Shown here piece by piece: positions 1 to 64,000 of a stretch of DNA of 64,000 nt (positions within the stretch are counted from its first letter, which is position 1; each line of letters starts with the position of its first letter). The notes beneath the pieces were generated by a model. That model made no database searches. It saw only the letters and a program-made list of their open reading frames with translations, and was not told the origin of the DNA. Source of the stretch: Candidatus Poribacteria bacterium (GTDB taxonomy: Bacteria > Poribacteria > WGA-4E > WGA-3G); the NCBI GenBank assembly GCA_958295945.1, contig OY282386.1, positions 2,493,864-2,557,863 on the forward strand, read 5' to 3'. The translations under genes and the position numbers were made by a program.

Positions 1-605
1 TTTGAGAGATACGCGATTCCCATCGCCACCCCAGATAAAATATAGTTCCTCCTTTTGCCACTGCGTATGCCACGAAGCAAAAACCAACATGATACTTGCA
101 CCCATAGGAGCAAAGCAATATCTATGTGATCCGAATAACGATAACCGTGAACTGAAGCAAAGAGAAACGGATTAAACGCCTGAAGGAACGCTGCGATAAG
201 TCCTGCACGTTTATCAAAAAGATCGGAAGCGATCCGGAATGTCAACCAAGCTGAAAGCACAAGGCTGATAGCAGATGGTAAACGCAATGCAAAAGCGTTG
301 ATCCCGAAAATAAAGTGTGATAGACATATTTGCCACATAGCCACTGGCGGTTTGTGTAGCCAAATGTGGTTGTTCCCCCAACTTTTGTAATCATATTCAA
401 GCCACGGTTGATCGTAAAGCGTAAATTTTAACGGATGTTTCGTCAAATTCCGAGCAACTATCGCATGAAAACCTTCATCCCAAAAGTGGATCTTGCTATG
501 TCCAAGGTTCCGTAATACTAATACAAAAGATGCAATCAGAATACATAAGAGTATTATTTTTATATGTATATTTTTGCTATTTATAAATGTGTTCTCAAAA
601 ATCAT
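1..605 (-). CDS. GT39/ArnT-like membrane glycosyltransferase, C-terminus cut by window edge
   Basis: Reading the minus strand from an ATG at 605 gives an open frame to the left edge of the window (about 201 residues, no stop). It begins with a hydrophobic segment (IILLCILIASFVLVL), followed by a short luminal loop with FWDEGFHAIVARN, then HKPPVAMW, ALRLPSA and several further membrane helices. The D-E pair in the first loop and the KPP motif are typical of the dolichyl-phosphate-mannose mannosyltransferase / ArnT superfamily (GT39, PMT_2), which moves sugars from polyprenyl-phosphate carriers in the cytoplasmic membrane. The acceptor cannot be inferred. The C-terminal part lies outside the window. 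Confidence 0.8.
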   Translation of the reverse strand, partial: MIFENTFINSKNIHIKIILLCILIASFVLVLRNLGHSKIHFWDEGFHAIVARNLTKHPLKFTLYDQPWLEYDYKSWGNNHIWLHKPPVAMWQICLSHFIFGINAFALRLPSAISLVLSAWLTFRIASDLFDKRAGLIAAFLQAFNPFLFASVHGYRYSDHIDIALLLWVQVSCWFLLRGIRSGKRRNYILSGVAMGIAYLS

Positions 606-710
606 CTGTCCTGTTCAATAGACCTGACCTACAGCTGTTTGTTTATATCTATTTTATGAAATACGAGTTCTATATTTTTCAGTGTTCTGTCGTAAGACTA
701 ACGTGTTATA

Positions 711-1334
711 TTATACCTTATCACCAACGTAGTGAAATAAATACAACATCCCAATTCCACCGATGACCATGAACACTCCCATAATCAAATAAAAGATAAA
801 GGTGATAAGTTTGATTGGTCCGGATGAAAGACTGAAATGGTTATTCATTTCCACGGCTATTTTTGAAAGCACAGAACGGTGTTCACGCTGTTTAATCTTG
901 ATCATTCCTGACCCCAACCAAGACTGAATAGCAACTTGTAAATCCGCATCTATAGATGTTAACCGAATGGAAGACAAAGATTCTTCGTAAGGTAACTGAA
1001 GCTTTTCAAGAGCAGCAAGGAGTGCTTCACGGAATGTCGTATCGGTTATGCCGTAGGCAGCATACCCTTTCAGAGCGAAAAACATCATGACAAGAACAAC
1101 AGAAAATATGGCAGGATTTAACCAATCCATCAAACCCATGTCATATCGAAAAAAGAATGGCATTATTATGCATGGTACAAAACCAACTAACATGACTAAT
1201 AGCAACCATCTATTTGATAGTAAGAACGGTATTCTGGTTAAAATTCCACGTAACCCTAAAATCAAGAAAAATGCCGCCATAACTCCAAACATAATCGGTA
1301 GCATAATTGAAAACATTTGGAAATTAAAGTCCAT
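711..1334 (-). CDS. Membrane protein of unknown function (four predicted helices)
   Basis: About 207 residues. A longer in-frame start exists at 1379, but the ATG at 1334 has an AAGGAG Shine-Dalgarno at 1342-1347 on the minus strand, so I take that one. There is a hydrophobic helix at the N-terminus (FSIMLPIMFGVMAAFFLILG), two more in the next 60 residues, a soluble middle part of about 80 residues containing TDTTFREALLAALEKLQLPYEE, and a last helix (LITFIFYLIMGVFMVIGGIG) near the C-terminus. I recognise no family and no catalytic motif. It lies between the GT39 gene and a dehydrogenase with gaps of about 75-105 bases, so it may be monocistronic. Confidence 0.65.
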   Translation of the reverse strand: MDFNFQMFSIMLPIMFGVMAAFFLILGLRGILTRIPFLLSNRWLLLVMLVGFVPCIIMPFFFRYDMGLMDWLNPAIFSVVLVMMFFALKGYAAYGITDTTFREALLAALEKLQLPYEESLSSIRLTSIDADLQVAIQSWLGSGMIKIKQREHRSVLSKIAVEMNNHFSLSSGPIKLITFIFYLIMGVFMVIGGIGMLYLFHYVGDKV

Positions 1335-1408
1335 CTTTTTACTCCTTAAACGACTGTGGTAAGCGCGGTTTTTAACCACACATTATTCCAAAATTGCTTG
1401 TATCAAAC

Positions 1409-2410
1409 TTATACCCAGCCATCTTCAATCATTAGGGTTAATGGTGATTCCATCTCTTCCATTGGGAACTGAACCCGTTGCCTTTTCCGTGATGACTCAT
1501 AAATTGCCATGAGTAGTTCAAGGGTCGCATATCCGCATTGACCACTTGAACGATGTTCGCGATCTTCCTCAATGGCCATAATCATGTCTCGCACAGGCGT
1601 AATTTCTGATGGTAGTTCTGGTGTTATCCATGCCCCACTTGTCTCTTCGTTTCGGTAACGGATGCCCGGACCACCAGGAGCTGCAAGTTCTATTTCACCT
1701 TCTGTACCATAGCAATAAATATGGTGGTAACCGGGTGCTGTGTCGTTTCCTGATTCAATGATACCTCGCACGTTGTCTTCAAACTTGAAGTAACCGACTG
1801 CAAAGTCTTCGGAGTGCAAATCGTATTTTGTCGGTGTGCCAATACGTTCAATTTGCCCAATCACCCAACTGACAGGAGTGTCTCCGTGAAGATACAACAT
1901 CAGATCAACGGTATGTGTAGCATTGTCCTTCAGATCACCACCACCGCAGATGCCGTGAATTCGGAAGATGTCACCGATAGCACCGTCAGTAATCATCTGT
2001 CTTGCATGCTGATAAGGTGTGCTAAAACGCACCTGATGGTCAATAGCCAACTTCACACCGTTCTCTGAACACGACTCAAGCATTCCTTTTGCTTGTCCGA
2101 GGTTCTCCGCCATCGGTTTTTCCGACAGAATACCTTTTACACCGTGTTTTGCTGTTTCAATCACAAGCGGAGCATGGTGTTTTGGACGTGTACATACTGA
2201 TACCAGATCTATATCTTCTGTTTGCAGCATTTCAATGAAATCTGTGTATCGTCCTTGGACTTCATATTTTTCGCCATAGGCATTAAGTCGATCTTCATCA
2301 ATATCTGCAATAGCGATAATTTTTGCCCGCGGTTCATTCACATACCATCCAGCGTGCATGTGTGAAATCCCACCGCATCCAATTATCGCAACATTATATA
2401 TCTTATCCAT
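1409..2410 (-). CDS. Gfo/Idh/MocA family NAD(P)-dependent oxidoreductase
   Basis: 333 residues, the usual length of the family. The N-terminal Rossmann fold starts with VAIIGCGGIS (dinucleotide-binding glycine motif), followed by an acidic strand end (AIADIDEDRL) that would bind the ribose. The family lysine motif appears as SEKPMAENL at about residues 96-104, and the second half holds the substrate-binding alpha/beta domain with THTVDLMLYL, which carries the usual catalytic His. Such enzymes oxidise or reduce sugars, inositols and related polyols; the substrate cannot be told from sequence. The last residues (SPLTLMIEDGWV) are ordinary. A second member of the family is at 58511. Confidence 0.9.
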   Translation of the reverse strand: MDKIYNVAIIGCGGISHMHAGWYVNEPRAKIIAIADIDEDRLNAYGEKYEVQGRYTDFIEMLQTEDIDLVSVCTRPKHHAPLVIETAKHGVKGILSEKPMAENLGQAKGMLESCSENGVKLAIDHQVRFSTPYQHARQMITDGAIGDIFRIHGICGGGDLKDNATHTVDLMLYLHGDTPVSWVIGQIERIGTPTKYDLHSEDFAVGYFKFEDNVRGIIESGNDTAPGYHHIYCYGTEGEIELAAPGGPGIRYRNEETSGAWITPELPSEITPVRDMIMAIEEDREHRSSGQCGYATLELLMAIYESSRKRQRVQFPMEEMESPLTLMIEDGWV

Positions 2411-2428
2411 TGTAAGTTCCTTTCGTTC

Positions 2429-3256
2429 CTATAAGTCAGATTCGTTAATTTTATTATAGATGTCGGCACCCATATTTACTAATTTTTCACGGATTTCATC
2501 CCAATCATCTCGGTCATTTTTCCCTTTATCAAGGACTGGAAATTGTACTCTTATCTGCTTCGGTGAATCGTTATATTCGTAAGAGTAGTCGGATTCCGGG
2601 AATAATTCCATTACCTTATCTCTACGTTCTAAAGGATTTTCTCCTTGAAAGTACAATTGAGTATAGCATCGTTGGTTAGTAATGAACAGGACCACACCAA
2701 TATTCCTAATAGCCTTCGATATCCAACCTTCGTTACTTAAAGGTACAGGTTTCCCAGAAAATAGTTCTCCGAATTCACCATTACGGATCGGTGCCCAGAA
2801 TTCACTATAACCTACTTGGGAACGCTTTTCGGTTTGGATATCTATTGCGGGTCTGGCGACGTGATGAAAGGAAAGTTCACTGTGTGAATTGGCTTGTGCT
2901 TGAATTAAAAACCAGTTGACGTTACTATCTTCATTGCGGTGATTGCATGTAACGATCATCAATTCCTCAAAGTCTTCAGCGACTAACACAGCTACATCGG
3001 CTTTTTTCAACCGTGCGTAAGCCTCAAGTCTACCCCAATGATCCCAATCTGCTTTACCAAATTGGTTTTCAATCACAAGTGTACCATCTTCGCCGGTAGC
3101 GACAATATCTGCCTTGCGCGTGCCAACGTTAGCTTCTGTCTCAGCATCTTCAAATTTACCAACATTGAGCACATCAAGTGTATTGGCAAGATCCGCAGAG
3201 AACTCCTCTTCCCGTGTATAAATTTCCGATAGTGATTTTGTTTTTTGAAGGTTCAT
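2429..3256 (-). CDS. DUF4268-type protein with PD-(D/E)XK nuclease-like fold
   Basis: 275 residues. The segment RKADIVATGEDGTLVIENQ at about residues 48-66, followed by KADWDHWGRLEAYA, is the conserved core of DUF4268 proteins, where the D...E-x-Q arrangement corresponds to a PD-(D/E)XK active site with Gln in place of the usual Lys. The C-terminal half (QRCYTQLYFQG, KVMELFPESDYSYEY) matches the rest of that family. Proteins of this type are scattered through prokaryotic accessory regions and are often annotated as predicted nucleases, but no reaction is established. It ends 18 bases upstream of the dehydrogenase start and may be cotranscribed with it. Confidence 0.75.
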   Translation of the reverse strand: MNLQKTKSLSEIYTREEEFSADLANTLDVLNVGKFEDAETEANVGTRKADIVATGEDGTLVIENQFGKADWDHWGRLEAYARLKKADVAVLVAEDFEELMIVTCNHRNEDSNVNWFLIQAQANSHSELSFHHVARPAIDIQTEKRSQVGYSEFWAPIRNGEFGELFSGKPVPLSNEGWISKAIRNIGVVLFITNQRCYTQLYFQGENPLERRDKVMELFPESDYSYEYNDSPKQIRVQFPVLDKGKNDRDDWDEIREKLVNMGADIYNKINESDL

Positions 3257-3739
3257 TTGATTGTTATAAATTTCTCCTATTTCAATACCTTCGCCATTTT
3301 TACGTGCTTCAATCGAATGAGAATATAGTGTTGCTCTATAATTGATCTGTGATATTGTGCGATAGCATGAATAAAAATAACTTTAGGTTTTTCTTGAAGT
3401 GTTTTTAATTATCATAACCCAAGTTGCTACCTATCAGAATCTGGTCACCTTCGTTTTCTTTAAGTTATCCACTCTTCCGCTCCAGCGGAGCGGTATGTTT
3501 ATAGCACGCACTTTGTTTCAGTCTTCCGCTCCAGCGGAGCGGTATGTGAAAGAACCCTGAACAGACCGGACGACTCGTTGGACCATTTCTAATAATAGAT
3601 GCTTCCTTAACGTAGCATAAACTGTGAGTTTGTGCAGTATTCAAAAGGTTTTCATAACAACAAACCGCACAATCTGGCAGAATGTGCTACAATTGGCGAA
3701 GGTATTGCTATTTATAGAACAGTTTTTATACACATCTTG
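3257..3739. other. Intergenic region with hairpin direct repeat, no gene seen
   Basis: No credible reading frame. It holds the leader of the DUF4268 gene, a copy of a dispersed segment at 3412-3436 (CATAACCCAAGTTGCTACCT, also at 12134-12155 with changes) and the two-copy hairpin repeat at 3473-3547. The region sits between a minus-strand gene start and a minus-strand gene end, so it should contain the promoter of the DUF4268 gene and the terminator of the toxin-antitoxin cluster; I could not place either with confidence. Confidence 0.6.
3473..3547. repeat. Two direct copies of a 26-bp hairpin repeat
   Basis: Two identical 26-base copies, 3473-3498 and 3522-3547, separated by 23 bases. Each contains the stem CCGCTC/GAGCGG with a 5-base loop, so each can form a small hairpin, and each ends in GGTATGT. 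Only two copies exist and there is no cas gene, so this is a REP-like pair and not a CRISPR array. Confidence 0.8.
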
Positions 3740-4114
3740 CTAAAGGTTCAAAGTATGTCGTAAAGCCTCATCAGTTTTATTCATTGGAATTGAACCAATA
3801 ACACGGTCAATTTCAGATTCTGCTACAGTAGCAAGATTGTCTGTCATCACTACCGAGTCCGTAATTAACCCCGATTGTTGTCCCTCAGGAGTGGCAAGGA
3901 TAATTGGAACACGACTCCGATGGTTAGTCCGGAACATCTTGCTGGTTATCATCGCTACAATTAATTGTGATAGACCCGTTCGCAGATTATTTGCTTGAAC
4001 GATTAATGCTGGACGCGGTTTGGCTGTAAGCATGTTTGAATCTGGGAAAATTGCTAAAACGACATCACCGCGTTTGTAGTTTGGCTTTCTCCTCATCATA
4101 GTTGTCATAGACAC
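3740..4114 (-). CDS. Type II toxin, MazF/PemK family endoribonuclease
   Basis: 124 residues from the first Met; later Met residues at positions 3, 6 and 7 are equally possible. The core KRGDVVLAIFPDSNMLTAKPRPALIVQ is the classic start of the PemK/MazF SH3-like barrel (KRGDIV...RPALVV), followed by the conserved ITSK region and SGLITDSVVMTDNL, then a C-terminal helix. Such toxins cleave mRNA at short sequences and are silenced by a cognate antitoxin. The start overlaps the 3' end of the upstream antitoxin gene by about 50 bases, the usual translational coupling. It is the last gene of a four-gene minus-strand cluster beginning at 5200. Confidence 0.88.
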   Translation of the reverse strand: MSMTTMMRRKPNYKRGDVVLAIFPDSNMLTAKPRPALIVQANNLRTGLSQLIVAMITSKMFRTNHRSRVPIILATPEGQQSGLITDSVVMTDNLATVAESEIDRVIGSIPMNKTDEALRHTLNL

Positions 4115-4325
4115 TCATCTCAGGACTTTCCCAATCCTCAACAAAGGTTGAAAAACGTGCACGTAAATCTGCCGCTTGGGTTTCGTCAATACCACGTTCA
4201 CGCAAATCAATAGAACCGGGTGAAAGAAAAGTTACGATCACGCGGGTGCCTTCACATATATCATTGGGTGTTTCTGAAAGTTCTATTTTACCGTTGTAGT
4301 ATGTACCTTCAATCGTTGTAGACAT
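4065..4325 (-). CDS. Antitoxin paired with the MazF/PemK toxin
   Basis: 86 residues. The N-terminus TIEGTYYNGKIELSETPNDI followed by GTRVIVTF is a compact beta-rich module that I recognise from small antitoxins (DUF104/AbrB-like) encoded next to PemK/MazF toxins; it would bind DNA. The charged C-terminal part, with ETQAADLRARFSTFVEDW and a run of Asp/Glu, would wrap the toxin. It overlaps the toxin gene, which is the strongest support for the role. Family naming is from memory of the motif, not a search. Confidence 0.75.
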   Translation of the reverse strand: MSTTIEGTYYNGKIELSETPNDICEGTRVIVTFLSPGSIDLRERGIDETQAADLRARFSTFVEDWESPEMSVYDNYDEEKAKLQTR

Positions 4326-4332
4326 GGTTATT

Positions 4333-4545
4333 CTACCTCATTTTTCTATTCAATAAAGATCTCAACGCTTCATTAACAGCTTCTTCATTAGGAAAAGCAG
4401 CTGCAACATCTGGATCAAGTTTAATCATATTTGTACCTGCAGCGTAACGTTCTGCATATTTCCCACGAATGCCGTTTTCCAGCAGCGTTTCGTCATATTC
4501 AGGACGCAATTCGTCATTAAGTTCGGTTATTTTATCCATTTTCAT
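4333..4545 (-). CDS. Small antitoxin-like protein (NGIRGKYAERYAAGTN family)
   Basis: 70 residues starting from the ATG at 4545, which has AGGGAG nine bases upstream; a longer frame to 4602 lacks support. The protein contains NGIRGKYAERYAAGTN followed by IKLDPDVAAAFPNEEAVNEALR. This arrangement is common in small proteins of cyanobacteria and other toxin-rich genomes, where a short beta strand and a C-terminal helix pair resemble CopG/BrnA-like DNA-binding antitoxins. Its start overlaps the end of the upstream gene by 14 bases, and its stop is 7 bases from the next antitoxin start, so it is in the same operon. Its partner would be the 222-residue protein upstream. Confidence 0.6.
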   Translation of the reverse strand: MKMDKITELNDELRPEYDETLLENGIRGKYAERYAAGTNMIKLDPDVAAAFPNEEAVNEALRSLLNRKMR

Positions 4546-5200
4546 CTGGTCGTGCTCCCTTTTCCCAAATGTAAGCGTCAACATCTCGAACAGAAAGTCC
4601 AACGCGTTTTGAAGATTCTTCCAACAAGAGAATTGATTCTATTGCTGAAACATCTCGACATAAGAGATCTGATAATAAGTTGATAATATGCATGTCAGGT
4701 TTTGTAGTATCAGCACCAAAGAGCATGCGGAGATACTGAAAACCCGCGACTTTAAAGTGCTTTATATCCAGAAAGTAGCAATCCTGAGGGGTTGCTTGGA
4801 TTGCCCATATTTTCAAACTTTCTCCTTCAGGGATACTTGGTGTATTCTGAACAATCCTGCAAACATATTGTACTACTTGCTGAAGCATTATTGCCTTTCG
4901 TTCAGAGTAGAATTCAAGTTCTTGTTTCATGAACTCATAAGGATTTGGATAACTTGCTATAAGAGACTCTAAAGCAGTAACCTGTTTTATATTTGGGTGT
5001 GCCTCTTGAAAAGTTTTCTCTCGACGACGCACGACTCTGTCATAACTTGTACGGAGTGACAAAACGCACCTGATAACTTTAATAGCAGGAGGTAACGACT
5101 CTTCTTCATCTCTCGTTTTATTGGAAAGATGCTCTGCATGTTCCACTATCCATGCTACTACAGCATCAATATCGGACTCTGCAATAGTGATTTCTTTCAT
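4532..5200 (-). CDS. Hypothetical protein, possibly HhH-type, in a toxin-antitoxin operon
   Basis: 222 residues, largely helical. The first 130 residues are charged helices (HAEHLSNKTRDEEESLPPAIKVIRCVLSLRTSYDRVVRRRE). The last 80 contain FKVAGFQYLRMLFGADTTKPDMHI, which recalls the helix-hairpin-helix plus Asp region of endonuclease III-like glycosylases (G-V/I-G...VDTH), and end with VGLSVRDVDAYIWEKGA. The similarity is weak and the first HhH glycines are not clear, so I give no activity. It is the first gene of the cluster that includes two antitoxin-like genes and a MazF toxin, and its stop is overlapped by the next start. Confidence 0.5.
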   Translation of the reverse strand: MKEITIAESDIDAVVAWIVEHAEHLSNKTRDEEESLPPAIKVIRCVLSLRTSYDRVVRRREKTFQEAHPNIKQVTALESLIASYPNPYEFMKQELEFYSERKAIMLQQVVQYVCRIVQNTPSIPEGESLKIWAIQATPQDCYFLDIKHFKVAGFQYLRMLFGADTTKPDMHIINLLSDLLCRDVSAIESILLLEESSKRVGLSVRDVDAYIWEKGARPDENG

Positions 5201-5213
5201 TCTAAATTCTCCC

Positions 5214-8200
5214 TTAAAAGTCCAAACTCACACCCATCATAATCAGACGCGGAGAACTCCACGAAGCCGGACTGGAATGCTTCTGTGCAGTCAACGGAAT
5301 ACCATAACGATCATACGTAACTGCATCAAGTATGTTATATAAGTTCTTCGTGTTGAAGATATTCCGAATATCCGCAAAGAAGGTATACGTTACCCCACCA
5401 AGTAGACTCCGTTTGCTAACCAGTGCATCAACATTGTAAGTCGCAGGATACCGTTTTGAGTTAATCGCCGGTTTAACCGGTGCTCTCGGATTTGGTGTGT
5501 AGGGTAAACCGCTGGCATATCTACCGACAAAGTTAACAGCAGAAGTCCAAGGCAACTGTATGTCTAACGCAGCGGAAACAATGTGACGTTGATCCCAAGA
5601 CAACGGATGACTTTCAGTCACTTCAGGTTGCTGACGGTAATAAAGTAGGTATCCCAGATTTCGGCTGGAACCTTTACCCTTTGCAACGGAATAAGTATAA
5701 CTCAGCATACCAGAAACCGGACTCCCACCCGTGCGCCATTTTCGGATGGTAAGTTCAAATCCTTGCACGCGTCCGTAAATATCATTGAAGAAATAACTAT
5801 AATCGTTGGATATATCTACATGAACACTATTGACAAGGTTTTGAATGTCTTTGGTAAATCCTGTGATGTCAACTGTTAAATCATCCGTGAATTGCTGTGC
5901 AATTCCAACTTCATAAGCGATAGTCCTTTCAGGTTCCAAATCAGGGTTACCTCTTCTACGGATTGCACCTCGCATATCAAAATTAAGGTTTTCATACAGA
6001 TCATCACCGCGTGGTATCTGATAATAATGTCCGTATGTGAAGTGCAACTTTGCCCTTTCTGTAATCGGGAACGAAATACCAAGCCGTGGTGCGACCATGT
6101 GTTTCGTTGATGCCTCAACTGGATTATTGATAATTGGCAGTCCAACCGAATAGGTACTATCGTCCAATTTTATTGTGCCATCCTCTTCGTTTAGGACAAG
6201 CGGATCTTCCGGTTTTTCGGGTGAGATACCGTCTGGATTATATATGTCGTACCGCAACCCAGCATTGACAATCATACCCTCATATTCCATCTTATCTTGG
6301 GCATAAAGACTGACAGATGTAGGTGTTACATCGTAATACTCCATATACAGGTTTGAACTACCATAATTCGTTGTGCCGAGATTGTAGAGATGGTTCGTTG
6401 AAAATTCAATACCTGTCTGGATTTGATGATTTTCTGTAACTTGACTCGCAAAAACTCCCTTGAGAATGGATGTCGTGGAATTGCGGGTAACCCAAGAGTT
6501 GTTATCTCCAGCAACATCGTATGTAGTGTTATTATACGCTTGTTGCGCGGGGTTTCTAATTCGACCTTCTTCTTGATTCTGCTCAAAAGATTTTTCAGGA
6601 TCGTACGCGTTATCTTCAAATGTTTTATTCAACGGATCCCACAGTTTACTAGGCTGTTGACTATCGTAAGAACGGTGGAATTGTCCAAACGTTAAGGTAT
6701 AAAATGTCCCTGAGTTGATATTGTGTGAGAGTTGAATGGAAAGACTCCGACCATCCCTGTTATCCACTTCAATTGCATTGGGGATGAAACGTAAACTTCC
6801 ACCAGAGTTGTTAAATTCACGTATGTCATATAGTCCACTTGCAGTCAGTTTAATTTGCGGCGTCACTTGAAACTTGAGTTTGCCTTGTAGTGTGTGTCCA
6901 CCGCTATTACTATTTGGTAGATAACTTTCATCTCTACGCAACTGACTGGCGAAGGAGAATGTCAACCGATTACCCAATATCGGTCCACTCAGTGCGAACT
7001 CTCCGATGTGGCTCGGAGATAACCCGTATTTTTTTGTATCGTTGAATAACCCACTATATTGCTCCAAATCCACAATGTAACCATCTATCAGCGTAACCTG
7101 TTTTTTCTCATAGTCAATGACTGTGCCATCCGCGTCCATGTAGGGTTGACGTTCCATTATCACTTCACCCGTTTCTTCATTCACCTTGGCTTCACCTGTT
7201 TCAGGATCAATCACTGACTGTAGTGGATTTTCGGTTCTATCGGCATATACATTAGAACCAGGAAATATTTCTTTGAAGATGACCTGATCATCCCCTTCGC
7301 GTTCAGCTAATTCACCAACTGTAACAGGATTCCCGCGATAGGGGGTCTGATAATCATGAGGTTTGCCTATGAATATCCCTCTGAAAGGTTCAAGTGCTAC
7401 TGGTCGGAAACCGTTGTCTGGGTCTAACCAAGATCCGTAATAGGGATCACCATGGTGCTGTCCCCATTGTCCTACTCGATATCTAATCCTACCAGAGAAT
7501 TTATTTGTTCCAGCTTTCGTAATAAGATTAATCACACCAGATTGTGCATCACCGTGTTCCGCGTTAAATCCACCTGTGATGACTTCCATCTGTTCAAGCG
7601 CGTTTGTGCTAATCTGCAATCCCATACCTCTAAAAATCGGATCATTCACTGGAATACCATCAATCAGATATTTAATCTCCATTGACCTGCCACCGCGAAT
7701 GTGGAGCGAACCAGAAGAATTAAGCACAGCAACACCGGGTTGTGTTTGGAGAATACCATTCACGGTATCGCGCGGCATGGATGCAATTTCGTCTGCTTCA
7801 ATTATACGTGTCGTCTGCGTTACATCCTTTTTAATCAGGGGTTTGGTCGCTGTCACCGTAACACCTTCAAGTTCCATTACCTCTGTAGTTTCCAATGTGA
7901 AGTTAATGGTAGTGGTAAGACCCGCAAATACTGTTGTTGATGCAACGGTTTTGGATAGGTATCCCGATAATTCAGCACGAACGTCATATCCACCAGGATC
8001 AATGTTTGTCATGACATAGTAACCAGATTCGTTTGTTGTCGTAGAGGTGCTTGTGCCAACAATTGAAATCTTGACATTCGCTAACGGTTGTTTTGATGCT
8101 TCAGCGGTGACAATACCTGAGATTTTACCGATTGTCGCAGCATCAATCACTTGAACACCAAAAATTACAAATGATGTGAATATACTCAGAATGAAAAGAG

Positions 8201-8228
8201 CTGATTTTAAAATATTATCTACTTTCAA
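5214..8228 (-). CDS. TonB-dependent outer-membrane receptor with carboxypeptidase-regulatory domain
   Basis: 1004 residues starting at TTG (8228) with AGGAG seven bases upstream. A signal peptide (LFILSIFTSFVIFGVQVIDAA) is followed by a carboxypeptidase-regulatory-like domain at about 33-113 (GKISGIVTAEASKQPLANVKI...GGYDVRAELSGY), a short linker, and a plug domain at about 128-245 (VTVTATKP, LIDGIPVNDP, GGFNAEHGDAQSGVINLITK). The remaining 750 residues are beta barrel with the usual aromatic girdles and end in phenylalanine (MGVSLDF), as expected for Bam recognition. Proteins of this architecture import complex ligands or siderophores with TonB energy; the ligand is unknown. No SusD-like partner is adjacent. 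Confidence 0.9.
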   Translation of the reverse strand: MKVDNILKSALFILSIFTSFVIFGVQVIDAATIGKISGIVTAEASKQPLANVKISIVGTSTSTTTNESGYYVMTNIDPGGYDVRAELSGYLSKTVASTTVFAGLTTTINFTLETTEVMELEGVTVTATKPLIKKDVTQTTRIIEADEIASMPRDTVNGILQTQPGVAVLNSSGSLHIRGGRSMEIKYLIDGIPVNDPIFRGMGLQISTNALEQMEVITGGFNAEHGDAQSGVINLITKAGTNKFSGRIRYRVGQWGQHHGDPYYGSWLDPDNGFRPVALEPFRGIFIGKPHDYQTPYRGNPVTVGELAEREGDDQVIFKEIFPGSNVYADRTENPLQSVIDPETGEAKVNEETGEVIMERQPYMDADGTVIDYEKKQVTLIDGYIVDLEQYSGLFNDTKKYGLSPSHIGEFALSGPILGNRLTFSFASQLRRDESYLPNSNSGGHTLQGKLKFQVTPQIKLTASGLYDIREFNNSGGSLRFIPNAIEVDNRDGRSLSIQLSHNINSGTFYTLTFGQFHRSYDSQQPSKLWDPLNKTFEDNAYDPEKSFEQNQEEGRIRNPAQQAYNNTTYDVAGDNNSWVTRNSTTSILKGVFASQVTENHQIQTGIEFSTNHLYNLGTTNYGSSNLYMEYYDVTPTSVSLYAQDKMEYEGMIVNAGLRYDIYNPDGISPEKPEDPLVLNEEDGTIKLDDSTYSVGLPIINNPVEASTKHMVAPRLGISFPITERAKLHFTYGHYYQIPRGDDLYENLNFDMRGAIRRRGNPDLEPERTIAYEVGIAQQFTDDLTVDITGFTKDIQNLVNSVHVDISNDYSYFFNDIYGRVQGFELTIRKWRTGGSPVSGMLSYTYSVAKGKGSSRNLGYLLYYRQQPEVTESHPLSWDQRHIVSAALDIQLPWTSAVNFVGRYASGLPYTPNPRAPVKPAINSKRYPATYNVDALVSKRSLLGGVTYTFFADIRNIFNTKNLYNILDAVTYDRYGIPLTAQKHSSPASWSSPRLIMMGVSLDF

Positions 8229-8289
8229 TGGGCGACTCCTTTTCCTCTACAGCACACGACTTAAGTGTGCCGAAGTTGTTTATCAGACT

Positions 8290-9075
8290 TTACGCTTCTA
8301 ATACACTTTCAATGAATTTCAGACTTTTTAGACTACGTTCCGTATGGTATTGGATAAAACTACCAAGTATGAGTTTCAGTTCACGATGATTACGTTCAGA
8401 TGCGCGAATCCTATTCAATTTACCTAACTCAGATTTCCGCAAGTTCTTTAGCAATTCACAACTTCCAGGTGCAATTGAAAATGCTGAGGCATCTCTGTGT
8501 TGACACATACCACAGAGCAGTCCACCGAGGCGAACGCTGAAAAGCATCACCAATACAGGGTTTTGTGAATTTTGTAGAGGGGATGGTGCCACGATTGAAC
8601 CACAATTCGCACACTGAGAAAGTTGTGGCGCATACCCAGCAAGGTCAAGGAACTTTATTTCAAAGACTCGAACCAGTAACGGAACATCCGCAGTATCTGC
8701 TAAGAAATAGTAGGTATTTCGTAAGAGTTCAAAGACTTCGGGATTAGCATCACCTTCTGAGGCAATAGCATCAACTAATTCCGCTAAATAACAACCATAA
8801 GTAATCCGAGCAAAATCTGTTCGGATACCGTCAAAACCTTCAATTAGATCAAAACCTGTAAGACTCTGTAAGTCTTTGTTTTCGCGATAATTAAAAAGAA
8901 GCATGCCGTGGTTGAGCAGTTCTAAACTGCCACTCAGCTTACTTTTTGGGCTCTTTACACCGTAGGCCATAACTTTAACTTTTCCAAAATCGGGTGTATA
9001 GAAAGTGATGATCTTATGAGATTCTTGTAGAGTAAAGGCGCGAATTACAATCGCTTGCGTTTTTTGTGCGGGCAT
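8290..9075 (-). CDS. recO: DNA repair protein RecO
   Basis: 261 residues. It starts with the OB-fold typical of RecO (QAIVIRAFTLQESHKIITFYTPDFGKVKV) including the family pattern S-x-K-I and G-K-V. The helical second half has the zinc-binding cysteines as CANCG near residue 155 and CGMC about 35 residues later. RecO works with RecR to load RecA on SSB-coated gaps and anneals single strands. It lies just downstream (minus strand) of a tRNA-Pro gene and upstream of the TonB receptor gene. Length and motifs are normal. Confidence 0.92.
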   Translation of the reverse strand: MPAQKTQAIVIRAFTLQESHKIITFYTPDFGKVKVMAYGVKSPKSKLSGSLELLNHGMLLFNYRENKDLQSLTGFDLIEGFDGIRTDFARITYGCYLAELVDAIASEGDANPEVFELLRNTYYFLADTADVPLLVRVFEIKFLDLAGYAPQLSQCANCGSIVAPSPLQNSQNPVLVMLFSVRLGGLLCGMCQHRDASAFSIAPGSCELLKNLRKSELGKLNRIRASERNHRELKLILGSFIQYHTERSLKSLKFIESVLEA

Positions 9076-9114
9076 GGTTTTATGGGTATATGTGTGAAAT
9101 AAGGCGGGATGAAA

Positions 9115-9189
<75 letters not shown>

Positions 9190-9238
9190 TTTCGCTATAA
9201 TTATACCCACACTTATCGTCTTTGTCAAATCTTTTAAC

Positions 9239-10513
9239 TTATTCTGAATCAGTATCCTCGGATGCATTCTTCGGCATCTGAATTTGAATGCGATGGATTC
9301 TACGGTCGTCTGCTTCTAATGTCGTGAATTCAATGCCACGGTATGTGAAAACAGCACCCACTTCAGGAACGCGTCCCATGTGGTCAACAACAAATCCACC
9401 GATGGTATCTATATTTTCCGCATCAAGTTCGGTCTCAAGTTTTTCGTTCAATTCCGCAAGATTCAATCTGGCATCAACCGAATAGGTGTTCATATCTATT
9501 TGAATGAAGGTATCCTGTTCATCTGCTTCGTCTTCGTCTTGAATTTCACCAACGATTTCTTCAATTATGTTTTCAAGTGTTATAATCCCCGCTGTGCCGC
9601 CGTATTCATCAACGACTACCGAAATGTGTTGTTTATGTTCTCTCATCTCTCGGAATAGGTCAGATATCTTTTTACTTTCTGGCGTGAAAAAGGCAGGACG
9701 ACCCACTATCAGTTCACGAAGGTTGATCGATTTTTTTTCCGCCCAACAATCCAACATATCCTTCACATGCAAAATCCCGATGATGTTATCTATCGTCTCT
9801 TCATATATAGGGATCCGCGTGTGTCTACATGCTATCGTCGTTTGTAAAACTTCATCAGCAGACGTTCCAACTTCAAGCCATACCACATCAGTACGCGCAA
9901 CCATAATTTCTCTGGCAACTTTATCTGGCAAGTCTAAAATCCGAGAAATCATTTCACGGTCATCTGGCTCTAATATATCTCGGATGTCGGCAACATTATC
10001 AAGTGTTTCTAATACCTCTGGAGAAACAAGACTATCTTGTGCTGGTGTAATCTTACCACCGAAGATACGCACGATGAGATTTACAAGAAAATTCAACGGT
10101 GTTAATATAAGAAAACCGCACCAATAGACGACACGTAAAGCACGTAATGCATGAATAGTCGTTCCGCTTGAGCTGTTTTGGACATAGTTTTTAGGGAACA
10201 ATTCTGTGAAAACGACAAGGCACAACGCAGCAAGGCCACCACTCAGTATGCGGTTGTTCCAAAATGTCGTAAACAAGACAACACTTGCAACTATCAGGAG
10301 AATCTTAACCGTGATAATGGTCAATGAATAACGTCTCGGATGGCGTAAAAGCGAGGTCAACACCTCATAACGTTTGCCACCTTCCTCTGCAAAATTAAGA
10401 ATATCTGACCTTGTCAACCGAGCAAGCAATGCTTCTGCAGCTGAAAACAACGCATTTAAAATTAACAGAATTCCTAAAATAACTAATCTTGTAACTAAAT
10501 GTAGGTCATCCAA
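9239..10513 (-). CDS. CNNM/HlyC-type membrane protein with CBS pair (hemolysin family)
   Basis: 424 residues. The N-terminal 150 residues form the DUF21/CNNM membrane domain with several helices and the typical LNALFSAAEALLARL segment; a CBS domain pair follows (REIMVARTDVVWLEV, IVGILHVKDMLD, and HISVVVDEYGGTAGIITLENIIEEIVGEI), and the CorC_HlyC domain closes the protein (INTIGGFVVD-like segment present as IDTIGGFVVDHMG). Members of this family export or balance magnesium and other divalent ions and were once called hemolysins. The gene follows phoH and ybeY on the same strand with a 57-base gap, the conserved bacterial order. Confidence 0.92.
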   Translation of the reverse strand: MDDLHLVTRLVILGILLILNALFSAAEALLARLTRSDILNFAEEGGKRYEVLTSLLRHPRRYSLTIITVKILLIVASVVLFTTFWNNRILSGGLAALCLVVFTELFPKNYVQNSSSGTTIHALRALRVVYWCGFLILTPLNFLVNLIVRIFGGKITPAQDSLVSPEVLETLDNVADIRDILEPDDREMISRILDLPDKVAREIMVARTDVVWLEVGTSADEVLQTTIACRHTRIPIYEETIDNIIGILHVKDMLDCWAEKKSINLRELIVGRPAFFTPESKKISDLFREMREHKQHISVVVDEYGGTAGIITLENIIEEIVGEIQDEDEADEQDTFIQIDMNTYSVDARLNLAELNEKLETELDAENIDTIGGFVVDHMGRVPEVGAVFTYRGIEFTTLEADDRRIHRIQIQMPKNASEDTDSE

Positions 10514-10570
10514 TCCTAAAATAACACCTCCGTTGTGCTTCCAATACTAACTCTATGTGATTTTATTGTC

Positions 10571-11020
10571 TTATTTCGTAGACCGCTTCAAATGAAGACG
10601 CTGCAAAATAATGTCCTGTTTTTCAAACATAACACAAGCTTCATTTTGGCTTTGATGGTCATATCCAAGCAAATGAAGCACACCATGAACTGTGAGGAAT
10701 GCTACCTCTTCTTCAAGTGAATGTGTTTCTTCTTTGGCTTGACGCTCCGCAGTTTCCAACGAGATAACTACATCTCCAAGAACATTAGCATTCAGGTCAA
10801 TGTTATCTTCACCTTCTTGTATGGCAAATGCCAATACATCTGTTGGACCATCTATCTCTCTATATTTACGATTGAGTTGGGTCATGTGGGGATCGTCTGT
10901 CAATAAAACGCTTACCTCAGAATCTTCTGAATTATGTGCTATGAGCGTTTCTGACACTGCTCGCACAACTTTTTCTACATCAAATGTTGTATTGCTACTG
11001 ATATTAGTAATATCGGTCAA
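10571..11020 (-). CDS. ybeY: Endoribonuclease YbeY (rRNA maturation factor)
   Basis: 149 residues. The zinc-binding motif HGVLHLLGYDH is complete, with His112, His116 and His122 in place. Upstream are the family segments LNRKYREIDGPTDVLAF and LGDVVIS. YbeY takes part in 16S rRNA 3' end maturation and ribosome quality control. It starts 5 bases after the phoH stop, so the two are translated from one message, as in many bacteria. Confidence 0.95.
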   Translation of the reverse strand: MTDITNISSNTTFDVEKVVRAVSETLIAHNSEDSEVSVLLTDDPHMTQLNRKYREIDGPTDVLAFAIQEGEDNIDLNANVLGDVVISLETAERQAKEETHSLEEEVAFLTVHGVLHLLGYDHQSQNEACVMFEKQDIILQRLHLKRSTK

Positions 11021-11025
11021 AACCT

Positions 11026-12033
11026 TTATTCCTCGGTCTCTTCTACTTCTTCTACTATCTGTTTAGGATGTGGGTGTGTTGACTCTTCATAAGCCTCAAT
11101 GATGCGTTGTACCAACTCATGCCGAACTACATCAACTTTGGAGAAGTATACGAATTCAATCCCTTTGATACTGCCAAGGACCCTTTGTGCATCTGCAAGA
11201 CCAGAAACTTTATGTGTAGGCAAATCTGTTTGCGTTATGTCACCCGTTATAACGGCTTTTGAATCAAATCCAAGTCGTGTTAGGAACATCTTCATCTGTT
11301 CAATAGTAGCATTTTGTGCTTCATCAAGAACAACAAAGGAATTATTGAGTGTTCTCCCGCGCATGAATGCAATCGGTGCTACTTCAATAATATTCCGTTC
11401 AATATATTTATCAAGTGCATCAGGTGGCATCATATCATACAACGCATCATATAATGGTCGTAAATATGGATGCACCTTCGCTGCAATATCACCAGGTAAA
11501 AATCCAAGACGTTCACCCGCTTCAACAGCAGGTCGAGTCAAGATGATGCGGCTCACCTGTCCGTTTTTAAGGGCAGAAACAGCCATCGCCATAGCAAGAT
11601 AGGTTTTACCTGTGCCCGCCGGACCGATACCAAAGACAAGGTCATTGTGTTTGATCGCTTCAACATACCGTTTTTGACCGGCTGTTTTCGGACGAATGAC
11701 ACCACGTTTTGAAAACACAGGTATGGATTCTGCTGGACTATGATTATCAATGCTGGATACATCTGCTTCCGATGCCCGAATCTCATAATTAACATCGGTT
11801 GCCTGAATACGTTCACCTTTTCGGATACGGTGGAGTAGAGATTCCAACACTGCAACAACTTTATTGACCTTTTTTTGGTTTTCACCAAGGACAGCGATAC
11901 TATCGCTTTTCAAAACAACGCGCACCTCAAAATCTTCTTCAATCTTTTTTAAGAAGGCATCACTTTGACCAAAGAGAGCTTGTACCTCAGCGTTGTTCTG
12001 TATAGGAACACCCTTGAATGTTTGTTTTTCCAA
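11026..12033 (-). CDS. phoH: PhoH-like ATPase
   Basis: 335 residues. An N-terminal KH-like RNA-binding region (DFEVRVVLKSDSIAVLGE) precedes the P-loop domain with Walker A GPAGTGKT at 137-144 and Walker B VVLDEAQN near 230, then the PhoH signature region RLGFDSKAVITGDITQTDLP. PhoH proteins are phosphate-starvation-linked ATPases with predicted RNA helicase activity that act alongside YbeY. The C-terminus is acidic (EEVEETEE). It is first in the phoH-ybeY-CNNM operon, with TTGGAAAAAC-type start context and no strong Shine-Dalgarno upstream. Confidence 0.93.
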   Translation of the reverse strand: MEKQTFKGVPIQNNAEVQALFGQSDAFLKKIEEDFEVRVVLKSDSIAVLGENQKKVNKVVAVLESLLHRIRKGERIQATDVNYEIRASEADVSSIDNHSPAESIPVFSKRGVIRPKTAGQKRYVEAIKHNDLVFGIGPAGTGKTYLAMAMAVSALKNGQVSRIILTRPAVEAGERLGFLPGDIAAKVHPYLRPLYDALYDMMPPDALDKYIERNIIEVAPIAFMRGRTLNNSFVVLDEAQNATIEQMKMFLTRLGFDSKAVITGDITQTDLPTHKVSGLADAQRVLGSIKGIEFVYFSKVDVVRHELVQRIIEAYEESTHPHPKQIVEEVEETEE

Positions 12034-12160
12034 TCGGGTTTTAATCCTCCAAGAAGGTTATGTGTTAAACTTAACACGGTTTTATAGAATGAACCAATCG
12101 ATTTTCCTCTGGAATTGGTTTAATTTTCCATATCATAACGCAAGTTGCCACCTATCATTT

Positions 12161-12187
12161 GTTGGAGGGGTTTGTAACCCCGATTTA
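12161..12187. repeat. Dispersed GGGGTTTGTAACCCC hairpin repeat
   Basis: The segment GGAGGGGTTTGTAACCCCGATT is a small hairpin (GGGGTT/AACCCC) found again in variant form at 29183-29204, 47551-47576 and 47599-47623, always outside genes. Here it is upstream of phoH. Confidence 0.75.
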
Positions 12188-12312
12188 TATGAGTGGCACA
12201 AAATATGCAGAAATCCTTAGGTTCTTCGTTCAATAAAGTAATTTGATGATTAATATTCAGTAATTAGCAACTTAGGTTATTATATAATAATGTTAAACAA
12301 AATTCAAGCAGA

Positions 12313-12957
12313 TTATCGCAACCGTTCGTAAATCTTGACTTCACGAATTTTTGACCCTTTCAAAGGGGTGACGATTTCATGAGAATAGTTAGGTTCTTCA
12401 CTTGTTATATTCTTTCTATTTTTGCGATCTTCAATCCCATCGGCAGTAATCCGAAAATATAACGCCTCTTGTCTAATATAGAACCTGACAACTTGCCCAT
12501 TCTTGATGTCTGTGTACCGTTTATCCGTTACAGGTACAAACGAATTATTCCAAGTCGGTGATCTCTCTTCTGCTGTTAAATCAACAGCAATTTTGGGAAT
12601 TTCAGAACCTGCATGTATTTCTATATAAGCAACGTAAGTCGGTTTATCCAGTTTTATCAGTGTCTTAGTCTTTAAAGTTCCACTATGTGTTGTCTGAGTA
12701 TCTCCAATATTGGTAACTGCGCCTGCTTTCACATCCTTGTGATACAACTTACGAATAGAACCGTTTGCCCTAAACGAACCTACCGTCTGAAAATCTCCAT
12801 CTACCATCTCTGGATTAGCATCACACGTGAGACGCGATGGAGTAAGTTCAACGACAGGGCTATTTTGTAGCACAGCACATCCCTGAACAACTAGAAGTAA
12901 CAACATTAACCCTATTATGGTGCCGATTATGTTGGAATCACAATTTCTCACGAGCAT
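12313..12957 (-). CDS. Discoidin-like lipoprotein, paralogue 2 of a tandem pair
   Basis: 214 residues. A hydrophobic leader ends in a lipobox (VVQGC), so the mature protein should be lipid-anchored. The body reads MVDGDFQTVGSF...KTLIKLDKPTYVAYIEIHAGSEIPKIAVDL and closes with TPLKGSKIREVKIYERLR. The pattern of a deduced-from-zero (V-D-G-x-x-x-T) opening, a central beta strand with an I-E-I motif and a terminal IREVKIY strand resembles F5/8 type C (discoidin) domains, which bind sugars. It overlaps the 3' end of its paralogue by 20 bases, and the ATG has GGGAGGT eight bases upstream. Confidence 0.65.
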   Translation of the reverse strand: MLVRNCDSNIIGTIIGLMLLLLVVQGCAVLQNSPVVELTPSRLTCDANPEMVDGDFQTVGSFRANGSIRKLYHKDVKAGAVTNIGDTQTTHSGTLKTKTLIKLDKPTYVAYIEIHAGSEIPKIAVDLTAEERSPTWNNSFVPVTDKRYTDIKNGQVVRFYIRQEALYFRITADGIEDRKNRKNITSEEPNYSHEIVTPLKGSKIREVKIYERLR

Positions 12958-13591
12958 AGAATTTTACCTCCCTGATTGAAGCACCTTTTAACGGAATCTG
13001 AATACGAGATGCATTGTTTTTTTCCGTTATTCTATTCCTACCACCAAAAGGACTTTTTTCATCTTTCACACGCACAGAATTCTTTTTATCTTGAATGCCA
13101 TCAGCAGTTAAACGTAAGTAAAGAACTTCGCGATTAATCTGAATCTTGACAGGTTGCTTGCTATCTATGTTGGCATGTTGTTTATCACGCACCACTTCAA
13201 AGGATGTCTCAAACTTCGGAGGGTCGTCCAAAGTTGTCACTATGGCTAATCTTGGGATACGAGATTCTGGATATATCTCAATATACGTTATATAAGTCGG
13301 GGAATCTAATTTTATCACGGCTTCTGTTCTAAAACCGCCTTTAATACTTGTAACATACTTCAATTCACTCGAATTATTCCCGCGTGGTGTCAAACCTCCT
13401 TGTACCTCGTAACCTTTCTCAACATGTCCATTAAGCCCGAATGTACTTACAGTTTCCAAATTTCCATCTACAAGTTCAGGATTAGTTGGACTTGTTAGTT
13501 GTGACGGGTCAATCTCAATAGTTGATTGGTTCAAGATAGCACACCCTAAAATTCCAATCAGCAGAACGGACAAAACACCTAATTTCTTCAT
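12938..13591 (-). CDS. Discoidin-like lipoprotein, paralogue 1 of a tandem pair
   Basis: 217 residues with a leader ending in IGILGC (lipobox). The order of conserved blocks matches the next gene: ELVDGNLETVSTFGLNG, EAVIKLDSPTYITYIEIYPESRIPRLAI, VLYLRLTADGIQDKKN and PLKGASIREVKFYAREKL. The two differ in most other positions, so the duplication is old. A third, more distant relative is at 63051. The blocks suggest a jelly-roll carbohydrate-binding fold on a membrane anchor; this is inference from pattern only. Confidence 0.65.
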   Translation of the reverse strand: MKKLGVLSVLLIGILGCAILNQSTIEIDPSQLTSPTNPELVDGNLETVSTFGLNGHVEKGYEVQGGLTPRGNNSSELKYVTSIKGGFRTEAVIKLDSPTYITYIEIYPESRIPRLAIVTTLDDPPKFETSFEVVRDKQHANIDSKQPVKIQINREVLYLRLTADGIQDKKNSVRVKDEKSPFGGRNRITEKNNASRIQIPLKGASIREVKFYAREKL

Positions 13592-13712
13592 CGCTCTTCT
13601 CCTTAGATATGTAATACCATTTATAATTGATTATAGTAAAGTTTAGAATTAAGAAGACATTTCAATTCACTTGCAAGTACCACAAGTCCCGTAGAGGGAG
13701 GTTTCCTCGCCC

Positions 13713-13750
13713 TCTGAGACGTGTCCTATTATCTGAGACGTGTCCTATTA
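13713..13750. repeat. Tandem duplication of a 19-bp unit
   Basis: TCTGAGACGTGTCCTATTA occurs twice head to tail (13713-13731 and 13732-13750). No function is apparent; the unit is not repeated elsewhere in what I read. Confidence 0.9.
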
Positions 13751-13883
13751 ATTGTAAATTCCATTATAGTTATCATTAAACCTATGACCCGTTTGTAGCC
13801 GCGCAATTTATTTGCGCGACTTATATTCTTCATTTCAATAATTAATAAATCTCATCAGGTATCTTTATTAGACATTATATAAG

Positions 13884-14014
13884 CAGGACTTACGCAGTTT
13901 CTCTTAAAGTCCCCTTGATAAGGGGGATTTAGGGGGTTAAAAAGACCAAAAACACTGAAATATTGCACTATTTAACCCCCTACCCCCTTATCAAGGGGGA
14001 ATGCGTAAGTCCTG
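13884..14014. mobile_element. 131-bp MITE with 13-bp terminal inverted repeats and 5-bp target duplication
   Basis: The ends CAGGACTTACGCA (13884-13896) and its exact complement (14002-14014) are perfect inverted repeats. Inside them, each arm carries CCCCTTGATAAGGGGG-like palindromes and a GGGGGTTAA/TTAACCCCC pair, so the whole element folds into one long hairpin. The flanking bases ATAAG are found at 13879-13883 and 14015-14019, as expected of a 5-bp target-site duplication. No coding capacity. It is inserted one base past the stop codon of the transposase gene. Confidence 0.85.
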
Positions 14015-14020
14015 ATAAGT

Positions 14021-14782
14021 TTAATCGAAATGTTTGTCATAACACCAAGGTCTGAAGTTTAGACGAAAGTTATGTAATCCACAACAGATTTTCATGACTA
14101 AATCGCTGAAACCTTGTTTCCAATTGCGCAACTTGTCTTTGACTATGCGGTATCTTTTGACACCACTAATCACATGTTCTACACGGATACGGATAGACGA
14201 TATTTCCCGGTTTCTTGCTTTTTCAGCTGCTGTCAGTTCACCACCTTTGGGTTTCTTTTTCGGTTGGACAACAGTAATACCAGCAGGATTAAAACCTAAA
14301 AAACCGGAATCTTGGTATAAATAACTACCACTTGGCAAAAAAGATACTGTTTCATCGGCAATACGTTTATCATGTCTGCTGCCTTTGTAAGTAGGAGACA
14401 ATACCAATATCTTGCACGCAGCATTAATAAGCAGATTATTCTTTACAGTATGGTGTTTCTTTTTGCCACTATAATAGTCCTTCTGTGCTTGTTGGTCTTT
14501 CGGACGCTGTATCGGACGCTCTGTGCAATCTTGGAAATAATGTTCGGGTGCCGGTGTGTCACTTTCAACAACTGTCTCTTTTTCAAAAGTATCAGGAGTT
14601 GCCTCACGAGATGGCAACTCACCGAGTTCATCTAATGCCTGGTCTAATATCGGTGAAAGTAGGTGTATCCATTTATTTGTCTCAGGTTGAGACATATCAA
14701 AGAACATACCATGAGCATCTTGGGTCCATGCGTGTCGTAGATAAATCAAAATAAACAGAAGTTTATCTGCCATATTTGACAA
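14021..14782 (-). CDS. Transposase catalytic frame (IS5 family DDE)
   Basis: 253 residues counted from an internal ATG at 14782; in vivo it would probably be made as a fusion with the upstream frame. It contains DCTERPIQRPKD (first catalytic Asp region), YYSGKKKHHTVKNNLLI, GSRHDKRI (second Asp), DSGFLGF and the terminal RIRVEHVISGVKRYRI block with the catalytic Glu. These are the landmarks of IS5-type DDE transposases with a DDE_Tnp_4 domain. The frame is otherwise intact to its stop at 14021. Confidence 0.8.
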   Translation of the reverse strand: MSNMADKLLFILIYLRHAWTQDAHGMFFDMSQPETNKWIHLLSPILDQALDELGELPSREATPDTFEKETVVESDTPAPEHYFQDCTERPIQRPKDQQAQKDYYSGKKKHHTVKNNLLINAACKILVLSPTYKGSRHDKRIADETVSFLPSGSYLYQDSGFLGFNPAGITVVQPKKKPKGGELTAAEKARNREISSIRIRVEHVISGVKRYRIVKDKLRNWKQGFSDLVMKICCGLHNFRLNFRPWCYDKHFD

Positions 14783-14970
14783 ACGACTATTTTTGTAAGT
14801 GGTATAACGCCGTTTTTTTTTCGTTCTTGACCATCAAGTGTTTTTGTAGAGACAAACGCTAAAAAATGTGTCGTCCAAATCGGAAGAAGTGCCAAAAATT
14901 CTTCAGTAGTCCAACCCGTTAGTTTTTGGAACTTACCCGGATCGTCCTTTATTTCATCATATTTGTTCAT
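14746..14970 (-). CDS. Transposase N-terminal frame (HTH_Tnp_4-like)
   Basis: 74 residues, starting MNKYDEIKDDPGKFQKLTGWTTEEFLALLPIW, which is the usual opening of the DNA-binding domain of these transposases. In this frame the codons after the A9 run give an unrelated tail (NGVIPLTKIVVCQIWQINFCLF). A slip of minus one at the run joins it to the downstream frame, where RRYTTYKNSRLSNMADKLLF continues the expected protein. Confidence 0.7.
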   Translation of the reverse strand: MNKYDEIKDDPGKFQKLTGWTTEEFLALLPIWTTHFLAFVSTKTLDGQERKKNGVIPLTKIVVCQIWQINFCLF

Positions 14971-15034
14971 GAGTTAATCTCCAAAGCATAATTTTCTTTA
15001 TTATGCCAGAAATCAACTTTAATTTAAATTGAAA

Positions 15035-16114
15035 TCAACTGTAATTTAAATTCATATAATGTCTATTAATCTGATTAGGAACATCAACACCATAACGTTC
15101 AGCTGTTTCCACAAGGCGATCCCACGTTGGCTCCTCTATCGGAATCCCTTCATGTATCCGTTTTTCACGACTACGTTCTTCAAATTCACCTGGAACATAA
15201 ATTTCATCAACACCGGGCATCTTTGCTGATGACTTTACCCACTCAACAAGATATTCGATCTCTTGTTCATAATCAACTAAATCAATAAAATCCTCAATTT
15301 TTATCGCAAACATCACGATTCCACTTGCACCACGAGTAGGTTGTTCTCGGCTACATCCTGCCCAAGAAAGTCCACCCGCTATTGCATCTATCATCACCCC
15401 GAGACCAAAACCTTTGTGTCCGAACTGGAAACCACCCAACGGCATAACTGCAGTATCCGCTCCGCGTTCACGAAATGCATCTGAATCAGTCAAAGGATTG
15501 CCCTCGGAATCAATCATCCAACCCTCTGGAATCGGTTCACCGCGAGCAATCTGAACAAGAAACTTCCCACCTGCAACGACACTCAATGTCATATCAAGTA
15601 GAAGTGGTTCGCCATTTGCACGAGGCACTGATATCGCAATCGGATTCGGAGGAAGTCTGCGGGAAGTACCACCGTGTGGGTGCATGAACCTACCACCACC
15701 ATTGAGCAATACGATACCTATCATCCCAGCACGTGCAGCAATCGGTGGATATTCACCCATACGGCCAGCATGTCCACACCGATGAAGACCGACCGCACCG
15801 ATAGTACAAGCCTTCGCTTTTTCTACTGCCATTTCCATTGCTTTCCGCGCCGCAACCATACCAAGTGCACCGTTGACATTGATAACCGTCGCTGCCCCGC
15901 TCTCTCTGACAATCTCCATCTTATCTGCTGATGGACCACCTGCCATCCCGCCGATGTAGTTCGGGGCATTGATGACACCGTGTGAATCATGTCCGGCAAG
16001 ATTAGAATCAACCACGTGGTCGCTAACAATACGGGCATCTTCTTCGGTCCCTCCGGCACCACGATAAATTTCGTATACAAACTTCCTCAAAACAACATGA
16101 GATACAATCGGCAT
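15035..16114 (-). CDS. Malate/L-lactate/ureidoglycolate dehydrogenase family protein (Ldh2 family)
   Basis: 359 residues from the ATG at 16114, chosen over an upstream ATG because AAGGAGG stands six bases before it. The N-terminal helical region contains NLAGHDSHGVI, where the conserved SHG carries the substrate-orienting residues; the Rossmann-unrelated NAD-binding core has TIGAVGLHRCGHAGRMGEYP and NPIAISVPRANGEPLLLDMTLSVVAGGK, and the C-terminal half GHKGFGLGVMIDAIAGGLSWAG. These are the marks of the family that oxidises 2-hydroxyacids such as malate, L-lactate or ureidoglycolate. The 3' end carries a 22-bp tandem duplication that spans the stop codon. Confidence 0.88.
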   Translation of the reverse strand: MPIVSHVVLRKFVYEIYRGAGGTEEDARIVSDHVVDSNLAGHDSHGVINAPNYIGGMAGGPSADKMEIVRESGAATVINVNGALGMVAARKAMEMAVEKAKACTIGAVGLHRCGHAGRMGEYPPIAARAGMIGIVLLNGGGRFMHPHGGTSRRLPPNPIAISVPRANGEPLLLDMTLSVVAGGKFLVQIARGEPIPEGWMIDSEGNPLTDSDAFRERGADTAVMPLGGFQFGHKGFGLGVMIDAIAGGLSWAGCSREQPTRGASGIVMFAIKIEDFIDLVDYEQEIEYLVEWVKSSAKMPGVDEIYVPGEFEERSREKRIHEGIPIEEPTWDRLVETAERYGVDVPNQINRHYMNLNYS

Positions 16115-16190
16115 GAATGCCTCCTTAAACAAAAACAATTTCTTATTTCAAAAATGATAAATATAATCTGCAATGGAATAATAGCGTGTA

Positions 16191-16772
16191 TTACTGGTTA
16201 TCAACAAATTCAATCCGTCTATAAATATCTCTCAAAGACAACTCACATGTTATTGAGGTAAGAGATAACACATCTTCAGGTGATTTGAATTCGGTAGGTT
16301 TCCACAACGTTTCATGGCGTATATAGTGTTCAATGTGCACTTCGTCTTGTGAAACAAGGATATATTCTTGCAGCGATGCAAGTTGCTGATAATGTGAGAA
16401 TTTATCTATTTGGTCAAAGTCTTCTGTTGATGGTGAAAGTACTTCTATAATGACAATCGGATTGAGCAGTGTGTTAAAGGTATCATCTTCAAAGCGCGGT
16501 TTGTCACACACCACAACAATATCAGGATAGAAATAGGAACTTGTAGATGTGGCTTTCACACGCATATCATTCGTATGAACTGTACATTCTCGTCCCTTCA
16601 GTTGTATGTATAGTTCTCCAGATATGTTCATCGTAATAACAGTATGATTGTAACTTGCTCCTGCCATTGAGACAATCTTGCCGCACACAAATTCACTCTT
16701 GGTAATCGCTTTGCGTTCCCGAGTGAGGTACTCTTCAGGGGTAAGTTGGGTTTGAATTGCTACAGATGCCAT
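16191..16772 (-). CDS. Uma2 family protein (DUF820, PD-(D/E)XK-like)
   Basis: 193 residues. The order TPEEYLTRERKAITKSEFVCGKIVSMAGAS, then the fold core FYPDIVVVCDKP, PIVIIEVLSPSTEDFDQIDKFSHYQQLASLQEYILVSQ, is the DUF820/Uma2 family pattern; the D...E-V-L-S-P-S segment corresponds to a PD-(D/E)XK nuclease site with Ser/Pro in the last position. These proteins are abundant in cyanobacteria and similar genomes; no function is proved. The gene lies alone between the Ldh2 gene and the sigma-propeller gene. Confidence 0.88.
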   Translation of the reverse strand: MASVAIQTQLTPEEYLTRERKAITKSEFVCGKIVSMAGASYNHTVITMNISGELYIQLKGRECTVHTNDMRVKATSTSSYFYPDIVVVCDKPRFEDDTFNTLLNPIVIIEVLSPSTEDFDQIDKFSHYQQLASLQEYILVSQDEVHIEHYIRHETLWKPTEFKSPEDVLSLTSITCELSLRDIYRRIEFVDNQ

Positions 16773-16923
16773 GGGGCTCCATTTATGTGTATATTGTATG
16801 TTTTTATTTAGGTTTAGTTGGCAAATGGATTGTATCAGTATCTAATATGGTTAAAATTCCGATAAAGGTATATTTTGTAAGACACCTTTCAATAGTATGC
16901 AAGTAATTATAGTCTTTACGACC

Positions 16924-19896
16924 TTATTTTTCAAGGTTAAAATGAAGCATACCGTTGTTTGCCGTGCCAACGTAAAGCGTGTTCCCTTCAATTGCAAGAG
17001 AAGTAATATGATTAGGTATCTCCGAGACAATCTGCTCCCAACTTCCGCTTTCCAAGCGGTAAACACCTGTGGTTTTGGTGATTCCATAGAGAGACGCTCC
17101 ATCAACAGCCAAGTGCTCCATGATGAGATTTGTACCATCTGCATCGTTGACAGCACGCCAATTTTTCCCTCCATCTGATGAAGCCACACCTGCATCTGTT
17201 GCCACATACACAGCGGAGCCAACAAATACAATCTCATTGAAGACTTTAACAGGAAACGGCAGAACTGTTGTAAAATCAAGCCAATTAGTTCCTTTATCAA
17301 ACGATGCGACAAGGTGACCATCCCTTTTCCCGACATAAACAGTATTTCCTGATGCTGCAAGTTTAAGATCTCTCTTTGCTATATCCAATGACAATTCAAC
17401 AGTTTCTTCTTGCTCGGTATCGTACCATTCTGAATCGCCATGTTCCCACCTGAAGAGTTTAAAATTGTATTCCAAATAGAATGTTCCACCACTGACAGCA
17501 AACGCACCACTTAACCCCTCCCGCATTAGTATCCATTGTCTCTGCTTATCCACTTTAACCAATTGCTTAAAGAATTGGTTTGCCCCAGAAAAATTATTTT
17601 GTAATTGTTCAATAGATGGTTTCCTAAACAGTGCAACATCCAGTGGTTCAAAGTGGTCTGAGTCAAAAAGTGGAATATCCTGAATCCGCACGAACGTTCT
17701 ACCCTTTGCAGATAGGTGATATGGACTGACTCTATCCCCGATTTCGCCGTTATAATTTACACTCGCATAAATTACGCCATCAGATTTGACTATATGATTA
17801 ATATATGGGGATGATTCTCTATGCGGTTTCGACATGAGTATTTCAACAGGAACGTTCATCCAAGACTTACCATTGTCCGCAGTTTTTATCACATCTGCTC
17901 CGAGTCTTCCATACAGAGTTGTTACTTCATTTTTTTCTTTTGCGTTACCCCTATCAACGACGAGATCATATAGAAATCCCTTATCCTTATCTGGAGTGAT
18001 GTTCACCATGTTCCACGATTTACCGCTATCAGTAGAACGATAAAGACCATCGTTACTACCGACATAAATAGTGTTTGTGTTCATAACGACAGCAGGACTT
18101 ATACTATCCATAAGAGGCGAGATGTCTGCTAATTGTGGAGCTAACCAAGTGTATCCACCATCAAGAGATCGTACCATGCCTCTTTCCATCAGTAAGAGTG
18201 TCTCGCCGGCAGCAATTAGTTTTGCATCAGGTATAAAACCATTTACTGCCCACGCGTTTATAGGGGTTATGTCATGCCACATATCTCCGAGTTTACTTCC
18301 GCGAAATACACCCCAACCTCGTTCATGTCCTCGCGCTACTTTCGCAGGATCATCCCAGCCCTCACTAAGTTCTGCCAATACATAAACATACTCTTTATTG
18401 GTTGTAACTGAATACACCTGTTTGATTGACTCTGGTAATTTCATGCGTTTCCACCCGTTGTCGTCCAAACGATAGAATCCGTCTACTGTTCCGGCAAAAA
18501 GTGTGTTTTTAACTTCAACTAAAGAATTAATTCCAGACAATCCATGACTAATTCTTTGCCAAGTCTTGCCCCAATCTTCGGAACTATAAACCCCACTGTC
18601 AAAAGCAATATAGAATGCGTGGTCCTTTAGAATCAACCCAATAGGATCCTGATGCTTTTCCTTCCAAGAGTACAGTAAATCCCATGTTTTTCCATCATCT
18701 GTAGACTCGTAAAGTTCAGAAGATGGTAAAAAATACAAAGTCCTGTTCCACGTCCCAAGCAGTTGTTGTTGTCCCGATGGGATTTGATACAAAGATTCAA
18801 TGTTAGAGATGTCTTGCCACCCTTTCCCGTTGGCAGGTAATTTATAGATCTTCCCAGAAGACGGAATAACCGTATACAGATCACCATCAGGCGATGCAAG
18901 AAAACTATGTGCGGAACTACCAAAAATCGGTTTAGACGGTATCCACACTTGCTTAGGAACAGAATTGTCTTCTCCTTCTGCAGCAGCCAATAGAACTTCT
19001 TCGGATTTCTTACCGAGACTATCGCTTACACTAAGGGCATTTGGATTACCACGTTGATTTAGATCATCTTGCTTGGCATCTACATTCTGAACAATAGGCG
19101 CGTCAACTATTTCTACTGTCATTTCAGCCTGCGTATCTAAACTATACGGTTTCTGAAAACGGGCTAAGTATTGGTTGCCAATACCGAACATCAAAATAAC
19201 CATTATTATACTTGATACAGCAATTGTCCACGGCATTATAGGTTTGCTACCGGTAGGTGCTCCCGGTCTTCGTCTCGCTACATCCTCCATGATATTACCT
19301 GTTAAGTTCGGTGAAATCTGAAAATGGTCAAGTGCTTCTCTAATCATCGTCTCCTCCTTTTGTAGACGGTTCCTCGCACGTTGCAATCGACTTTTGATTG
19401 TGCCCGCAGACACACCTAAAAATCGACTAATCTCCTCAACCGTCATTTCACCAAGATAATGGAGCGTCATTACTGTGCGTTCACTCTCTTTCAACTTCGC
19501 AAGCAGTTTTTTCACAATTTCGCGTTGTGTCTGATTCGCAGTTTTTGCGCGCTCTGCTGCGACATGTTGTGAATAAGCGTCTTTCTGTAGCATCGTTGTC
19601 TCAGTCTCCTCTAAAGGTTGAGTTTTTATCCGATTCTTGCGGATCCATGTGGCACAAAGACGGGTCGTGATTACATACACCCACCCGGAAAACAGTTTCG
19701 GATCTTTCAGGGTATGGAGTCTTTGATATATGATAAGAAAAACGTCTTGGGTGATATCTTCAGCAGTGTGAAAATCTCCTATTTTTCGCCAAGCAAGTGC
19801 GTGAATCGATTTTTGATACTTTTCTACAAGTTCAGCGAATGCTGTTTGATCATCATCAAGAATTCGGCGGATGAGTTCAAAATCGTCGTTTTTCAT
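16924..19896 (-). CDS. ECF sigma factor fused through one membrane helix to an Asp-box beta-propeller
   Basis: 990 residues. Residues 1-90 are sigma region 2 (ALAWRKIGDFHTAEDITQDVF, FSGWVYVITTRLCATWIRK); 125-185 are region 4 (LKESERTVMTLHYLGEMTVEEISRFLGVSAGTIKSRLQRARNR split into its two helices). A single hydrophobic helix lies at 221-244 (IMPWTIAVSSIIMVILMFGI). The remaining 740 residues hold at least seven Asp-box hairpins (STDDGKTW, SEDWGKTW, SLDGGYTW, STDSGKSW, TADNGKSW, SSDGGKNW), the signature of sialidase/BNR-type propellers. The likely topology places sigma in the cytoplasm and the propeller outside the membrane, so an outer ligand could control sigma release. Fusions of ECF sigma factors with large extracytoplasmic tails are known as a class. 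The start follows GGAGATAGCAA. Confidence 0.9.
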   Translation of the reverse strand: MKNDDFELIRRILDDDQTAFAELVEKYQKSIHALAWRKIGDFHTAEDITQDVFLIIYQRLHTLKDPKLFSGWVYVITTRLCATWIRKNRIKTQPLEETETTMLQKDAYSQHVAAERAKTANQTQREIVKKLLAKLKESERTVMTLHYLGEMTVEEISRFLGVSAGTIKSRLQRARNRLQKEETMIREALDHFQISPNLTGNIMEDVARRRPGAPTGSKPIMPWTIAVSSIIMVILMFGIGNQYLARFQKPYSLDTQAEMTVEIVDAPIVQNVDAKQDDLNQRGNPNALSVSDSLGKKSEEVLLAAAEGEDNSVPKQVWIPSKPIFGSSAHSFLASPDGDLYTVIPSSGKIYKLPANGKGWQDISNIESLYQIPSGQQQLLGTWNRTLYFLPSSELYESTDDGKTWDLLYSWKEKHQDPIGLILKDHAFYIAFDSGVYSSEDWGKTWQRISHGLSGINSLVEVKNTLFAGTVDGFYRLDDNGWKRMKLPESIKQVYSVTTNKEYVYVLAELSEGWDDPAKVARGHERGWGVFRGSKLGDMWHDITPINAWAVNGFIPDAKLIAAGETLLLMERGMVRSLDGGYTWLAPQLADISPLMDSISPAVVMNTNTIYVGSNDGLYRSTDSGKSWNMVNITPDKDKGFLYDLVVDRGNAKEKNEVTTLYGRLGADVIKTADNGKSWMNVPVEILMSKPHRESSPYINHIVKSDGVIYASVNYNGEIGDRVSPYHLSAKGRTFVRIQDIPLFDSDHFEPLDVALFRKPSIEQLQNNFSGANQFFKQLVKVDKQRQWILMREGLSGAFAVSGGTFYLEYNFKLFRWEHGDSEWYDTEQEETVELSLDIAKRDLKLAASGNTVYVGKRDGHLVASFDKGTNWLDFTTVLPFPVKVFNEIVFVGSAVYVATDAGVASSDGGKNWRAVNDADGTNLIMEHLAVDGASLYGITKTTGVYRLESGSWEQIVSEIPNHITSLAIEGNTLYVGTANNGMLHFNLEK

Positions 19897-20227
19897 TTGC
19901 TATCTCCATAAAGCAATAGTTTGATTTATCATATATCAAATTATAATGTCGCAAATTAGGAGGAAAACGGTTGCATAATTCTTAAAAGGAGATATTATTC
20001 TTGTGAAAAAAGAGTTTAGGGTAGAATGTGGTGGTATTTAGAACTGCATACGTATCATCAATAGTGTCTATATGATTAGAGACTATACCGCAGTATAACA
20101 ACACAAGCATTATTCTTCAAGTCCAAATTAGGAAACAGATTTTCCTATATCAAAACACAAAGATTTGATAAAATAACAATCAATTCAACACTAAAAATCA
20201 GAAACCGATAAAGGAACAACAATAGAA
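19897..20227. other. Divergent intergenic region between sigma-propeller and sulfatase genes
   Basis: 331 bases, no gene. It holds the ECF-like promoter described at 19949-19976, and an AT-rich stretch before the sulfatase start. No repeat element was found. The sulfatase promoter is not obvious. Confidence 0.55.
19949..19976 (-). promoter_or_regulatory. Putative ECF-type promoter of the sigma-propeller gene
   Basis: On the minus strand TGCAAC (19976-19971) is followed, after 17 bases, by GCGAC (19953-19949). The same pair with 16 bases is found upstream of the sigma-clamp gene at 31195-31169, and TGCAAC...CGTC is the general form of ECF promoters. The distance to the ATG is about 52 bases. 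Autoregulation is inferred, not shown. Confidence 0.5.
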
Positions 20228-21688
20228 ATGGAAAACCGACCAAACATATTATGGTACTGCACAGACCAACAACGATTTGACACCATTGGAGCATTAGGCA
20301 ACCCACACATCCACACACCACGACTAGACGAATTTGTTAGCCAATCAACTTCATTTACACACGCCTATTGCCAGTCACCTATTTGCACACCCTCTCGTGC
20401 AAGCTTCATGACTGGTATGTATCCTTCAGCCATTAGCGTCACCGGCAACGGCAACCCAGTTTTCCCTGAATATTATGAAGACAGGTTAATCTCACATGTG
20501 ATGGCAGATAACGGTTATGACTGCGGTTTGATCGGCAAACTCCATCTTGCAAGTGCCTTTGATGGACAAGAAAACCGTGTCAACGATGGCTACCGTTATT
20601 TCCAATATAGTCACGACCACGGCAAACCAAAGGCTTATGGACACGAATACGCGGATTGGTTACGCGAACAAGGTGAAGACCTTGGAAAATTATTACAACA
20701 ACGAGTCGTCAATCAGAAACCGAAGAAAAAGACAGGACAATTTCCTGAACCCACACTTGATTGCGATAATATACCACCGCATCTCCACCAAACCTACTGG
20801 TGCACCGAAAAAACAATTGAATTTATCAACAAAAACCGAAAGAAAGACCAACCGTGGATGCTAAACATCAATCCATTCGACCCACATCCTGGATTTGATG
20901 CACCTTGGGAATATTACCGTCGCTACGACCCAGAAACATTACCCGGTTGCCACTATCAAGAAAGCGATATCGCTTTTCAAAACAAATTAACAAACGCAGG
21001 CATCGATTTTCAATCACAGGCAAAACCACCCGAAGAGTGGGACCATAAACAGATACAGGCTTCTTATTACGCTATGATTGAACAGCTTGACCACGAGTTC
21101 GGACGTATACTTGACCACCTGGATGCTAAAGGACTCCGTGAAAATACTATCGTCATCTTCACTTCTGATCACGGAGAATCACTTGGAGACCACGGGTTGG
21201 CACACAAAGGATGCCGTTTCTATGAAGGATTGGCAAGAGTACCACTCATCATTTCATTTCCAACTCAATTCTTGGAAAACGTTCAAACTGAAGCACTTGT
21301 AGAACTGCTTGATATTGTCCCCACACTATACGACATGTTAGGAATAGATGTCCCTTATTACGTCCAAGGCAAATCACTTGCTCCATTGTTATGTGGCAAA
21401 GCACCTGTCTCAGAGCATCGAGAGGCAGTCCGTTCTGAATTTTTCGGAGCACTCTCAACTGAAGACCAGACGCACGCGACGATGTACCGAGACAGACGTT
21501 GGAAACTCGTCACCTACCATCAGAAAGGTATATGCGAATTATATGACCTTGAAAATGACCCGTGGGAACACAACGATCTTTCCGAACATACCGATTACCA
21601 AGATATCAAGTGGGAACTGTTCCAAAAGAGTTTTGATGCAACCGTCTACGCACATCCACAGATGATACCTCGTGTCGCTTCACATTAG
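20228..21688 (+). CDS. Sulfatase (alkaline phosphatase superfamily, formylglycine type)
   Basis: 486 residues. The formylglycine signature is CTPSR with Cys53 followed by the sequence ASFMTGMYPS, so an anaerobic- or FGE-type maturase is required. The N-terminus starts with NILWYCTDQQRFDTIG (metal-binding Asp13) and the second metal site is FTSDHGESLGDHG at about residues 316-328. There is no signal peptide, so the enzyme would act in the cytoplasm, unlike most extracellular sulfatases. Substrates could be sulfated polysaccharide fragments or sulfated sterols/alcohols, but this is guesswork. The next gene is an OPT-like membrane protein 153 bases downstream. Confidence 0.9.
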   Translation: MENRPNILWYCTDQQRFDTIGALGNPHIHTPRLDEFVSQSTSFTHAYCQSPICTPSRASFMTGMYPSAISVTGNGNPVFPEYYEDRLISHVMADNGYDCGLIGKLHLASAFDGQENRVNDGYRYFQYSHDHGKPKAYGHEYADWLREQGEDLGKLLQQRVVNQKPKKKTGQFPEPTLDCDNIPPHLHQTYWCTEKTIEFINKNRKKDQPWMLNINPFDPHPGFDAPWEYYRRYDPETLPGCHYQESDIAFQNKLTNAGIDFQSQAKPPEEWDHKQIQASYYAMIEQLDHEFGRILDHLDAKGLRENTIVIFTSDHGESLGDHGLAHKGCRFYEGLARVPLIISFPTQFLENVQTEALVELLDIVPTLYDMLGIDVPYYVQGKSLAPLLCGKAPVSEHREAVRSEFFGALSTEDQTHATMYRDRRWKLVTYHQKGICELYDLENDPWEHNDLSEHTDYQDIKWELFQKSFDATVYAHPQMIPRVASH

Positions 21689-21841
21689 TGTATTGGTTTG
21701 AACCTTCAAAACGGTAGGCGAGGTATCCTAACCTCACCTGTGCAAAACGTAGAAATGACTCTAAAATCTACGACCAATTAGTTCATAGTCGCGCAATTTA
21801 TTGTGCCCTTCTCTTCTTCATATATCACGAGGTAGAAATAG

Positions 21842-23752
21842 ATGACCCCAAGAGCCGTTCTCATCGGGTTAGCACTCGTCATCGTTCAAACAGCAATTAC
21901 GCCATACAATGACTACTACCTTCAAGGGACAGACATCTCTGGTAACCACTTCCCTTTAGGTGCAGTTTTCACACTCATTTTTCTTACCTTTGTCATCAAT
22001 TCTGTCTTTAAGAAGATATTACCAAAAGCGATGCTCAATCCGGCAGAACTCATAGTTATTTGGGTGATGATGTGTGTAAGTTCAGCGATCCCCTCCAAAG
22101 GAATGATCGGATTCTTACTGCCATATTTAGCCGCACCTGTCTATTTTGCCACATCTGAAAACGAATGGGCAGAAACACTCCATCCACACCTACCTGAATG
22201 GTTAATCGTATGGGATAAAAGTGCTGTCGTAAATTTCTACGAAGGAGAGTCGGTCGTTCCATGGCTACTCTGGATAAAACCGATAATTGTGTGGTCAGTT
22301 TTTATCCTAATCCTCTATTTTCTAACTATCTGTGTATCAATTGTTCTACGAAAACAGTGGGTAGAACGCGAAAGATTTATATTTCCGCTTGTGACTGTCC
22401 CTGTAGAGTTGGTTCTGCAATCCGCAACCCAATCCAAATTAGGGGCTCTTTTCAACAAAAAACTCGTCTGGATAGGGTTTGGCATCGCTGCAGCATTTCA
22501 TCTACTCAACGGACTACACGAGTACATTCCCGCACTCCCATCTATCCCAAATCGCTACGACCTATACGCACCATTCACCGAACGTCCTTGGATTGTAATG
22601 CGATGGTGGCCCCAATTTCGGTTCTTTCTCTACTTCTCTGTCATCGGCATAACCTATTTTCTCGCAATGGACGTGTCGTTTAGTTGTTGGTTCTTCTTTC
22701 TAATCTTCAAAATACAGTACATCATTATCAACGCATTCGCAATCCCTATTAGTCCTTGGATATGTGCCAGAGGACAGACGATGGCAGCTTATGTTGTGAT
22801 GGTTATCGCTTTTCTCATAAACAGTCGCGCACACATCATGGACATTCTGAAACGCACATTCACAAAATCTACAAATACAACAATTGACGATTCCAACGAA
22901 GTACTACCCTATCGATGGGCAGTTTTCGGAGGCGTAATCAGTTTTCTACTGCTTATCATGCTATGTGCTTATGCAGGTATGTCGTTGTGGGTCGCATGTA
23001 GTATCATTATTCTATTTCTGATTGTTTCCACCGCTTTATCGTGGATGGTAGTCAACGGGGGTATGCTACTTATTCAAGCTCCGATGTATCCCGTGGAATA
23101 CTTTGAGATTGTTACTGGTTCAAGAATCATTAACGCCAACAGTTTAGCACTCTTAGGATTTCAACGCGTCATGATGCGCGACTGGGGTGGTATTCTAATG
23201 CCGAGTGTGCTACACGGGTTCAAAGCCGCAGATCCTGTCGGAGTAAATCGGAAAAGAATTCTCGGAGCAATGATGCTTGCAATCGTAGTCGCAATCGGTG
23301 TTTCATTCGCTGCATCCCTACCACTGATATATGACAAAGGTGGCGTAAATCTGCAAGGCGGACCTTTCATCGGAGCACCAAGATACTTCAACCATATCGT
23401 TTCCCTAATCCAATATCCCAGGGACATGAAATTAGGTGAAGCATACAGTATGCTGTTAGGTGTTGGCATCACATCATTTCTACTCATCATGCAACGGCAA
23501 TTTATGTGGTGGCAGCTGCATCCAATCGGTTATGTGATGGGAGCAGTCTATTCTTCATATTTCCTCTGGTCCTGTATCTTTGTCGGATGGTTTGTGAAGT
23601 TCATAATCCTAAAATCAGGTGGAATAGGATATTATCGTCGGTGCCGACCACTATTTATGGGATTGATAGTCGGTGAATTTGGCATCGTCGGCGCGTGGAT
23701 GGTGCTCGGAATGTTCACAGGGGTGAACTATCAAAATGCACTGCCTGGTTAA
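21842..23752 (+). CDS. OPT-like membrane protein (DUF6785/DUF6784 type)
   Basis: 636 residues and about 14 hydrophobic segments, beginning with a long first helix (AVLIGLALVIVQTAITPYND). Recognisable blocks are LPKAMLNPAELIVIWVMMCVSSAIPSKG, WVERERFIFPLVTVPVEL, and near the end HPIGYVMGAVYSSYFLWSCIFVGWFVKFIILKSGG. This is the architecture of the DUF6785/DUF6784 protein family, which is related to oligopeptide transporters and found expanded in Poribacteria. A paralogue is at 45530. Start ATG follows CGAGGTAGAAATAG. Substrate unknown; the upstream sulfatase is the only contextual hint. Confidence 0.85.
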   Translation: MTPRAVLIGLALVIVQTAITPYNDYYLQGTDISGNHFPLGAVFTLIFLTFVINSVFKKILPKAMLNPAELIVIWVMMCVSSAIPSKGMIGFLLPYLAAPVYFATSENEWAETLHPHLPEWLIVWDKSAVVNFYEGESVVPWLLWIKPIIVWSVFILILYFLTICVSIVLRKQWVERERFIFPLVTVPVELVLQSATQSKLGALFNKKLVWIGFGIAAAFHLLNGLHEYIPALPSIPNRYDLYAPFTERPWIVMRWWPQFRFFLYFSVIGITYFLAMDVSFSCWFFFLIFKIQYIIINAFAIPISPWICARGQTMAAYVVMVIAFLINSRAHIMDILKRTFTKSTNTTIDDSNEVLPYRWAVFGGVISFLLLIMLCAYAGMSLWVACSIIILFLIVSTALSWMVVNGGMLLIQAPMYPVEYFEIVTGSRIINANSLALLGFQRVMMRDWGGILMPSVLHGFKAADPVGVNRKRILGAMMLAIVVAIGVSFAASLPLIYDKGGVNLQGGPFIGAPRYFNHIVSLIQYPRDMKLGEAYSMLLGVGITSFLLIMQRQFMWWQLHPIGYVMGAVYSSYFLWSCIFVGWFVKFIILKSGGIGYYRRCRPLFMGLIVGEFGIVGAWMVLGMFTGVNYQNALPG

Positions 23753-24198
23753 TCCAGTGCTATTATACCATTTCTAATTAAGAACATACCATTCTAAAGC
23801 AATTGCTGGTTAGTAGGCGCGAAATTCATTGCGCCTCTTACATTCTCTGTCTTAACCCAACCTACAATTTACTTCATTTCTCTTATACCAAACTCACTTT
23901 ATTGTAAAAACCATAATTATTTACACACTGCGGTAGGTTCGGTTTCCTAACCGCATCTACCGAGGCGTGTGCACGTATTTTACATTTCACTATAAAACCA
24001 AATTACCATTGAAATCCATTTTCTTGTTGTGAATTTTTACAAATAATGTTAATATGAAAATACATGAGACAAACTCACGTTAAAATATGCAACACCCATT
24101 ATTGTTCAATGGTGAACGTATTGAAAAGAACTGTGCCAATGCAAAGGGCACAAAAAACTATATTCCTGAATCAAGCTTCCATTATGGAGGAAACGAAG
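23753..24198. other. Intergenic region with two dispersed hairpin repeats
   Basis: 446 bases between the OPT-like gene and the LamG gene. It contains the CGCGAAATTCATTGCGCC repeat (about 23813-23837) and the GGTTTCCTAACC hairpin (23931-23962). Upstream ATGs in frame with the LamG gene extend to 24064 but have no ribosome-binding site. Confidence 0.65.
23931..23962. repeat. Dispersed CGGTAGG/TTCCTAACC hairpin repeat
   Basis: Imperfect palindrome CGGTAG...CTACCG around GGTTTCCTAACC. Related copies are at about 21714-21745, 29292-29318, 31383-31405 and 32729-32762, always between genes. Confidence 0.75.
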
Positions 24199-24999
24199 AT
24201 GAAATTTAGAAATCAGAGTAATTCTTTACTACTATGTTTAGGTCTTCTCATATTTGTGTTGTCTGTCACGGCTATCACCCATGCACGTGTTTTAGAAGAT
24301 GATAATGTTGAAGTTGTCTACCTTTTTGATGAAGGAGAAGGTGAGGTCGCTTATGATTCATCACCAAACGGACGCGATGGATCAATTATCGGGGCACAAT
24401 GGGTCGATGCTGTTTATGGAACCGGACTACAGTATGATGGCGAAGACGACAACCTGATTATTGATGGATATGCTGGTGTCGGAGGAACAGACCCACGAAC
24501 TGTCCTTTTCTGGTTTAAATCAGACTCCACAAGACAACATTCATGGGTCAAATGGGGACCGAATACTGCTGGGGCAAAATATTACATCCGAGCACACCCA
24601 TCAGGTGAAGAATGCTTCTTGAGAATTGAGGTCAACGGTGGACAAAATTACGGGAACGATAATGTCTGTGACGGCGAATGGCATCATTGTGCATTGGTTT
24701 TTCCCAACGGTTCAGATTCTGTCCAAGACCACCACCTATATGTTGATGGTAATCTTCAAGAAAAGATTGGTAATGATCATGTGATGGACACGGGTGCTCA
24801 AGAACAAGTTGTGAACATTGGTGCACGTCTCACTGGACACCATTTCTTACACGGAATTATGGATGAACTCGCAATTCTTAGCACTGCCCTTGACGAAGAT
24901 CAGATTAACGATATCAAAGAAAATGGCTTGCATGGGTCTGTCAGTGTTGACCCGAAAGGCAAATTAGCAACAAGTTGGGCAAGAATTAAAAAGTATTAG
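24199..24999 (+). CDS. Secreted LamG-domain protein
   Basis: 266 residues from the ATG at 24199, which follows GGAGGAAACGAAG; an earlier ATG at 24064 adds an implausible leader. Signal peptide SLLLCLGLLIFVLSVTAITHA, then one LamG/concanavalin-like jelly roll: VVYLFDEGEGEVAYDSSPNGRDG, LQYDGEDDNLI, TVLFWFKSDS, CDGEWHHCALVF, LYVDGNLQ, MDELAILSTALDEDQI. The last residues are DPKGKLATSWARIKKY. LamG domains bind sugars, steroids or proteins outside the cell. The same fold and C-terminal tail are in the genes at 26077, 33104 and 34129. Confidence 0.88.
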   Translation: MKFRNQSNSLLLCLGLLIFVLSVTAITHARVLEDDNVEVVYLFDEGEGEVAYDSSPNGRDGSIIGAQWVDAVYGTGLQYDGEDDNLIIDGYAGVGGTDPRTVLFWFKSDSTRQHSWVKWGPNTAGAKYYIRAHPSGEECFLRIEVNGGQNYGNDNVCDGEWHHCALVFPNGSDSVQDHHLYVDGNLQEKIGNDHVMDTGAQEQVVNIGARLTGHHFLHGIMDELAILSTALDEDQINDIKENGLHGSVSVDPKGKLATSWARIKKY

Positions 25000-25246
25000 C
25001 CTAATTCACTAATTGTGTGATTTTAATTTACTATAAATCCCGTAGGCGTGCTTTGTAAGCGCGCCTCTTTGCATTGCACACGGATACCATGACTCACACT
25101 ACTGTAGTACGGGTTTTCCGCACCCCCCGCAATCCCGTTTACATCCGCCAACAATTCCATCTACCGTTCTGGTCGTGGATATACAACTGAAAATGAACGT
25201 GTGAGTATTAACTGAAATTTAAGGAACTGACATTAAAGGAATATGA

Positions 25247-26080
25247 ATGCCAATATTAACACAAGCACACCGTGAACATTTTGATGAATACGGTTATATG
25301 GTAATTGAAAATGCAGTTCCGATTGAATTGTGTGAAGCAGTGGTTGATTCAATTTTTGCATTCTTGGAGATGGACCCATCCGATCCGAATGACTGGTATC
25401 GCGCACCTCACAAACCCGGTGCCGGCATGGTAGAAATGTATTTTCATCAGGCGATGTGGAACGTATACCAACATCCTTCGATTTATCAAATCTATACCGA
25501 GGTGTATGGCACTCAACGAATCTGGGTACACATTGATAGAGTCAACATGAAACCTCCCAAACATCCTGACTATCCAAAATGGGATCACCTCGGGATGTAT
25601 CACTGGGATGTGGACACATCAAAACTACCGGTGCACTTCAGCACGCAAGGGGTTTTGTTTCTAAGAGATACCGCAGAAAATCAAGGGTCTTTTGTGTGTT
25701 GGCCTGGAGCACATAAGTCGTTAATAGATGAAGAGAATCCATGGGTGCCTGAATTGACACCAGAGATATATAGAGAAAAATTTGTCCAAGTACCAGCGAA
25801 GGCCGGCTCATTGTTAATTTGGCATATAGCACTTCCACACGGGAACGGCCGCAACACTTCAGATAAACCCAGACTGGCACAGTATATGAACTATTACCGC
25901 GCACCGAATCCGATGAATGAAGAACGCCGTCAAGAAAGAATAACCTTATGGAGAGAACGCAGAGCATTAGGGCACGGTCCCTATCCTGGTGACCCACGCG
26001 GGTGGGAAGCGAAAAACTACGGATCACCAGAATTGACACCTTTAGGACGAAAACTTTTAGGGCTTGATTTGTGGGATTAG
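25247..26080 (+). CDS. Phytanoyl-CoA dioxygenase (PhyH) family protein
   Basis: 277 residues. It has the double-stranded beta-helix iron site of the PhyH family: His119-Trp-Asp121 (YHWDVD), distal His198 (LLIWHIALPHGNGRN), and Arg209 for 2-oxoglutarate. The N-terminus starts FDEYGYMVIENAVP. Members hydroxylate diverse substrates using Fe(II) and 2-oxoglutarate; the family is strongly expanded in Poribacteria. The stop codon overlaps that of the convergent LamG gene by two bases. Confidence 0.9.
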   Translation: MPILTQAHREHFDEYGYMVIENAVPIELCEAVVDSIFAFLEMDPSDPNDWYRAPHKPGAGMVEMYFHQAMWNVYQHPSIYQIYTEVYGTQRIWVHIDRVNMKPPKHPDYPKWDHLGMYHWDVDTSKLPVHFSTQGVLFLRDTAENQGSFVCWPGAHKSLIDEENPWVPELTPEIYREKFVQVPAKAGSLLIWHIALPHGNGRNTSDKPRLAQYMNYYRAPNPMNEERRQERITLWRERRALGHGPYPGDPRGWEAKNYGSPELTPLGRKLLGLDLWD

Positions 26081-26877
26081 TATTTCTTAATCATTCCCCA
26101 TCTGGTGGTTAATTTGTCTTGTGGGTCAATGCCAAGGGCACTTTTTAATCCGACATTACGAATCGAATTAATCTGCTTTAAACTCAAATCCACATTAAAG
26201 ATAGCAACTTCATCCATTGAACCGAACATAAAAGTGTGGTTAGCCAACTTTGCCCCGATATTGATTGCTTGGGTGTCAATGTTGGTGTTCACTGCAAATT
26301 CGGTTCCCTCTTTTGCCTGAAGTTTACCATCTACATAGAGATCGTGATCTTTCACTGCATCCGACCCTTTAGGGAAAACAACGGCACAATGATGCCACTC
26401 ACCATCACAGACATTATCTGTTCCGAAATTGTTACCACCGTTGACTTCAACACGCAAATTACATTCATTACCCCGGACATGCGACCGGATGTAGTATTTT
26501 TGAGTAGACGCATTCACTCCCCACTTAACCCAAGAATGGTCACGAACTACATCAGATTTAAACCAGAATACAGTTGTTCTTGGGTCTGTACCGCCTATGC
26601 CGTTATATCCTGTAACAATGAGATTATCATCAGTGCCATCGTATTCTAATGCTTTCCCGAACATCCCTTCCACACGTTTTGCACCAGTGATTTCACCATG
26701 TCGCTCATTCCCAGAAATATCTTTGGCAACGTTACCGTCATTTTCGTCTAATAGATAAGCCACCTCAACGGTACCCACATCAATCGTTGCCGCAAAACTG
26801 ATAAAAGGAATCAACAGTGTAAATACGATAGAACTCAATAGGACAATTTTCATCGTAGTCTGACTTCTGAATTTCAT
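26077..26877 (-). CDS. Secreted LamG-domain protein
   Basis: 266 residues from the ATG at 26877 (Shine-Dalgarno TGGAGGAAAAAG). Signal peptide MKIVLLSSIVFTLLIPFISFAA; LamG core VEVAYLLDENDGNVAKDISGNERHG, LEYDGTDDNLIVTGYNG, TTVFWFKSD, CDGEWHHCAVVFPKGSD, MDEVAIFNVDLSL. Tail DPQDKLTTRWGMIKKY. It is about 60 percent like the LamG gene at 24199 by eye, and it runs tail-to-tail with the PhyH gene. A degraded third copy follows on the same strand at 27122. Confidence 0.87.
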   Translation of the reverse strand: MKFRSQTTMKIVLLSSIVFTLLIPFISFAATIDVGTVEVAYLLDENDGNVAKDISGNERHGEITGAKRVEGMFGKALEYDGTDDNLIVTGYNGIGGTDPRTTVFWFKSDVVRDHSWVKWGVNASTQKYYIRSHVRGNECNLRVEVNGGNNFGTDNVCDGEWHHCAVVFPKGSDAVKDHDLYVDGKLQAKEGTEFAVNTNIDTQAINIGAKLANHTFMFGSMDEVAIFNVDLSLKQINSIRNVGLKSALGIDPQDKLTTRWGMIKKY

Positions 26878-26893
26878 TCTTTTTCCTCCAACG

Positions 26894-27019
26894 TTATAGT
26901 GAATTATCAAAATAAGTTGACAAATCATCTGTAGGAGCGATCTCCGAATCGCGATAGACCGAGAATCGGAGTTCCTCCTACAACTCGTAATGTCAAGTTA
27001 ATTGTAAAATCCACTATAA
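26894..27019. mobile_element. 126-bp MITE-like element with TTATAGTG ends, carrying a GTAGGAG hairpin
   Basis: The ends TTATAGTGAATT and CACTATAA at 26894 and 27012 are part of an imperfect inverted repeat of about 29 bases. Its TTGACA/TGTCAA ends face each other inward. Inside sits the GTAGGAG...CTCCTAC palindrome (26931-26981) that contains GCGATCTCCGAATCGC. If the true ends are TAGTG, the flanking TA pairs would fit a TA target site as in Tc1/mariner-type elements. A related element is at 29254-29358. Confidence 0.65.
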
Positions 27020-27121
27020 TATTTATGGATATAGTATTATCAAACTCACGTTATTCTCAATAATTGTTGAAATTCCTAACAAGACATATTAGCAGAATAA
27101 TTCTGAATAAACAAGAAAAGA

Positions 27122-27560
27122 TTAACAAAAGGGTGTGTAAAGTTTTTGGCACTGACTTCTCACCATGAATCGTAGGGGCGGGTCTCTCTGCCCGCCCGTT
27201 GCCTTACAGGACAAGGAATGGTCGCGTGTTTCTGAAGATTTAAACCAGAAGAAGGTTGTTCTGGGATCTTTTCCACCGACACCGTGATACCCTGGGACAA
27301 GTATGTTGTCATCAAAACCATCGTATTCTAAAGCATTCCCAAACATGCCTTTGACCCATTTTGCGCCAATGATATTACCATGACGGGCATTTGCAGATAT
27401 ATCTTTGGCAACGGCACCATTATTCTCGTCTAAAAGGTATGCTACTTCAATTTCATCCTCATCAATAAATGCAGCATAGGTGTAAATGTTGACCCATGCA
27501 CGCGCATACAATGGTTGTGAACAAGACTGTTATTTGTCCAGTTTCTGTTTTCCTATTCAT
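27122..27560 (-). pseudogene. Truncated, frameshifted LamG-domain gene
   Basis: The minus strand starts with a good ATG at 27560 (Shine-Dalgarno TTGGAGAAAAGAAG) and a leader MNRKTETGQITVLFTTIV. It then shifts frame into VEVAYLLD-like sequence (IDEDEIEVAYLLDENNGAVAKDISANARHG, LEYDGFDDNILVPGYHGVGGKDPRTTFFWFKSS) and is cut after TRDHS. The sequence after that point belongs to a GGGCGGG...CCCGCCC hairpin repeat (about 27172-27205). The C-terminal 150 residues of LamG are missing. It is downstream of a full LamG paralogue. Confidence 0.75.
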
Positions 27561-27865
27561 CTTCTTTTCTCCAACTATGTAAATTCAGGGATATTTTGTT
27601 CTAAACAATTTGTTGAAGTATTAAATAGGTAGTTTAACAAAAGAACATACAATAAACAAGAAGAAACATGGATTACAGAACCCAACTAACCTTTATTGTT
27701 CCCTGACAATGACGTAATTCTTTTTATTTTTTGACGTTAACCAAGTAGAATATGGAAAATTGTATCAGGTCTAAATAGCAACTTATCATTACCAAAACAG
27801 ATGTTCGTAGTCGCGCAATTCATTGTGCCTCTTATTATTCTCTATTAGAATTAGTAATATTCTCT
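27561..27865. other. Intergenic region with a CGCGCAATT repeat
   Basis: 305 bases between the divergently placed LamG remnant and the kinase-like gene. It holds a copy of the GTAGTCGCGCAATTCATTGTGCC repeat at about 27806-27829. No gene was found. Confidence 0.55.
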
Positions 27866-29119
27866 ATGCAAAACCAACATCTTGAAAATGACGGGAAAGA
27901 TACTATGCCAACACAACAAAACGTCTCATTCAAAAATCTAAACTCAGCAGTACAAGGGATATTAGCACAGAAATTCGGTGGAGAAGTTCGCATTGACAAA
28001 CCTGAAAATATACATCCGCAGAGCCTATATCGTTACAAAATCCTATCGGGACCCGATGGAATTCCTGATACTGTTTTCGTTAAACGCAAACGTGCACGAA
28101 GGATTCGTGTTGAATGGACGTGTTTGCAATTCCTATACGATCAGATGGGGGTAAATAGTGTTATTCCCTGTCTTTATGGAGGTGGGTATTCCGGAGAAAA
28201 TAACGTTCCACTTCTCGTGATGGAAGATATGGGAGTTGGACAGAATCTTAGAGCAATACTCATCAACGACGATAGTGAATCTGCAAAACACGTCTTGATT
28301 GAAAGTACTAAGGCTCTTGGAAAGATACATGCACACACAATCGCTGAAGTGGAAAAATTCCTCAAAATACGAGACTCAATTGTTAAACTTGACAACAGTA
28401 GTGAAGACTTGGATAGTGTTTATGCAGAGAAATGGGAGGAAATATGTAGTGCAGCAGATGTCCAACCTATTCATGAATCTTTTACCGATTTGAAAGCATT
28501 GACTGAATTCCTTGATGCTACTAATCGTTTTCACGGGTTAATCCACGGAGACCTATATCCCGTAAATATCTACCACTCTACATCCAAATCAAAGGTGTAT
28601 GTATTTGACTATGAATTTGGACACTTTCAACATGTGCTTGTAGGTGGATATCAGATTCGTGTGCATCTTGATTTGTGGGCAGAGGTCTGCCGGTTTCCTG
28701 AAGATGTCATGCAACAAATGGAAAACACCTACCGAACAGAACTTGCTAAAAATTGTCCGGAGGCAGAAGATGACCATTGGTATTATAAACGCGTCATAGA
28801 GGCGTGTGTCTATGACACGATTCGCTGTGTTTATAGGTTTTTTGAACCTCCCAAGACAGTGTTTAGCAATGTCATCAATGATCGTCCTGCTGGTGATTAT
28901 GAGGCATTAAGAACTAACCCGAACTACAATCATTGGGGATTGCCTGCTGTTCGGAGGCGTGTATTCTATCGTTTGGGTGTGTTGTCACAGTTGACAGAAA
29001 CGTATGGATATTTACAAGCAATTGGTGCAACAGCAAAGAAAATACGTGACAAATTTAGTGCAATATGGCCCTCAGAAGTTCAGGAGATGCCGTTGTATCC
29101 TGCATTTCAGTCTGATTGA
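27866..29119 (+). CDS. APH/choline-kinase-like phosphotransferase
   Basis: 417 residues; a second ATG at 27905 is also possible. The catalytic loop is HGDLYPVN (His227, Asp229), and the metal-binding Asp248 is in VFDYEFG; the N-lobe lysine is probably in TVFVKRKRA at about 70-80. This is the protein-kinase-like fold of aminoglycoside and choline kinases, which phosphorylate small molecules with ATP. The C-terminal 150 residues are helical with many aromatic residues, longer than in most APH enzymes. The substrate cannot be told. Confidence 0.8.
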   Translation: MQNQHLENDGKDTMPTQQNVSFKNLNSAVQGILAQKFGGEVRIDKPENIHPQSLYRYKILSGPDGIPDTVFVKRKRARRIRVEWTCLQFLYDQMGVNSVIPCLYGGGYSGENNVPLLVMEDMGVGQNLRAILINDDSESAKHVLIESTKALGKIHAHTIAEVEKFLKIRDSIVKLDNSSEDLDSVYAEKWEEICSAADVQPIHESFTDLKALTEFLDATNRFHGLIHGDLYPVNIYHSTSKSKVYVFDYEFGHFQHVLVGGYQIRVHLDLWAEVCRFPEDVMQQMENTYRTELAKNCPEAEDDHWYYKRVIEACVYDTIRCVYRFFEPPKTVFSNVINDRPAGDYEALRTNPNYNHWGLPAVRRRVFYRLGVLSQLTETYGYLQAIGATAKKIRDKFSAIWPSEVQEMPLYPAFQSD

Positions 29120-29182
29120 TGTTCCTAGGGTAGAGTGAAGCAAAACTCATAACTATCAATTCAGTTCCTCAGCTCTTGTAAA

Positions 29183-29204
29183 ATAGGAGTTTGTAACCCC
29201 GATT
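29183..29204. repeat. Dispersed GTTTGTAACCCC repeat, partial
   Basis: Copy of the hairpin family described at 12161, here shortened (TAGGAGTTTGTAACCCCGATT). Confidence 0.6.
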
Positions 29205-29253
29205 CTATAAGTTGTTGATGCCAATGGTATTGCTTCACATTAACCTATAACTG

Positions 29254-29358
29254 TTATAGTAGATTTTGAAAGGACTTGAACACTCTGCATCGGCGAGGTT
29301 AGGAAACCTCGCCTACCGTGGGACGAAAGTGTCAACTTATATTTATAATTCACTATAA
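29254..29358. mobile_element. 105-bp MITE-like element with TTATAGT ends
   Basis: The left end TTATAGTAGATTTT (29254) and right end CACTATAA (29351-29358) form an imperfect 30-base inverted repeat of the same family as the element at 26894. The interior is a hairpin, GGCGAGGTTAGGAAACCTCGCC (29292-29313 region). It lies between the kinase-like gene and the stop of the sigma-clamp gene. Confidence 0.65.
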
Positions 29359-29386
29359 ATAGGTGCATATACGATTAGATTATTAC

Positions 29387-31126
29387 TTAAGCATCCAAAC
29401 ACATCGGTGCCATTATGCAGATTTGTGCTTCTTCATCCTCATCAATCGGTTTAATAACTACAGGAAGCAACGTACTTGAGAACTCCAGAGCAAAAGCCTC
29501 CGTTCTAATGTGCTCTAACGCCTCTGTCAACATCCGAGAATTCAGACGGATATTGACACTCCCAACACCTGAATCCACCGCGACAGTCTCACATTCCTCA
29601 TCCGGTGCGGAGAGTTTAGGCGAAATCCGTATCTTCTGTTCATCTATATCTAAAAACACCGACGGAAATTTCGGATTTGAAAGCAATGCAACTTCACGGA
29701 CGACGTTCAAAAAAGACTCTTTCTTTACTACGACTCTCCCATCATAAGAACTTCGTAAGATTTGTTGATACTGTGGGTAGTCAGCATTTATCAATTTCGT
29801 CGTCAACGTAACATGTTCATCCGCAAAAAGAATCTGATTTTCAATGCGTGCGATCTTTATCTCAGGTGAATTCCCAAATGTGCGTTCGATTTCTTGGACA
29901 GCTTTGAGTGGAACGATAAATCCATCACTATCATCAGATAAATTGAACGGTTCACAGTGGGCAAGGGCAAGTTGTAATCCGTCGGTCGCGACAACTTCTG
30001 TTCTGTCATTAAATAGGTTAAAGTATAGACCTTTTGGTAAACGCTTGATCTTTTCCTCATCTGTGGGAACTGCATATTTAGTTTTGTCCAGCACAGAACG
30101 TAGGCTATCCCCATCAATCGCAATCGCTTTATCATCAACAGCAGGGAGGTTGGGAAACTCTTCATCGGAGATCTTGACGTTCTTGTGAACGCCATTTCCA
30201 CCACTGATTTCAATGCGACCTGATGCCGTCGTAGCTAAGTTGATCAGTTTCTCTGATTGCCACCCTTTAACAATGTCTGCTAACTTCTGGGCAGAAACAA
30301 CAATTCTCCCTTCTTCTCTAACTGTTCCTTCTACCTTCATTCTGATACCTATTTCAGTGTCTGTTGCCATACACTCAATTGTATCTCCAATCGCATGGAT
30401 AAATACATTTGAGAGAATCGGAGCAGTATCCTCTCCATTTCCAATATCCTGCAGTACTTGTAGCGAATATAAAAGGTCGTCTCTTTCAAATGTTAAATTC
30501 ATTCCAATACCTCCATTTGTTTCTCTGTGGAAGTGATGTCCCTCTTCCATTGTTATGTCTAACGCTTCTTGTATCATGAACTCATACTTTTGCAGACGTT
30601 TGCGAGCACGGTGCAACCGACTCTTAATCGTACTTTCTGATACACCTAAATACGAACCTATCTCAGAATATGTCATCTCTTTAAAATAGTGTAGCGTGAC
30701 AACTTGTCTGTCGCTTTCCTTTAACTTAGTGAGAAGTTCCTGCACAACATCGCTTTGCACTATAGCAGTTGTTTTCACCTGTTCTGCTGCAACATAACGA
30801 GAATATGCATCAATTTCAATTTCTGAGTAGTCGGTTTCTTCAAAGGATTCAGTGTGTATAGGGTTTTTCCGATACCACGCAATACAGAGACGATTCACAA
30901 TCGAATGGAGCCATCTTGAAAACTGAGTTGGTTCTTCAAGAGTTTCCAGTTTCTGATAAACTTGCAGGAAGGTCTCCTGTGTAATGTCTTCAGCGATATG
31001 GAAATCACCTGTCCTCCGCCATGCATGCGCGTGAACCTGCTTCCGATATTTAGTAAGCAAACTTTCAAAAGCAATTTGATCTCCCGCAAGAATGCGTTGG
31101 ATCAACTCAACGTCACCGTTTTTCAT
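29387..31126 (-). CDS. ECF sigma factor fused in frame to DNA polymerase III sliding clamp (DnaN)
   Basis: 579 residues from the ATG at 31126 (GGAG six bases before); a 4-residue longer start at 31138 has weaker support. Residues 1-90 (numbers from the longer start: 5-95) are sigma region 2 (AHAWRRTGDFHIAEDITQETF, FSRWLHSIVNRLCIAWYRK), then region 4 (ESDRQVVTLHYFKEMTYSEIGSYLG, STIKSRLHRARKRLQK). A short linker (EEGHHFHRETNGGIG) leads into a full-length clamp: MNLTFERDDLLYSLQ, APILSNVFIHAIGDTIECMATDTEIGI, EEFPNLP, GLYFNLFNDRTEVVATDGLQLA, ISPKLSAPDEE, and the terminal IMAPMCL. The clamp part is 371 residues, normal for DnaN. No stop or frameshift interrupts the join. An internal ribosome-binding site precedes the clamp. 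Phage T4 late transcription links a sigma-like protein to the sliding clamp, but a covalent fusion is not known to me. Confidence 0.93.
   Translation of the reverse strand: MKNGDVELIQRILAGDQIAFESLLTKYRKQVHAHAWRRTGDFHIAEDITQETFLQVYQKLETLEEPTQFSRWLHSIVNRLCIAWYRKNPIHTESFEETDYSEIEIDAYSRYVAAEQVKTTAIVQSDVVQELLTKLKESDRQVVTLHYFKEMTYSEIGSYLGVSESTIKSRLHRARKRLQKYEFMIQEALDITMEEGHHFHRETNGGIGMNLTFERDDLLYSLQVLQDIGNGEDTAPILSNVFIHAIGDTIECMATDTEIGIRMKVEGTVREEGRIVVSAQKLADIVKGWQSEKLINLATTASGRIEISGGNGVHKNVKISDEEFPNLPAVDDKAIAIDGDSLRSVLDKTKYAVPTDEEKIKRLPKGLYFNLFNDRTEVVATDGLQLALAHCEPFNLSDDSDGFIVPLKAVQEIERTFGNSPEIKIARIENQILFADEHVTLTTKLINADYPQYQQILRSSYDGRVVVKKESFLNVVREVALLSNPKFPSVFLDIDEQKIRISPKLSAPDEECETVAVDSGVGSVNIRLNSRMLTEALEHIRTEAFALEFSSTLLPVVIKPIDEDEEAQICIMAPMCLDA
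30502..30514 (-). promoter_or_regulatory. Internal Shine-Dalgarno and start for free clamp inside the sigma-clamp gene
   Basis: On the minus strand GGAGGT (30514-30509) is followed by six bases and ATG at 30502-30500, which encodes the MNLTFERDD start exactly where a normal DnaN begins. The signal is better than that of most genes in this window. Free clamp of 371 residues could therefore be made in addition to the fusion. Confidence 0.75.
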
Positions 31127-31168
31127 AAAATGCTCCATAAAACATGTCTGTATTCATTCGTATATAAA

Positions 31169-31195
31169 GACGCGAGTATTACAGAAATTGTTGCA
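31169..31195 (-). promoter_or_regulatory. Putative ECF-type promoter of the sigma-clamp gene
   Basis: TGCAAC (31195-31190) and GCGTC (31173-31169), with 16 bases between, on the minus strand about 43 bases before the start codon. It mirrors the element at 19949-19976 in sequence, spacing and distance to the gene. Autoregulation by the encoded sigma factor is plausible but not shown. Confidence 0.5.
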
Positions 31196-31725
31196 CAATT
31201 TTTGAAAGGGTATAGGATGTGAATGACTCTGGACATTATACTCAAAACTAAGGTGAAGAATGCAAATAATTATACATTTATCTGCAATGGTAGGCAAGAT
31301 TTCATAACCCAAGGTCTATTACATACGGTTATTCAGTTATTATGGTTTTCCATTATTGAGATTTGCTGAAGTGAATACCCAAATACGGTAGGCGGGGAAT
31401 GCCTACAGGCGTTCATACCGTTGATTTAGCCCTACAATAGGTTACAGGTTTTTCACTTGAATTGATGCCTACGGTGACAAAAACTTTACACACCCTCATT
31501 GTAAGTTTTACTATAAATTGAATCTTTTGGGATGGAACGTACCTTTCCAAACTCCCATCCGTGTAACCCGCGTAATCTACGACAATCCGTAATTCTGAAA
31601 CAACGAAAACACATCAATTCAGGATAGCCAAATGCTCAAAAATGCAACATCCAGAGAAATATATACAATTGTTCTAAGAAAATACACAAAAGGGTGAAAA
31701 TATACCAAATATATTCCTCTTTTAC

Positions 31726-31755
31726 TTGACTTATGTTAGTTACTTGCGTTATAAT
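31726..31755 (+). promoter_or_regulatory. Sigma70-type promoter, no clear gene downstream
   Basis: TTGACT (31726-31731), 18 bases, TATAAT (31750-31755). The -10 box is perfect. The transcript would run through a region with no convincing protein, ending in inverted GACGTACAATT boxes. Confidence 0.5.
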
Positions 31756-32314
31756 ATGTGTCACATAAATACTTTTGAAATGTAGGTTATCAAACATGTA
31801 TACAGATCAGGTTAAACATGTCACAGAGATTGTCCAGCAAATGTTCACGTCATTCCATAGAGTGACAGCTCAAAATTGTGGCAGATCAGAAGCAAAACCG
31901 GTCATAGGCGCGCAATTAAGTGCACCGCATGACATTTTGGAAATGATATTCTTAACTATTGAATTATCATACCAGATTATGCAGGGAAGGTTTCCATCTC
32001 CGATTTCTTACACACCGAAACTGAATGTGGAAGACGTACAATTAAAAAAATATTTCATTTTTAAAAAAACCTTTCTTAACCCTTATGTAGACAACGCTTT
32101 CAACAACTTAAAAGACGTACAGTTGTACATACTATTGTACGTCAATTGTACGTCGTTGTGGAGAAAAATTACATAGATAAGCGTTGCCATCACAGACTCT
32201 TAATCCCGTAGGGACGATCTGTTTGTACCAACCAGCCCTTATAACCATATTGTCCTACAAGTCTAAAAAATGTGTGTTGAACAATGAAAAATATGTCCAT
32301 TGCCAAAAAATAAC

Positions 32315-32343
32315 TTGACACAAGTCCATTTATGTGTTAATAT
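32315..32343 (+). promoter_or_regulatory. Sigma70-type promoter upstream of a gene remnant
   Basis: TTGACA (32315-32320), 17 bases, TAATAT (32338-32343). The gene it served seems to be the truncated one at 32660, about 315 bases downstream, which has its own ribosome-binding site. Confidence 0.5.
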
Positions 32344-32659
32344 ATTTATATTATTAATATTAAAACGAATGTTCTAATAAACATAACAACATTAAGACAT
32401 TTATAAGAACAAAAGAATGGAAACTATTATGAATATAAAAGACGATATTTATGCAATTCATCACACATTTCTATACAAAAATAACGGACAAATCTCAACA
32501 TCTCAGAAAAATCTTACAGTTTTGCAAAATTCAAATTTTAGTGCCATCAAATTATTGCCTATAAACCCATACAGGGACTGTGTTCATAGGCAATTTTCCG
32601 TCTTATACCTTGTAAGAGATTTCTTACAGTTTCGTAACTTTTTAAGAAGGAGACAGACC

Positions 32660-32806
32660 ATGAAATTGCAAGATAAACACAATGAATTTGCCATCAGATA
32701 CTACACAAAAATAACTACTCTCATAGTCCTGGTTAGGTACGGTTTCCTAACCGAACTTACCGGCACTAGTAGACTGTCCACACTAAAATTGTGGATCGCA
32801 AAATAA
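32660..32806 (+). pseudogene. Remnant of a small gene cut by a repeat/MITE
   Basis: AAGGAG at 32647-32652 stands seven bases before ATG 32660. The first residues MKLQDKHNEFAIRYYTK look like a genuine N-terminus, with balanced charges. After about 20 residues the frame enters the GGTTTCCTAACC repeat and then the MITE at 32766, and the rest is repeat-derived. I do not recognise the family. Confidence 0.45.
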
Positions 32807-32907
32807 ATCGGGAATCGGAGTTCCCGCCTACCATAAGCAGTCCATCGGTAGGAGCGATCTCCGAATCGCGATATGGACCTATCAAATAAGAGTGGACAGA
32901 CTACTAG
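32766..32907. mobile_element. 142-bp MITE-like element with CTAGTAG(A/T)CTGTCCAC ends
   Basis: Left end CTAGTAGACTGTCCAC (about 32766-32782) and right end GTGGACAGACTACTAG (32892-32907) are inverted repeats differing by one base. The interior carries two GAATCGGAGTTC / GTAGGAGCGATCTCCGAATCGC hairpins (32809-32832 and 32847-32872). No coding capacity. Confidence 0.65.
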
Positions 32908-32969
32908 AAGGACGCTAAATTGATGTCTACGGTGACAAAAACTTTACACACTCATCAATAAGAAACTAT

Positions 32970-32998
32970 TTGACAAATTTTCAAAAATATGTCATACT
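32970..32998 (+). promoter_or_regulatory. Putative promoter of the LamG gene at 33104
   Basis: TTGACA (32970-32975), 17 bases, CATACT (32993-32998). The distance to the start codon is about 105 bases. Confidence 0.4.
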
Positions 32999-33103
32999 GA
33001 CACAAATTATTTGGACTTATGAAAGTCTAAACCATTAAATAAAAACCGGCATCAGACAGGTCGTTTGAACCTATCTGGTGTAAAAGAATAAAGGAGAATT
33101 ATA

Positions 33104-33939
33104 GTGATGACTAAACTTCTAAAGATGATATGTATCCTCAGTCTATTACTTACTGCTATGCTCTATGTAGACGTGACTGATGCCAATATTGATGAAGATA
33201 CAATTCAAGGTATGTGGACCTTTGAAGAAGGTAACGGTGATACTGTAACAGACCTTTCAGGAAATGGGAGTGATGGTACTTTTGTCGGTGATCTTAAATG
33301 GACAGATGGTAAATTCGGTGGTGGATTGGAGTTTAACGGTCAAGATACTTGGGTACAGATTGAAACCAAGGGAGATGCGGACTCCTTAGCTGCGTTGGAT
33401 TTTAAAGACTCTGAAGGGTTTTCTATCCATGCATGGGTTTGGGCTGAAGAAGAACCTGTTGCCAAGTGTGTAATATGGAAAGGACTTGGATGTTCAACTT
33501 GGTCACAGTATCTGCTTGGAACCGGTGCACATGAAAATGGTGATGCGATATTCAATCAAGCTTCATTTCATATCCGTGCAGGAAATGGTGGAGCAAGACA
33601 AGAGGCACTCGGAGAACCGCTTCCTGCCAAAGAGTGGATTCACCTCGTAGGTGTTTGGGATGGCGCGAAACTCTACGTCTATGTTAACGGTGAACTGCAA
33701 GGCAGTGCGGACGCAGCAGGTCCACCATGGGCTTCAGCTGAAACCGTTATTATGGGAGCAGACCCCGGCTGTAATAAACGATGCCAGTGGAACGGTATTA
33801 TGGATGAATCGTAATCTTCAATGTCCCACTTTCTGAAGGTGATGTGAAATCACTCGGTAATGGGATTGAAGGTGCATTAGTTGTTGATGCAGCTGGAAAA
33901 ACTACGACAACGTGGGGTAAACTTAAAGCTGCAAAATAG
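33104..33939 (+). pseudogene. LamG-domain gene broken by a one-base deletion near its 3' end
   Basis: The first 236 residues from GTG (33104; ATG at 33107 also possible; AAGGAG at 33091) are a normal secreted LamG protein: signal peptide ICILSLLLTAMLYVDVTDA, then IQGMWTFEEGNGDTVTDLSGNGSDG, DFKDSEGFSIHAWVW, EWIHLVGVWDGAKLYVYVNG, NGIMDE. The frame then ends in S-stop at 33814. Restoring one A at the GATGAATCG site gives IVIFNVPLSEGDVKSLGNGIEG...DAAGKTTTTWGKLKAAK, parallel to the intact gene at 34129, ending at 33939. So a single-base deletion removed the last 40 residues. Confidence 0.85.
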
Positions 33940-34128
33940 AAACAAAGTAACACTTGTTGCCTATACTTATGTAGGCATTCGGGAATGCGGTGTCTGCAAT
34001 ATTATGCTGGATATCGCATTCTTATTAGATATTCAACCAATTTCAGACACGATTAATCCAATCGCTATAAATTGAATACGCTTTGTTGGATTACAGTATC
34101 AAATAAAATTTGTCTGATAGGAGGAAAT

Positions 34129-34986
34129 ATGTCTGTGTTAAAGTTAGTTAAATATGCTTCTATCCCACTTGTTGTGATGATGCTCAGTCCTGTCTTGATA
34201 TCTACAAGTGATGCAAGATTTGCGCCAGGGACAATTCAAGGAATGTGGACCTTTGAAGAAGGAAATGGTGATACTGTTAAAGACCTATCTGGAAATGGTA
34301 GCGATGGTGTCATCACAGGTGATCTCAAGTGGGTAGACGCTAAATTCGGTGGTGGTATTGAGTTCAGCGGTGTTGATGCACAAAACCATATTCGGATCGG
34401 TACCAAAGGCGATGCTGATAGTTTGGCAGCCTTGAATTTTAAGGACTCAAAAGGTTTCTCAGTCCATGCATGGATTTTTGCGACGATACCACCAAATGGA
34501 AAATGTGTTGTTTGGAAAGGAATTGGGTGTTCAACTTGGTCACAATACCTACTTGGCACCGGTGCACATGAAAACCCAGGCGGTAGAATAAACCGCGCAT
34601 CGTTTCATTATCGTTTGAAAAGCGCACCCGAAAAACATGAAGCACTCGGAGAACCACTACCCGTAAATGAGTGGATTCACCTTGTAGGTGTATGGGATGG
34701 AACGAAAATCTATATCTACGTTAATGGTGAATTACAAAACAGCGCAAACGCTGTAGGGCAACCATGGGATTCTCCTGAACCGGTCTATATCGGAATGGAT
34801 ACAGGTTGTAATGCTGGTAAGGGTAGGTGTCATTTTGGTGGAATCATTGATGAAATCGTCATGTTTAACGTGCCACTTACCGAGGATGAAGTCAAGTCCC
34901 TTGGCAATGGCATTGAAGGTGTTTTTGCAGTTGATGCTGCGGGAAAAACGGCTACGACTTGGGGTAGACTCAAAGTTGCCGAATAA
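34129..34986 (+). CDS. Secreted LamG-domain protein
   Basis: 285 residues from the ATG at 34129 (AGGAGG seven bases before). Signal peptide VKYASIPLVVMMLSPVLISTSDA; LamG core IQGMWTFEEGNGDTVKDLSGNGSDG, KGDADSLAALNFKDSKGFSVHAWIF, GCSTWSQYLLGTG, EWIHLVGVWDGTKIYIYVNGELQ, HFGGIIDEIVMFNVPLTEDEVKSLGNG. The C-terminus is DAAGKTATTWGRLKVAE. It is the closest relative of the broken copy just upstream, about 70 percent identical by eye, so the pair is a recent tandem duplication. Confidence 0.88.
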   Translation: MSVLKLVKYASIPLVVMMLSPVLISTSDARFAPGTIQGMWTFEEGNGDTVKDLSGNGSDGVITGDLKWVDAKFGGGIEFSGVDAQNHIRIGTKGDADSLAALNFKDSKGFSVHAWIFATIPPNGKCVVWKGIGCSTWSQYLLGTGAHENPGGRINRASFHYRLKSAPEKHEALGEPLPVNEWIHLVGVWDGTKIYIYVNGELQNSANAVGQPWDSPEPVYIGMDTGCNAGKGRCHFGGIIDEIVMFNVPLTEDEVKSLGNGIEGVFAVDAAGKTATTWGRLKVAE

Positions 34987-35687
34987 CGACCTTGACTTTA
35001 GTGATGCTGCACGATAAGTAGATATTCTTCTGTTGAGTGAATTCCGAATCACGACAAAAGGCATTAACAGTTGGAAATCGGAGTTCCTTCCTGCAACTAA
35101 TAAATGTTGGATCATGTCAACAATGAGTGCAATGAAAAATTTAATTCTTCTGGCCATTGCCTTCATTGGAACAATCGCACACACCTTTTACATGAGCGAT
35201 AAATGTTAAGTTAATACAAAAATCTACTCATGAAATTTGACGTTCAAACTGAATCGAACTCGTCACTGGATTTAGTGGGTTTATTGATTCTTGTCAGAAC
35301 CAGGATTTTCAGGATTAGTAGATTTCCAGGATAAGAGCCTAAAACATCAAAGTGCCATCCAGAGAATAAACGTCAAATTGGGAATAGGAACTTTGCAAAG
35401 CCAAACTCATAATCCTGGAAATCTACTAATCCTGAAAATCCTGGTTCTGACAAATAGGAGGACAAACCCATAACAAAATGAACGTTAGTGAATAATATTG
35501 AACAAAAATCCTAAAACTAAATAACCCGGCTTATTTTATTGACACTTTTTCAGAAAAGTATTAGACTTTATGATAACCGAACAAAGATCAGACAAGAGTG
35601 GTCCGAGGGACCTCTATCTCATCATCAATTTACCGAAAACCCTCCTTTAATGATATTGTATTTAGATTACACACTACATAAAGGACG
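34987..35687. other. 700-base intergenic region with a 41-bp perfect inverted repeat
   Basis: A GGAATCGGAGTTCC-type repeat near 35060-35095, a possible 31-codon hydrophobic ORF (35114-35209) that I do not call a gene, the 41-bp inverted repeat at 35291-35453, and an AT-rich leader before galU. No other signal. Confidence 0.6.
35291..35453. repeat. 163-bp element with two perfect 41-bp inverted arms
   Basis: Arms 35291-35331 and 35413-35453 are exact complements over 41 bases, beginning TTGTCAGAACCAGGATTTTC, with an 81-base loop. The arms contain CAGGATTTTCAGGATTAGTAG, a unit seen in partial form at 58455-58489. Perfect identity over 41 bases argues for recent formation or conversion. No transposase is encoded. 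Confidence 0.85.
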
Positions 35688-36602
35688 ATGCAAATAATAC
35701 AAAAGGCAATTATTCCGATCGCTGGATACGGAACACGTCTCTTCCCCGCAACGAAAGCCGTGCCGAAGGCACTATTTCCGATTATCGCACAAGATGGTCT
35801 CGCAAAACCGATCATTCAGTTGATAATTGAGGAAGCGTTAACTGCTGGCGTGGAAGAGGTGTGCCTCGTAGCGCAACCGCATCAGGTTGAACCAATTACC
35901 GACTATTTTTCTGGTGATGTGCCAGACGCAATTCGGGACAAACCGGAATTGGCAAAACAGGTGGATAAGTTGGTAGAAATCGGAGAACGTCTGCAGTTTG
36001 CAATCCAAGCGGAACCGCAAGGGTTCGGACATGCGATCTATTGTGCGAAAGATTTTGCTGCGGACGAACCCGTCATGATTCTGCTCGGAGACCATCTGTA
36101 TATATCTGATACGGATGAGACTTGTGCAAAACAACTGGTTGATGTCTTTGCTGCAGTAGGCAAATCTGTTACCAGTTTGGATGTGTGTGATGAAAGCGAA
36201 CTCTCTCTGAACGGCATTGTGCAGGGAAGTAGCACACCTGACAATCCCAATCTTTATATATTAAACCGAATTACAGAGAAACCTACCGTTGATTTTGCCC
36301 GAGAACACATGCAGGTTGCTGGCGTATGGGATGAAGAGGAAACGAATCAATATCTCTGCCACTTTGGGATTGATTTACTTACACCACTTCTGTTTGATAT
36401 ACTGGATTACAACTTTCGCAACCAGATTCTGACACACGGAGAGATACAACTTCGGGATGCAATGGCAGAAATGGTTAAGCAAGAAGGTATGTATGGCTAC
36501 AGAGTTGCAGGTAGTCGATTTGACACAGGCAATCCGCAGGAATTACTAAGAACTACCTATACTTTCGGACTGCATGGTCCCTACCGAGAAACCTTAATTT
36601 AA
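35688..36602 (+). CDS. galU: UTP-glucose-1-phosphate uridylyltransferase (GalU-like)
   Basis: 304 residues. The nucleotidyltransferase motif is IIPIAGYGTRLFPATKAVPKALFPI at residues 8-32 (G-x-G-T-R-x5-T-K), and the catalytic Asp follows in VMILLGDHLYISD. The sugar-binding part ends with GYRVAGSRFDTGNPQELLRTTYTF, all as in GalU. It makes UDP-glucose for glycans and glycolipids. It faces the UPF0173 gene, whose 3' end overlaps by nine bases. The start codon has only AAAGGACG close before it. Confidence 0.88.
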   Translation: MQIIQKAIIPIAGYGTRLFPATKAVPKALFPIIAQDGLAKPIIQLIIEEALTAGVEEVCLVAQPHQVEPITDYFSGDVPDAIRDKPELAKQVDKLVEIGERLQFAIQAEPQGFGHAIYCAKDFAADEPVMILLGDHLYISDTDETCAKQLVDVFAAVGKSVTSLDVCDESELSLNGIVQGSSTPDNPNLYILNRITEKPTVDFAREHMQVAGVWDEEETNQYLCHFGIDLLTPLLFDILDYNFRNQILTHGEIQLRDAMAEMVKQEGMYGYRVAGSRFDTGNPQELLRTTYTFGLHGPYRETLI

Positions 36603-37304
36603 AGTATCACCTACATCTAATTCAACAATCTCCACATCTAAGGATGCTGTCAATTCACAGAATTCTTCTACCGTTCCCGTCAACAAAGGAAATGTACCGT
36701 AATGCATTGGCATAATAGCAGGCACATTGAGCAATTGTGCGGCATAAGCAGCTTCACGCGGATCCATAGTGAAATGACCGCCGATAGGAAGCAGTGCTAA
36801 ATCAGGTTGATAAATCTCACCAATAATTCGCATGTCGCCGAACACACATGTGTCCCCTGCGTGATATATTTTATAGCCGTTTGCAAATTCAAGCACAAAC
36901 CCAGTAGATTCACCGAGATAGACTATAGTGCCATCTTCCTCTATAGTACTACTGCTATGGCTTGCTGAGACCATCGTTGCTTTCACACCATTTGCTGATA
37001 CGGTGCCACCCTTATTCATGCCGATTGTGTTTTCCACACCTTTACTTTCAAGGTATTTTGCAACTTCAATCATAGCAACCACGGTGGGAGTATGTTCTTT
37101 CGCAATTGGGACAGCATCTTCCATGTGATCCCAATGTCCGTGTGTGATATACATCACATCAAGGCTATTAAAGGTTTTGAGTTCATCGGGACAGGCGGGA
37201 TTGCTATCAACCCACGGGTCAAGTAAGAAGGTGTTTCCTTCGGTTTCAAATTTAAACGTGGCATGTCCGAGCCATGTCATTCGTATACCGTTGTTGAGTT
37301 TCAT
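36594..37304 (-). CDS. UPF0173 metal-dependent hydrolase (metallo-beta-lactamase fold)
   Basis: 236 residues. Metal-binding motif HGHWDH at 55-60, preceded by TWLGHATFKFETEGNTFLLDPW, the opening of UPF0173 proteins; further ligands are SASHSSS, HAGDTCVFGDM (His, Asp) and MPMHYGTFPLL. The family hydrolyses unknown esters or phosphodiesters. It is convergent with the galU gene and upstream of the PLP enzyme gene on the same strand, with a 59-base gap. Confidence 0.92.
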   Translation of the reverse strand: MKLNNGIRMTWLGHATFKFETEGNTFLLDPWVDSNPACPDELKTFNSLDVMYITHGHWDHMEDAVPIAKEHTPTVVAMIEVAKYLESKGVENTIGMNKGGTVSANGVKATMVSASHSSSTIEEDGTIVYLGESTGFVLEFANGYKIYHAGDTCVFGDMRIIGEIYQPDLALLPIGGHFTMDPREAAYAAQLLNVPAIMPMHYGTFPLLTGTVEEFCELTASLDVEIVELDVGDTLN

Positions 37305-37363
37305 TTCTGTTTCCTTTATTATCTTATGCTTAGTTAGTATCGCTGAGGCACGGAGACCTTGCG

Positions 37364-38482
37364 CTACAATCCAAGTAGTATCTCCTTTATTCTATGTGCA
37401 ATGATTTCTACTTCTCCTTGCATCAGTGTTTGTCCATTGATGAGGACACCATTTGCTCCAGCGGCAGCAATATCTATTGCAGGTTCACCTGTTTGTAGTT
37501 GATGTAGAATGTCATTGCGAGTAATGCCGAGTTGTTCTGCGTCAAATCGGATTTCTGTGCGTGGCATCGGTTGTCCCGCTTCAGATGGGAAACTACGATG
37601 CACTGTAATGCCTTGGATGTCTTTAAATTCATCAGTGTAGTAAGTAACTTGGTCTTCATAGTATTGCATTAACTGGTCATGATCCTGATTCAGATACCAC
37701 TCCACCGCTGCCAGCAATCCAATCATCTCTTCTTTACCGACCTTCATCCCTCTGCCAATAAAAGGATTAGGTGGTCCGTTGAATACAATTGCGTCTATTA
37801 ACGATTTTGTGCCAACAATCAATCCACTACTTTGTGGACCACACAATCCTTTTCCGCCGCTAAACATTGCCAAATCCGCTCCCATCTTTGTAAAACGCCA
37901 CAGGTTTTCTGGCGGAGGCAACTGGGCAGCTGCATCCACAATCAATGGGACACCGTGCCTTTTTGCAATTTCAATCCCTTCTTGATAAGACACCCATAGG
38001 TGTTCTCTGCCGGGATTTGCGAAGTAGAAGATAGCAGCAGTCTTGTCTGTAATAGCGTTTTCAAGTTCGTCAGGAGTAGTGCCGTTTTCATCTCCTATTT
38101 CAACGAATTCCACGCCGACCTGACGCACCGCAAAATCGTATCCGACTCTACCGTGGCGATGCACGATGACTTCGCTTTTCATTGTGTTGTCAAGGTGGGG
38201 TAGTTTTGCACGTTTGGTTGCGTCAAGTCCAGTGATACACGCTGCCGTGCTAAGCGTTAAGGCTGCCGCCGCACCGTTGGAGACATAAGCAGCTTCGTTG
38301 TCGGTGAGTTTTGCTAATTCTTCTCCCACTCTTTTTTGAAGTTCAATGATGTCTACGAAATGCTTTGATGCATCAACCATTGCATCAACGACTTCAGGTG
38401 GCATAATAGACCCACCGAGACGTGTTAAAGTCGCATTACCGTTGATGACTGTTCGGATGCCTAAACGTTTGTAGATGGACAT
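37364..38482 (-). CDS. SelA-like PLP-dependent enzyme (D-glucosaminate-6-phosphate ammonia-lyase type)
   Basis: 372 residues, class V/SelA aminotransferase fold. The PLP lysine is in MFSGGKGLCGPQSSGLIVG; the phosphate is bound by SNGAAAALTLSTAACITG and the pyridine-Asp is in PLIVDAAAQLPPPENL. It is closer to the DgaE / selenocysteine synthase-like lyase group than to true SelA, since it lacks the N-terminal tRNA-binding domain. It ends 8 bases after the next gene's stop-start junction and forms an operon with the ABC ATPase upstream. Confidence 0.8.
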   Translation of the reverse strand: MSIYKRLGIRTVINGNATLTRLGGSIMPPEVVDAMVDASKHFVDIIELQKRVGEELAKLTDNEAAYVSNGAAAALTLSTAACITGLDATKRAKLPHLDNTMKSEVIVHRHGRVGYDFAVRQVGVEFVEIGDENGTTPDELENAITDKTAAIFYFANPGREHLWVSYQEGIEIAKRHGVPLIVDAAAQLPPPENLWRFTKMGADLAMFSGGKGLCGPQSSGLIVGTKSLIDAIVFNGPPNPFIGRGMKVGKEEMIGLLAAVEWYLNQDHDQLMQYYEDQVTYYTDEFKDIQGITVHRSFPSEAGQPMPRTEIRFDAEQLGITRNDILHQLQTGEPAIDIAAAGANGVLINGQTLMQGEVEIIAHRIKEILLGL

Positions 38483-38490
38483 TTGTTAGA

Positions 38491-39297
38491 TTAACCGACT
38501 TCCTGACCGTCTAACCTTCCGACTTGGAGGTCTATTTCATCGCGCGACTCTATCTTGTCAACTTTACCATCTGCCATGTAGAATATGCGATCAGAAACAT
38601 CCAACATCTTGTGATCGTGTGTTGCTGTAATAATGGTTACACCGTTTTCAGCATTGAGACGGCGGAGCAAGTCAATGATTTCAAGACCTGTTTTGGTATC
38701 CAAGTTACCCGTCGGTTCATCTGCGAGGACGATGGCGGGATCGTTAGCAAGCGAACGTGCAATTGCAACACGTTGCTGCTGTCCACCAGAGAGCTCAAGC
38801 GGTTTATGTTGAACTCGGTCACCTAACCCGACAAGAGACAGGAGATCCACACCTTTTTCTCTGCTTTCATCAGCACTCATGCCAGCGAAAATCATCGGCA
38901 GCGAGACGTTTTCCAATGCTGTCATCACAGGAATAAGATTGAACGATTGAAAGATATAACCGATTTTCCGACAACGCAACCACGCCAACTCATAAGCGTC
39001 AAGTTGTGCTATGTCTACCTCGTCAATATAGACTCTGCCTTCAGTCGGTTTATCTAAGCCACCAATCATATTAAAGAGAGTCGATTTTCCCGAACCGGAA
39101 GGTCCCATAATAGAGATATATTCTCCGCGCTGAATTTGGAAATTAACGCCACGCAGCGCGTCTACAGTCTGTGTTCCCATCTCATATCGTTTGATGAGAT
39201 TCCTAACACGGACAGTATTCTCTTTCGGAAGGATGCGTTCAAACCGTTTCGGTGTTTCAGCAAGATCTGGTTGGACACCACCTATTTCTGCTTGCAT
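38491..39297 (-). CDS. ABC transporter ATP-binding protein, LolD/MacB type
   Basis: 268 residues. Walker A GPSGSGKS (65-72), Q-loop YIFQSFNLIPVMTALENV, signature LSGGQQQRVAIARSL, Walker B VLADEPTGNLD, and the switch TATHDHKM. This is the type of ATPase that powers LolCDE, MacB and FtsE-like extractors. No permease is adjacent; the nearest FtsX-type permease is the giant protein at 50158-57429, on the same strand about 11 kb away, so the pairing is only a guess. Start has GGAG eight bases before. Confidence 0.9.
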   Translation of the reverse strand: MQAEIGGVQPDLAETPKRFERILPKENTVRVRNLIKRYEMGTQTVDALRGVNFQIQRGEYISIMGPSGSGKSTLFNMIGGLDKPTEGRVYIDEVDIAQLDAYELAWLRCRKIGYIFQSFNLIPVMTALENVSLPMIFAGMSADESREKGVDLLSLVGLGDRVQHKPLELSGGQQQRVAIARSLANDPAIVLADEPTGNLDTKTGLEIIDLLRRLNAENGVTIITATHDHKMLDVSDRIFYMADGKVDKIESRDEIDLQVGRLDGQEVG

Positions 39298-39310
39298 AAA
39301 TGTTTCTCCT

Positions 39311-39330
39311 ATTGAGGTATATACCTCAAT
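39311..39330. promoter_or_regulatory. 20-bp perfect palindrome upstream of the ABC ATPase gene
   Basis: ATTGAGGTATATACCTCAAT is its own complement over all 20 bases. It ends 14 bases before the ATPase start codon and begins 4 bases from the methyltransferase stop. It could be an operator for a dimeric repressor; no T-run follows, so it is a poor terminator. Confidence 0.45.
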
Positions 39331-39333
39331 TGT

Positions 39334-40770
39334 CTACATATTCTTAAATTTGAGTTGGTATGGTGTTTCTCGAATAGTTTGTATTAAGTAGTTTCTTGTC
39401 CATGCAAGTGTATTTTGTAGGTCTATCTCTGGGTTAGGTTGTGTGTACCCTTCTTTTTTGTTTTGTTTACGAAGTGCGTTAAGACTCATAGTGTTTGATT
39501 TCTTACTATTGCACGGTTGGCAGAGTAGCGCGCGGTTATCTATATCGTTTGTACCGCCATCACTTTTAGGGATAATGTGGTCAAGATGCAAATACCTTTT
39601 ATCTGGTGGAATGAAGTTACATCCCCAACATTTTAGTCCGAACTGTTCGGTGAGGATTTCATGCATCTCGGCATGGCTAAGTCGGTATTCGGCTTCAATA
39701 GGGTAGACATGCGCCAATTCAGGTAAAGTTTGATTGTTTTGATCGGTGCGTGTCGGTGGTTCGGTCTGATAGTGCATTTCGTATTTTTGTGCCTGTTTAT
39801 CAAGCCATCCGGGATCACTCCCATCTTTAACAACTTTCTCAAGACGTTCTCGCTCTTTTCGGTCAATTCCCATCAAACGGGTAATAATGTGGTAACGCGC
39901 GTCTTTTCGTCTATCAACACCTATCCAACGACGTTTGTGTTGGTGGGCAGCAATGATCGTTGTGGCACACCCACAGAAAGGGTCTAAGACAAGGTCGTCT
40001 TCATTGCTACTGGCTTTGATAATACGTTCGTAAAGGACAAGTGGTTTTTGGTCAGGGGAACCTGTGCGTTCGTTGGACATTGCATTTAATGCTTGAATGT
40101 TCCAAACATCAAACGGGAGCCTTTCCAAATCTTTAGCACGAGTAGCATTTTCGTTTCCGCTCTCAATACGGCGGATCACTTCCGCAGTTCTGCTGTCTTT
40201 TACTCGCGTCAAATCAATGAAGTATTTTTCCGTTTTGGAGTAGAAATGTATCACATCATGTTTGCGTCCAAACCATCTTTTACTGACCCCGCCCGTTTGG
40301 TAATGCCATACAATCTCATTTAGACAGTTCTTTTTTCCAAAAATAGCGTCCATACACATTTTGATGTAATGACTTGCGGTTGGATCACAATGCAAATAGA
40401 TGCTACCTGTCTCTTTTAGAATACGATGCATCTCAATGAGTCTGACACTGAGAAAGCAGAGGAATGCGGCGGTATCCTCACCTTGACAATGTTTAGCAGC
40501 GTCAATGGCATGGTAAAGTGCAGTGTGGTTGTCTTTGATCTCCTCAAGCCATTTTGGGTGAACTTCGTTCCATTTCCATTGGTCAGGAAGTATGCCAGTG
40601 TCTCCCCATTTCCAGTTATCAACGTAGTGCCCTGCTGTTGCGCTCCGATTGCGTTTTGTGTTGAATGGCGGATCGGTGGCAATAAGGTCAACCGTTTGGC
40701 TGTTCATGCCACGAAGCACGTCTAAATTATCCATTTCATAAAGGGTATTATCTGGGAAGTTTTGTGTCAT
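39334..40770 (-). CDS. Site-specific DNA methyltransferase fused to HNH endonuclease domain
   Basis: 478 residues from the ATG at 40770 (Shine-Dalgarno GAAGGG six bases before). The order is target motif DPPF at 33-36, later motif I DPFCGCATTI, i.e. the beta-type arrangement of adenine-N6 or cytosine-N4 methyltransferases. The last 100 residues contain CWGCNFIPPDKRYLHLDHIIPKSDGGTNDIDNRALLCQPCNSKKS, an HNH nuclease domain with its two zinc-binding Cys pairs. So the same chain has a modification and a nuclease domain. It is the third gene of a cassette with a GHKL ATPase and a C5 methyltransferase. Confidence 0.88.
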   Translation of the reverse strand: MTQNFPDNTLYEMDNLDVLRGMNSQTVDLIATDPPFNTKRNRSATAGHYVDNWKWGDTGILPDQWKWNEVHPKWLEEIKDNHTALYHAIDAAKHCQGEDTAAFLCFLSVRLIEMHRILKETGSIYLHCDPTASHYIKMCMDAIFGKKNCLNEIVWHYQTGGVSKRWFGRKHDVIHFYSKTEKYFIDLTRVKDSRTAEVIRRIESGNENATRAKDLERLPFDVWNIQALNAMSNERTGSPDQKPLVLYERIIKASSNEDDLVLDPFCGCATTIIAAHQHKRRWIGVDRRKDARYHIITRLMGIDRKERERLEKVVKDGSDPGWLDKQAQKYEMHYQTEPPTRTDQNNQTLPELAHVYPIEAEYRLSHAEMHEILTEQFGLKCWGCNFIPPDKRYLHLDHIIPKSDGGTNDIDNRALLCQPCNSKKSNTMSLNALRKQNKKEGYTQPNPEIDLQNTLAWTRNYLIQTIRETPYQLKFKNM

Positions 40771-40826
40771 ATAAAGCCCTTCTAATAAAGTATTGACAGT
40801 CCTATAGATCAAGCATCTAGGATAAA

Positions 40827-42788
40827 TCAAGAATCAGAGTGGTTTTCATCTCTTTGTTTTGCTTCCTGAAGTTCATCATACCGTTCTTGAAATTCAGCAT
40901 GTAGTTGTTTTACATCGCCAAGTAAATCCATATACAACTTTACATAGATTTGTGCTTTTGCTAAATTCTGATGCTTTCCCCTTACTTGATAAGTGTCAAC
41001 CAAATCCCCACAAAGAAGATATCCAACAGCCTCGTCATATTCATTTTCAGGAGCATTTGTGTGTCGAATCCGATCCCGTATAAAATTAACATATTCTTCA
41101 ATCTGGTCAAGTTCTTTTATAGAAACCTTTGACTTTGGGCGTTTTATTTCAACGACAACCAAATGTGTTCCCTCGCGCACACATAGAAAATCAATTCGCC
41201 TATTTGCCTCTGGTATATCATCACTTTCTGGAAATGTATCACGTAGTAAGTCACTATATCTAACTTCGTCATCCACCAAGGTCCAACGCGGATCAAGTAC
41301 CCAAGGGAATTCTCTTAAGAAATTGTGAAGTGTCGGTTTTTCCAACGCATTGTTTTCAATTAGATTCTGAAGCTTTTCTATAGTCATAATTCGTCCTTCA
41401 GTAACCTTTGCCATTTCTTTCGCTTCCAAAATTTCCCATTCCCTAAATAAATTGAGAAGTTTTTCGGGTTCTTCAATCCCTGCGTCCTTTATGTCTTTAG
41501 CCATTTCCCGAAAGGAATCAAACTTCCAAAAGTCAATAAACATGTCAACCACTGGTTCAAAGTCCTCAATGTCAGCATTAGGGCTTTTATCAATTGATTG
41601 CAGTATTAATTGTTTGACTAATTGATCTGCCTGTTTGAATTCACGTTTTTTGTCGATTTCACTTGCCTGCTTTTGAAAATTAATATAGGTTGGATGTTCT
41701 TGTAACTTCTGTTTGTTATCTTCTCTTCGTTTCTTAGCCCATAAAGCCGCAATTTTATTAACCTCTTTTTTCCCCCACTCCTTGAGAGCTGTATTTGCTT
41801 CCGTATCCCATACTAATGAATTTCTAGTTGTTCCAATTGTATCTTCTTCCTCATCAACAAATTCAACGTGCAGTTCACCTATGAGGTAAGACAAGGCAAA
41901 CTGCTGACCAACAACCGCATCGAAAACAAAAGGTTCTTGGACCAGTTTACCTCTCGCCATTAGGGCAATACCACGATCTATATTGTCAATATTAGGTGTT
42001 GTTCGCTCAAGTGCCCCAATCCAACCTTTTACTGTCCAACCTGTTTCTGATTTTATTTCCTCATCATTATAATTCCACAGGTACGGTTTACCATCCATAT
42101 CTTTTGCAAGTAGGCGTTTTAAGTTTCGATCTGTAGGTGAGATTGGGACACCGTTAATCACTACATCAAATTTTTGCACGCCAATTACAGAAAACCGTCT
42201 AGCGAGTCCTTGACGAATTCTGTCGATCGAAATACTACGACTTTTGAATTTCGTGATCTGTTTGAGAGTGATCTTTGTGCCCTGATGGACGGTCCCAGTG
42301 GGTAATAATGATGGAAATTCAATTTCCTGCGTCCCAGTTTTTGCTAACAATTCTCCATAATCCATTCGAAAATGGTTGACCTCTCCATCTTTTGCACTTT
42401 CTATAACGATTTCTTTAGCGATTCCGAAGCCAGAAAATTTACCAATCCCTTTTCTACCCATGATTTTGCGCCCATGAGGTGGTGGTGTTTTTTCGGATTT
42501 TTCTTTTTCGCGCCGATCTCTGCCTATAATGAGGTATTTGGATCGTATGTCCTGATCCGACATGCCAATCCCATCATCACTAATTATGATTTCTGAGGTC
42601 GCTTCGTCAATTGGTGTGTCTGGAATCGTAATCTCAACTTTTGTTGCGTTCGCGTCCCAAGCATTCGCGACCAATTCTGCAATAACTGGTGGTAGTGTTG
42701 AGTACATCTGTAGACCAAGATGTTTAATGGTCCCAGCATCATACTCCATGCGATATGGTTTTTTAGAATTGTTTGCGTCATTATTCAT
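40827..42788 (-). CDS. GHKL (Hsp90/MORC-like) ATPase with C-terminal PD-(D/E)XK nuclease-like domain
   Basis: 653 residues from the ATG at 42788 (AAGGAAG six bases before). GHKL motifs are all present in the first 130 residues: N-box VIAELVANAWDANATKV, G1 ISDDGIGMSDQDI, and G2 HGRKIMGRKGIGKFSGFGI. A middle region of about 300 residues is helical. The C-terminal part LLRDTFPESDDIPEANRRIDFLCVREGTHLVVVEIKRPK is a PD-(D/E)XK core (Asp...Glu-Ile-Lys), similar to Shedu/DUF4263 nucleases. Prokaryotic MORC-like ATPases occur in restriction-modification islands and are believed to act on DNA. The partners are the genes on both sides. Confidence 0.85.
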   Translation of the reverse strand: MNNDANNSKKPYRMEYDAGTIKHLGLQMYSTLPPVIAELVANAWDANATKVEITIPDTPIDEATSEIIISDDGIGMSDQDIRSKYLIIGRDRREKEKSEKTPPPHGRKIMGRKGIGKFSGFGIAKEIVIESAKDGEVNHFRMDYGELLAKTGTQEIEFPSLLPTGTVHQGTKITLKQITKFKSRSISIDRIRQGLARRFSVIGVQKFDVVINGVPISPTDRNLKRLLAKDMDGKPYLWNYNDEEIKSETGWTVKGWIGALERTTPNIDNIDRGIALMARGKLVQEPFVFDAVVGQQFALSYLIGELHVEFVDEEEDTIGTTRNSLVWDTEANTALKEWGKKEVNKIAALWAKKRREDNKQKLQEHPTYINFQKQASEIDKKREFKQADQLVKQLILQSIDKSPNADIEDFEPVVDMFIDFWKFDSFREMAKDIKDAGIEEPEKLLNLFREWEILEAKEMAKVTEGRIMTIEKLQNLIENNALEKPTLHNFLREFPWVLDPRWTLVDDEVRYSDLLRDTFPESDDIPEANRRIDFLCVREGTHLVVVEIKRPKSKVSIKELDQIEEYVNFIRDRIRHTNAPENEYDEAVGYLLCGDLVDTYQVRGKHQNLAKAQIYVKLYMDLLGDVKQLHAEFQERYDELQEAKQRDENHSDS

Positions 42789-42808
42789 GATACACTTCCT
42801 TTTCAATG

Positions 42809-43837
42809 TCAACACGCGTCAATAATTGATTTTCCCAATTGTTCTGCAAGTTTCACTGGGACAGCATTACCAATTTGACGAGCTATACCACCAATGGATG
42901 GACCAAAAAACTCATAATCGTCTGCAAAGGTTTGTAAAGCGGCTGCCTCGCGCAATGAAATTCCTCTGTCTTGCTCTGGATGCACAAAACGACCAGAGTA
43001 TACATCCGTACAACGAGATGTTAATGTTGGCGCAGGCTTATCCCATGCCATCCGTCCAAACACATCTCTATGTGCATTTGGTCTTTCTTGATGACACTTT
43101 AGCAAAATAGATGTGTCAGCCACATCCCGGCGACTACCGCCATCTTTAGGAACGGCCGCGACAATGAGTTTATGGTGGGGCTTCAGTTCCCTAGCAATAT
43201 GATTCTGATAATCTTGCGACTCTTTTCCATCGATAATTTTCGGGTACTTCTCAATACACTCCTTAACTGTTGCAAACTGATTTGGGTCTGTCTGTGGGAT
43301 AGGAAGCGAAATTGATCCATTTCTGGATGCTAAGAGTATGAATCGCTTTCGCGTTTGCGGAACCCCGAAATGTTTCGAATCAAGTAAATTTGCTGTAGGC
43401 TCCGAATATCCACACTCTTTCAGAACCTTTAAGAATTTTTCATATATTTCTTTTCCATAACCGTTGTTCAATCCGGGCACATTTTCAACAAGAATAAAAT
43501 CAGGCGGACATTCTTTCACGATCTCGGCGAAAGTTAAAAGCAAATACTTTCGTTCATCCTCCCCTTTCATTCTGCTGAGAGTAGAAAAGGGTTGACACGG
43601 CGTACATGCGGCATAAAGCGTTACATCTGACTGCTGAATATCAAATAATTCGCGAAACCCATGGATATGAATATCATTGATGTCACTATTTACAAAACAA
43701 CTTGGTGTATTATTAGAAGCATAGGTCTCTCGCAAACTCTCATCGTTATCTACTCCAGCCAGTACCTTGATGCCAGCATTCAACAGGCCTCGTGTTAAAC
43801 CCCCAGCTCCGCAGAAAAAATCAATTGCTTTTATCAT
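42809..43837 (-). CDS. C5 cytosine DNA methyltransferase (Dcm-type)
   Basis: 342 residues. Motif I DFFCGAGGLTRGL, motif IV with the catalytic Cys81 in TPCQPFS, motif VI ENVPG (Glu118), motif VIII QTRKR, and the terminal motifs IX-X ARQIGNAVPVKLA. The target-recognition part between VIII and IX is about 120 residues, normal for one recognition site. The gene starts the cassette; its stop is 20 bases before the GHKL ATPase start, so the two are probably cotranscribed. Confidence 0.92.
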   Translation of the reverse strand: MIKAIDFFCGAGGLTRGLLNAGIKVLAGVDNDESLRETYASNNTPSCFVNSDINDIHIHGFRELFDIQQSDVTLYAACTPCQPFSTLSRMKGEDERKYLLLTFAEIVKECPPDFILVENVPGLNNGYGKEIYEKFLKVLKECGYSEPTANLLDSKHFGVPQTRKRFILLASRNGSISLPIPQTDPNQFATVKECIEKYPKIIDGKESQDYQNHIARELKPHHKLIVAAVPKDGGSRRDVADTSILLKCHQERPNAHRDVFGRMAWDKPAPTLTSRCTDVYSGRFVHPEQDRGISLREAAALQTFADDYEFFGPSIGGIARQIGNAVPVKLAEQLGKSIIDAC

Positions 43838-44048
43838 ATTTTTTTTCTCACACTATTAAAAAAACTATAATCAGAAAACCATTTTCCTAAATACAAGATG
43901 TTCTACTCATATAACGTGGAAATTTGTAAATCCTTTTTAAAATTTGTCAATGTTTAATTTAAGCAACCAATATAAGTTGTTTTGTTGTTATATATATATA
44001 TTAACAGTTATTTCTTCATAATATCAAATTAATCTTAATAACTTCCAC

Positions 44049-44513
44049 TTATCCTTTAGATAAAAACCCGAAACGTTTCTGTTGCACTGGTTTTTGCGAT
44101 GGTAGTTCATTCGGATTATCTTCAGTTGGGATAGCAAATTGTATAAAATTCCGTTTTCCGAGCATTTTTATAAAGGTAAATAGTGAGGTTTCTGCTTCTT
44201 TTCGAGTTAACCGATGTTTTTTCTGGAGTGCATTGATTATCTGTGAGATTGTGTGTTTGCCATCACACATCTGCCAAACATAAGAACCAATGCTGTCCAA
44301 CACGACGACACGTTTATCCGGCAGCATAAAGATTTTACTTGTTAATCTGATCCAGAATTTTTCTTTCTGTGGAATGACAAGTGATGCCTCGTCCTTATCA
44401 TCTACTTCCCACGTTATCAACTGATTTCTCAATGGGAATGCTTTGAGAACTTTGCTTCTATCCACATCGGGTCGTTTTTTTAGTTTTAGTGCATATAAAG
44501 CTTTGTTAATCAT
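44049..44513 (-). CDS. PqqD family protein
   Basis: 154 residues. The centre reads VVVLDSIGSYVWQMCDGKHTISQIINALQKKHRLTRKEAETSLFTFIKMLGKRNFIQF, the PqqD pattern of winged helix plus peptide-binding strand. PqqD proteins bring peptide substrates to radical SAM enzymes; none is encoded here. The start follows 39 bases after the next gene, and the set (PqqD, unknown, OPT-like) looks like one transcription unit from 47518. Confidence 0.8.
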   Translation of the reverse strand: MINKALYALKLKKRPDVDRSKVLKAFPLRNQLITWEVDDKDEASLVIPQKEKFWIRLTSKIFMLPDKRVVVLDSIGSYVWQMCDGKHTISQIINALQKKHRLTRKEAETSLFTFIKMLGKRNFIQFAIPTEDNPNELPSQKPVQQKRFGFLSKG

Positions 44514-44552
44514 GTTTTTATTTTCAAATTTGAAGATTAAACTATCTCAAAC

Positions 44553-45500
44553 TCAATGGCAGTGGATACTCTCTGCTACCTCTTGTGCAAGTTGTTCTGA
44601 AACCTCGTTGCGTCCAATAGATTGCACCACATAGATCCGATTGGTATGCTGGCAATGTTTAACTATAAAAGTCAGTCTTGGACGTTTTAGCACTTTATCA
44701 ACGAATAACACAGGTGAAAATGGTACATTATCGTAAACTCGGGTCTGTTGTCCAACAAAATTTATGTGTTCATCTCCTTGTTCGTTGTGGGGTGTTACTT
44801 CAAATCCGTATCCGCGTATCGCTTTTGCGTAACGCACACGAAACCATGTTTCTAACGGATTCTGTTCTTCCGTATATTCGTTCAATAACACCTCAGCGGG
44901 ACCGTAACGTTCCACGCAGATTTTTCGGGTTTTCCGTCTAGCGAAAGCAAACATGAGATAGCCACTGAGAAGTTTCTGCCTTTCCAACTTGTAGTTTTTT
45001 GGCACAGCAACCCTGAGTCCGTAAGCACTCCAGATAGTGTGTTGCGGGTCACCGTGGTCAGAAATGGATTTGAAAATACGAAGCACAGTGGGGCGCCAGT
45101 TCTCTTTTAACCTTCCCATCACCTGAACGATGGTAATCCGTTTAGACTCCGGATTATGAAGAATTAACCCATTTGCCCGTATGCCACCTTTCCAACTAAA
45201 TCCAAGAACCGTATGGTCTGTTAGAAAATCCTCATCTTTGATAAGTTCAACATTTCTCCGAAATGAGACATTACCGCCGCGTTTGTAGTTCTTTCGGACT
45301 AACTTGAAATAATCGTCAAGAGTGGTGTGCAGGTCGGGTTTCTTTTTACGAGATTTTGCCCATTTGAGTTCTAAGCGAGGCATTTCAGCGTCATCAAGAC
45401 GAAGGTAGCCATTTTTCTCATCCCCGCTAATGCCGCTGATTTCCCAAGTTGTCGGGATCTCTAACTCAATACCTGCCCAACCAAAGAGAGTCCAGTCCAT
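44553..45500 (-). CDS. Hypothetical protein with two PsbP/DUF1795-like halves
   Basis: 315 residues from the ATG at 45500. Two halves of about 150 residues look alike: ELEIPTTWEISGIS...LRLDDAEMPRLELKWA... and LRVAVPKNYKLERQKLLSGYLMFAFAR... Each starts with a predicted beta strand and a Pro turn after I/V-P. This suggests an internal duplication of a small beta-sandwich domain such as DUF1795/PsbP-like. No function is known. It is between the PqqD-like protein and the OPT-like protein in an apparent operon. Confidence 0.55.
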   Translation of the reverse strand: MDWTLFGWAGIELEIPTTWEISGISGDEKNGYLRLDDAEMPRLELKWAKSRKKKPDLHTTLDDYFKLVRKNYKRGGNVSFRRNVELIKDEDFLTDHTVLGFSWKGGIRANGLILHNPESKRITIVQVMGRLKENWRPTVLRIFKSISDHGDPQHTIWSAYGLRVAVPKNYKLERQKLLSGYLMFAFARRKTRKICVERYGPAEVLLNEYTEEQNPLETWFRVRYAKAIRGYGFEVTPHNEQGDEHINFVGQQTRVYDNVPFSPVLFVDKVLKRPRLTFIVKHCQHTNRIYVVQSIGRNEVSEQLAQEVAESIHCH

Positions 45501-45529
45501 ATCTCTCACCCACTATGAAAGAACGCTGT

Positions 45530-47518
45530 CTAAAACGGTTTAACAATAACCGCTTTGGAGACAAGGGCAATTGCAACGGTACCCATTCCTATTAATCCGA
45601 CTCCACAAGCAAATCCTGCTGCCAATACTGGATTGAACATAAACCATCTTTTCAATCCGAATCGCTTGATCATATAGAACCTACCGATGATGGCACCGAG
45701 TAATCTTGCGACCATGCTACCCGGATCAGCCCCAATTCCTCCAATTATTCCGTAAAACCACATAGATGGATATTTTAGTACCCAAAGCATCCCGTAGATT
45801 GCAAGGCTTGATGTAAATCCTGCAGCAACATAATCCCCTCGTATGGCTTGTATGATCTCACTATTACCATCACGCAGAGATGTTTTCATAAGACATTCGT
45901 TCGTTGCGTTGATGGGCCACATCATCTGAACAAACGGATATTGCGCGCTCGGAATTGGTGCAATTTGCCATATAAAGTGCTGCACCAATATTCCACTTAT
46001 AATCAGAATAGGCATAATCAGCAGCGTCGCAGCGAGGTTTGATGTAAAGGTCGTTCCTGTCAGTTCAAGCACACGCCATCCTTGTGTGCCCGCACCGTAA
46101 TCTTCATCGGGAAGCGGGGCAAACCAAATATCAATTTCCTCGTAACGACTGAGAATAAAGGTTATCTCATGCAAGTAAGGTATTTCAAATAGGTCACGTC
46201 CAAGCACTCCGAATGTTCGTGCGGTTATATATGAGTTTATTGGTGTATATACAAATGCGAATCCGAGCAAGAAACTGACTGGGAAATTCGGCACCATCCA
46301 ATGGATAAGCCATACAAATCCTCCCATACCGATGAGCCATAGTATACCCATTAGCCATAGCGGGAAATCACCTCTGTTCGGTGGCGTAGCAAGGGAACCA
46401 CGTTCTCCTGCTTTTTTCTGCGTTTTGCGAAGTTTGAATAACATCGGAACAGAGGCTGCCATCCCGACAAGACCAAGAGTAAATGTCTTACCAATGTCGT
46501 AACTCCGCCAGAAATCAAGGCCATTGAAGAGGACTGTTGCACGCACATCAGACCCAGGATGCCACTGGTGCAATATTTCATTTGGATATAGAATGTGCGG
46601 ATTTAAAACAAATTGCGAAAGCATTGCGGTGACAAACTCTGACATCACGACAGGGAACGGCAAGACGAACCCAAAGAGCATCTGTCCAAAATCTGTTCGG
46701 AGAGCAAAGACACCTGTCGGCGCGAATCCTTCTATGCTTTGTGTAAAGTCTATCCACGGGATCTTCAGTATCTGTATCGGTTGACTCATCATGACACCGG
46801 AGAGCGCGGGAACACCGATGTAAATGAATCCCCATATTAAACCTGCCATAGACCCGATAGAAAAGACCTGCCATCGCCATGTTTCCTGTTTTCCAGTCGT
46901 TTCGGCTAACGCAGTTGCACCTTGTGCGGTAATCGGTGCCATGGGATATGGGAGTCGTTCAAGGTCTGCAGTAAGTCTAAAGAGTATATATTGACCACTG
47001 ACAACCCGAAGCGTGCCAAGGAACTTCCCCGCAAGATAGATACCTATAGGCAGCAACCAATCAGGATGCAGCAGACTGCGCGTCAAAACTCCAGCAGAAT
47101 CACCGGCAGGAACGACCCACGCAGGGATCTTATCGGCAATTTCGTAGGAAATCGCCTGCGGTGTGTTCACAAAATATGCATACCAGATGAAACTCCGATA
47201 TTGCATACCACTGCCGACTGCTGCCCCTGTTAGACTGAGCAGCATATAGAGTTCTTGACGACGGGCTGTCGTGAATGATCGTCTGGCTAATTCGGTGAAC
47301 AGGATAACTGCCACCCACGGGGCAGCCGCTGCACCAGATTGACCAGATACATAACTCAGATAGATGGAACCTGGCATCATGAGCAAACCGACAAAGAGTG
47401 CCCCGAAGAACACTTTGACGGTTAACCCCGATTCAAAGGTTCGGACACCACCTTCTATGTCGTATCGTTGTGCCCACGTTTGCCATTCATCTGCTTGTGA
47501 GATTCTCTCTCGCGCCAA
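45530..47518 (-). CDS. OPT-like membrane protein (DUF6785/DUF6784 type)
   Basis: 662 residues from TTG (47518), with AGGAG nine bases before. About 14 membrane segments, with the conserved blocks ALFVGLLMMPGSIYLSYVSGQSGAAAAPWVAVILF, LERLPYPMAPITAQGATAL, and MIKRFGLKRWFMFNPVLAAGFACGVGLIGMG. It is a divergent paralogue of the protein at 21842 and begins the operon ending with the PqqD gene. It is long and full of prolines at helix starts, as in oligopeptide transporters. Substrate unknown. Confidence 0.85.
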   Translation of the reverse strand: MARERISQADEWQTWAQRYDIEGGVRTFESGLTVKVFFGALFVGLLMMPGSIYLSYVSGQSGAAAAPWVAVILFTELARRSFTTARRQELYMLLSLTGAAVGSGMQYRSFIWYAYFVNTPQAISYEIADKIPAWVVPAGDSAGVLTRSLLHPDWLLPIGIYLAGKFLGTLRVVSGQYILFRLTADLERLPYPMAPITAQGATALAETTGKQETWRWQVFSIGSMAGLIWGFIYIGVPALSGVMMSQPIQILKIPWIDFTQSIEGFAPTGVFALRTDFGQMLFGFVLPFPVVMSEFVTAMLSQFVLNPHILYPNEILHQWHPGSDVRATVLFNGLDFWRSYDIGKTFTLGLVGMAASVPMLFKLRKTQKKAGERGSLATPPNRGDFPLWLMGILWLIGMGGFVWLIHWMVPNFPVSFLLGFAFVYTPINSYITARTFGVLGRDLFEIPYLHEITFILSRYEEIDIWFAPLPDEDYGAGTQGWRVLELTGTTFTSNLAATLLIMPILIISGILVQHFIWQIAPIPSAQYPFVQMMWPINATNECLMKTSLRDGNSEIIQAIRGDYVAAGFTSSLAIYGMLWVLKYPSMWFYGIIGGIGADPGSMVARLLGAIIGRFYMIKRFGLKRWFMFNPVLAAGFACGVGLIGMGTVAIALVSKAVIVKPF

Positions 47519-47550
47519 ATTGTATTTTCTCCTTTTTTACAAACACTCTT

Positions 47551-47623
47551 GTAGGAGGGGTTTCTAACCCCGATTTATACGGGTTTCTAACCCAACTTGT
47601 AGGAGAGGTTTCTAACCCCGATT
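47551..47623. repeat. Two copies of the GTAGGAGGGGTTTCTAACCCC hairpin repeat
   Basis: Copies at 47551-47576 and 47599-47623, with GGGTTTCTAACCC as partial copy between. Same family as at 12161. It is upstream of the OPT-like gene start. Confidence 0.8.
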
Positions 47624-47663
47624 ATAATATGCGAAATATTTCAAGAGTCTATAGTCTAGTCGC

Positions 47664-47855
47664 TCAATTATCATCTTTTGTAGTTCTTTCTTTCTTTCCT
47701 TCGCTGAGTTCTTCCCAAAAATGAGCGATGAAGATACCGACAGTCAAAACGAGTGCGGCGAACATCTGCCACTGCCAACGTCCACCCAAAAACAGAACGC
47801 TGACTAACCATAAGACAGTCCCGATTACAATGATAATACTTGCTAATTTTTCCAT
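47664..47855 (-). CDS. Small two-helix membrane protein
   Basis: 63 residues. Two hydrophobic helices: ASIIIVIGTVLWLVSVLFLGG and FAALVLTVGIFIAHFWEELS, ending in a charged tail (EGKKERTTKDDN). Start ATG with AAGGAAAAT upstream. A hypothetical protein; nothing suggests a partner, though it is upstream of the OPT-like gene on the same strand. Confidence 0.65.
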   Translation of the reverse strand: MEKLASIIIVIGTVLWLVSVLFLGGRWQWQMFAALVLTVGIFIAHFWEELSEGKKERTTKDDN

Positions 47856-47930
47856 GTTTATTTTCCTTGTTCAATCAGGTACTGACATACCTTATGTCAT
47901 GAGTCTTTTCGGAATTATTACACGTCAACT

Positions 47931-50132
47931 TTATCCGTAACATGATTTAATAAACTCGTTGACATTAGATTCGTGTTCAGTCAACTCCTCTTTGACTGCC
48001 CTCAACTTTGTGTCTATATCTTCAATAGGTTTGATTTTCGCTTTCTGATCGTCAATTGATATAACGGGGATAGGAAAATCTCTGATATGCTCAATATAAA
48101 TGTGAGGTTGCCCTGTCCCTTGTTGCCGACGATAAAGTGGGGTTTGCATAGATTTCAGACACATATAAAGGTATCGCGTTAAATACTTTGTTTCATCTTT
48201 GCTTTGAACGACAATAGAATCGGAAGCCCATATCGGATCATTATGCCACCACACATAACCTGAATAAACTCCTGATTTGCTAACGGTAAATATGTTTCCA
48301 GGGTAGTTGGCTTCACTATGTGTATATGGAATAGTTCCTCTACCACCTGCTATGACCGGAATGTTGCCCGCCGTGGTAGTCCCTTCAGTAATTGATATAC
48401 CGTTTTTCAAATTTGCAACATCTTCAAGATTTACGTACTCTATGTGGTCGCTAACTTTCCAATCCTCATGTAAACTGAAACCTCTATCGCTTTGAACATT
48501 CTTAACCTGCACAACACCAATTTCAAACCCTTCTGGCAAGTTTTCCACAGGGACCTCCGACGGGGTATGGAAAAATAGAACATTATCTAAATCGTTTATA
48601 CCTGTTATTGGATTTCTCTTACTGTCAAAACCATCGTTATTAACTGTCACTCGGTAAAACCAGTCTGTCTGGCATACTCCTTTATCTGTCAAATAAATGA
48701 TTCCTGTTTTAGCATCCGTATATGGTGCAAAACAACCGCGAGGAAGTCTAACCAGCATTCTGACGCGAGAGTTACCTAAAATATATCGTAACATTTTTCG
48801 ATGAACCTTGTTTACAAGTAACCCTTCCGGCACAACAATTGCCATTGCACCTCCGACCTTTAGACTGTTAAAACACTTAAGGACGCAAGCTTCGTCAGCA
48901 TCTTTTGCTCTATGTCCTTTGGACCTATCCAATATATCTTTGGAAAGATCAAGAGAAAAAGGAATGTTTGAAAGGACATTATTATTTTCCGCCTTAGTTT
49001 CTGTCAATAGGCTGTCATTTTGGGATACGCCAGAATGACCGTCACCAAACAATATCATATTCATTTTGGCAATTCGCGCAGTGGTCGTGATTTCATTACC
49101 AAAAACCGTTCTATTATGGAGTTTATCAGATGCGGACATTGATAATCTTCGTTGTTGACTGATATGCTTGAAGGACTCCGTAAGAAACCCACCCGTTCCA
49201 CAAAATGGGTCATACACGGTTTCACCGAACTTTGGATTGAGTAGTCTCACCATGAATCTAACGATGTGACGCGGTGTAAAGTACTCTCCTAAGTCGTTTG
49301 TAGCTGTAGTTGTCTTCTCCATAAAATACTCAAATGCCGATCCCTTAATATCTTCGTCAATGTCGGTAAGATTTAATGGATTGAGTTTTTGCACTATCTT
49401 TTTAATTATAGCATTACTATCGGTGGTTACAGGTGAAATAACTTCTCCACCGTAATTCTCTTTAAGTCGGTTAACGATGACTGAATTCAAATACTGCACA
49501 ATATCATTTTCGGGGAGTCTCATCAAAGTGTCCCAAATGTCGTTTTCCCCCTTTTCACTCAGCAATTTTAGGAATAGTATATTAGCAAATTCGCTGAACC
49601 GCTCAATACCAGCGCGAATCCCAGCACTTCTGAAATCGTCATTGAGTTCCGAAAATAGATGAATCAGTTCGTCTCTGGATTTAATTACCTCCCTGGATAC
49701 TGTGTACACTTCATTAGTATTCTCAAAGCGAAAAATTCTTAATATATCTGGTGGCAGGAACTCATTAACCTCAACACCGTTGAAGAACAGTGGTTCAGAT
49801 TTCTGCAAATGCCGAGATTTAAGACTCAAACCGTTGCACGCAAATACAATGTCCACGTCCATGCACTCTGCATAATCGATCACCTGATTGAGTGCATCGT
49901 CAAGATTCACGATATTAGATTTTTTTGCTTCTATTATGGCTATCGGCTGAACACCATCAAACAGTGTGTAGTCAGGCTTTTTCTGTCCAAGTTTCCCGAT
50001 ATTCCGCTGCAACAACCGGCTTTTAACTGCATTTTCAAAAAAAACATTTTGTCGGGTGTCATGTGCATCAAGTATCCAACCGTTCGCCTCCAAAGAACGA
50101 TCTATCTGGTATCGAACGTCTTGTTCAATCAT
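47931..50132 (-). CDS. Single-chain restriction-modification-specificity protein (Type IIG-like)
   Basis: 733 residues. The N-terminus has a HsdR_N-type PD-(D/E)XK core: KKPDYTLFDGVQPIAIIEAKKS (about residues 50-72). A HsdM-type N6-adenine methylase follows with motif I YDPFCGTGGFLTESF and motif IV as SNIPFS. The last 200 residues are HsdS-like target-recognition sequence (VNLEDVANLKNGISITEG, HIRDFPIPVISIDDQ) with a coiled terminus. Nuclease, methylase and specificity in one chain without a helicase is the layout of Type IIG/IIC enzymes. The active-site NPPF is NIPF here, which needs testing. It starts 25 bases after the giant gene's end. Confidence 0.85.
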   Translation of the reverse strand: MIEQDVRYQIDRSLEANGWILDAHDTRQNVFFENAVKSRLLQRNIGKLGQKKPDYTLFDGVQPIAIIEAKKSNIVNLDDALNQVIDYAECMDVDIVFACNGLSLKSRHLQKSEPLFFNGVEVNEFLPPDILRIFRFENTNEVYTVSREVIKSRDELIHLFSELNDDFRSAGIRAGIERFSEFANILFLKLLSEKGENDIWDTLMRLPENDIVQYLNSVIVNRLKENYGGEVISPVTTDSNAIIKKIVQKLNPLNLTDIDEDIKGSAFEYFMEKTTTATNDLGEYFTPRHIVRFMVRLLNPKFGETVYDPFCGTGGFLTESFKHISQQRRLSMSASDKLHNRTVFGNEITTTARIAKMNMILFGDGHSGVSQNDSLLTETKAENNNVLSNIPFSLDLSKDILDRSKGHRAKDADEACVLKCFNSLKVGGAMAIVVPEGLLVNKVHRKMLRYILGNSRVRMLVRLPRGCFAPYTDAKTGIIYLTDKGVCQTDWFYRVTVNNDGFDSKRNPITGINDLDNVLFFHTPSEVPVENLPEGFEIGVVQVKNVQSDRGFSLHEDWKVSDHIEYVNLEDVANLKNGISITEGTTTAGNIPVIAGGRGTIPYTHSEANYPGNIFTVSKSGVYSGYVWWHNDPIWASDSIVVQSKDETKYLTRYLYMCLKSMQTPLYRRQQGTGQPHIYIEHIRDFPIPVISIDDQKAKIKPIEDIDTKLRAVKEELTEHESNVNEFIKSCYG

Positions 50133-50157
50133 ATCTTATCCTACCCTTTAATGTCAA

Positions 50158-53100
50158 CTAATCAGTCGTTGTCATGACCGGTTCCAATCCTGCAGTCCCT
50201 TCCGCTGTTTCGGTGTTTTCAGTTCTTCCTCTTTCGTGGAATTCTGCGCGAATGTCAACACTAAATGTCCGCCAAATCAACAATTGTTTCCGCAACAGAT
50301 TGAGGAAACGACGATTAACACGTTTCCAAGAGGCAATCTCACCACTTTCACGGTTGACTTCTAAAGTGATTTTGTATAGGTCTTCCTCTTCTCCACCAAC
50401 AGGTGAGGTGACAAACTGGATTGATTGACTAACACCCAAATCGTAAGGTGCTAACCACACCATCATACCAATCTGATATGAATCCTCTTCTTCTTTTGCA
50501 CTGAAAGCAACGTTGTCGGTGTAAAAATCACTTGCCGACTCATCAGCGTGTGCGTCAAAGTAGTCGCGCATAAAGACATTCAATCCGAGTGCTTCTTCTG
50601 CTAACACGGTGAAAGGAAGATTGAAATGCCATACATCACCATCAGGTTCAGGCAGTTTCCATTTCCGTTCAATATCTGGCACAGCCATCCGCGATGCTTT
50701 AATGGCAGGATACAGTGTGCTGAGAAGCACCACAATCATCACGATTATGGTTGCAACGACGGTTGACATTGAAGAATAGTTAAGGGTTAATCCTGCAAGC
50801 CAACCGAAATGCACTAAGGTTGTTGCAATCACTTGACCCATCAAATATCCCAACACAGCCCCAACAATTGCATATACACACGCCTCTGCAAGGAAAAGGA
50901 AAGCAATATGCGTAGGTGCAAGACCGACAGAACTATAGATGCTGATTTCACGGACGCGCTCATAAACGGCACCGAGCATTGTATTCAGAACAATCAACGC
51001 AGCAATCAGAATAGGCACAAAAAGGTTACCCATACCACTAAAACTTGTCATACCGATACTACTGTATAGATAGGTATCTTTATCGCGTCCCACAAAGAAG
51101 TCAAGTGCAATGCGGTTCATCAGGGGTGCCATGATGAGATCCAATTTGTCTATCGCTCCTAACAATTCCGGGTCATCCTCTCGCGGTTCCATATTGACTG
51201 CGACACTTCTTAACGTTCCACCTTGGTTCATGACAACTTCATAAGGCAAAATGGCAATGCTATCAGGGGTAAGATGCAGATACTTCTGCAGTTCACCCTC
51301 AAGGGTTTCATCACCTGTTCCACCTCGGCTGGTTTGCTGTTGCATCAATTGGTAATCCACAGGTGTGAGTTCTTCACCATCATTATCTGTCAAATCTTTG
51401 AACCCTATACCCAAAACACCAACGACGGTGAAGTCTGCACCATATACAGAAATTGTAGCTTTGCCCATATCACTTTCTGTGATTTTCAGGAGGTCAGCCA
51501 TTCCTTTCGGTAGAACGATGGCATAAGGCCACTCGGTTGGCCAATTTTCAGCATCCGCACGGTCAAACCATTTTCCGTATTGCAAATAGCGATCAATACC
51601 TGTGACTGAAGACTCAGCCTCACTCATCCCAACAAGCATGTTGGCAGCAAAACGCATAGCTTCACCAGTAAGTGTGTTCGTCGGTGGTGCGGGGTCTTGT
51701 TCGTTTGAACTTCGCGTCAATTGCACAAAGGATTGATCACCTGTTCCAGAAGACTGGTACCAAGATCTTGGTGCTACAACATTCTCCACAGCAAGAACAG
51801 GTTTTTTATTAACATTCACGATATATCCATCATCTTGCAATCCGGTTATTGCAGCCGGCACATCCAATGTCTCTCGCCCCTGCTTTGCCAATAGATTGTT
51901 CTTCTGTTGCAAGTGTTTTTCCAAATCTCCAACAGAGACTTGCGTTTTCTGCATGTCGTTTAGAATGGAGTTGAGAACAGGTTCTTCAAGGGGGCGCCAA
52001 TATTGGTCACGGATGAGCAGACCCGTGTAACGCGGTGTAACTTGTGGTAGACTTGTTCGGTTAGGACGCATAAATGTCCGCACTGATGTGAATGAAATGA
52101 CGGTAAAGGTAAGGATCACCAACGTTACACACGTTAAGATTGTCCGTCCTTTACGTTTTCGCATGTTGGAAATACCGAGACTAAACGCAGCAGCACTTGC
52201 ACTCAACCTACCCACATCGGCTTTATACACCTTATTCCCTTGCTGCCGTATTTTCTCAAGCTGCTCCTCAAATTTACGAACAATAATGCTAATCACAATC
52301 ACTGTTAACGCAAGCACAACGAATGCAATTAAGATGATGATGGGTGTTGTGGTAATCTGGAATGCGGGATGCACCTGACTTAAGAAGTAAAATACGAGCA
52401 GGAAGATACCGAAGGTTGCCAAAATCTGTTTGTTAATGTTTGGGAACCCGAATATAAGCCGTTCCAAAAAGTAAGCGAACGGCATCAGGAGCGCGAGGTA
52501 GAACATGATCCCGTTAACGACATCGTTCCCTGTTCTTTTGACATCAGGATAGGCACGCGATTCGTAGCCCCATGCAGCGCGTGCTAACTTGAGTGCTTGT
52601 TGATAATCATTTTGGAAGAGTGCTGTTTCCGCACGATTGAGATAATCATCTGCCATTTGATGTAGTTTGTCAAGTCTATCGCTGGAAATGCCGAACCGCT
52701 TATATAGACGGGAACGGTTTTCATCCAGCCACCACATATCCCGCACAACAACATAGGGAGTTAAACGGATACTACCATTTTCACGCACAACGAACCCTTC
52801 CCCCGTATAGAGCGTTGGGTTTTTCATACCACTTTTTGTGGCTTTAATCAGGAGCAAACGTTTACCAATTTGTCCATACGCCATACCGATTTTAATTCGG
52901 CTCTCCGGTTCGCTATATACAAGTGCGATAGGTTCAGCAGCAGAGACCCCTTCCTGTTGCCACGGTTTAGACACACCAAATTTTTCGGGTGGACTATCAG
53001 ATAATGCATCGTAGACCTCCAATTCACGTAAAGTTCGAAGGTAACGCTGGTCAACCAGATCGTAAATTGTCGTTGAGACACAAGGGAAAGTAACGACACG

Positions 53101-56100
53101 GCAACCGCGTCGGCGTGTGTTGATTGGCACTTTGTTCGGTAATAGTTTTGCACCGTAGTTTCCTAAATCTGGCGCGTAAACAATATCACCAGAATCGGGA
53201 TCAAGGATGTATGCTTCAACTTCCTGAGCACCTCCGAGTCTGCGAGTTGCTCTACCTTCCATAGCCAATCCAGCAACTTCAAAATTGCCTTTGTTATCTC
53301 CCATAGTGAATAGATCACCACGGACACCCATCATCGTCTTGTGTTTACGACGGAGCGTTATGATCGGGTACGGCACAGGTTTATTAGGTAGCGCAGATTC
53401 ACGAGCATCAAATTCAACGACATCTCCGAATAGGTTGCAGTAGAAGTTTCCGACTCTTGCTGCAGTCGGCATTTGTGGATCGCGGAGTGCCTGTATCAAT
53501 AAAGATGCTAAGGTCTGTGCTTGTTGGTGTAAATTTCCATCTTGACGTAGATCCACACGGTCGATTGTATCAAGTGGGGTGTCAGTGAGGACGCGGGCAT
53601 CTTCAATAGTAGCAAACGCTATACCTGTCTTGCCGACAAGCGTAGCAACTTCGCTGTCAAAAGCGATTTTCCCCGGAATATAAGTTTTCCAAGTCTTGCC
53701 TCCACTAGCAGAAATAGCATTGACAAAATTAGTGCCACCACCGAGTCCTACAATTGAAATTAAGGTTTTGATGTCCTCAATTTCATCTTCTGTAAATGTG
53801 TCTGGGTCTTCGTGCCGCAGTCTGAGCATCGCATCTAATTGTCCACGCATACGGATACTGTTCTTACGATTTTTCTTCGCACTCCGAACATCATTTCGAA
53901 TAAACCTTTCAACTTCTTTTCGGATATAGTCCATATCTTTGAGCATATCTTCAGAAGGTTCCCCCCTGTTTCTCCACTGCTCAAACTGCATCCGCATGAG
54001 CCGACTCACACCACCTAAACCGGAAAGTTTTCCATAATGTGCACTCAGAAGGGTCTCAAGTGTCTTTCCTTCAAGGGCAGCCTTGTCTGAAATCTGACTT
54101 GCGACCGACCATTGTCGTTCCATGACAGCTTGACGTATCTGGTCATCCGTTGCACGCCATAATTTTCTGACACGCACACCGAAATCTGCATCCGATGCAT
54201 AATCTGCCAGTTTATTCCCGATGCTTGCGAACTCACGACGGAGAACGAACTCAGGTTCTTGATCATAAAACCAACCCTTGTTAAATACACCAAATTGATT
54301 TGATTGAGAGGACAGATCAACACTACAGAAAAGCGAAGTGTAATAGCGGTTGAATAGGTCTTGTAATGCTACAGCAGCCTCTATCTGTGCCAGTTTACGA
54401 TTGTATTCTTCCTCACTAATACGCGACATCTTCTCAACACGACTCTGAATATTTCTGAATCGCGCATTCCGTAAGGTGAGCATGTTATCACGAAGAAGCT
54501 CCTTAGTTTGCGCATCTAAATCGGAGGTTAACGTCGGGAGTTTTTCTACGAGATTGTCAAGAGCGATGACATCAGCAGCAGCATTCAATTTGACCGCTTG
54601 AAGTATTTGTGCCTCAGTAAGATATGCTGCGAGACGTTTACGTGCGTCTTTTGCCTGTTCTAATTCTTCATTTGACAGGTAACTTTGCAGAATCAACAAC
54701 TCCTCATCCAGATATTCACGTGTAAGGGTGTTATGGGTTTCCAATAGATTTTGGATGCGTTCCTGTTCTAAACGTGCATTCCGTAATGCTATTTCAAATA
54801 TCCCTTGTTTATCACGTGCCAAATCTTTGATTAGACCGTCTTCACTTTCACTAACAACATCTGCTGCTTCTGCTTCAGTTAAACGTTGACGTAGCTGCGC
54901 ATTTATTCTGTCAATCCGTTCTTGTGTTGAAACCGTAAGATACTGAGTTGCTATTTCAGTCGGTAAATCGTTGAGCCGGTCAGTACCTAATTGGGTGATA
55001 GCATCTTTAATCTGATTTTCTGTGAACGTGTTGTCCTTGATATTTCCTTGAACTTTTTGGAGTAATGCACGCTCTCGTGATATTATTGCTTCCTCGGTTT
55101 CAGTTGTGTTTGCGAGGGTTTTTCGCGCATCTCGTGCCTTTCTGAGAGTCGGCAGGTCTAAATGACGATCAAGTATCTTATCAGGTGTCCACATCAAAGC
55201 AAACTTCCGCGTGTCACTCATCTCCCAGTTCGCTAAGGTGCTGTTCAATTTCTCAATTTCAGCGTTCAATTCTGAAGGGAGATCGTCTGGTGTTGGCACT
55301 TGATAATCGGTACCGTTCTTTACAGGCAATAGGTAGGAAAAATTCGGGTGTGTGCCGTATTTATCACTTATTTCTTTTGTCTCAAGTTCACGTATTAATC
55401 TATCCACTGCCCATGTATCCAAGCGTGCAATCGGTAGGGCAATATCTTCAATCAATTCTTGTTGTGCTTTCTTGCTTGTTACCAACGCGGATGTCCGTAT
55501 CTGTCCAAGTCTGTTGACAATCTGTCGAAGGAAGTGTGTGGTTTGCAGTGCTTCCTTTTCAAAACGGACGAGATTTGCATCAAGTCTTGATTTCTCTTCT
55601 TCAGTGAATCCCTGTTTTTCACGTTTTCGGTTTCGTTCTGCATCTTTTTTCTGTCGTTCAGAAAAATCGCGTTGCGCCCTATGTAGCACATCAATCTGTG
55701 CCCGCGTTGATGACAGTCCTTCAAGTGTTGTAGAAAGCGAATCGAGGTCATCCTTAATACCGTGCACACCGTGGTAGAAATCCGCGTCAAGGTCAACCAA
55801 AACTGTGCGATCAATTGAGAGCAAGAGTTTGCGACCTAATTCTTCAAATTCAATAATATCTGTGGACAATCCTCGTCTTAGACCTTGCAGTGTAGGTGTT
55901 CCTGGTGAGTCTATGGCAGACCCGACAATATCTTGTCCGATACCTTCCATGAATGCACGCATACCAGCCAAACCTTGAAAATGTGCGTCAACCGCGACAA
56001 ATAATACGGAACGACCGGGACGGTATTGGGGTTCCCCGAATAATCGTACGAGTTCCATCAACACAGCAATGCCACAAGTTGGATCGGCACCAGGAGCGAT

Positions 56101-57429
56101 AGCGGGAATAACAGACATAGAATCATAATACGCAGTGAGAACAACTAACTCGTCGCGTAAAATTGGATCACCGCCTTCTAAGAATCCACGAATGTTTTGT
56201 CCAACACGTCGTTCCCATTTCATTTTACCACGCAAACGGACATTCACTTCCTCTCCATTCGCAAGGATTTCTTTTAAGTGGACAGCATCTGTTTTAGACA
56301 CCCAAAACCGTGGGATATTAGCAGGAACAGTGAGGAACTTGTTTTCTGCTTCCCCACGTATTGTTGTTTCAGGTTCAATAAAAATAACAGCGGATGCACC
56401 TAACATCGCAGCGTTTATCCACCGAGTTCCAGAGTTAAACTCAGCGAGGACGATTGCCCCTTTTGGAATAAATATATGGGATTCGCTTGCTGTTATGAAT
56501 TCGCCAGTTTCGTCAATCTGTCCATCTTTGTTGTTATCAAGTCCATCAGTGGCATCGCCTGGAATTTCATCTGTCCATCCGTCTGCATTGTTGTCAATAC
56601 CGTCTGTTGCCCAACCAAGAATTTCTGATAACAGTGGGATTTCACCATACTCGTCAGTAACCCCATCTTCATCGTTATCAATACCATCTGAGGCTTTCTG
56701 GAGATGTCCGTTGAGCACATCATCGGTGATACTTGCTTGGGTGACACGAAATCGTCTGGCAAGGGAAACAAGCGTATCACCTTCTTGGAGTTCATACCAA
56801 AATCCGCCAACGTTACTTCCATTGAAATCAGCAAGTTGAGCATCATCACCGTAAAGCAACGTACCAGTGAGACCACCCGTTGGAATAAATACTGTGTTGC
56901 CTTCTACGATAGGCGACGGTAGGTATTGGTTATGAGGATTTTGTGTAATGTCTGTCAGGGAGACAGCATAGTTTTGAGCGATTATTTCAAGGGTTTCACC
57001 CGCCGCAACAGTATGTTTGACACCATCGGTAAGGAGAGATGTCCGAACAAGATTCGGCCACAACGACTTGAGTGGAAAGCTCTGCAGCACATTGCCATCA
57101 GAAGATAGGATTTCAATAGCACTATTACCGTAGTCAATAGGGACAGTGACAGTAAACTCACGGCTTTCAATATTCTTCAATCCCATTTCAACGAAACGGT
57201 CAAAGATATACTTACTACCATTTGCTGCTTGCGGATAGCCTGTAACCCGAGACTCTAAACTTGATAAACGAGCCAAGTCCTTCCGAATGTTCCGTATAGA
57301 TACTTCATCCCTTATCTGAATTGCTGCTTCTGATAACCCTAACTTTTTCTCACCGTCTGCTGCGTAACTAATCGGTATGTTACCACAAAAAACAAATAAT
57401 AATATAACAATATAAATCCAGTTCCTCAT
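50158..57429 (-). CDS. Giant membrane protein: LysM, degenerate M28 peptidase, coiled coil and FtsX-type permease
   Basis: 2423 residues from the ATG at 57429 (GAGGA before it; numbers below include 4 extra residues of the longer frame). Signal peptide 1-28; LysM-like module 143-187 (TVAAGETLEIIAQNY); second LysM opening at 215 (EGDTLVSLARRF), broken by three Asp-rich repeats at 251-312 (DGIDNDEDG type); M28 peptidase-like domain 330-520 with altered zinc residues; long helical coiled-coil region 540-1300; and in the last 900 residues an MacB/FtsX-type permease with about seven membrane helices (LIVLNTMLGAVYERVREISIYSSVGLAP). The protein seems to combine an outer peptidoglycan/cell-surface module with an ABC permease. 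Upstream ATPase may be the protein at 38491. Confidence 0.85.
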   Translation of the reverse strand: MRNWIYIVILLFVFCGNIPISYAADGEKKLGLSEAAIQIRDEVSIRNIRKDLARLSSLESRVTGYPQAANGSKYIFDRFVEMGLKNIESREFTVTVPIDYGNSAIEILSSDGNVLQSFPLKSLWPNLVRTSLLTDGVKHTVAAGETLEIIAQNYAVSLTDITQNPHNQYLPSPIVEGNTVFIPTGGLTGTLLYGDDAQLADFNGSNVGGFWYELQEGDTLVSLARRFRVTQASITDDVLNGHLQKASDGIDNDEDGVTDEYGEIPLLSEILGWATDGIDNNADGWTDEIPGDATDGLDNNKDGQIDETGEFITASESHIFIPKGAIVLAEFNSGTRWINAAMLGASAVIFIEPETTIRGEAENKFLTVPANIPRFWVSKTDAVHLKEILANGEEVNVRLRGKMKWERRVGQNIRGFLEGGDPILRDELVVLTAYYDSMSVIPAIAPGADPTCGIAVLMELVRLFGEPQYRPGRSVLFVAVDAHFQGLAGMRAFMEGIGQDIVGSAIDSPGTPTLQGLRRGLSTDIIEFEELGRKLLLSIDRTVLVDLDADFYHGVHGIKDDLDSLSTTLEGLSSTRAQIDVLHRAQRDFSERQKKDAERNRKREKQGFTEEEKSRLDANLVRFEKEALQTTHFLRQIVNRLGQIRTSALVTSKKAQQELIEDIALPIARLDTWAVDRLIRELETKEISDKYGTHPNFSYLLPVKNGTDYQVPTPDDLPSELNAEIEKLNSTLANWEMSDTRKFALMWTPDKILDRHLDLPTLRKARDARKTLANTTETEEAIISRERALLQKVQGNIKDNTFTENQIKDAITQLGTDRLNDLPTEIATQYLTVSTQERIDRINAQLRQRLTEAEAADVVSESEDGLIKDLARDKQGIFEIALRNARLEQERIQNLLETHNTLTREYLDEELLILQSYLSNEELEQAKDARKRLAAYLTEAQILQAVKLNAAADVIALDNLVEKLPTLTSDLDAQTKELLRDNMLTLRNARFRNIQSRVEKMSRISEEEYNRKLAQIEAAVALQDLFNRYYTSLFCSVDLSSQSNQFGVFNKGWFYDQEPEFVLRREFASIGNKLADYASDADFGVRVRKLWRATDDQIRQAVMERQWSVASQISDKAALEGKTLETLLSAHYGKLSGLGGVSRLMRMQFEQWRNRGEPSEDMLKDMDYIRKEVERFIRNDVRSAKKNRKNSIRMRGQLDAMLRLRHEDPDTFTEDEIEDIKTLISIVGLGGGTNFVNAISASGGKTWKTYIPGKIAFDSEVATLVGKTGIAFATIEDARVLTDTPLDTIDRVDLRQDGNLHQQAQTLASLLIQALRDPQMPTAARVGNFYCNLFGDVVEFDARESALPNKPVPYPIITLRRKHKTMMGVRGDLFTMGDNKGNFEVAGLAMEGRATRRLGGAQEVEAYILDPDSGDIVYAPDLGNYGAKLLPNKVPINTRRRGCRVVTFPCVSTTIYDLVDQRYLRTLRELEVYDALSDSPPEKFGVSKPWQQEGVSAAEPIALVYSEPESRIKIGMAYGQIGKRLLLIKATKSGMKNPTLYTGEGFVVRENGSIRLTPYVVVRDMWWLDENRSRLYKRFGISSDRLDKLHQMADDYLNRAETALFQNDYQQALKLARAAWGYESRAYPDVKRTGNDVVNGIMFYLALLMPFAYFLERLIFGFPNINKQILATFGIFLLVFYFLSQVHPAFQITTTPIIILIAFVVLALTVIVISIIVRKFEEQLEKIRQQGNKVYKADVGRLSASAAAFSLGISNMRKRKGRTILTCVTLVILTFTVISFTSVRTFMRPNRTSLPQVTPRYTGLLIRDQYWRPLEEPVLNSILNDMQKTQVSVGDLEKHLQQKNNLLAKQGRETLDVPAAITGLQDDGYIVNVNKKPVLAVENVVAPRSWYQSSGTGDQSFVQLTRSSNEQDPAPPTNTLTGEAMRFAANMLVGMSEAESSVTGIDRYLQYGKWFDRADAENWPTEWPYAIVLPKGMADLLKITESDMGKATISVYGADFTVVGVLGIGFKDLTDNDGEELTPVDYQLMQQQTSRGGTGDETLEGELQKYLHLTPDSIAILPYEVVMNQGGTLRSVAVNMEPREDDPELLGAIDKLDLIMAPLMNRIALDFFVGRDKDTYLYSSIGMTSFSGMGNLFVPILIAALIVLNTMLGAVYERVREISIYSSVGLAPTHIAFLFLAEACVYAIVGAVLGYLMGQVIATTLVHFGWLAGLTLNYSSMSTVVATIIVMIVVLLSTLYPAIKASRMAVPDIERKWKLPEPDGDVWHFNLPFTVLAEEALGLNVFMRDYFDAHADESASDFYTDNVAFSAKEEEDSYQIGMMVWLAPYDLGVSQSIQFVTSPVGGEEEDLYKITLEVNRESGEIASWKRVNRRFLNLLRKQLLIWRTFSVDIRAEFHERGRTENTETAEGTAGLEPVMTTTD

Positions 57430-57462
57430 ATATATCCTCAAATAGTTGATTTCACTTGTTTT

Positions 57463-57491
57463 AGTGTAACAAATCTACAAATTATTGTCAA
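57463..57491 (-). promoter_or_regulatory. Promoter of the giant permease gene
   Basis: On the minus strand TTGACA (57491-57486), 17 bases, TACACT (57468-57463). It lies 35 bases before the start codon, so the leader is short. Confidence 0.6.
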
Positions 57492-57587
57492 TATAAATTG
57501 GGATTAATTCAGATGCATTCAATTGTTGAGATTATGTGTTTTCTGAATCTTGACAATTGAATACACCTGACTGGAACCAATTCCATC

Positions 57588-57616
57588 TTGACAAAACCAT
57601 TACAATTCGTTATCAT
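57588..57616 (+). promoter_or_regulatory. Promoter of the TauE/SafE gene
   Basis: TTGACA (57588-57593), 17 bases, TATCAT (57611-57616). The start of transcription would be near 57623, so the message has about 30 bases before the AGGAG box. Confidence 0.6.
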
Positions 57617-57654
57617 AAACGGCACTATAAAAAGTATCATCAGGAGAAATCTAT

Positions 57655-58413
57655 ATCTACGAAATCATAATCTTCTGTTTTGGAACATGGCTAACGGGTG
57701 TAAGCAAAGCAGGTTTCGGTGGTGGAATCGGTATGATAGTCGTACCGCTATTCGCATCATTTAGACCTGCTCGTACCGTGGTGCTTCCACTTATGCTTCT
57801 CTTGCTCTTCTCAACAGATGTCATCTCTCTGGGACACTACTGGAAAAAGTGGCATCGTCAAAGCATTTGGAGACTGATTCCCGGTGCAATCGTCGGCATT
57901 GTCCTTGCAAGTCTCATCCTAAAAGACCTATCAGATGTACATCTTAAGAAGATAATCGGTGGGATTGCTTGTCTATTTGCGATCATAGAATTTCTGCGGG
58001 GAAGAATAACAAAACACTTAGCCCCAGTTGCATCTGATGAACCACCAGCACTACAATTCAAAGCATGGCACGGTGTGCTATTGGGCACACTCGGAGGGAT
58101 TTTCTCAACACTCGCGCACATGGCTGGTCCTGTGATCATCATGTATCTTCTACCGCAAAGATTAGGAAATCGCACATTCGTAGGAACAACAACAATACTT
58201 TACTTTTTCATCAATATGGCAAAGATTCCTGCTTATTTCCAACTCGGATTATTTTCGTGGGATATCATCATTGAGGCATTGGTACTTCTCCCGTTTGTTG
58301 GACTTGGTGTGCAGGTTGGTGTATACCTAAACAGTCGTTTTTCAGAACGCAACTTCTCCAGAATTGTCCTAATCGTTCTGTTCGCAACTGGTATACATCT
58401 ATTAATTGTCTAA
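57655..58413 (+). CDS. TauE/SafE family sulfite/anion exporter, apparently starting on AUC
   Basis: About 252 residues. The conserved start of the family, FGTWLTGVSKAGFGGGIGMIVVP, begins upstream of the first in-frame ATG (57733), so that ATG is internal. The frame is open back to the stop at 57628. No ATG, GTG or TTG exists in that part. The best position is codon ATC at 57655, eight bases after AGGAG (57642-57646). Eight membrane helices follow, typical of TauE/SafE proteins that export sulfite, sulfonates or other C2 anions. Confidence 0.75.
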   Translation: MYEIIIFCFGTWLTGVSKAGFGGGIGMIVVPLFASFRPARTVVLPLMLLLLFSTDVISLGHYWKKWHRQSIWRLIPGAIVGIVLASLILKDLSDVHLKKIIGGIACLFAIIEFLRGRITKHLAPVASDEPPALQFKAWHGVLLGTLGGIFSTLAHMAGPVIIMYLLPQRLGNRTFVGTTTILYFFINMAKIPAYFQLGLFSWDIIIEALVLLPFVGLGVQVGVYLNSRFSERNFSRIVLIVLFATGIHLLIV

Positions 58414-58510
58414 AGTATCTTTTACAGAAATCTATATTATCTTTGTTAAGTTACAATCTTGGAAATCCTGAGAATCCTGGTTTATACAAATAACTATCAA
58501 TAACGGAGTA

Positions 58511-59497
58511 ATGAAAATGACATTAAAATGGGGCGTACTCGGTGCGGGCAGCGTCGCGCAACGCCGAGCGATGCCCGCCATCCAAAAAGCAACAGGCGCA
58601 GAACTACATGCCCTTTTCTCACGGGATGCAACGCGCGCGCAAAAACTAGCTGATGAACATAATGCTACAAAAGCATATAGCGGTATAAACGACTTACTCA
58701 CCGATACCGAACTTGATGCAATCTACATCTCAACGCCTGTCAATCTGCACTGTGAACAAGTCATTGCTGCCGCAGAACGCGGACTACATATTTTATGTGA
58801 CAAACCGATGGCACTCAATCCCCAGGAATGTGAAAAGATGATTGCAGCCTGTGATGCAAATGATGTTCATCTACAAGTCTGCTTCCTTTTCCGATTCCAC
58901 TCCTGCTTTCAACAAATAAAAGCGTGGGTTGAAGAAAACCGACTTGGACATATAGTCCACGGTAGAATGCCATTTCTCAAGAAATATCTATTAACTGCTG
59001 ACGAATGGCGTGCAATACCCGAACAAGGTGGTGGCGGATGTATGATGGACTTGGGACCCCACAGTGTGGATATGTTACGCTATCTTATCGGTGAAGTTGC
59101 AGAAGTAACGGCATTTTGTGGCAGTCCTATCTACAATTATAAGGTAGAAGAAACGGGCGGCATTCTGATGCGGTTTCAGAACGGTGCACAAGCCTTTACA
59201 GATCTCAGTTTCTCAGCAGCACAATGTGATATCGTTCTTGAACTTTACGGCACAGAGGGAACTGTAACCGTTCTAAACGATGACGGTTGGAAAATCCATA
59301 CAAACTTTGATGGAGAAAAACAGGTCATTGCATCTCAATTCGAAGACCTATATCAAAACCAATTTGAGCATTTTGCAGAATGTGTCGCCACAGGTATGTC
59401 CCCACTTGCAAGTAACAACGACGGTCTAAGAGCAAATATGATTATAGACGCAGCATATAGATCCGCCAAAACTGGTCAGGTTGTCAAATGCACATAG
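58511..59497 (+). CDS. Gfo/Idh/MocA family NAD(P)-dependent oxidoreductase
   Basis: 328 residues. Rossmann motif KWGVLGAGSVAQ, family lysine motif CDKPMALNPQE (Lys about 98), catalytic His in DLGPHSVDML. Substrate-binding domain from about 125. It is a normal member, with substrate probably a sugar or polyol. It is a distant relative of the gene at 1409; the two share less than 30 percent by eye. Start ATG at 58511 or 58517, both within reach of GGAG. Confidence 0.9.
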   Translation: MKMTLKWGVLGAGSVAQRRAMPAIQKATGAELHALFSRDATRAQKLADEHNATKAYSGINDLLTDTELDAIYISTPVNLHCEQVIAAAERGLHILCDKPMALNPQECEKMIAACDANDVHLQVCFLFRFHSCFQQIKAWVEENRLGHIVHGRMPFLKKYLLTADEWRAIPEQGGGGCMMDLGPHSVDMLRYLIGEVAEVTAFCGSPIYNYKVEETGGILMRFQNGAQAFTDLSFSAAQCDIVLELYGTEGTVTVLNDDGWKIHTNFDGEKQVIASQFEDLYQNQFEHFAECVATGMSPLASNNDGLRANMIIDAAYRSAKTGQVVKCT

Positions 59498-59775
59498 TGA
59501 CTTGCGCATCTCATTGTAGTTTCAGAAAATGACAATTCAACCCAACTATGCCAAAATGACACGCTTAATCATCAAGATTTAACTTGCATGGACAAAATGT
59601 CACGAATTTGCAAAAGAAAAGATTCTACAAAAGTCCACCAATTTAGAGTACGTCTATATTCAGCGAATTGGCACATATCTTGCTATATAGTTTAGCGTAT
59701 AGAAATATCTAAACAAGTTTTGTCTAACAAAACTCATAGTTACGTTAACAATTCATTTAGGAGGAATGAATCAAT

Positions 59776-60066
59776 ATGGCACTTATACCCCTTGGTGATC
59801 GAATCCTCGTAAAACGTTCCGAAGAGGATGAACAGAAAACCAGTGGCGGGATTATCATCCCCGATACCGCTAAAGAAAAGCCACAAGAAGGCGAAGTCGT
59901 TGCGGTCGGAAAAGGTCGTATACTTGATAGTGGCGAACGGCAGGCTGTTGATGTTGAAATCGGCGATAAAGTTCTGTTCGCGAAATATGGCGGTACCGAA
60001 GTAACCTACGATAACATTGAATTTCTCATCTTGCGCGAAGATGATATCTTAGCCAAGGTTAACTAA
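59776..60066 (+). CDS. groES: Co-chaperonin GroES
   Basis: 96 residues, full length. The mobile loop reads [19 protein letters not shown] and the end [19 protein letters not shown], both standard. A strong GAGGAATG leader precedes the start. It caps GroEL in the folding cycle. groEL follows 20 bases later. I do not see a CIRCE operator upstream. Confidence 0.97.
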
Positions 60067-60074
60067 GTAAATAA

Positions 60075-61715
<1,641 letters not shown>

Positions 61716-61788
61716 ACCTGGAAACTACCTCATAAATACAAAGCAGGACCAATCTGCAAGTAATGTTTGTGAGAACAGATTTGCAAAA

Positions 61789-61829
61789 GCAATCGGACAG
61801 ATTGAACATCAGTCCGATTGCTTTTTTTG
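61789..61829 (+). terminator. Rho-independent terminator of groESL
   Basis: Inverted arms AGCAATCGGAC (61789-61799) and GTCCGATTGCT (61812-61822) form an 11-bp stem with a 12-base loop, followed by T7 at 61822-61828. Confidence 0.92.
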
Positions 61830-61854
61830 TCGATTAAACTTGATGCAACATTAT

Positions 61855-63042
61855 CTATCCTAAATACGTTTCACATGCCTTCAGCACATCGGACACTGGA
61901 ATTGTCTGCATGCAAGGTGATGTGCCATTTGGTAACGCTTGACATGCATACTCAAAACCCAGATTGAGACACGGACTGCATGGTAACGTTGCTTCAAGAC
62001 ATGTTGACTTTTCAGACCACGGACCCCATTGGTCAGAATTCGTCGGTCCGTGAATAGCAATGACCGGTGTTCCAGTAGCTGCAGCGAGATGCATCGGACC
62101 GCAATTCCCACTAATCACCAGATCCGCTCGATCAAATACTGCTGCAAGTTGATTCACCTTCGTTTTCCCCGATAGTTTGACCACTTTGCATTTTGTCCGC
62201 TCAACTATCCACTCCGTTACACCTACCTCATCTGGCGCACCCGTTAGCACAATTTGTGCATCATATCGGACAGACAATGTGTCTATCAACTCAACATAGT
62301 GATCCAATAGCCACCGCCGACGTGGCTCGCCGCGCCGACCTGCTTCTGGATGTAGCACGATTAGCATATCAGATGGGATAATGTGTTCCTGTGCTAATAG
62401 ATTCCGACACCACTCACGTTCTGTTTCATCAATCCAAACCGCAAGACTTGTATCCTCCGTATCGCATCCCATCAGCTGCGCAATACTCAGAAAGTTAAGC
62501 ACTTCATGCTTTCCGGGGATATGTTGAACAATGTCAGAGAATAGATAGTGTCTATACTGATGTGCAGCATTGAAACCCATGAGATGCAATGCCCCTGTTG
62601 TATACGCAAGGATGGCACTAAACCGAGACCAATGTTCCAGATCTATCACACAATCAAATCTGTCTTTTCGAAGCGTCCGAATCATCTGGTGTAGAGGGTA
62701 CCGGAACTCAATCTGTCTGTCAATATATGGACAATGTTGTAAATATGTCAAATTCGTTGGTGATGCTAAGAACGTTATTTCTGCCTGCGGAAAATACTGC
62801 CGTATAGCACGCACGGTGGGTATTGCTAAGATTGTATCACCCAACGCGGAAAGTTGGATGAACAGTATCTTTTTAGGAAGTTCAGAAGTGAAACCGACTA
62901 TACTTGTATTTCTCAATCCTCTATTTTGGAGTTTGCCAATCTTTCTGAGGACAGAAAAAATCCTCTTTATTAGAAACAACGATATGACGGTTGGAATACC
63001 GATATACTGGTCAATGAATTTTTGGATACGGTTTGACTGCAT
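61855..63042 (-). CDS. Glycosyltransferase family 9 (heptosyltransferase-like)
   Basis: 395 residues. The opening KILFIQLSALGDTILAIPTVRAIRQYFPQAEITFLASP and the donor-site block NCGPMHLAAATGTPVIAIHGPT are the GT9 marks of ADP-heptose:LPS heptosyltransferases. The C-terminus holds four cysteines (CSPCLNLGFEYACQALPNGTSPC) as in many members. It would add heptose or a related sugar to the lipid A core in the cytoplasm. Strand is opposite to groESL and the genes converge; the lipoprotein gene upstream is 8 bases away. Confidence 0.9.
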   Translation of the reverse strand: MQSNRIQKFIDQYIGIPTVISLFLIKRIFSVLRKIGKLQNRGLRNTSIVGFTSELPKKILFIQLSALGDTILAIPTVRAIRQYFPQAEITFLASPTNLTYLQHCPYIDRQIEFRYPLHQMIRTLRKDRFDCVIDLEHWSRFSAILAYTTGALHLMGFNAAHQYRHYLFSDIVQHIPGKHEVLNFLSIAQLMGCDTEDTSLAVWIDETEREWCRNLLAQEHIIPSDMLIVLHPEAGRRGEPRRRWLLDHYVELIDTLSVRYDAQIVLTGAPDEVGVTEWIVERTKCKVVKLSGKTKVNQLAAVFDRADLVISGNCGPMHLAAATGTPVIAIHGPTNSDQWGPWSEKSTCLEATLPCSPCLNLGFEYACQALPNGTSPCMQTIPVSDVLKACETYLG

Positions 63043-63050
63043 TCCAAATG

Positions 63051-63668
63051 TTATTGTGCTGCATCAGCATAACCGAACAACGCTATCTCCGCAATCTTTG
63101 CTGGAGCTGTTTGGGGACCTGTGATTTTGTAGACATATCCACCTTTACGGACTTTACCGTCAGATGTCACTTCATTTTCACGTTCTATCTTGGAATTCTG
63201 ATGTCTCCGTGCTTTATCATCAGTCGTTTCCCGCACAAGCAATTTGATACCATCTGTTATAACCGATTGTTTGAGACGTATGTCAATTACTTTATCCTTA
63301 TTATGCTGGTGGTCATGTATCACGTCCCATTCACCTTGAGTATTAAGAGCCAACAGTTGAAAATCTTCCAGATTTGAAGAATGAATTGTCACTCGATAGA
63401 TTTTTTTCTTTTCTGGTAATATAATGATAGATTCTGAGTTTTGCCATCTGTCAAGGTCTAAACTTCCTGAACCCTTTTTTAGCTGCGATTGACCAACGGT
63501 ATTAAGATTGCCATCAGCAATAACAGGATCGTTTGTCTTAACGCCGTCCACAAGTGCGTAGTTTTCACTCCACTGCTGACTGACTACACAAGCAGTAAGT
63601 AAAATCGGAAGTAATAATATCATCAAGAAATAATGTCGATTGTCGCCAAGTTTGTTTGTATACATCAA
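63051..63668 (-). CDS. Discoidin-like lipoprotein, third relative
   Basis: 205 residues. Leader FLMILLLPILLTAC (lipobox). Body: VIADGNLNTVGQSQLKKG...IIILPEKKKIYRVTIHSSNLEDFQLLAL...SVITDGIKLLVRETTDDK and the last strand IAEIALFG. The D-G-N-L-N-T-V opening is the same as in the pair at 12313-13591 but the rest is divergent. It overlaps the upstream gene's stop by four bases. Confidence 0.6.
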   Translation of the reverse strand: MMYTNKLGDNRHYFLMILLLPILLTACVVSQQWSENYALVDGVKTNDPVIADGNLNTVGQSQLKKGSGSLDLDRWQNSESIIILPEKKKIYRVTIHSSNLEDFQLLALNTQGEWDVIHDHQHNKDKVIDIRLKQSVITDGIKLLVRETTDDKARRHQNSKIERENEVTSDGKVRKGGYVYKITGPQTAPAKIAEIALFGYADAAQ

Positions 63669-64000
63669 TGTCCCCCCGTGTTTTGAACATTTAACTGTCT
63701 TATATATTCCAGAATATCTGTTTTTTCTAATTTGCGTACATTAAATTTTAAATTCTGAAAAAATGGTACTAAATCCTTTCCTGCTGCCTGGCTCATATAG
63801 TAGACGAGAAAACTTGTTGGCATTGCTCCTATCAGTTTTTGATGTAGTTGATCCCTTTCCATCAATTCAAAAACCTTAATGTAAAGTTGGTTCCCATATT
63901 TTTCTCGTAATTCTGACACAACGCTATAAGCATAAGCGTATCGCCACTGCGTCAAGGGTCCTCCTGCTCCATGTCCGTCCCAATTTTCTAATTCATTCAT
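63665..64000 (-). CDS. C-terminal part of a peptidase-like protein, cut by window edge
   Basis: At least 111 residues; the frame is open to the right edge, so the ATG at the edge is probably not the start. It contains GPLTQWRYAYAYSVVSELREKYG and AMPTSFLVYYMSQAAGKDLVPFFQNLKFNV, a helical layout that recalls the C-terminal part of M60-like (enhancin) or other gluzincin peptidases. The active site, if any, lies outside the window. It is upstream of, and translationally coupled with, the lipoprotein gene. Confidence 0.55.
   Translation of the reverse strand: MNELENWDGHGAGGPLTQWRYAYAYSVVSELREKYGNQLYIKVFELMERDQLHQKLIGAMPTSFLVYYMSQAAGKDLVPFFQNLKFNVRKLEKTDILEYIRQLNVQNTGGH

What the first reader, a model, noticed from the sequence alone, without database searches (positions are those of the whole stretch)
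39334..43837. Three-gene methyltransferase / GHKL-nuclease / methyltransferase-HNH cassette
A C5 methyltransferase, a MORC-like ATPase carrying a PD-(D/E)XK domain, and a beta-type methyltransferase with a C-terminal HNH nuclease lie in one operon. It looks like a composite defence system with two different base modifications and two nuclease domains. GHKL ATPases next to methyltransferases are known in prokaryotic R-M islands, but this full set is not one I recognise.
Basis: partly seen in the sequence, partly recalled or inferred. Interest (0 to 1): 0.68.

Follow-up and report, generated by a model that had tools for sequence, protein, structure and literature searches.

The report
Two neighbouring restriction-modification units
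Three neighbouring bacterial genes are most likely two separate DNA-immunity units side by side, a known-type pair (cytosine methylase plus ATP-binding nuclease) and a self-contained methylase-nuclease that usually lives alone elsewhere in related genomes, rather than one new three-part system.

Summary
The three genes are real, intact and adjacent (window 39334-43837, minus strand; a Poribacteria chromosome). Genes 1+2 (C5 methyltransferase + GHKL ATPase with PD-(D/E)XK nuclease) form a two-gene Type II restriction-modification (R-M) pair, a sister subfamily of the BbrUII/HgiDII restriction enzymes, described in 2008 as "paraMORC3". The pair is adjacent at 15 of 16 poribacterial loci and 11 of 12 plasmid loci examined. 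Gene 3 (beta-class methyltransferase fused to HNH) is not part of that unit. It belongs to a family of which about 30 copies sit in 17 of 85 Poribacteria genomes; only 4, plus one remnant, lie beside the pair. Those four are not a clade (AU p = 0.0002 without the recognition domain). The window's copy is nearest to a solitary copy (91%), and their shared DNA is the gene alone. Recognition domains in this family are swapped wholesale (21% mean identity between 84%-identical flanks), also among the four cassette copies, whereas the C5 enzyme's is conserved. The island occupies one insertion site (PqqD/ABC junction), empty in a close relative. Verdict: observation confirmed, composite-system interpretation not supported. 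The mildly novel element is the single-chain methyltransferase-HNH family with exchangeable recognition domains. No activity was tested.

The parts
42809..43837 (-). C5-cytosine DNA methyltransferase (342 aa), modification subunit of a Type II R-M pair; motif IV PCQPFS, motif VI ENV, motif X GNAVP
   Evidence: Pfam PF00145 3.9e-57; TIGR00675 dcm 149.8 bits, above cut-off 100.65; adjacent to the GHKL gene in 15/16 poribacterial and 11/12 plasmid loci
40827..42788 (-). GHKL ATPase + S5 + C-terminal PD-(D/E)XK nuclease (653 aa from ATG 42788), predicted restriction subunit; paraMORC3 / BbrUII-HgiDII-like sister subfamily
   Evidence: NF050001 360.7 bits over the full length, cut-off 550; PADLOC REase_II 2.9e-46; invariant E493, D533, ExK547-549, Q562xxxY; nuclease model Z 10.7 to EndoMS, 10.4 to Shedu
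39334..40770 (-). Beta-class (DPPF; predicted m6A) DNA methyltransferase with variable target recognition domain and C-terminal HNH nuclease (478 aa from ATG 40770); predicted self-contained R-M enzyme
   Evidence: PF01555 2e-42, PF01844 1.8e-12; solitary homologues, 91% identical to G001 copy with DNA match limited to the gene; TRD swapping
40075..40314 (-). Target recognition domain of the MTase-HNH protein (about residues 153-232), the exchanged segment
   Evidence: Mean pairwise identity 0.21 against 0.84 on both sides in 22 homologues
39334..39810 (-). HNH nuclease region (about residues 321-478): CxxC...LDH...N...CxxC
   Evidence: Pfam HNH; motif present in all 22 close family members; dN/dS 0.15-0.19
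44049..44513 (-). Flanking PqqD-domain gene: left border of the insertion site (host gene, not part of the system)
   Evidence: In relatives without the island it lies next to the ABC gene with a gap of about 30-520 bp; about 90 bp in nearest relative G016
38491..39297 (-). Flanking ABC-transporter ATPase gene: right border of the insertion site (host gene)
   Evidence: 94-98% identical across the family, syntenic with PqqD

Best explanation
The island is two functionally separate restriction-modification units next to each other in a variable insertion site of Poribacteria chromosomes. Unit A is a two-gene Type II system. The C5 methyltransferase marks a fixed DNA sequence, and the GHKL protein, a BbrUII/HgiDII-like (paraMORC3) enzyme, cuts DNA lacking that mark with its NucS/Shedu-like PD-(D/E)XK domain. 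By analogy with MutL, the GHKL domain probably controls dimerisation or clamping by ATP (inferred). Unit B is one polypeptide: a beta-class methyltransferase whose exchangeable recognition domain picks a sequence, methylates it (predicted N6-adenine) and, when the site is unmodified, directs the fused HNH nuclease (inferred). Because the recognition domain is swapped while the HNH and catalytic parts stay the same, one domain most likely sets both modification and cleavage specificity. Shown here: domains, catalytic residues, pair conservation, solitary occurrence of unit B, domain swapping, insertion site. Inferred: enzymatic activities, ATP role, target sequences, defence against phage.
For: Unit A: end-to-end match to NF050001 and PADLOC REase_II; invariant nuclease and GHKL residues; nuclease fold; C5 gene adjacent in 15/16 poribacterial loci and 11/12 plasmid loci from Bacteria and haloarchaea, with gene 3 in none of the plasmid loci. 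Unit B is separate: about 30 copies in 17 genomes, 4 intact plus 1 remnant next to a GHKL gene; 15 solitary loci share no neighbour except in pairs of loci, mostly syntenic; window copy 91% identical to a solitary copy in G001, DNA identity confined to 39355-40776; cassette copies not a clade (p-AU 6.9e-50 whole protein; 0.0002 without TRD); in G074 the third gene is reduced to an HNH fragment while C5 + GHKL stay open. Uncoupled specificity: TRDs of the other three cassette MTase-HNH proteins share 15-18% with the window's, while the C5 enzyme's TRD region is 55-95% identical in 20-residue blocks, like the rest of it.
Against: At this one site gene 3 or its remnant accompanies the pair in 5 of 5 genomes, three times in the same order, so some benefit of linkage or a shared promoter cannot be excluded. 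The nuclease activity of HNH within unit B, and its dependence on the TRD, are untested. The BbrUII equivalog cut-off is not reached (360 against 550 bits).
Confidence: 0.75

Rival explanations
1. One composite three-gene defence system: the two methylations and two nucleases act together, for example the HNH protein as an accessory effector gated by the GHKL ATPase.
For: Operon-like spacing; 5 of 5 loci at this insertion site carry gene 3 or its remnant.
Against: Pair without gene 3 at 11/16 poribacterial and 12/12 plasmid loci; gene 3 alone in about 26 of 30 cases; cassette copies of gene 3 not monophyletic and carrying different TRDs although the C5 TRD is conserved; G020 has gene 3 at the opposite end.
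Confidence: 0.1
2. Gene 3 is a methyltransferase with a homing-type HNH: the nuclease promotes copying of the gene into new sites (selfish single-gene element) rather than restricting invaders.
For: DNA similarity between window and G001 copies is limited to the gene itself; many scattered loci; the HNH resembles those of IscB/Cas9-like nucleases.
Against: No common insertion target or terminal repeats were demonstrated; the family tree without the TRD largely follows host genera, suggesting mostly vertical inheritance; the fused methyltransferase would protect the target.
Confidence: 0.1
3. Gene 3 is an orphan (regulatory or protective) methyltransferase whose HNH is weak or modification-dependent.
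For: A second copy in the same genome (G000:C1:3262600-3264053) has MTase and HNH in different frames with the MTase frame open, so the HNH can be separated or lost.
Against: HNH motif kept in all 22 close members and under purifying selection (dN/dS 0.15-0.19).
Confidence: 0.15

Closest known systems
BbrUII/HgiDII family Type II R-M systems (NCBIfam NF050001; M.HgiDII methylates GTCGAC as m5C, cited in PMC5867850)
   Same: Same two genes, overlapping or adjacent, and same GHKL-S5-PD-(D/E)XK architecture, aligned end to end (residues 21-651 to 1-650 of 659).
   Different: 360 bits, below the equivalog cut-off of 550 that other poribacterial, Rhizobium and haloarchaeal loci pass (779-801 bits); about 27-33% identity to those. 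Target sequence therefore not transferable.
paraMORC3 GHKL proteins of R-M operons (Iyer, Abhiman and Aravind 2008, PMC2292703)
   Same: N-terminal GHKL, S5 domain, C-terminal RE-fold E-D-ExK nuclease related to RecB-type; linked to cytosine methylases.
   Different: No helicase gene in this locus; the paper also describes standalone members.
Single-chain restriction-modification enzymes (Type IIG)
   Same: Methyltransferase, recognition domain and nuclease in one polypeptide, no separate subunit genes nearby.
   Different: From general knowledge, classical Type IIG enzymes mostly use gamma-class methyltransferases and PD-(D/E)XK nucleases; here a beta-class (RsrI/MboIIA-like) methyltransferase carries HNH.
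Shedu (SduA) and EndoMS/NucS nucleases
   Same: Fold of the C-terminal nuclease domain of gene 2 (Z 10.2-10.7).
   Different: No GHKL ATPase or methyltransferase partner is known to me for these; fold similarity only.

Membership tests
BbrUII/HgiDII restriction enzymes (NF050001) | Score at or above the curated equivalog cut-off (550 bits) | tested here: not met
   360.7 bits; sister loci of the same subfamily 359-362 bits
BbrUII/HgiDII restriction enzymes (NF050001) | Full-length colinear homology and adjacent C5 methyltransferase | tested here: met
   Residues 21-651 against 1-650 of 659; C5 gene adjacent
BbrUII/HgiDII restriction enzymes (NF050001) | Recognition of GTCGAC | tested here: inconclusive
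   GTCGAC counts do not separate hosts with the island (G000 162, G012 205) from those without (G016 179, G009 196); G067 pairs a window-type C5 enzyme with a true BbrUII-type nuclease, only a lead
paraMORC3 (Iyer 2008) | GHKL motifs + S5 domain + C-terminal RE-fold E-D-ExK nuclease | tested here: met
   Invariant or near-invariant ELxANAWDA, DxGxGM, GRKGxGKF, E493, D533, E547xK549, QxxxY; nuclease fold. The S5 fold itself rests on sequence position, as the model is poor there
MORC family proper | GhXhhpXXRhl motif in the S5 domain | tested here: not met
   Nearest stretch is GIALMARGKLV: alanine at the polar position, K in place of R (motif)
Type IIG-like single-chain R-M (gene 3) | Methyltransferase, TRD and nuclease on one chain without dedicated partner genes | tested here: met
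   Domains; 15 solitary loci without conserved neighbours beyond pairs
Type IIG-like single-chain R-M (gene 3) | Cleaves unmodified DNA at or near the sequence it methylates | not testable with these tools
   Needs biochemistry; TRD swapping with conserved nuclease is indirect support
DISARM / Druantia | Signature helicase and companion genes with a C5 methyltransferase | tested here: not met
   DrmMII/DruM models hit only as generic C5 methyltransferases; none of the neighbouring genes scanned in the window is a helicase

The most novel reading that the evidence does not exclude
Gene 3 represents a distinct class of single-chain restriction-modification enzyme: a beta-class methyltransferase fused to an HNH nuclease, in which one recognition domain that is exchanged as a cassette between copies sets the specificity of both methylation and cleavage, spread at about 30 sites in Poribacteria.
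Probability: 0.45. Interest if true: 0.5.

Novelty: new member of a known kind. Interest (0 to 1): 0.33.

Why it matters
It corrects a plausible but wrong reading of an operon as a new composite defence system, and points to something smaller and testable: a family of compact methyltransferase-HNH proteins whose recognition domains are naturally swapped. If one domain controls both activities, the natural variants would form a ready-made set of single-gene restriction enzymes with different targets. The island also marks a recurrent insertion site for R-M genes in Poribacteria.

Tried and rejected
GTCGAC avoidance as a test of specificity: uninformative, depleted genus-wide with or without the island. 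Viral contigs: no close relatives of gene 2 or gene 3; phages: only HNH proteins at about 40% over part of the HNH. Plasmids: gene 3 relatives match mainly the methyltransferase part, at most 78% of the query. PDB sequence search: gene 2 only weak GHKL hits (Hsp90, PMS1). The AlphaFold model of gene 2 is poor in the N-terminal part (pLDDT under 50 over nearly all of residues 1-344), so the GHKL fold rests on sequence, not on the model. Literature searches found no paper on a beta-class methyltransferase with C-terminal HNH; absence in this library is not proof. Monophyly of the cassette copies of gene 3 was tested with and without the TRD and rejected both times.

Full report
What is there. 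The window lies in a Poribacteria chromosome: it is at G000:C1:2493864-2557863, and the nearest named relatives of gene 2 are Candidatus Poribacteria MAGs. On the minus strand three intact genes follow each other: C5 methyltransferase 42809-43837, GHKL protein 40827-42788 (the long ORF starts at GTG 42815, but an ATG with AAAGGAAG upstream sits at 42788), and methyltransferase-HNH 39334-40770 (the long ORF starts at TTG 40830, the RBS-preceded ATG is at 40770). Spacings are therefore 20 and about 56 bp.

Gene 2. It matches the NCBIfam BbrUII/HgiDII restriction enzyme model over its whole length with 360.7 bits, below the cut-off of 550, and PADLOC Type II restriction enzyme models. Loci from the same phylum, from Rhizobium and from haloarchaea that share only about 27-33% identity with it pass that cut-off with 779-801 bits, so the window protein belongs to a sister subfamily. 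Alignment with four homologues shows conserved GHKL motifs and an invariant E493 / D533 / E547-x-K549 / QxxxY nuclease site. A structure model, reliable only for the C-terminal part, places the nuclease with EndoMS/NucS (Z 10.7) and Shedu (Z 10.4). This is the architecture called paraMORC3 by Iyer and colleagues in 2008, who linked such proteins to R-M operons with cytosine methylases. The MORC-specific S5 motif is nearly but not exactly present, so 'MORC-like' is right only in the wide sense.

Gene pair. In 85 Poribacteria genomes the family occurs in 14 genomes at E <= 1e-30, and G027 falls just short; counting the second G019 copy this makes 16 loci. A C5 methyltransferase gene is adjacent at 15 of these 16 (exception G022). 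Among 12 annotated plasmid loci from Acinetobacter to haloarchaea, 11 have it (exception Rubrobacter). Gene trees of the two are broadly congruent. One reassortment was seen: G067 carries a window-type C5 gene (77%) next to a true BbrUII-type nuclease.

Gene 3 is a different story. Searching with its HNH region finds about 30 copies (at least 50% identity) in 17 of 85 genomes; 4 intact copies and one remnant lie next to a GHKL gene. Fifteen solitary copies share no neighbouring gene except in pairs of loci, mostly syntenic ones. The window copy is 91% identical to a solitary copy in G001, and DNA similarity covers 39355-40776 only, that is the gene and nothing else. The four cassette copies do not form a clade with the whole protein (p-AU 6.9e-50), the HNH part (1e-4) or everything except the recognition domain (2e-4). 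In G020 the gene is on the other side of the pair. In G074 only an HNH fragment remains after the GHKL gene while genes 1 and 2 are open.

Recognition domains. Across 22 close homologues the methyltransferase flanks are 84% identical on average, the segment between them (residues 153-232 in the window protein) only 21%, with a length range of 80 to 173 residues. Among the cassette copies the window's domain shares 15-18% with the other three, yet the C5 enzyme's recognition region is 55-95% identical between the same cassettes in 20-residue blocks, like the rest of that protein. The two methyltransferases therefore do not track each other's specificity. The window and G001 copies share the domain (96%) with dN/dS 0.03 there, so it is kept functional. 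The HNH motif is present in all 22 and the HNH region is under purifying selection (dN/dS 0.15-0.19).

Insertion site. The flanking PqqD-domain and ABC-ATPase genes sit next to each other in relatives, with gaps of about 30 to 520 bp in those read closely; in G016, with 95% and 98% identical flanking proteins, the gap is about 90 bp. The island occupies this gap in G000, G012, G032, G020 and G074. Cassette genes are about equally diverged within and between genera although the flanks are not, which fits repeated acquisition or long-lived presence/absence variation at one site; these data do not decide between the two.

Mechanism. The best reading is a Type II R-M pair plus an independent single-chain R-M enzyme. 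Shown: gene content, residues, fold of the nuclease domain of gene 2, linkage statistics, domain swapping, selection. Inferred: methylation chemistry (m5C from the C5 family; m6A from DPPF and similarity to RsrI and MboIIA), ATP use, cleavage of unmodified DNA, and defence. The target sequence of either unit is unknown; GTCGAC is a guess by family for unit A and was neither supported nor excluded by site counts.

Judgement. As found, the locus is a new member of known kinds. The part worth follow-up is the methyltransferase-HNH family with exchangeable recognition domains.

Noticed in passing
window 47931-50132 (-): A single-chain protein with HsdR_N-like nuclease region, N6 methyltransferase and one Methylase_S specificity domain (Type IIG / fused Type I-like), 4 kb from the island; a further R-M gene in the same region.
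   Followed up: no
L151 4296-7442 (G067:C158): A window-type C5 methyltransferase (77% identity) sits beside a genuine BbrUII/HgiDII-type GHKL nuclease (788 bits): partner swap between subfamilies, hinting at shared specificity.
   Followed up: partly
G000:C1:3262600-3264053 (L074 about 6100-7629): A second methyltransferase-HNH copy in the window's own genome with the MTase and HNH parts in different frames (450- and 167-aa open frames).
   Followed up: partly
window 50158-57441 (-): 2427-aa ORF with FtsX-type permease, Peptidase M28 and LysM matches; an unusual combination in one frame.
   Followed up: no
L076 5834-14491 (G044:C1): In another family of the order a solitary methyltransferase-HNH gene lies about 6 kb from the same PqqD/ABC junction, separated by duplicated 664-665-aa genes similar in DNA to window 45530-47518.
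   Followed up: no
phylum Poribacteria: GTCGAC is depleted against its reversed control in family f1 (about 160-525 against 630-1090 per genome) but enriched in G036 of another family (1193 against 176).
   Followed up: no
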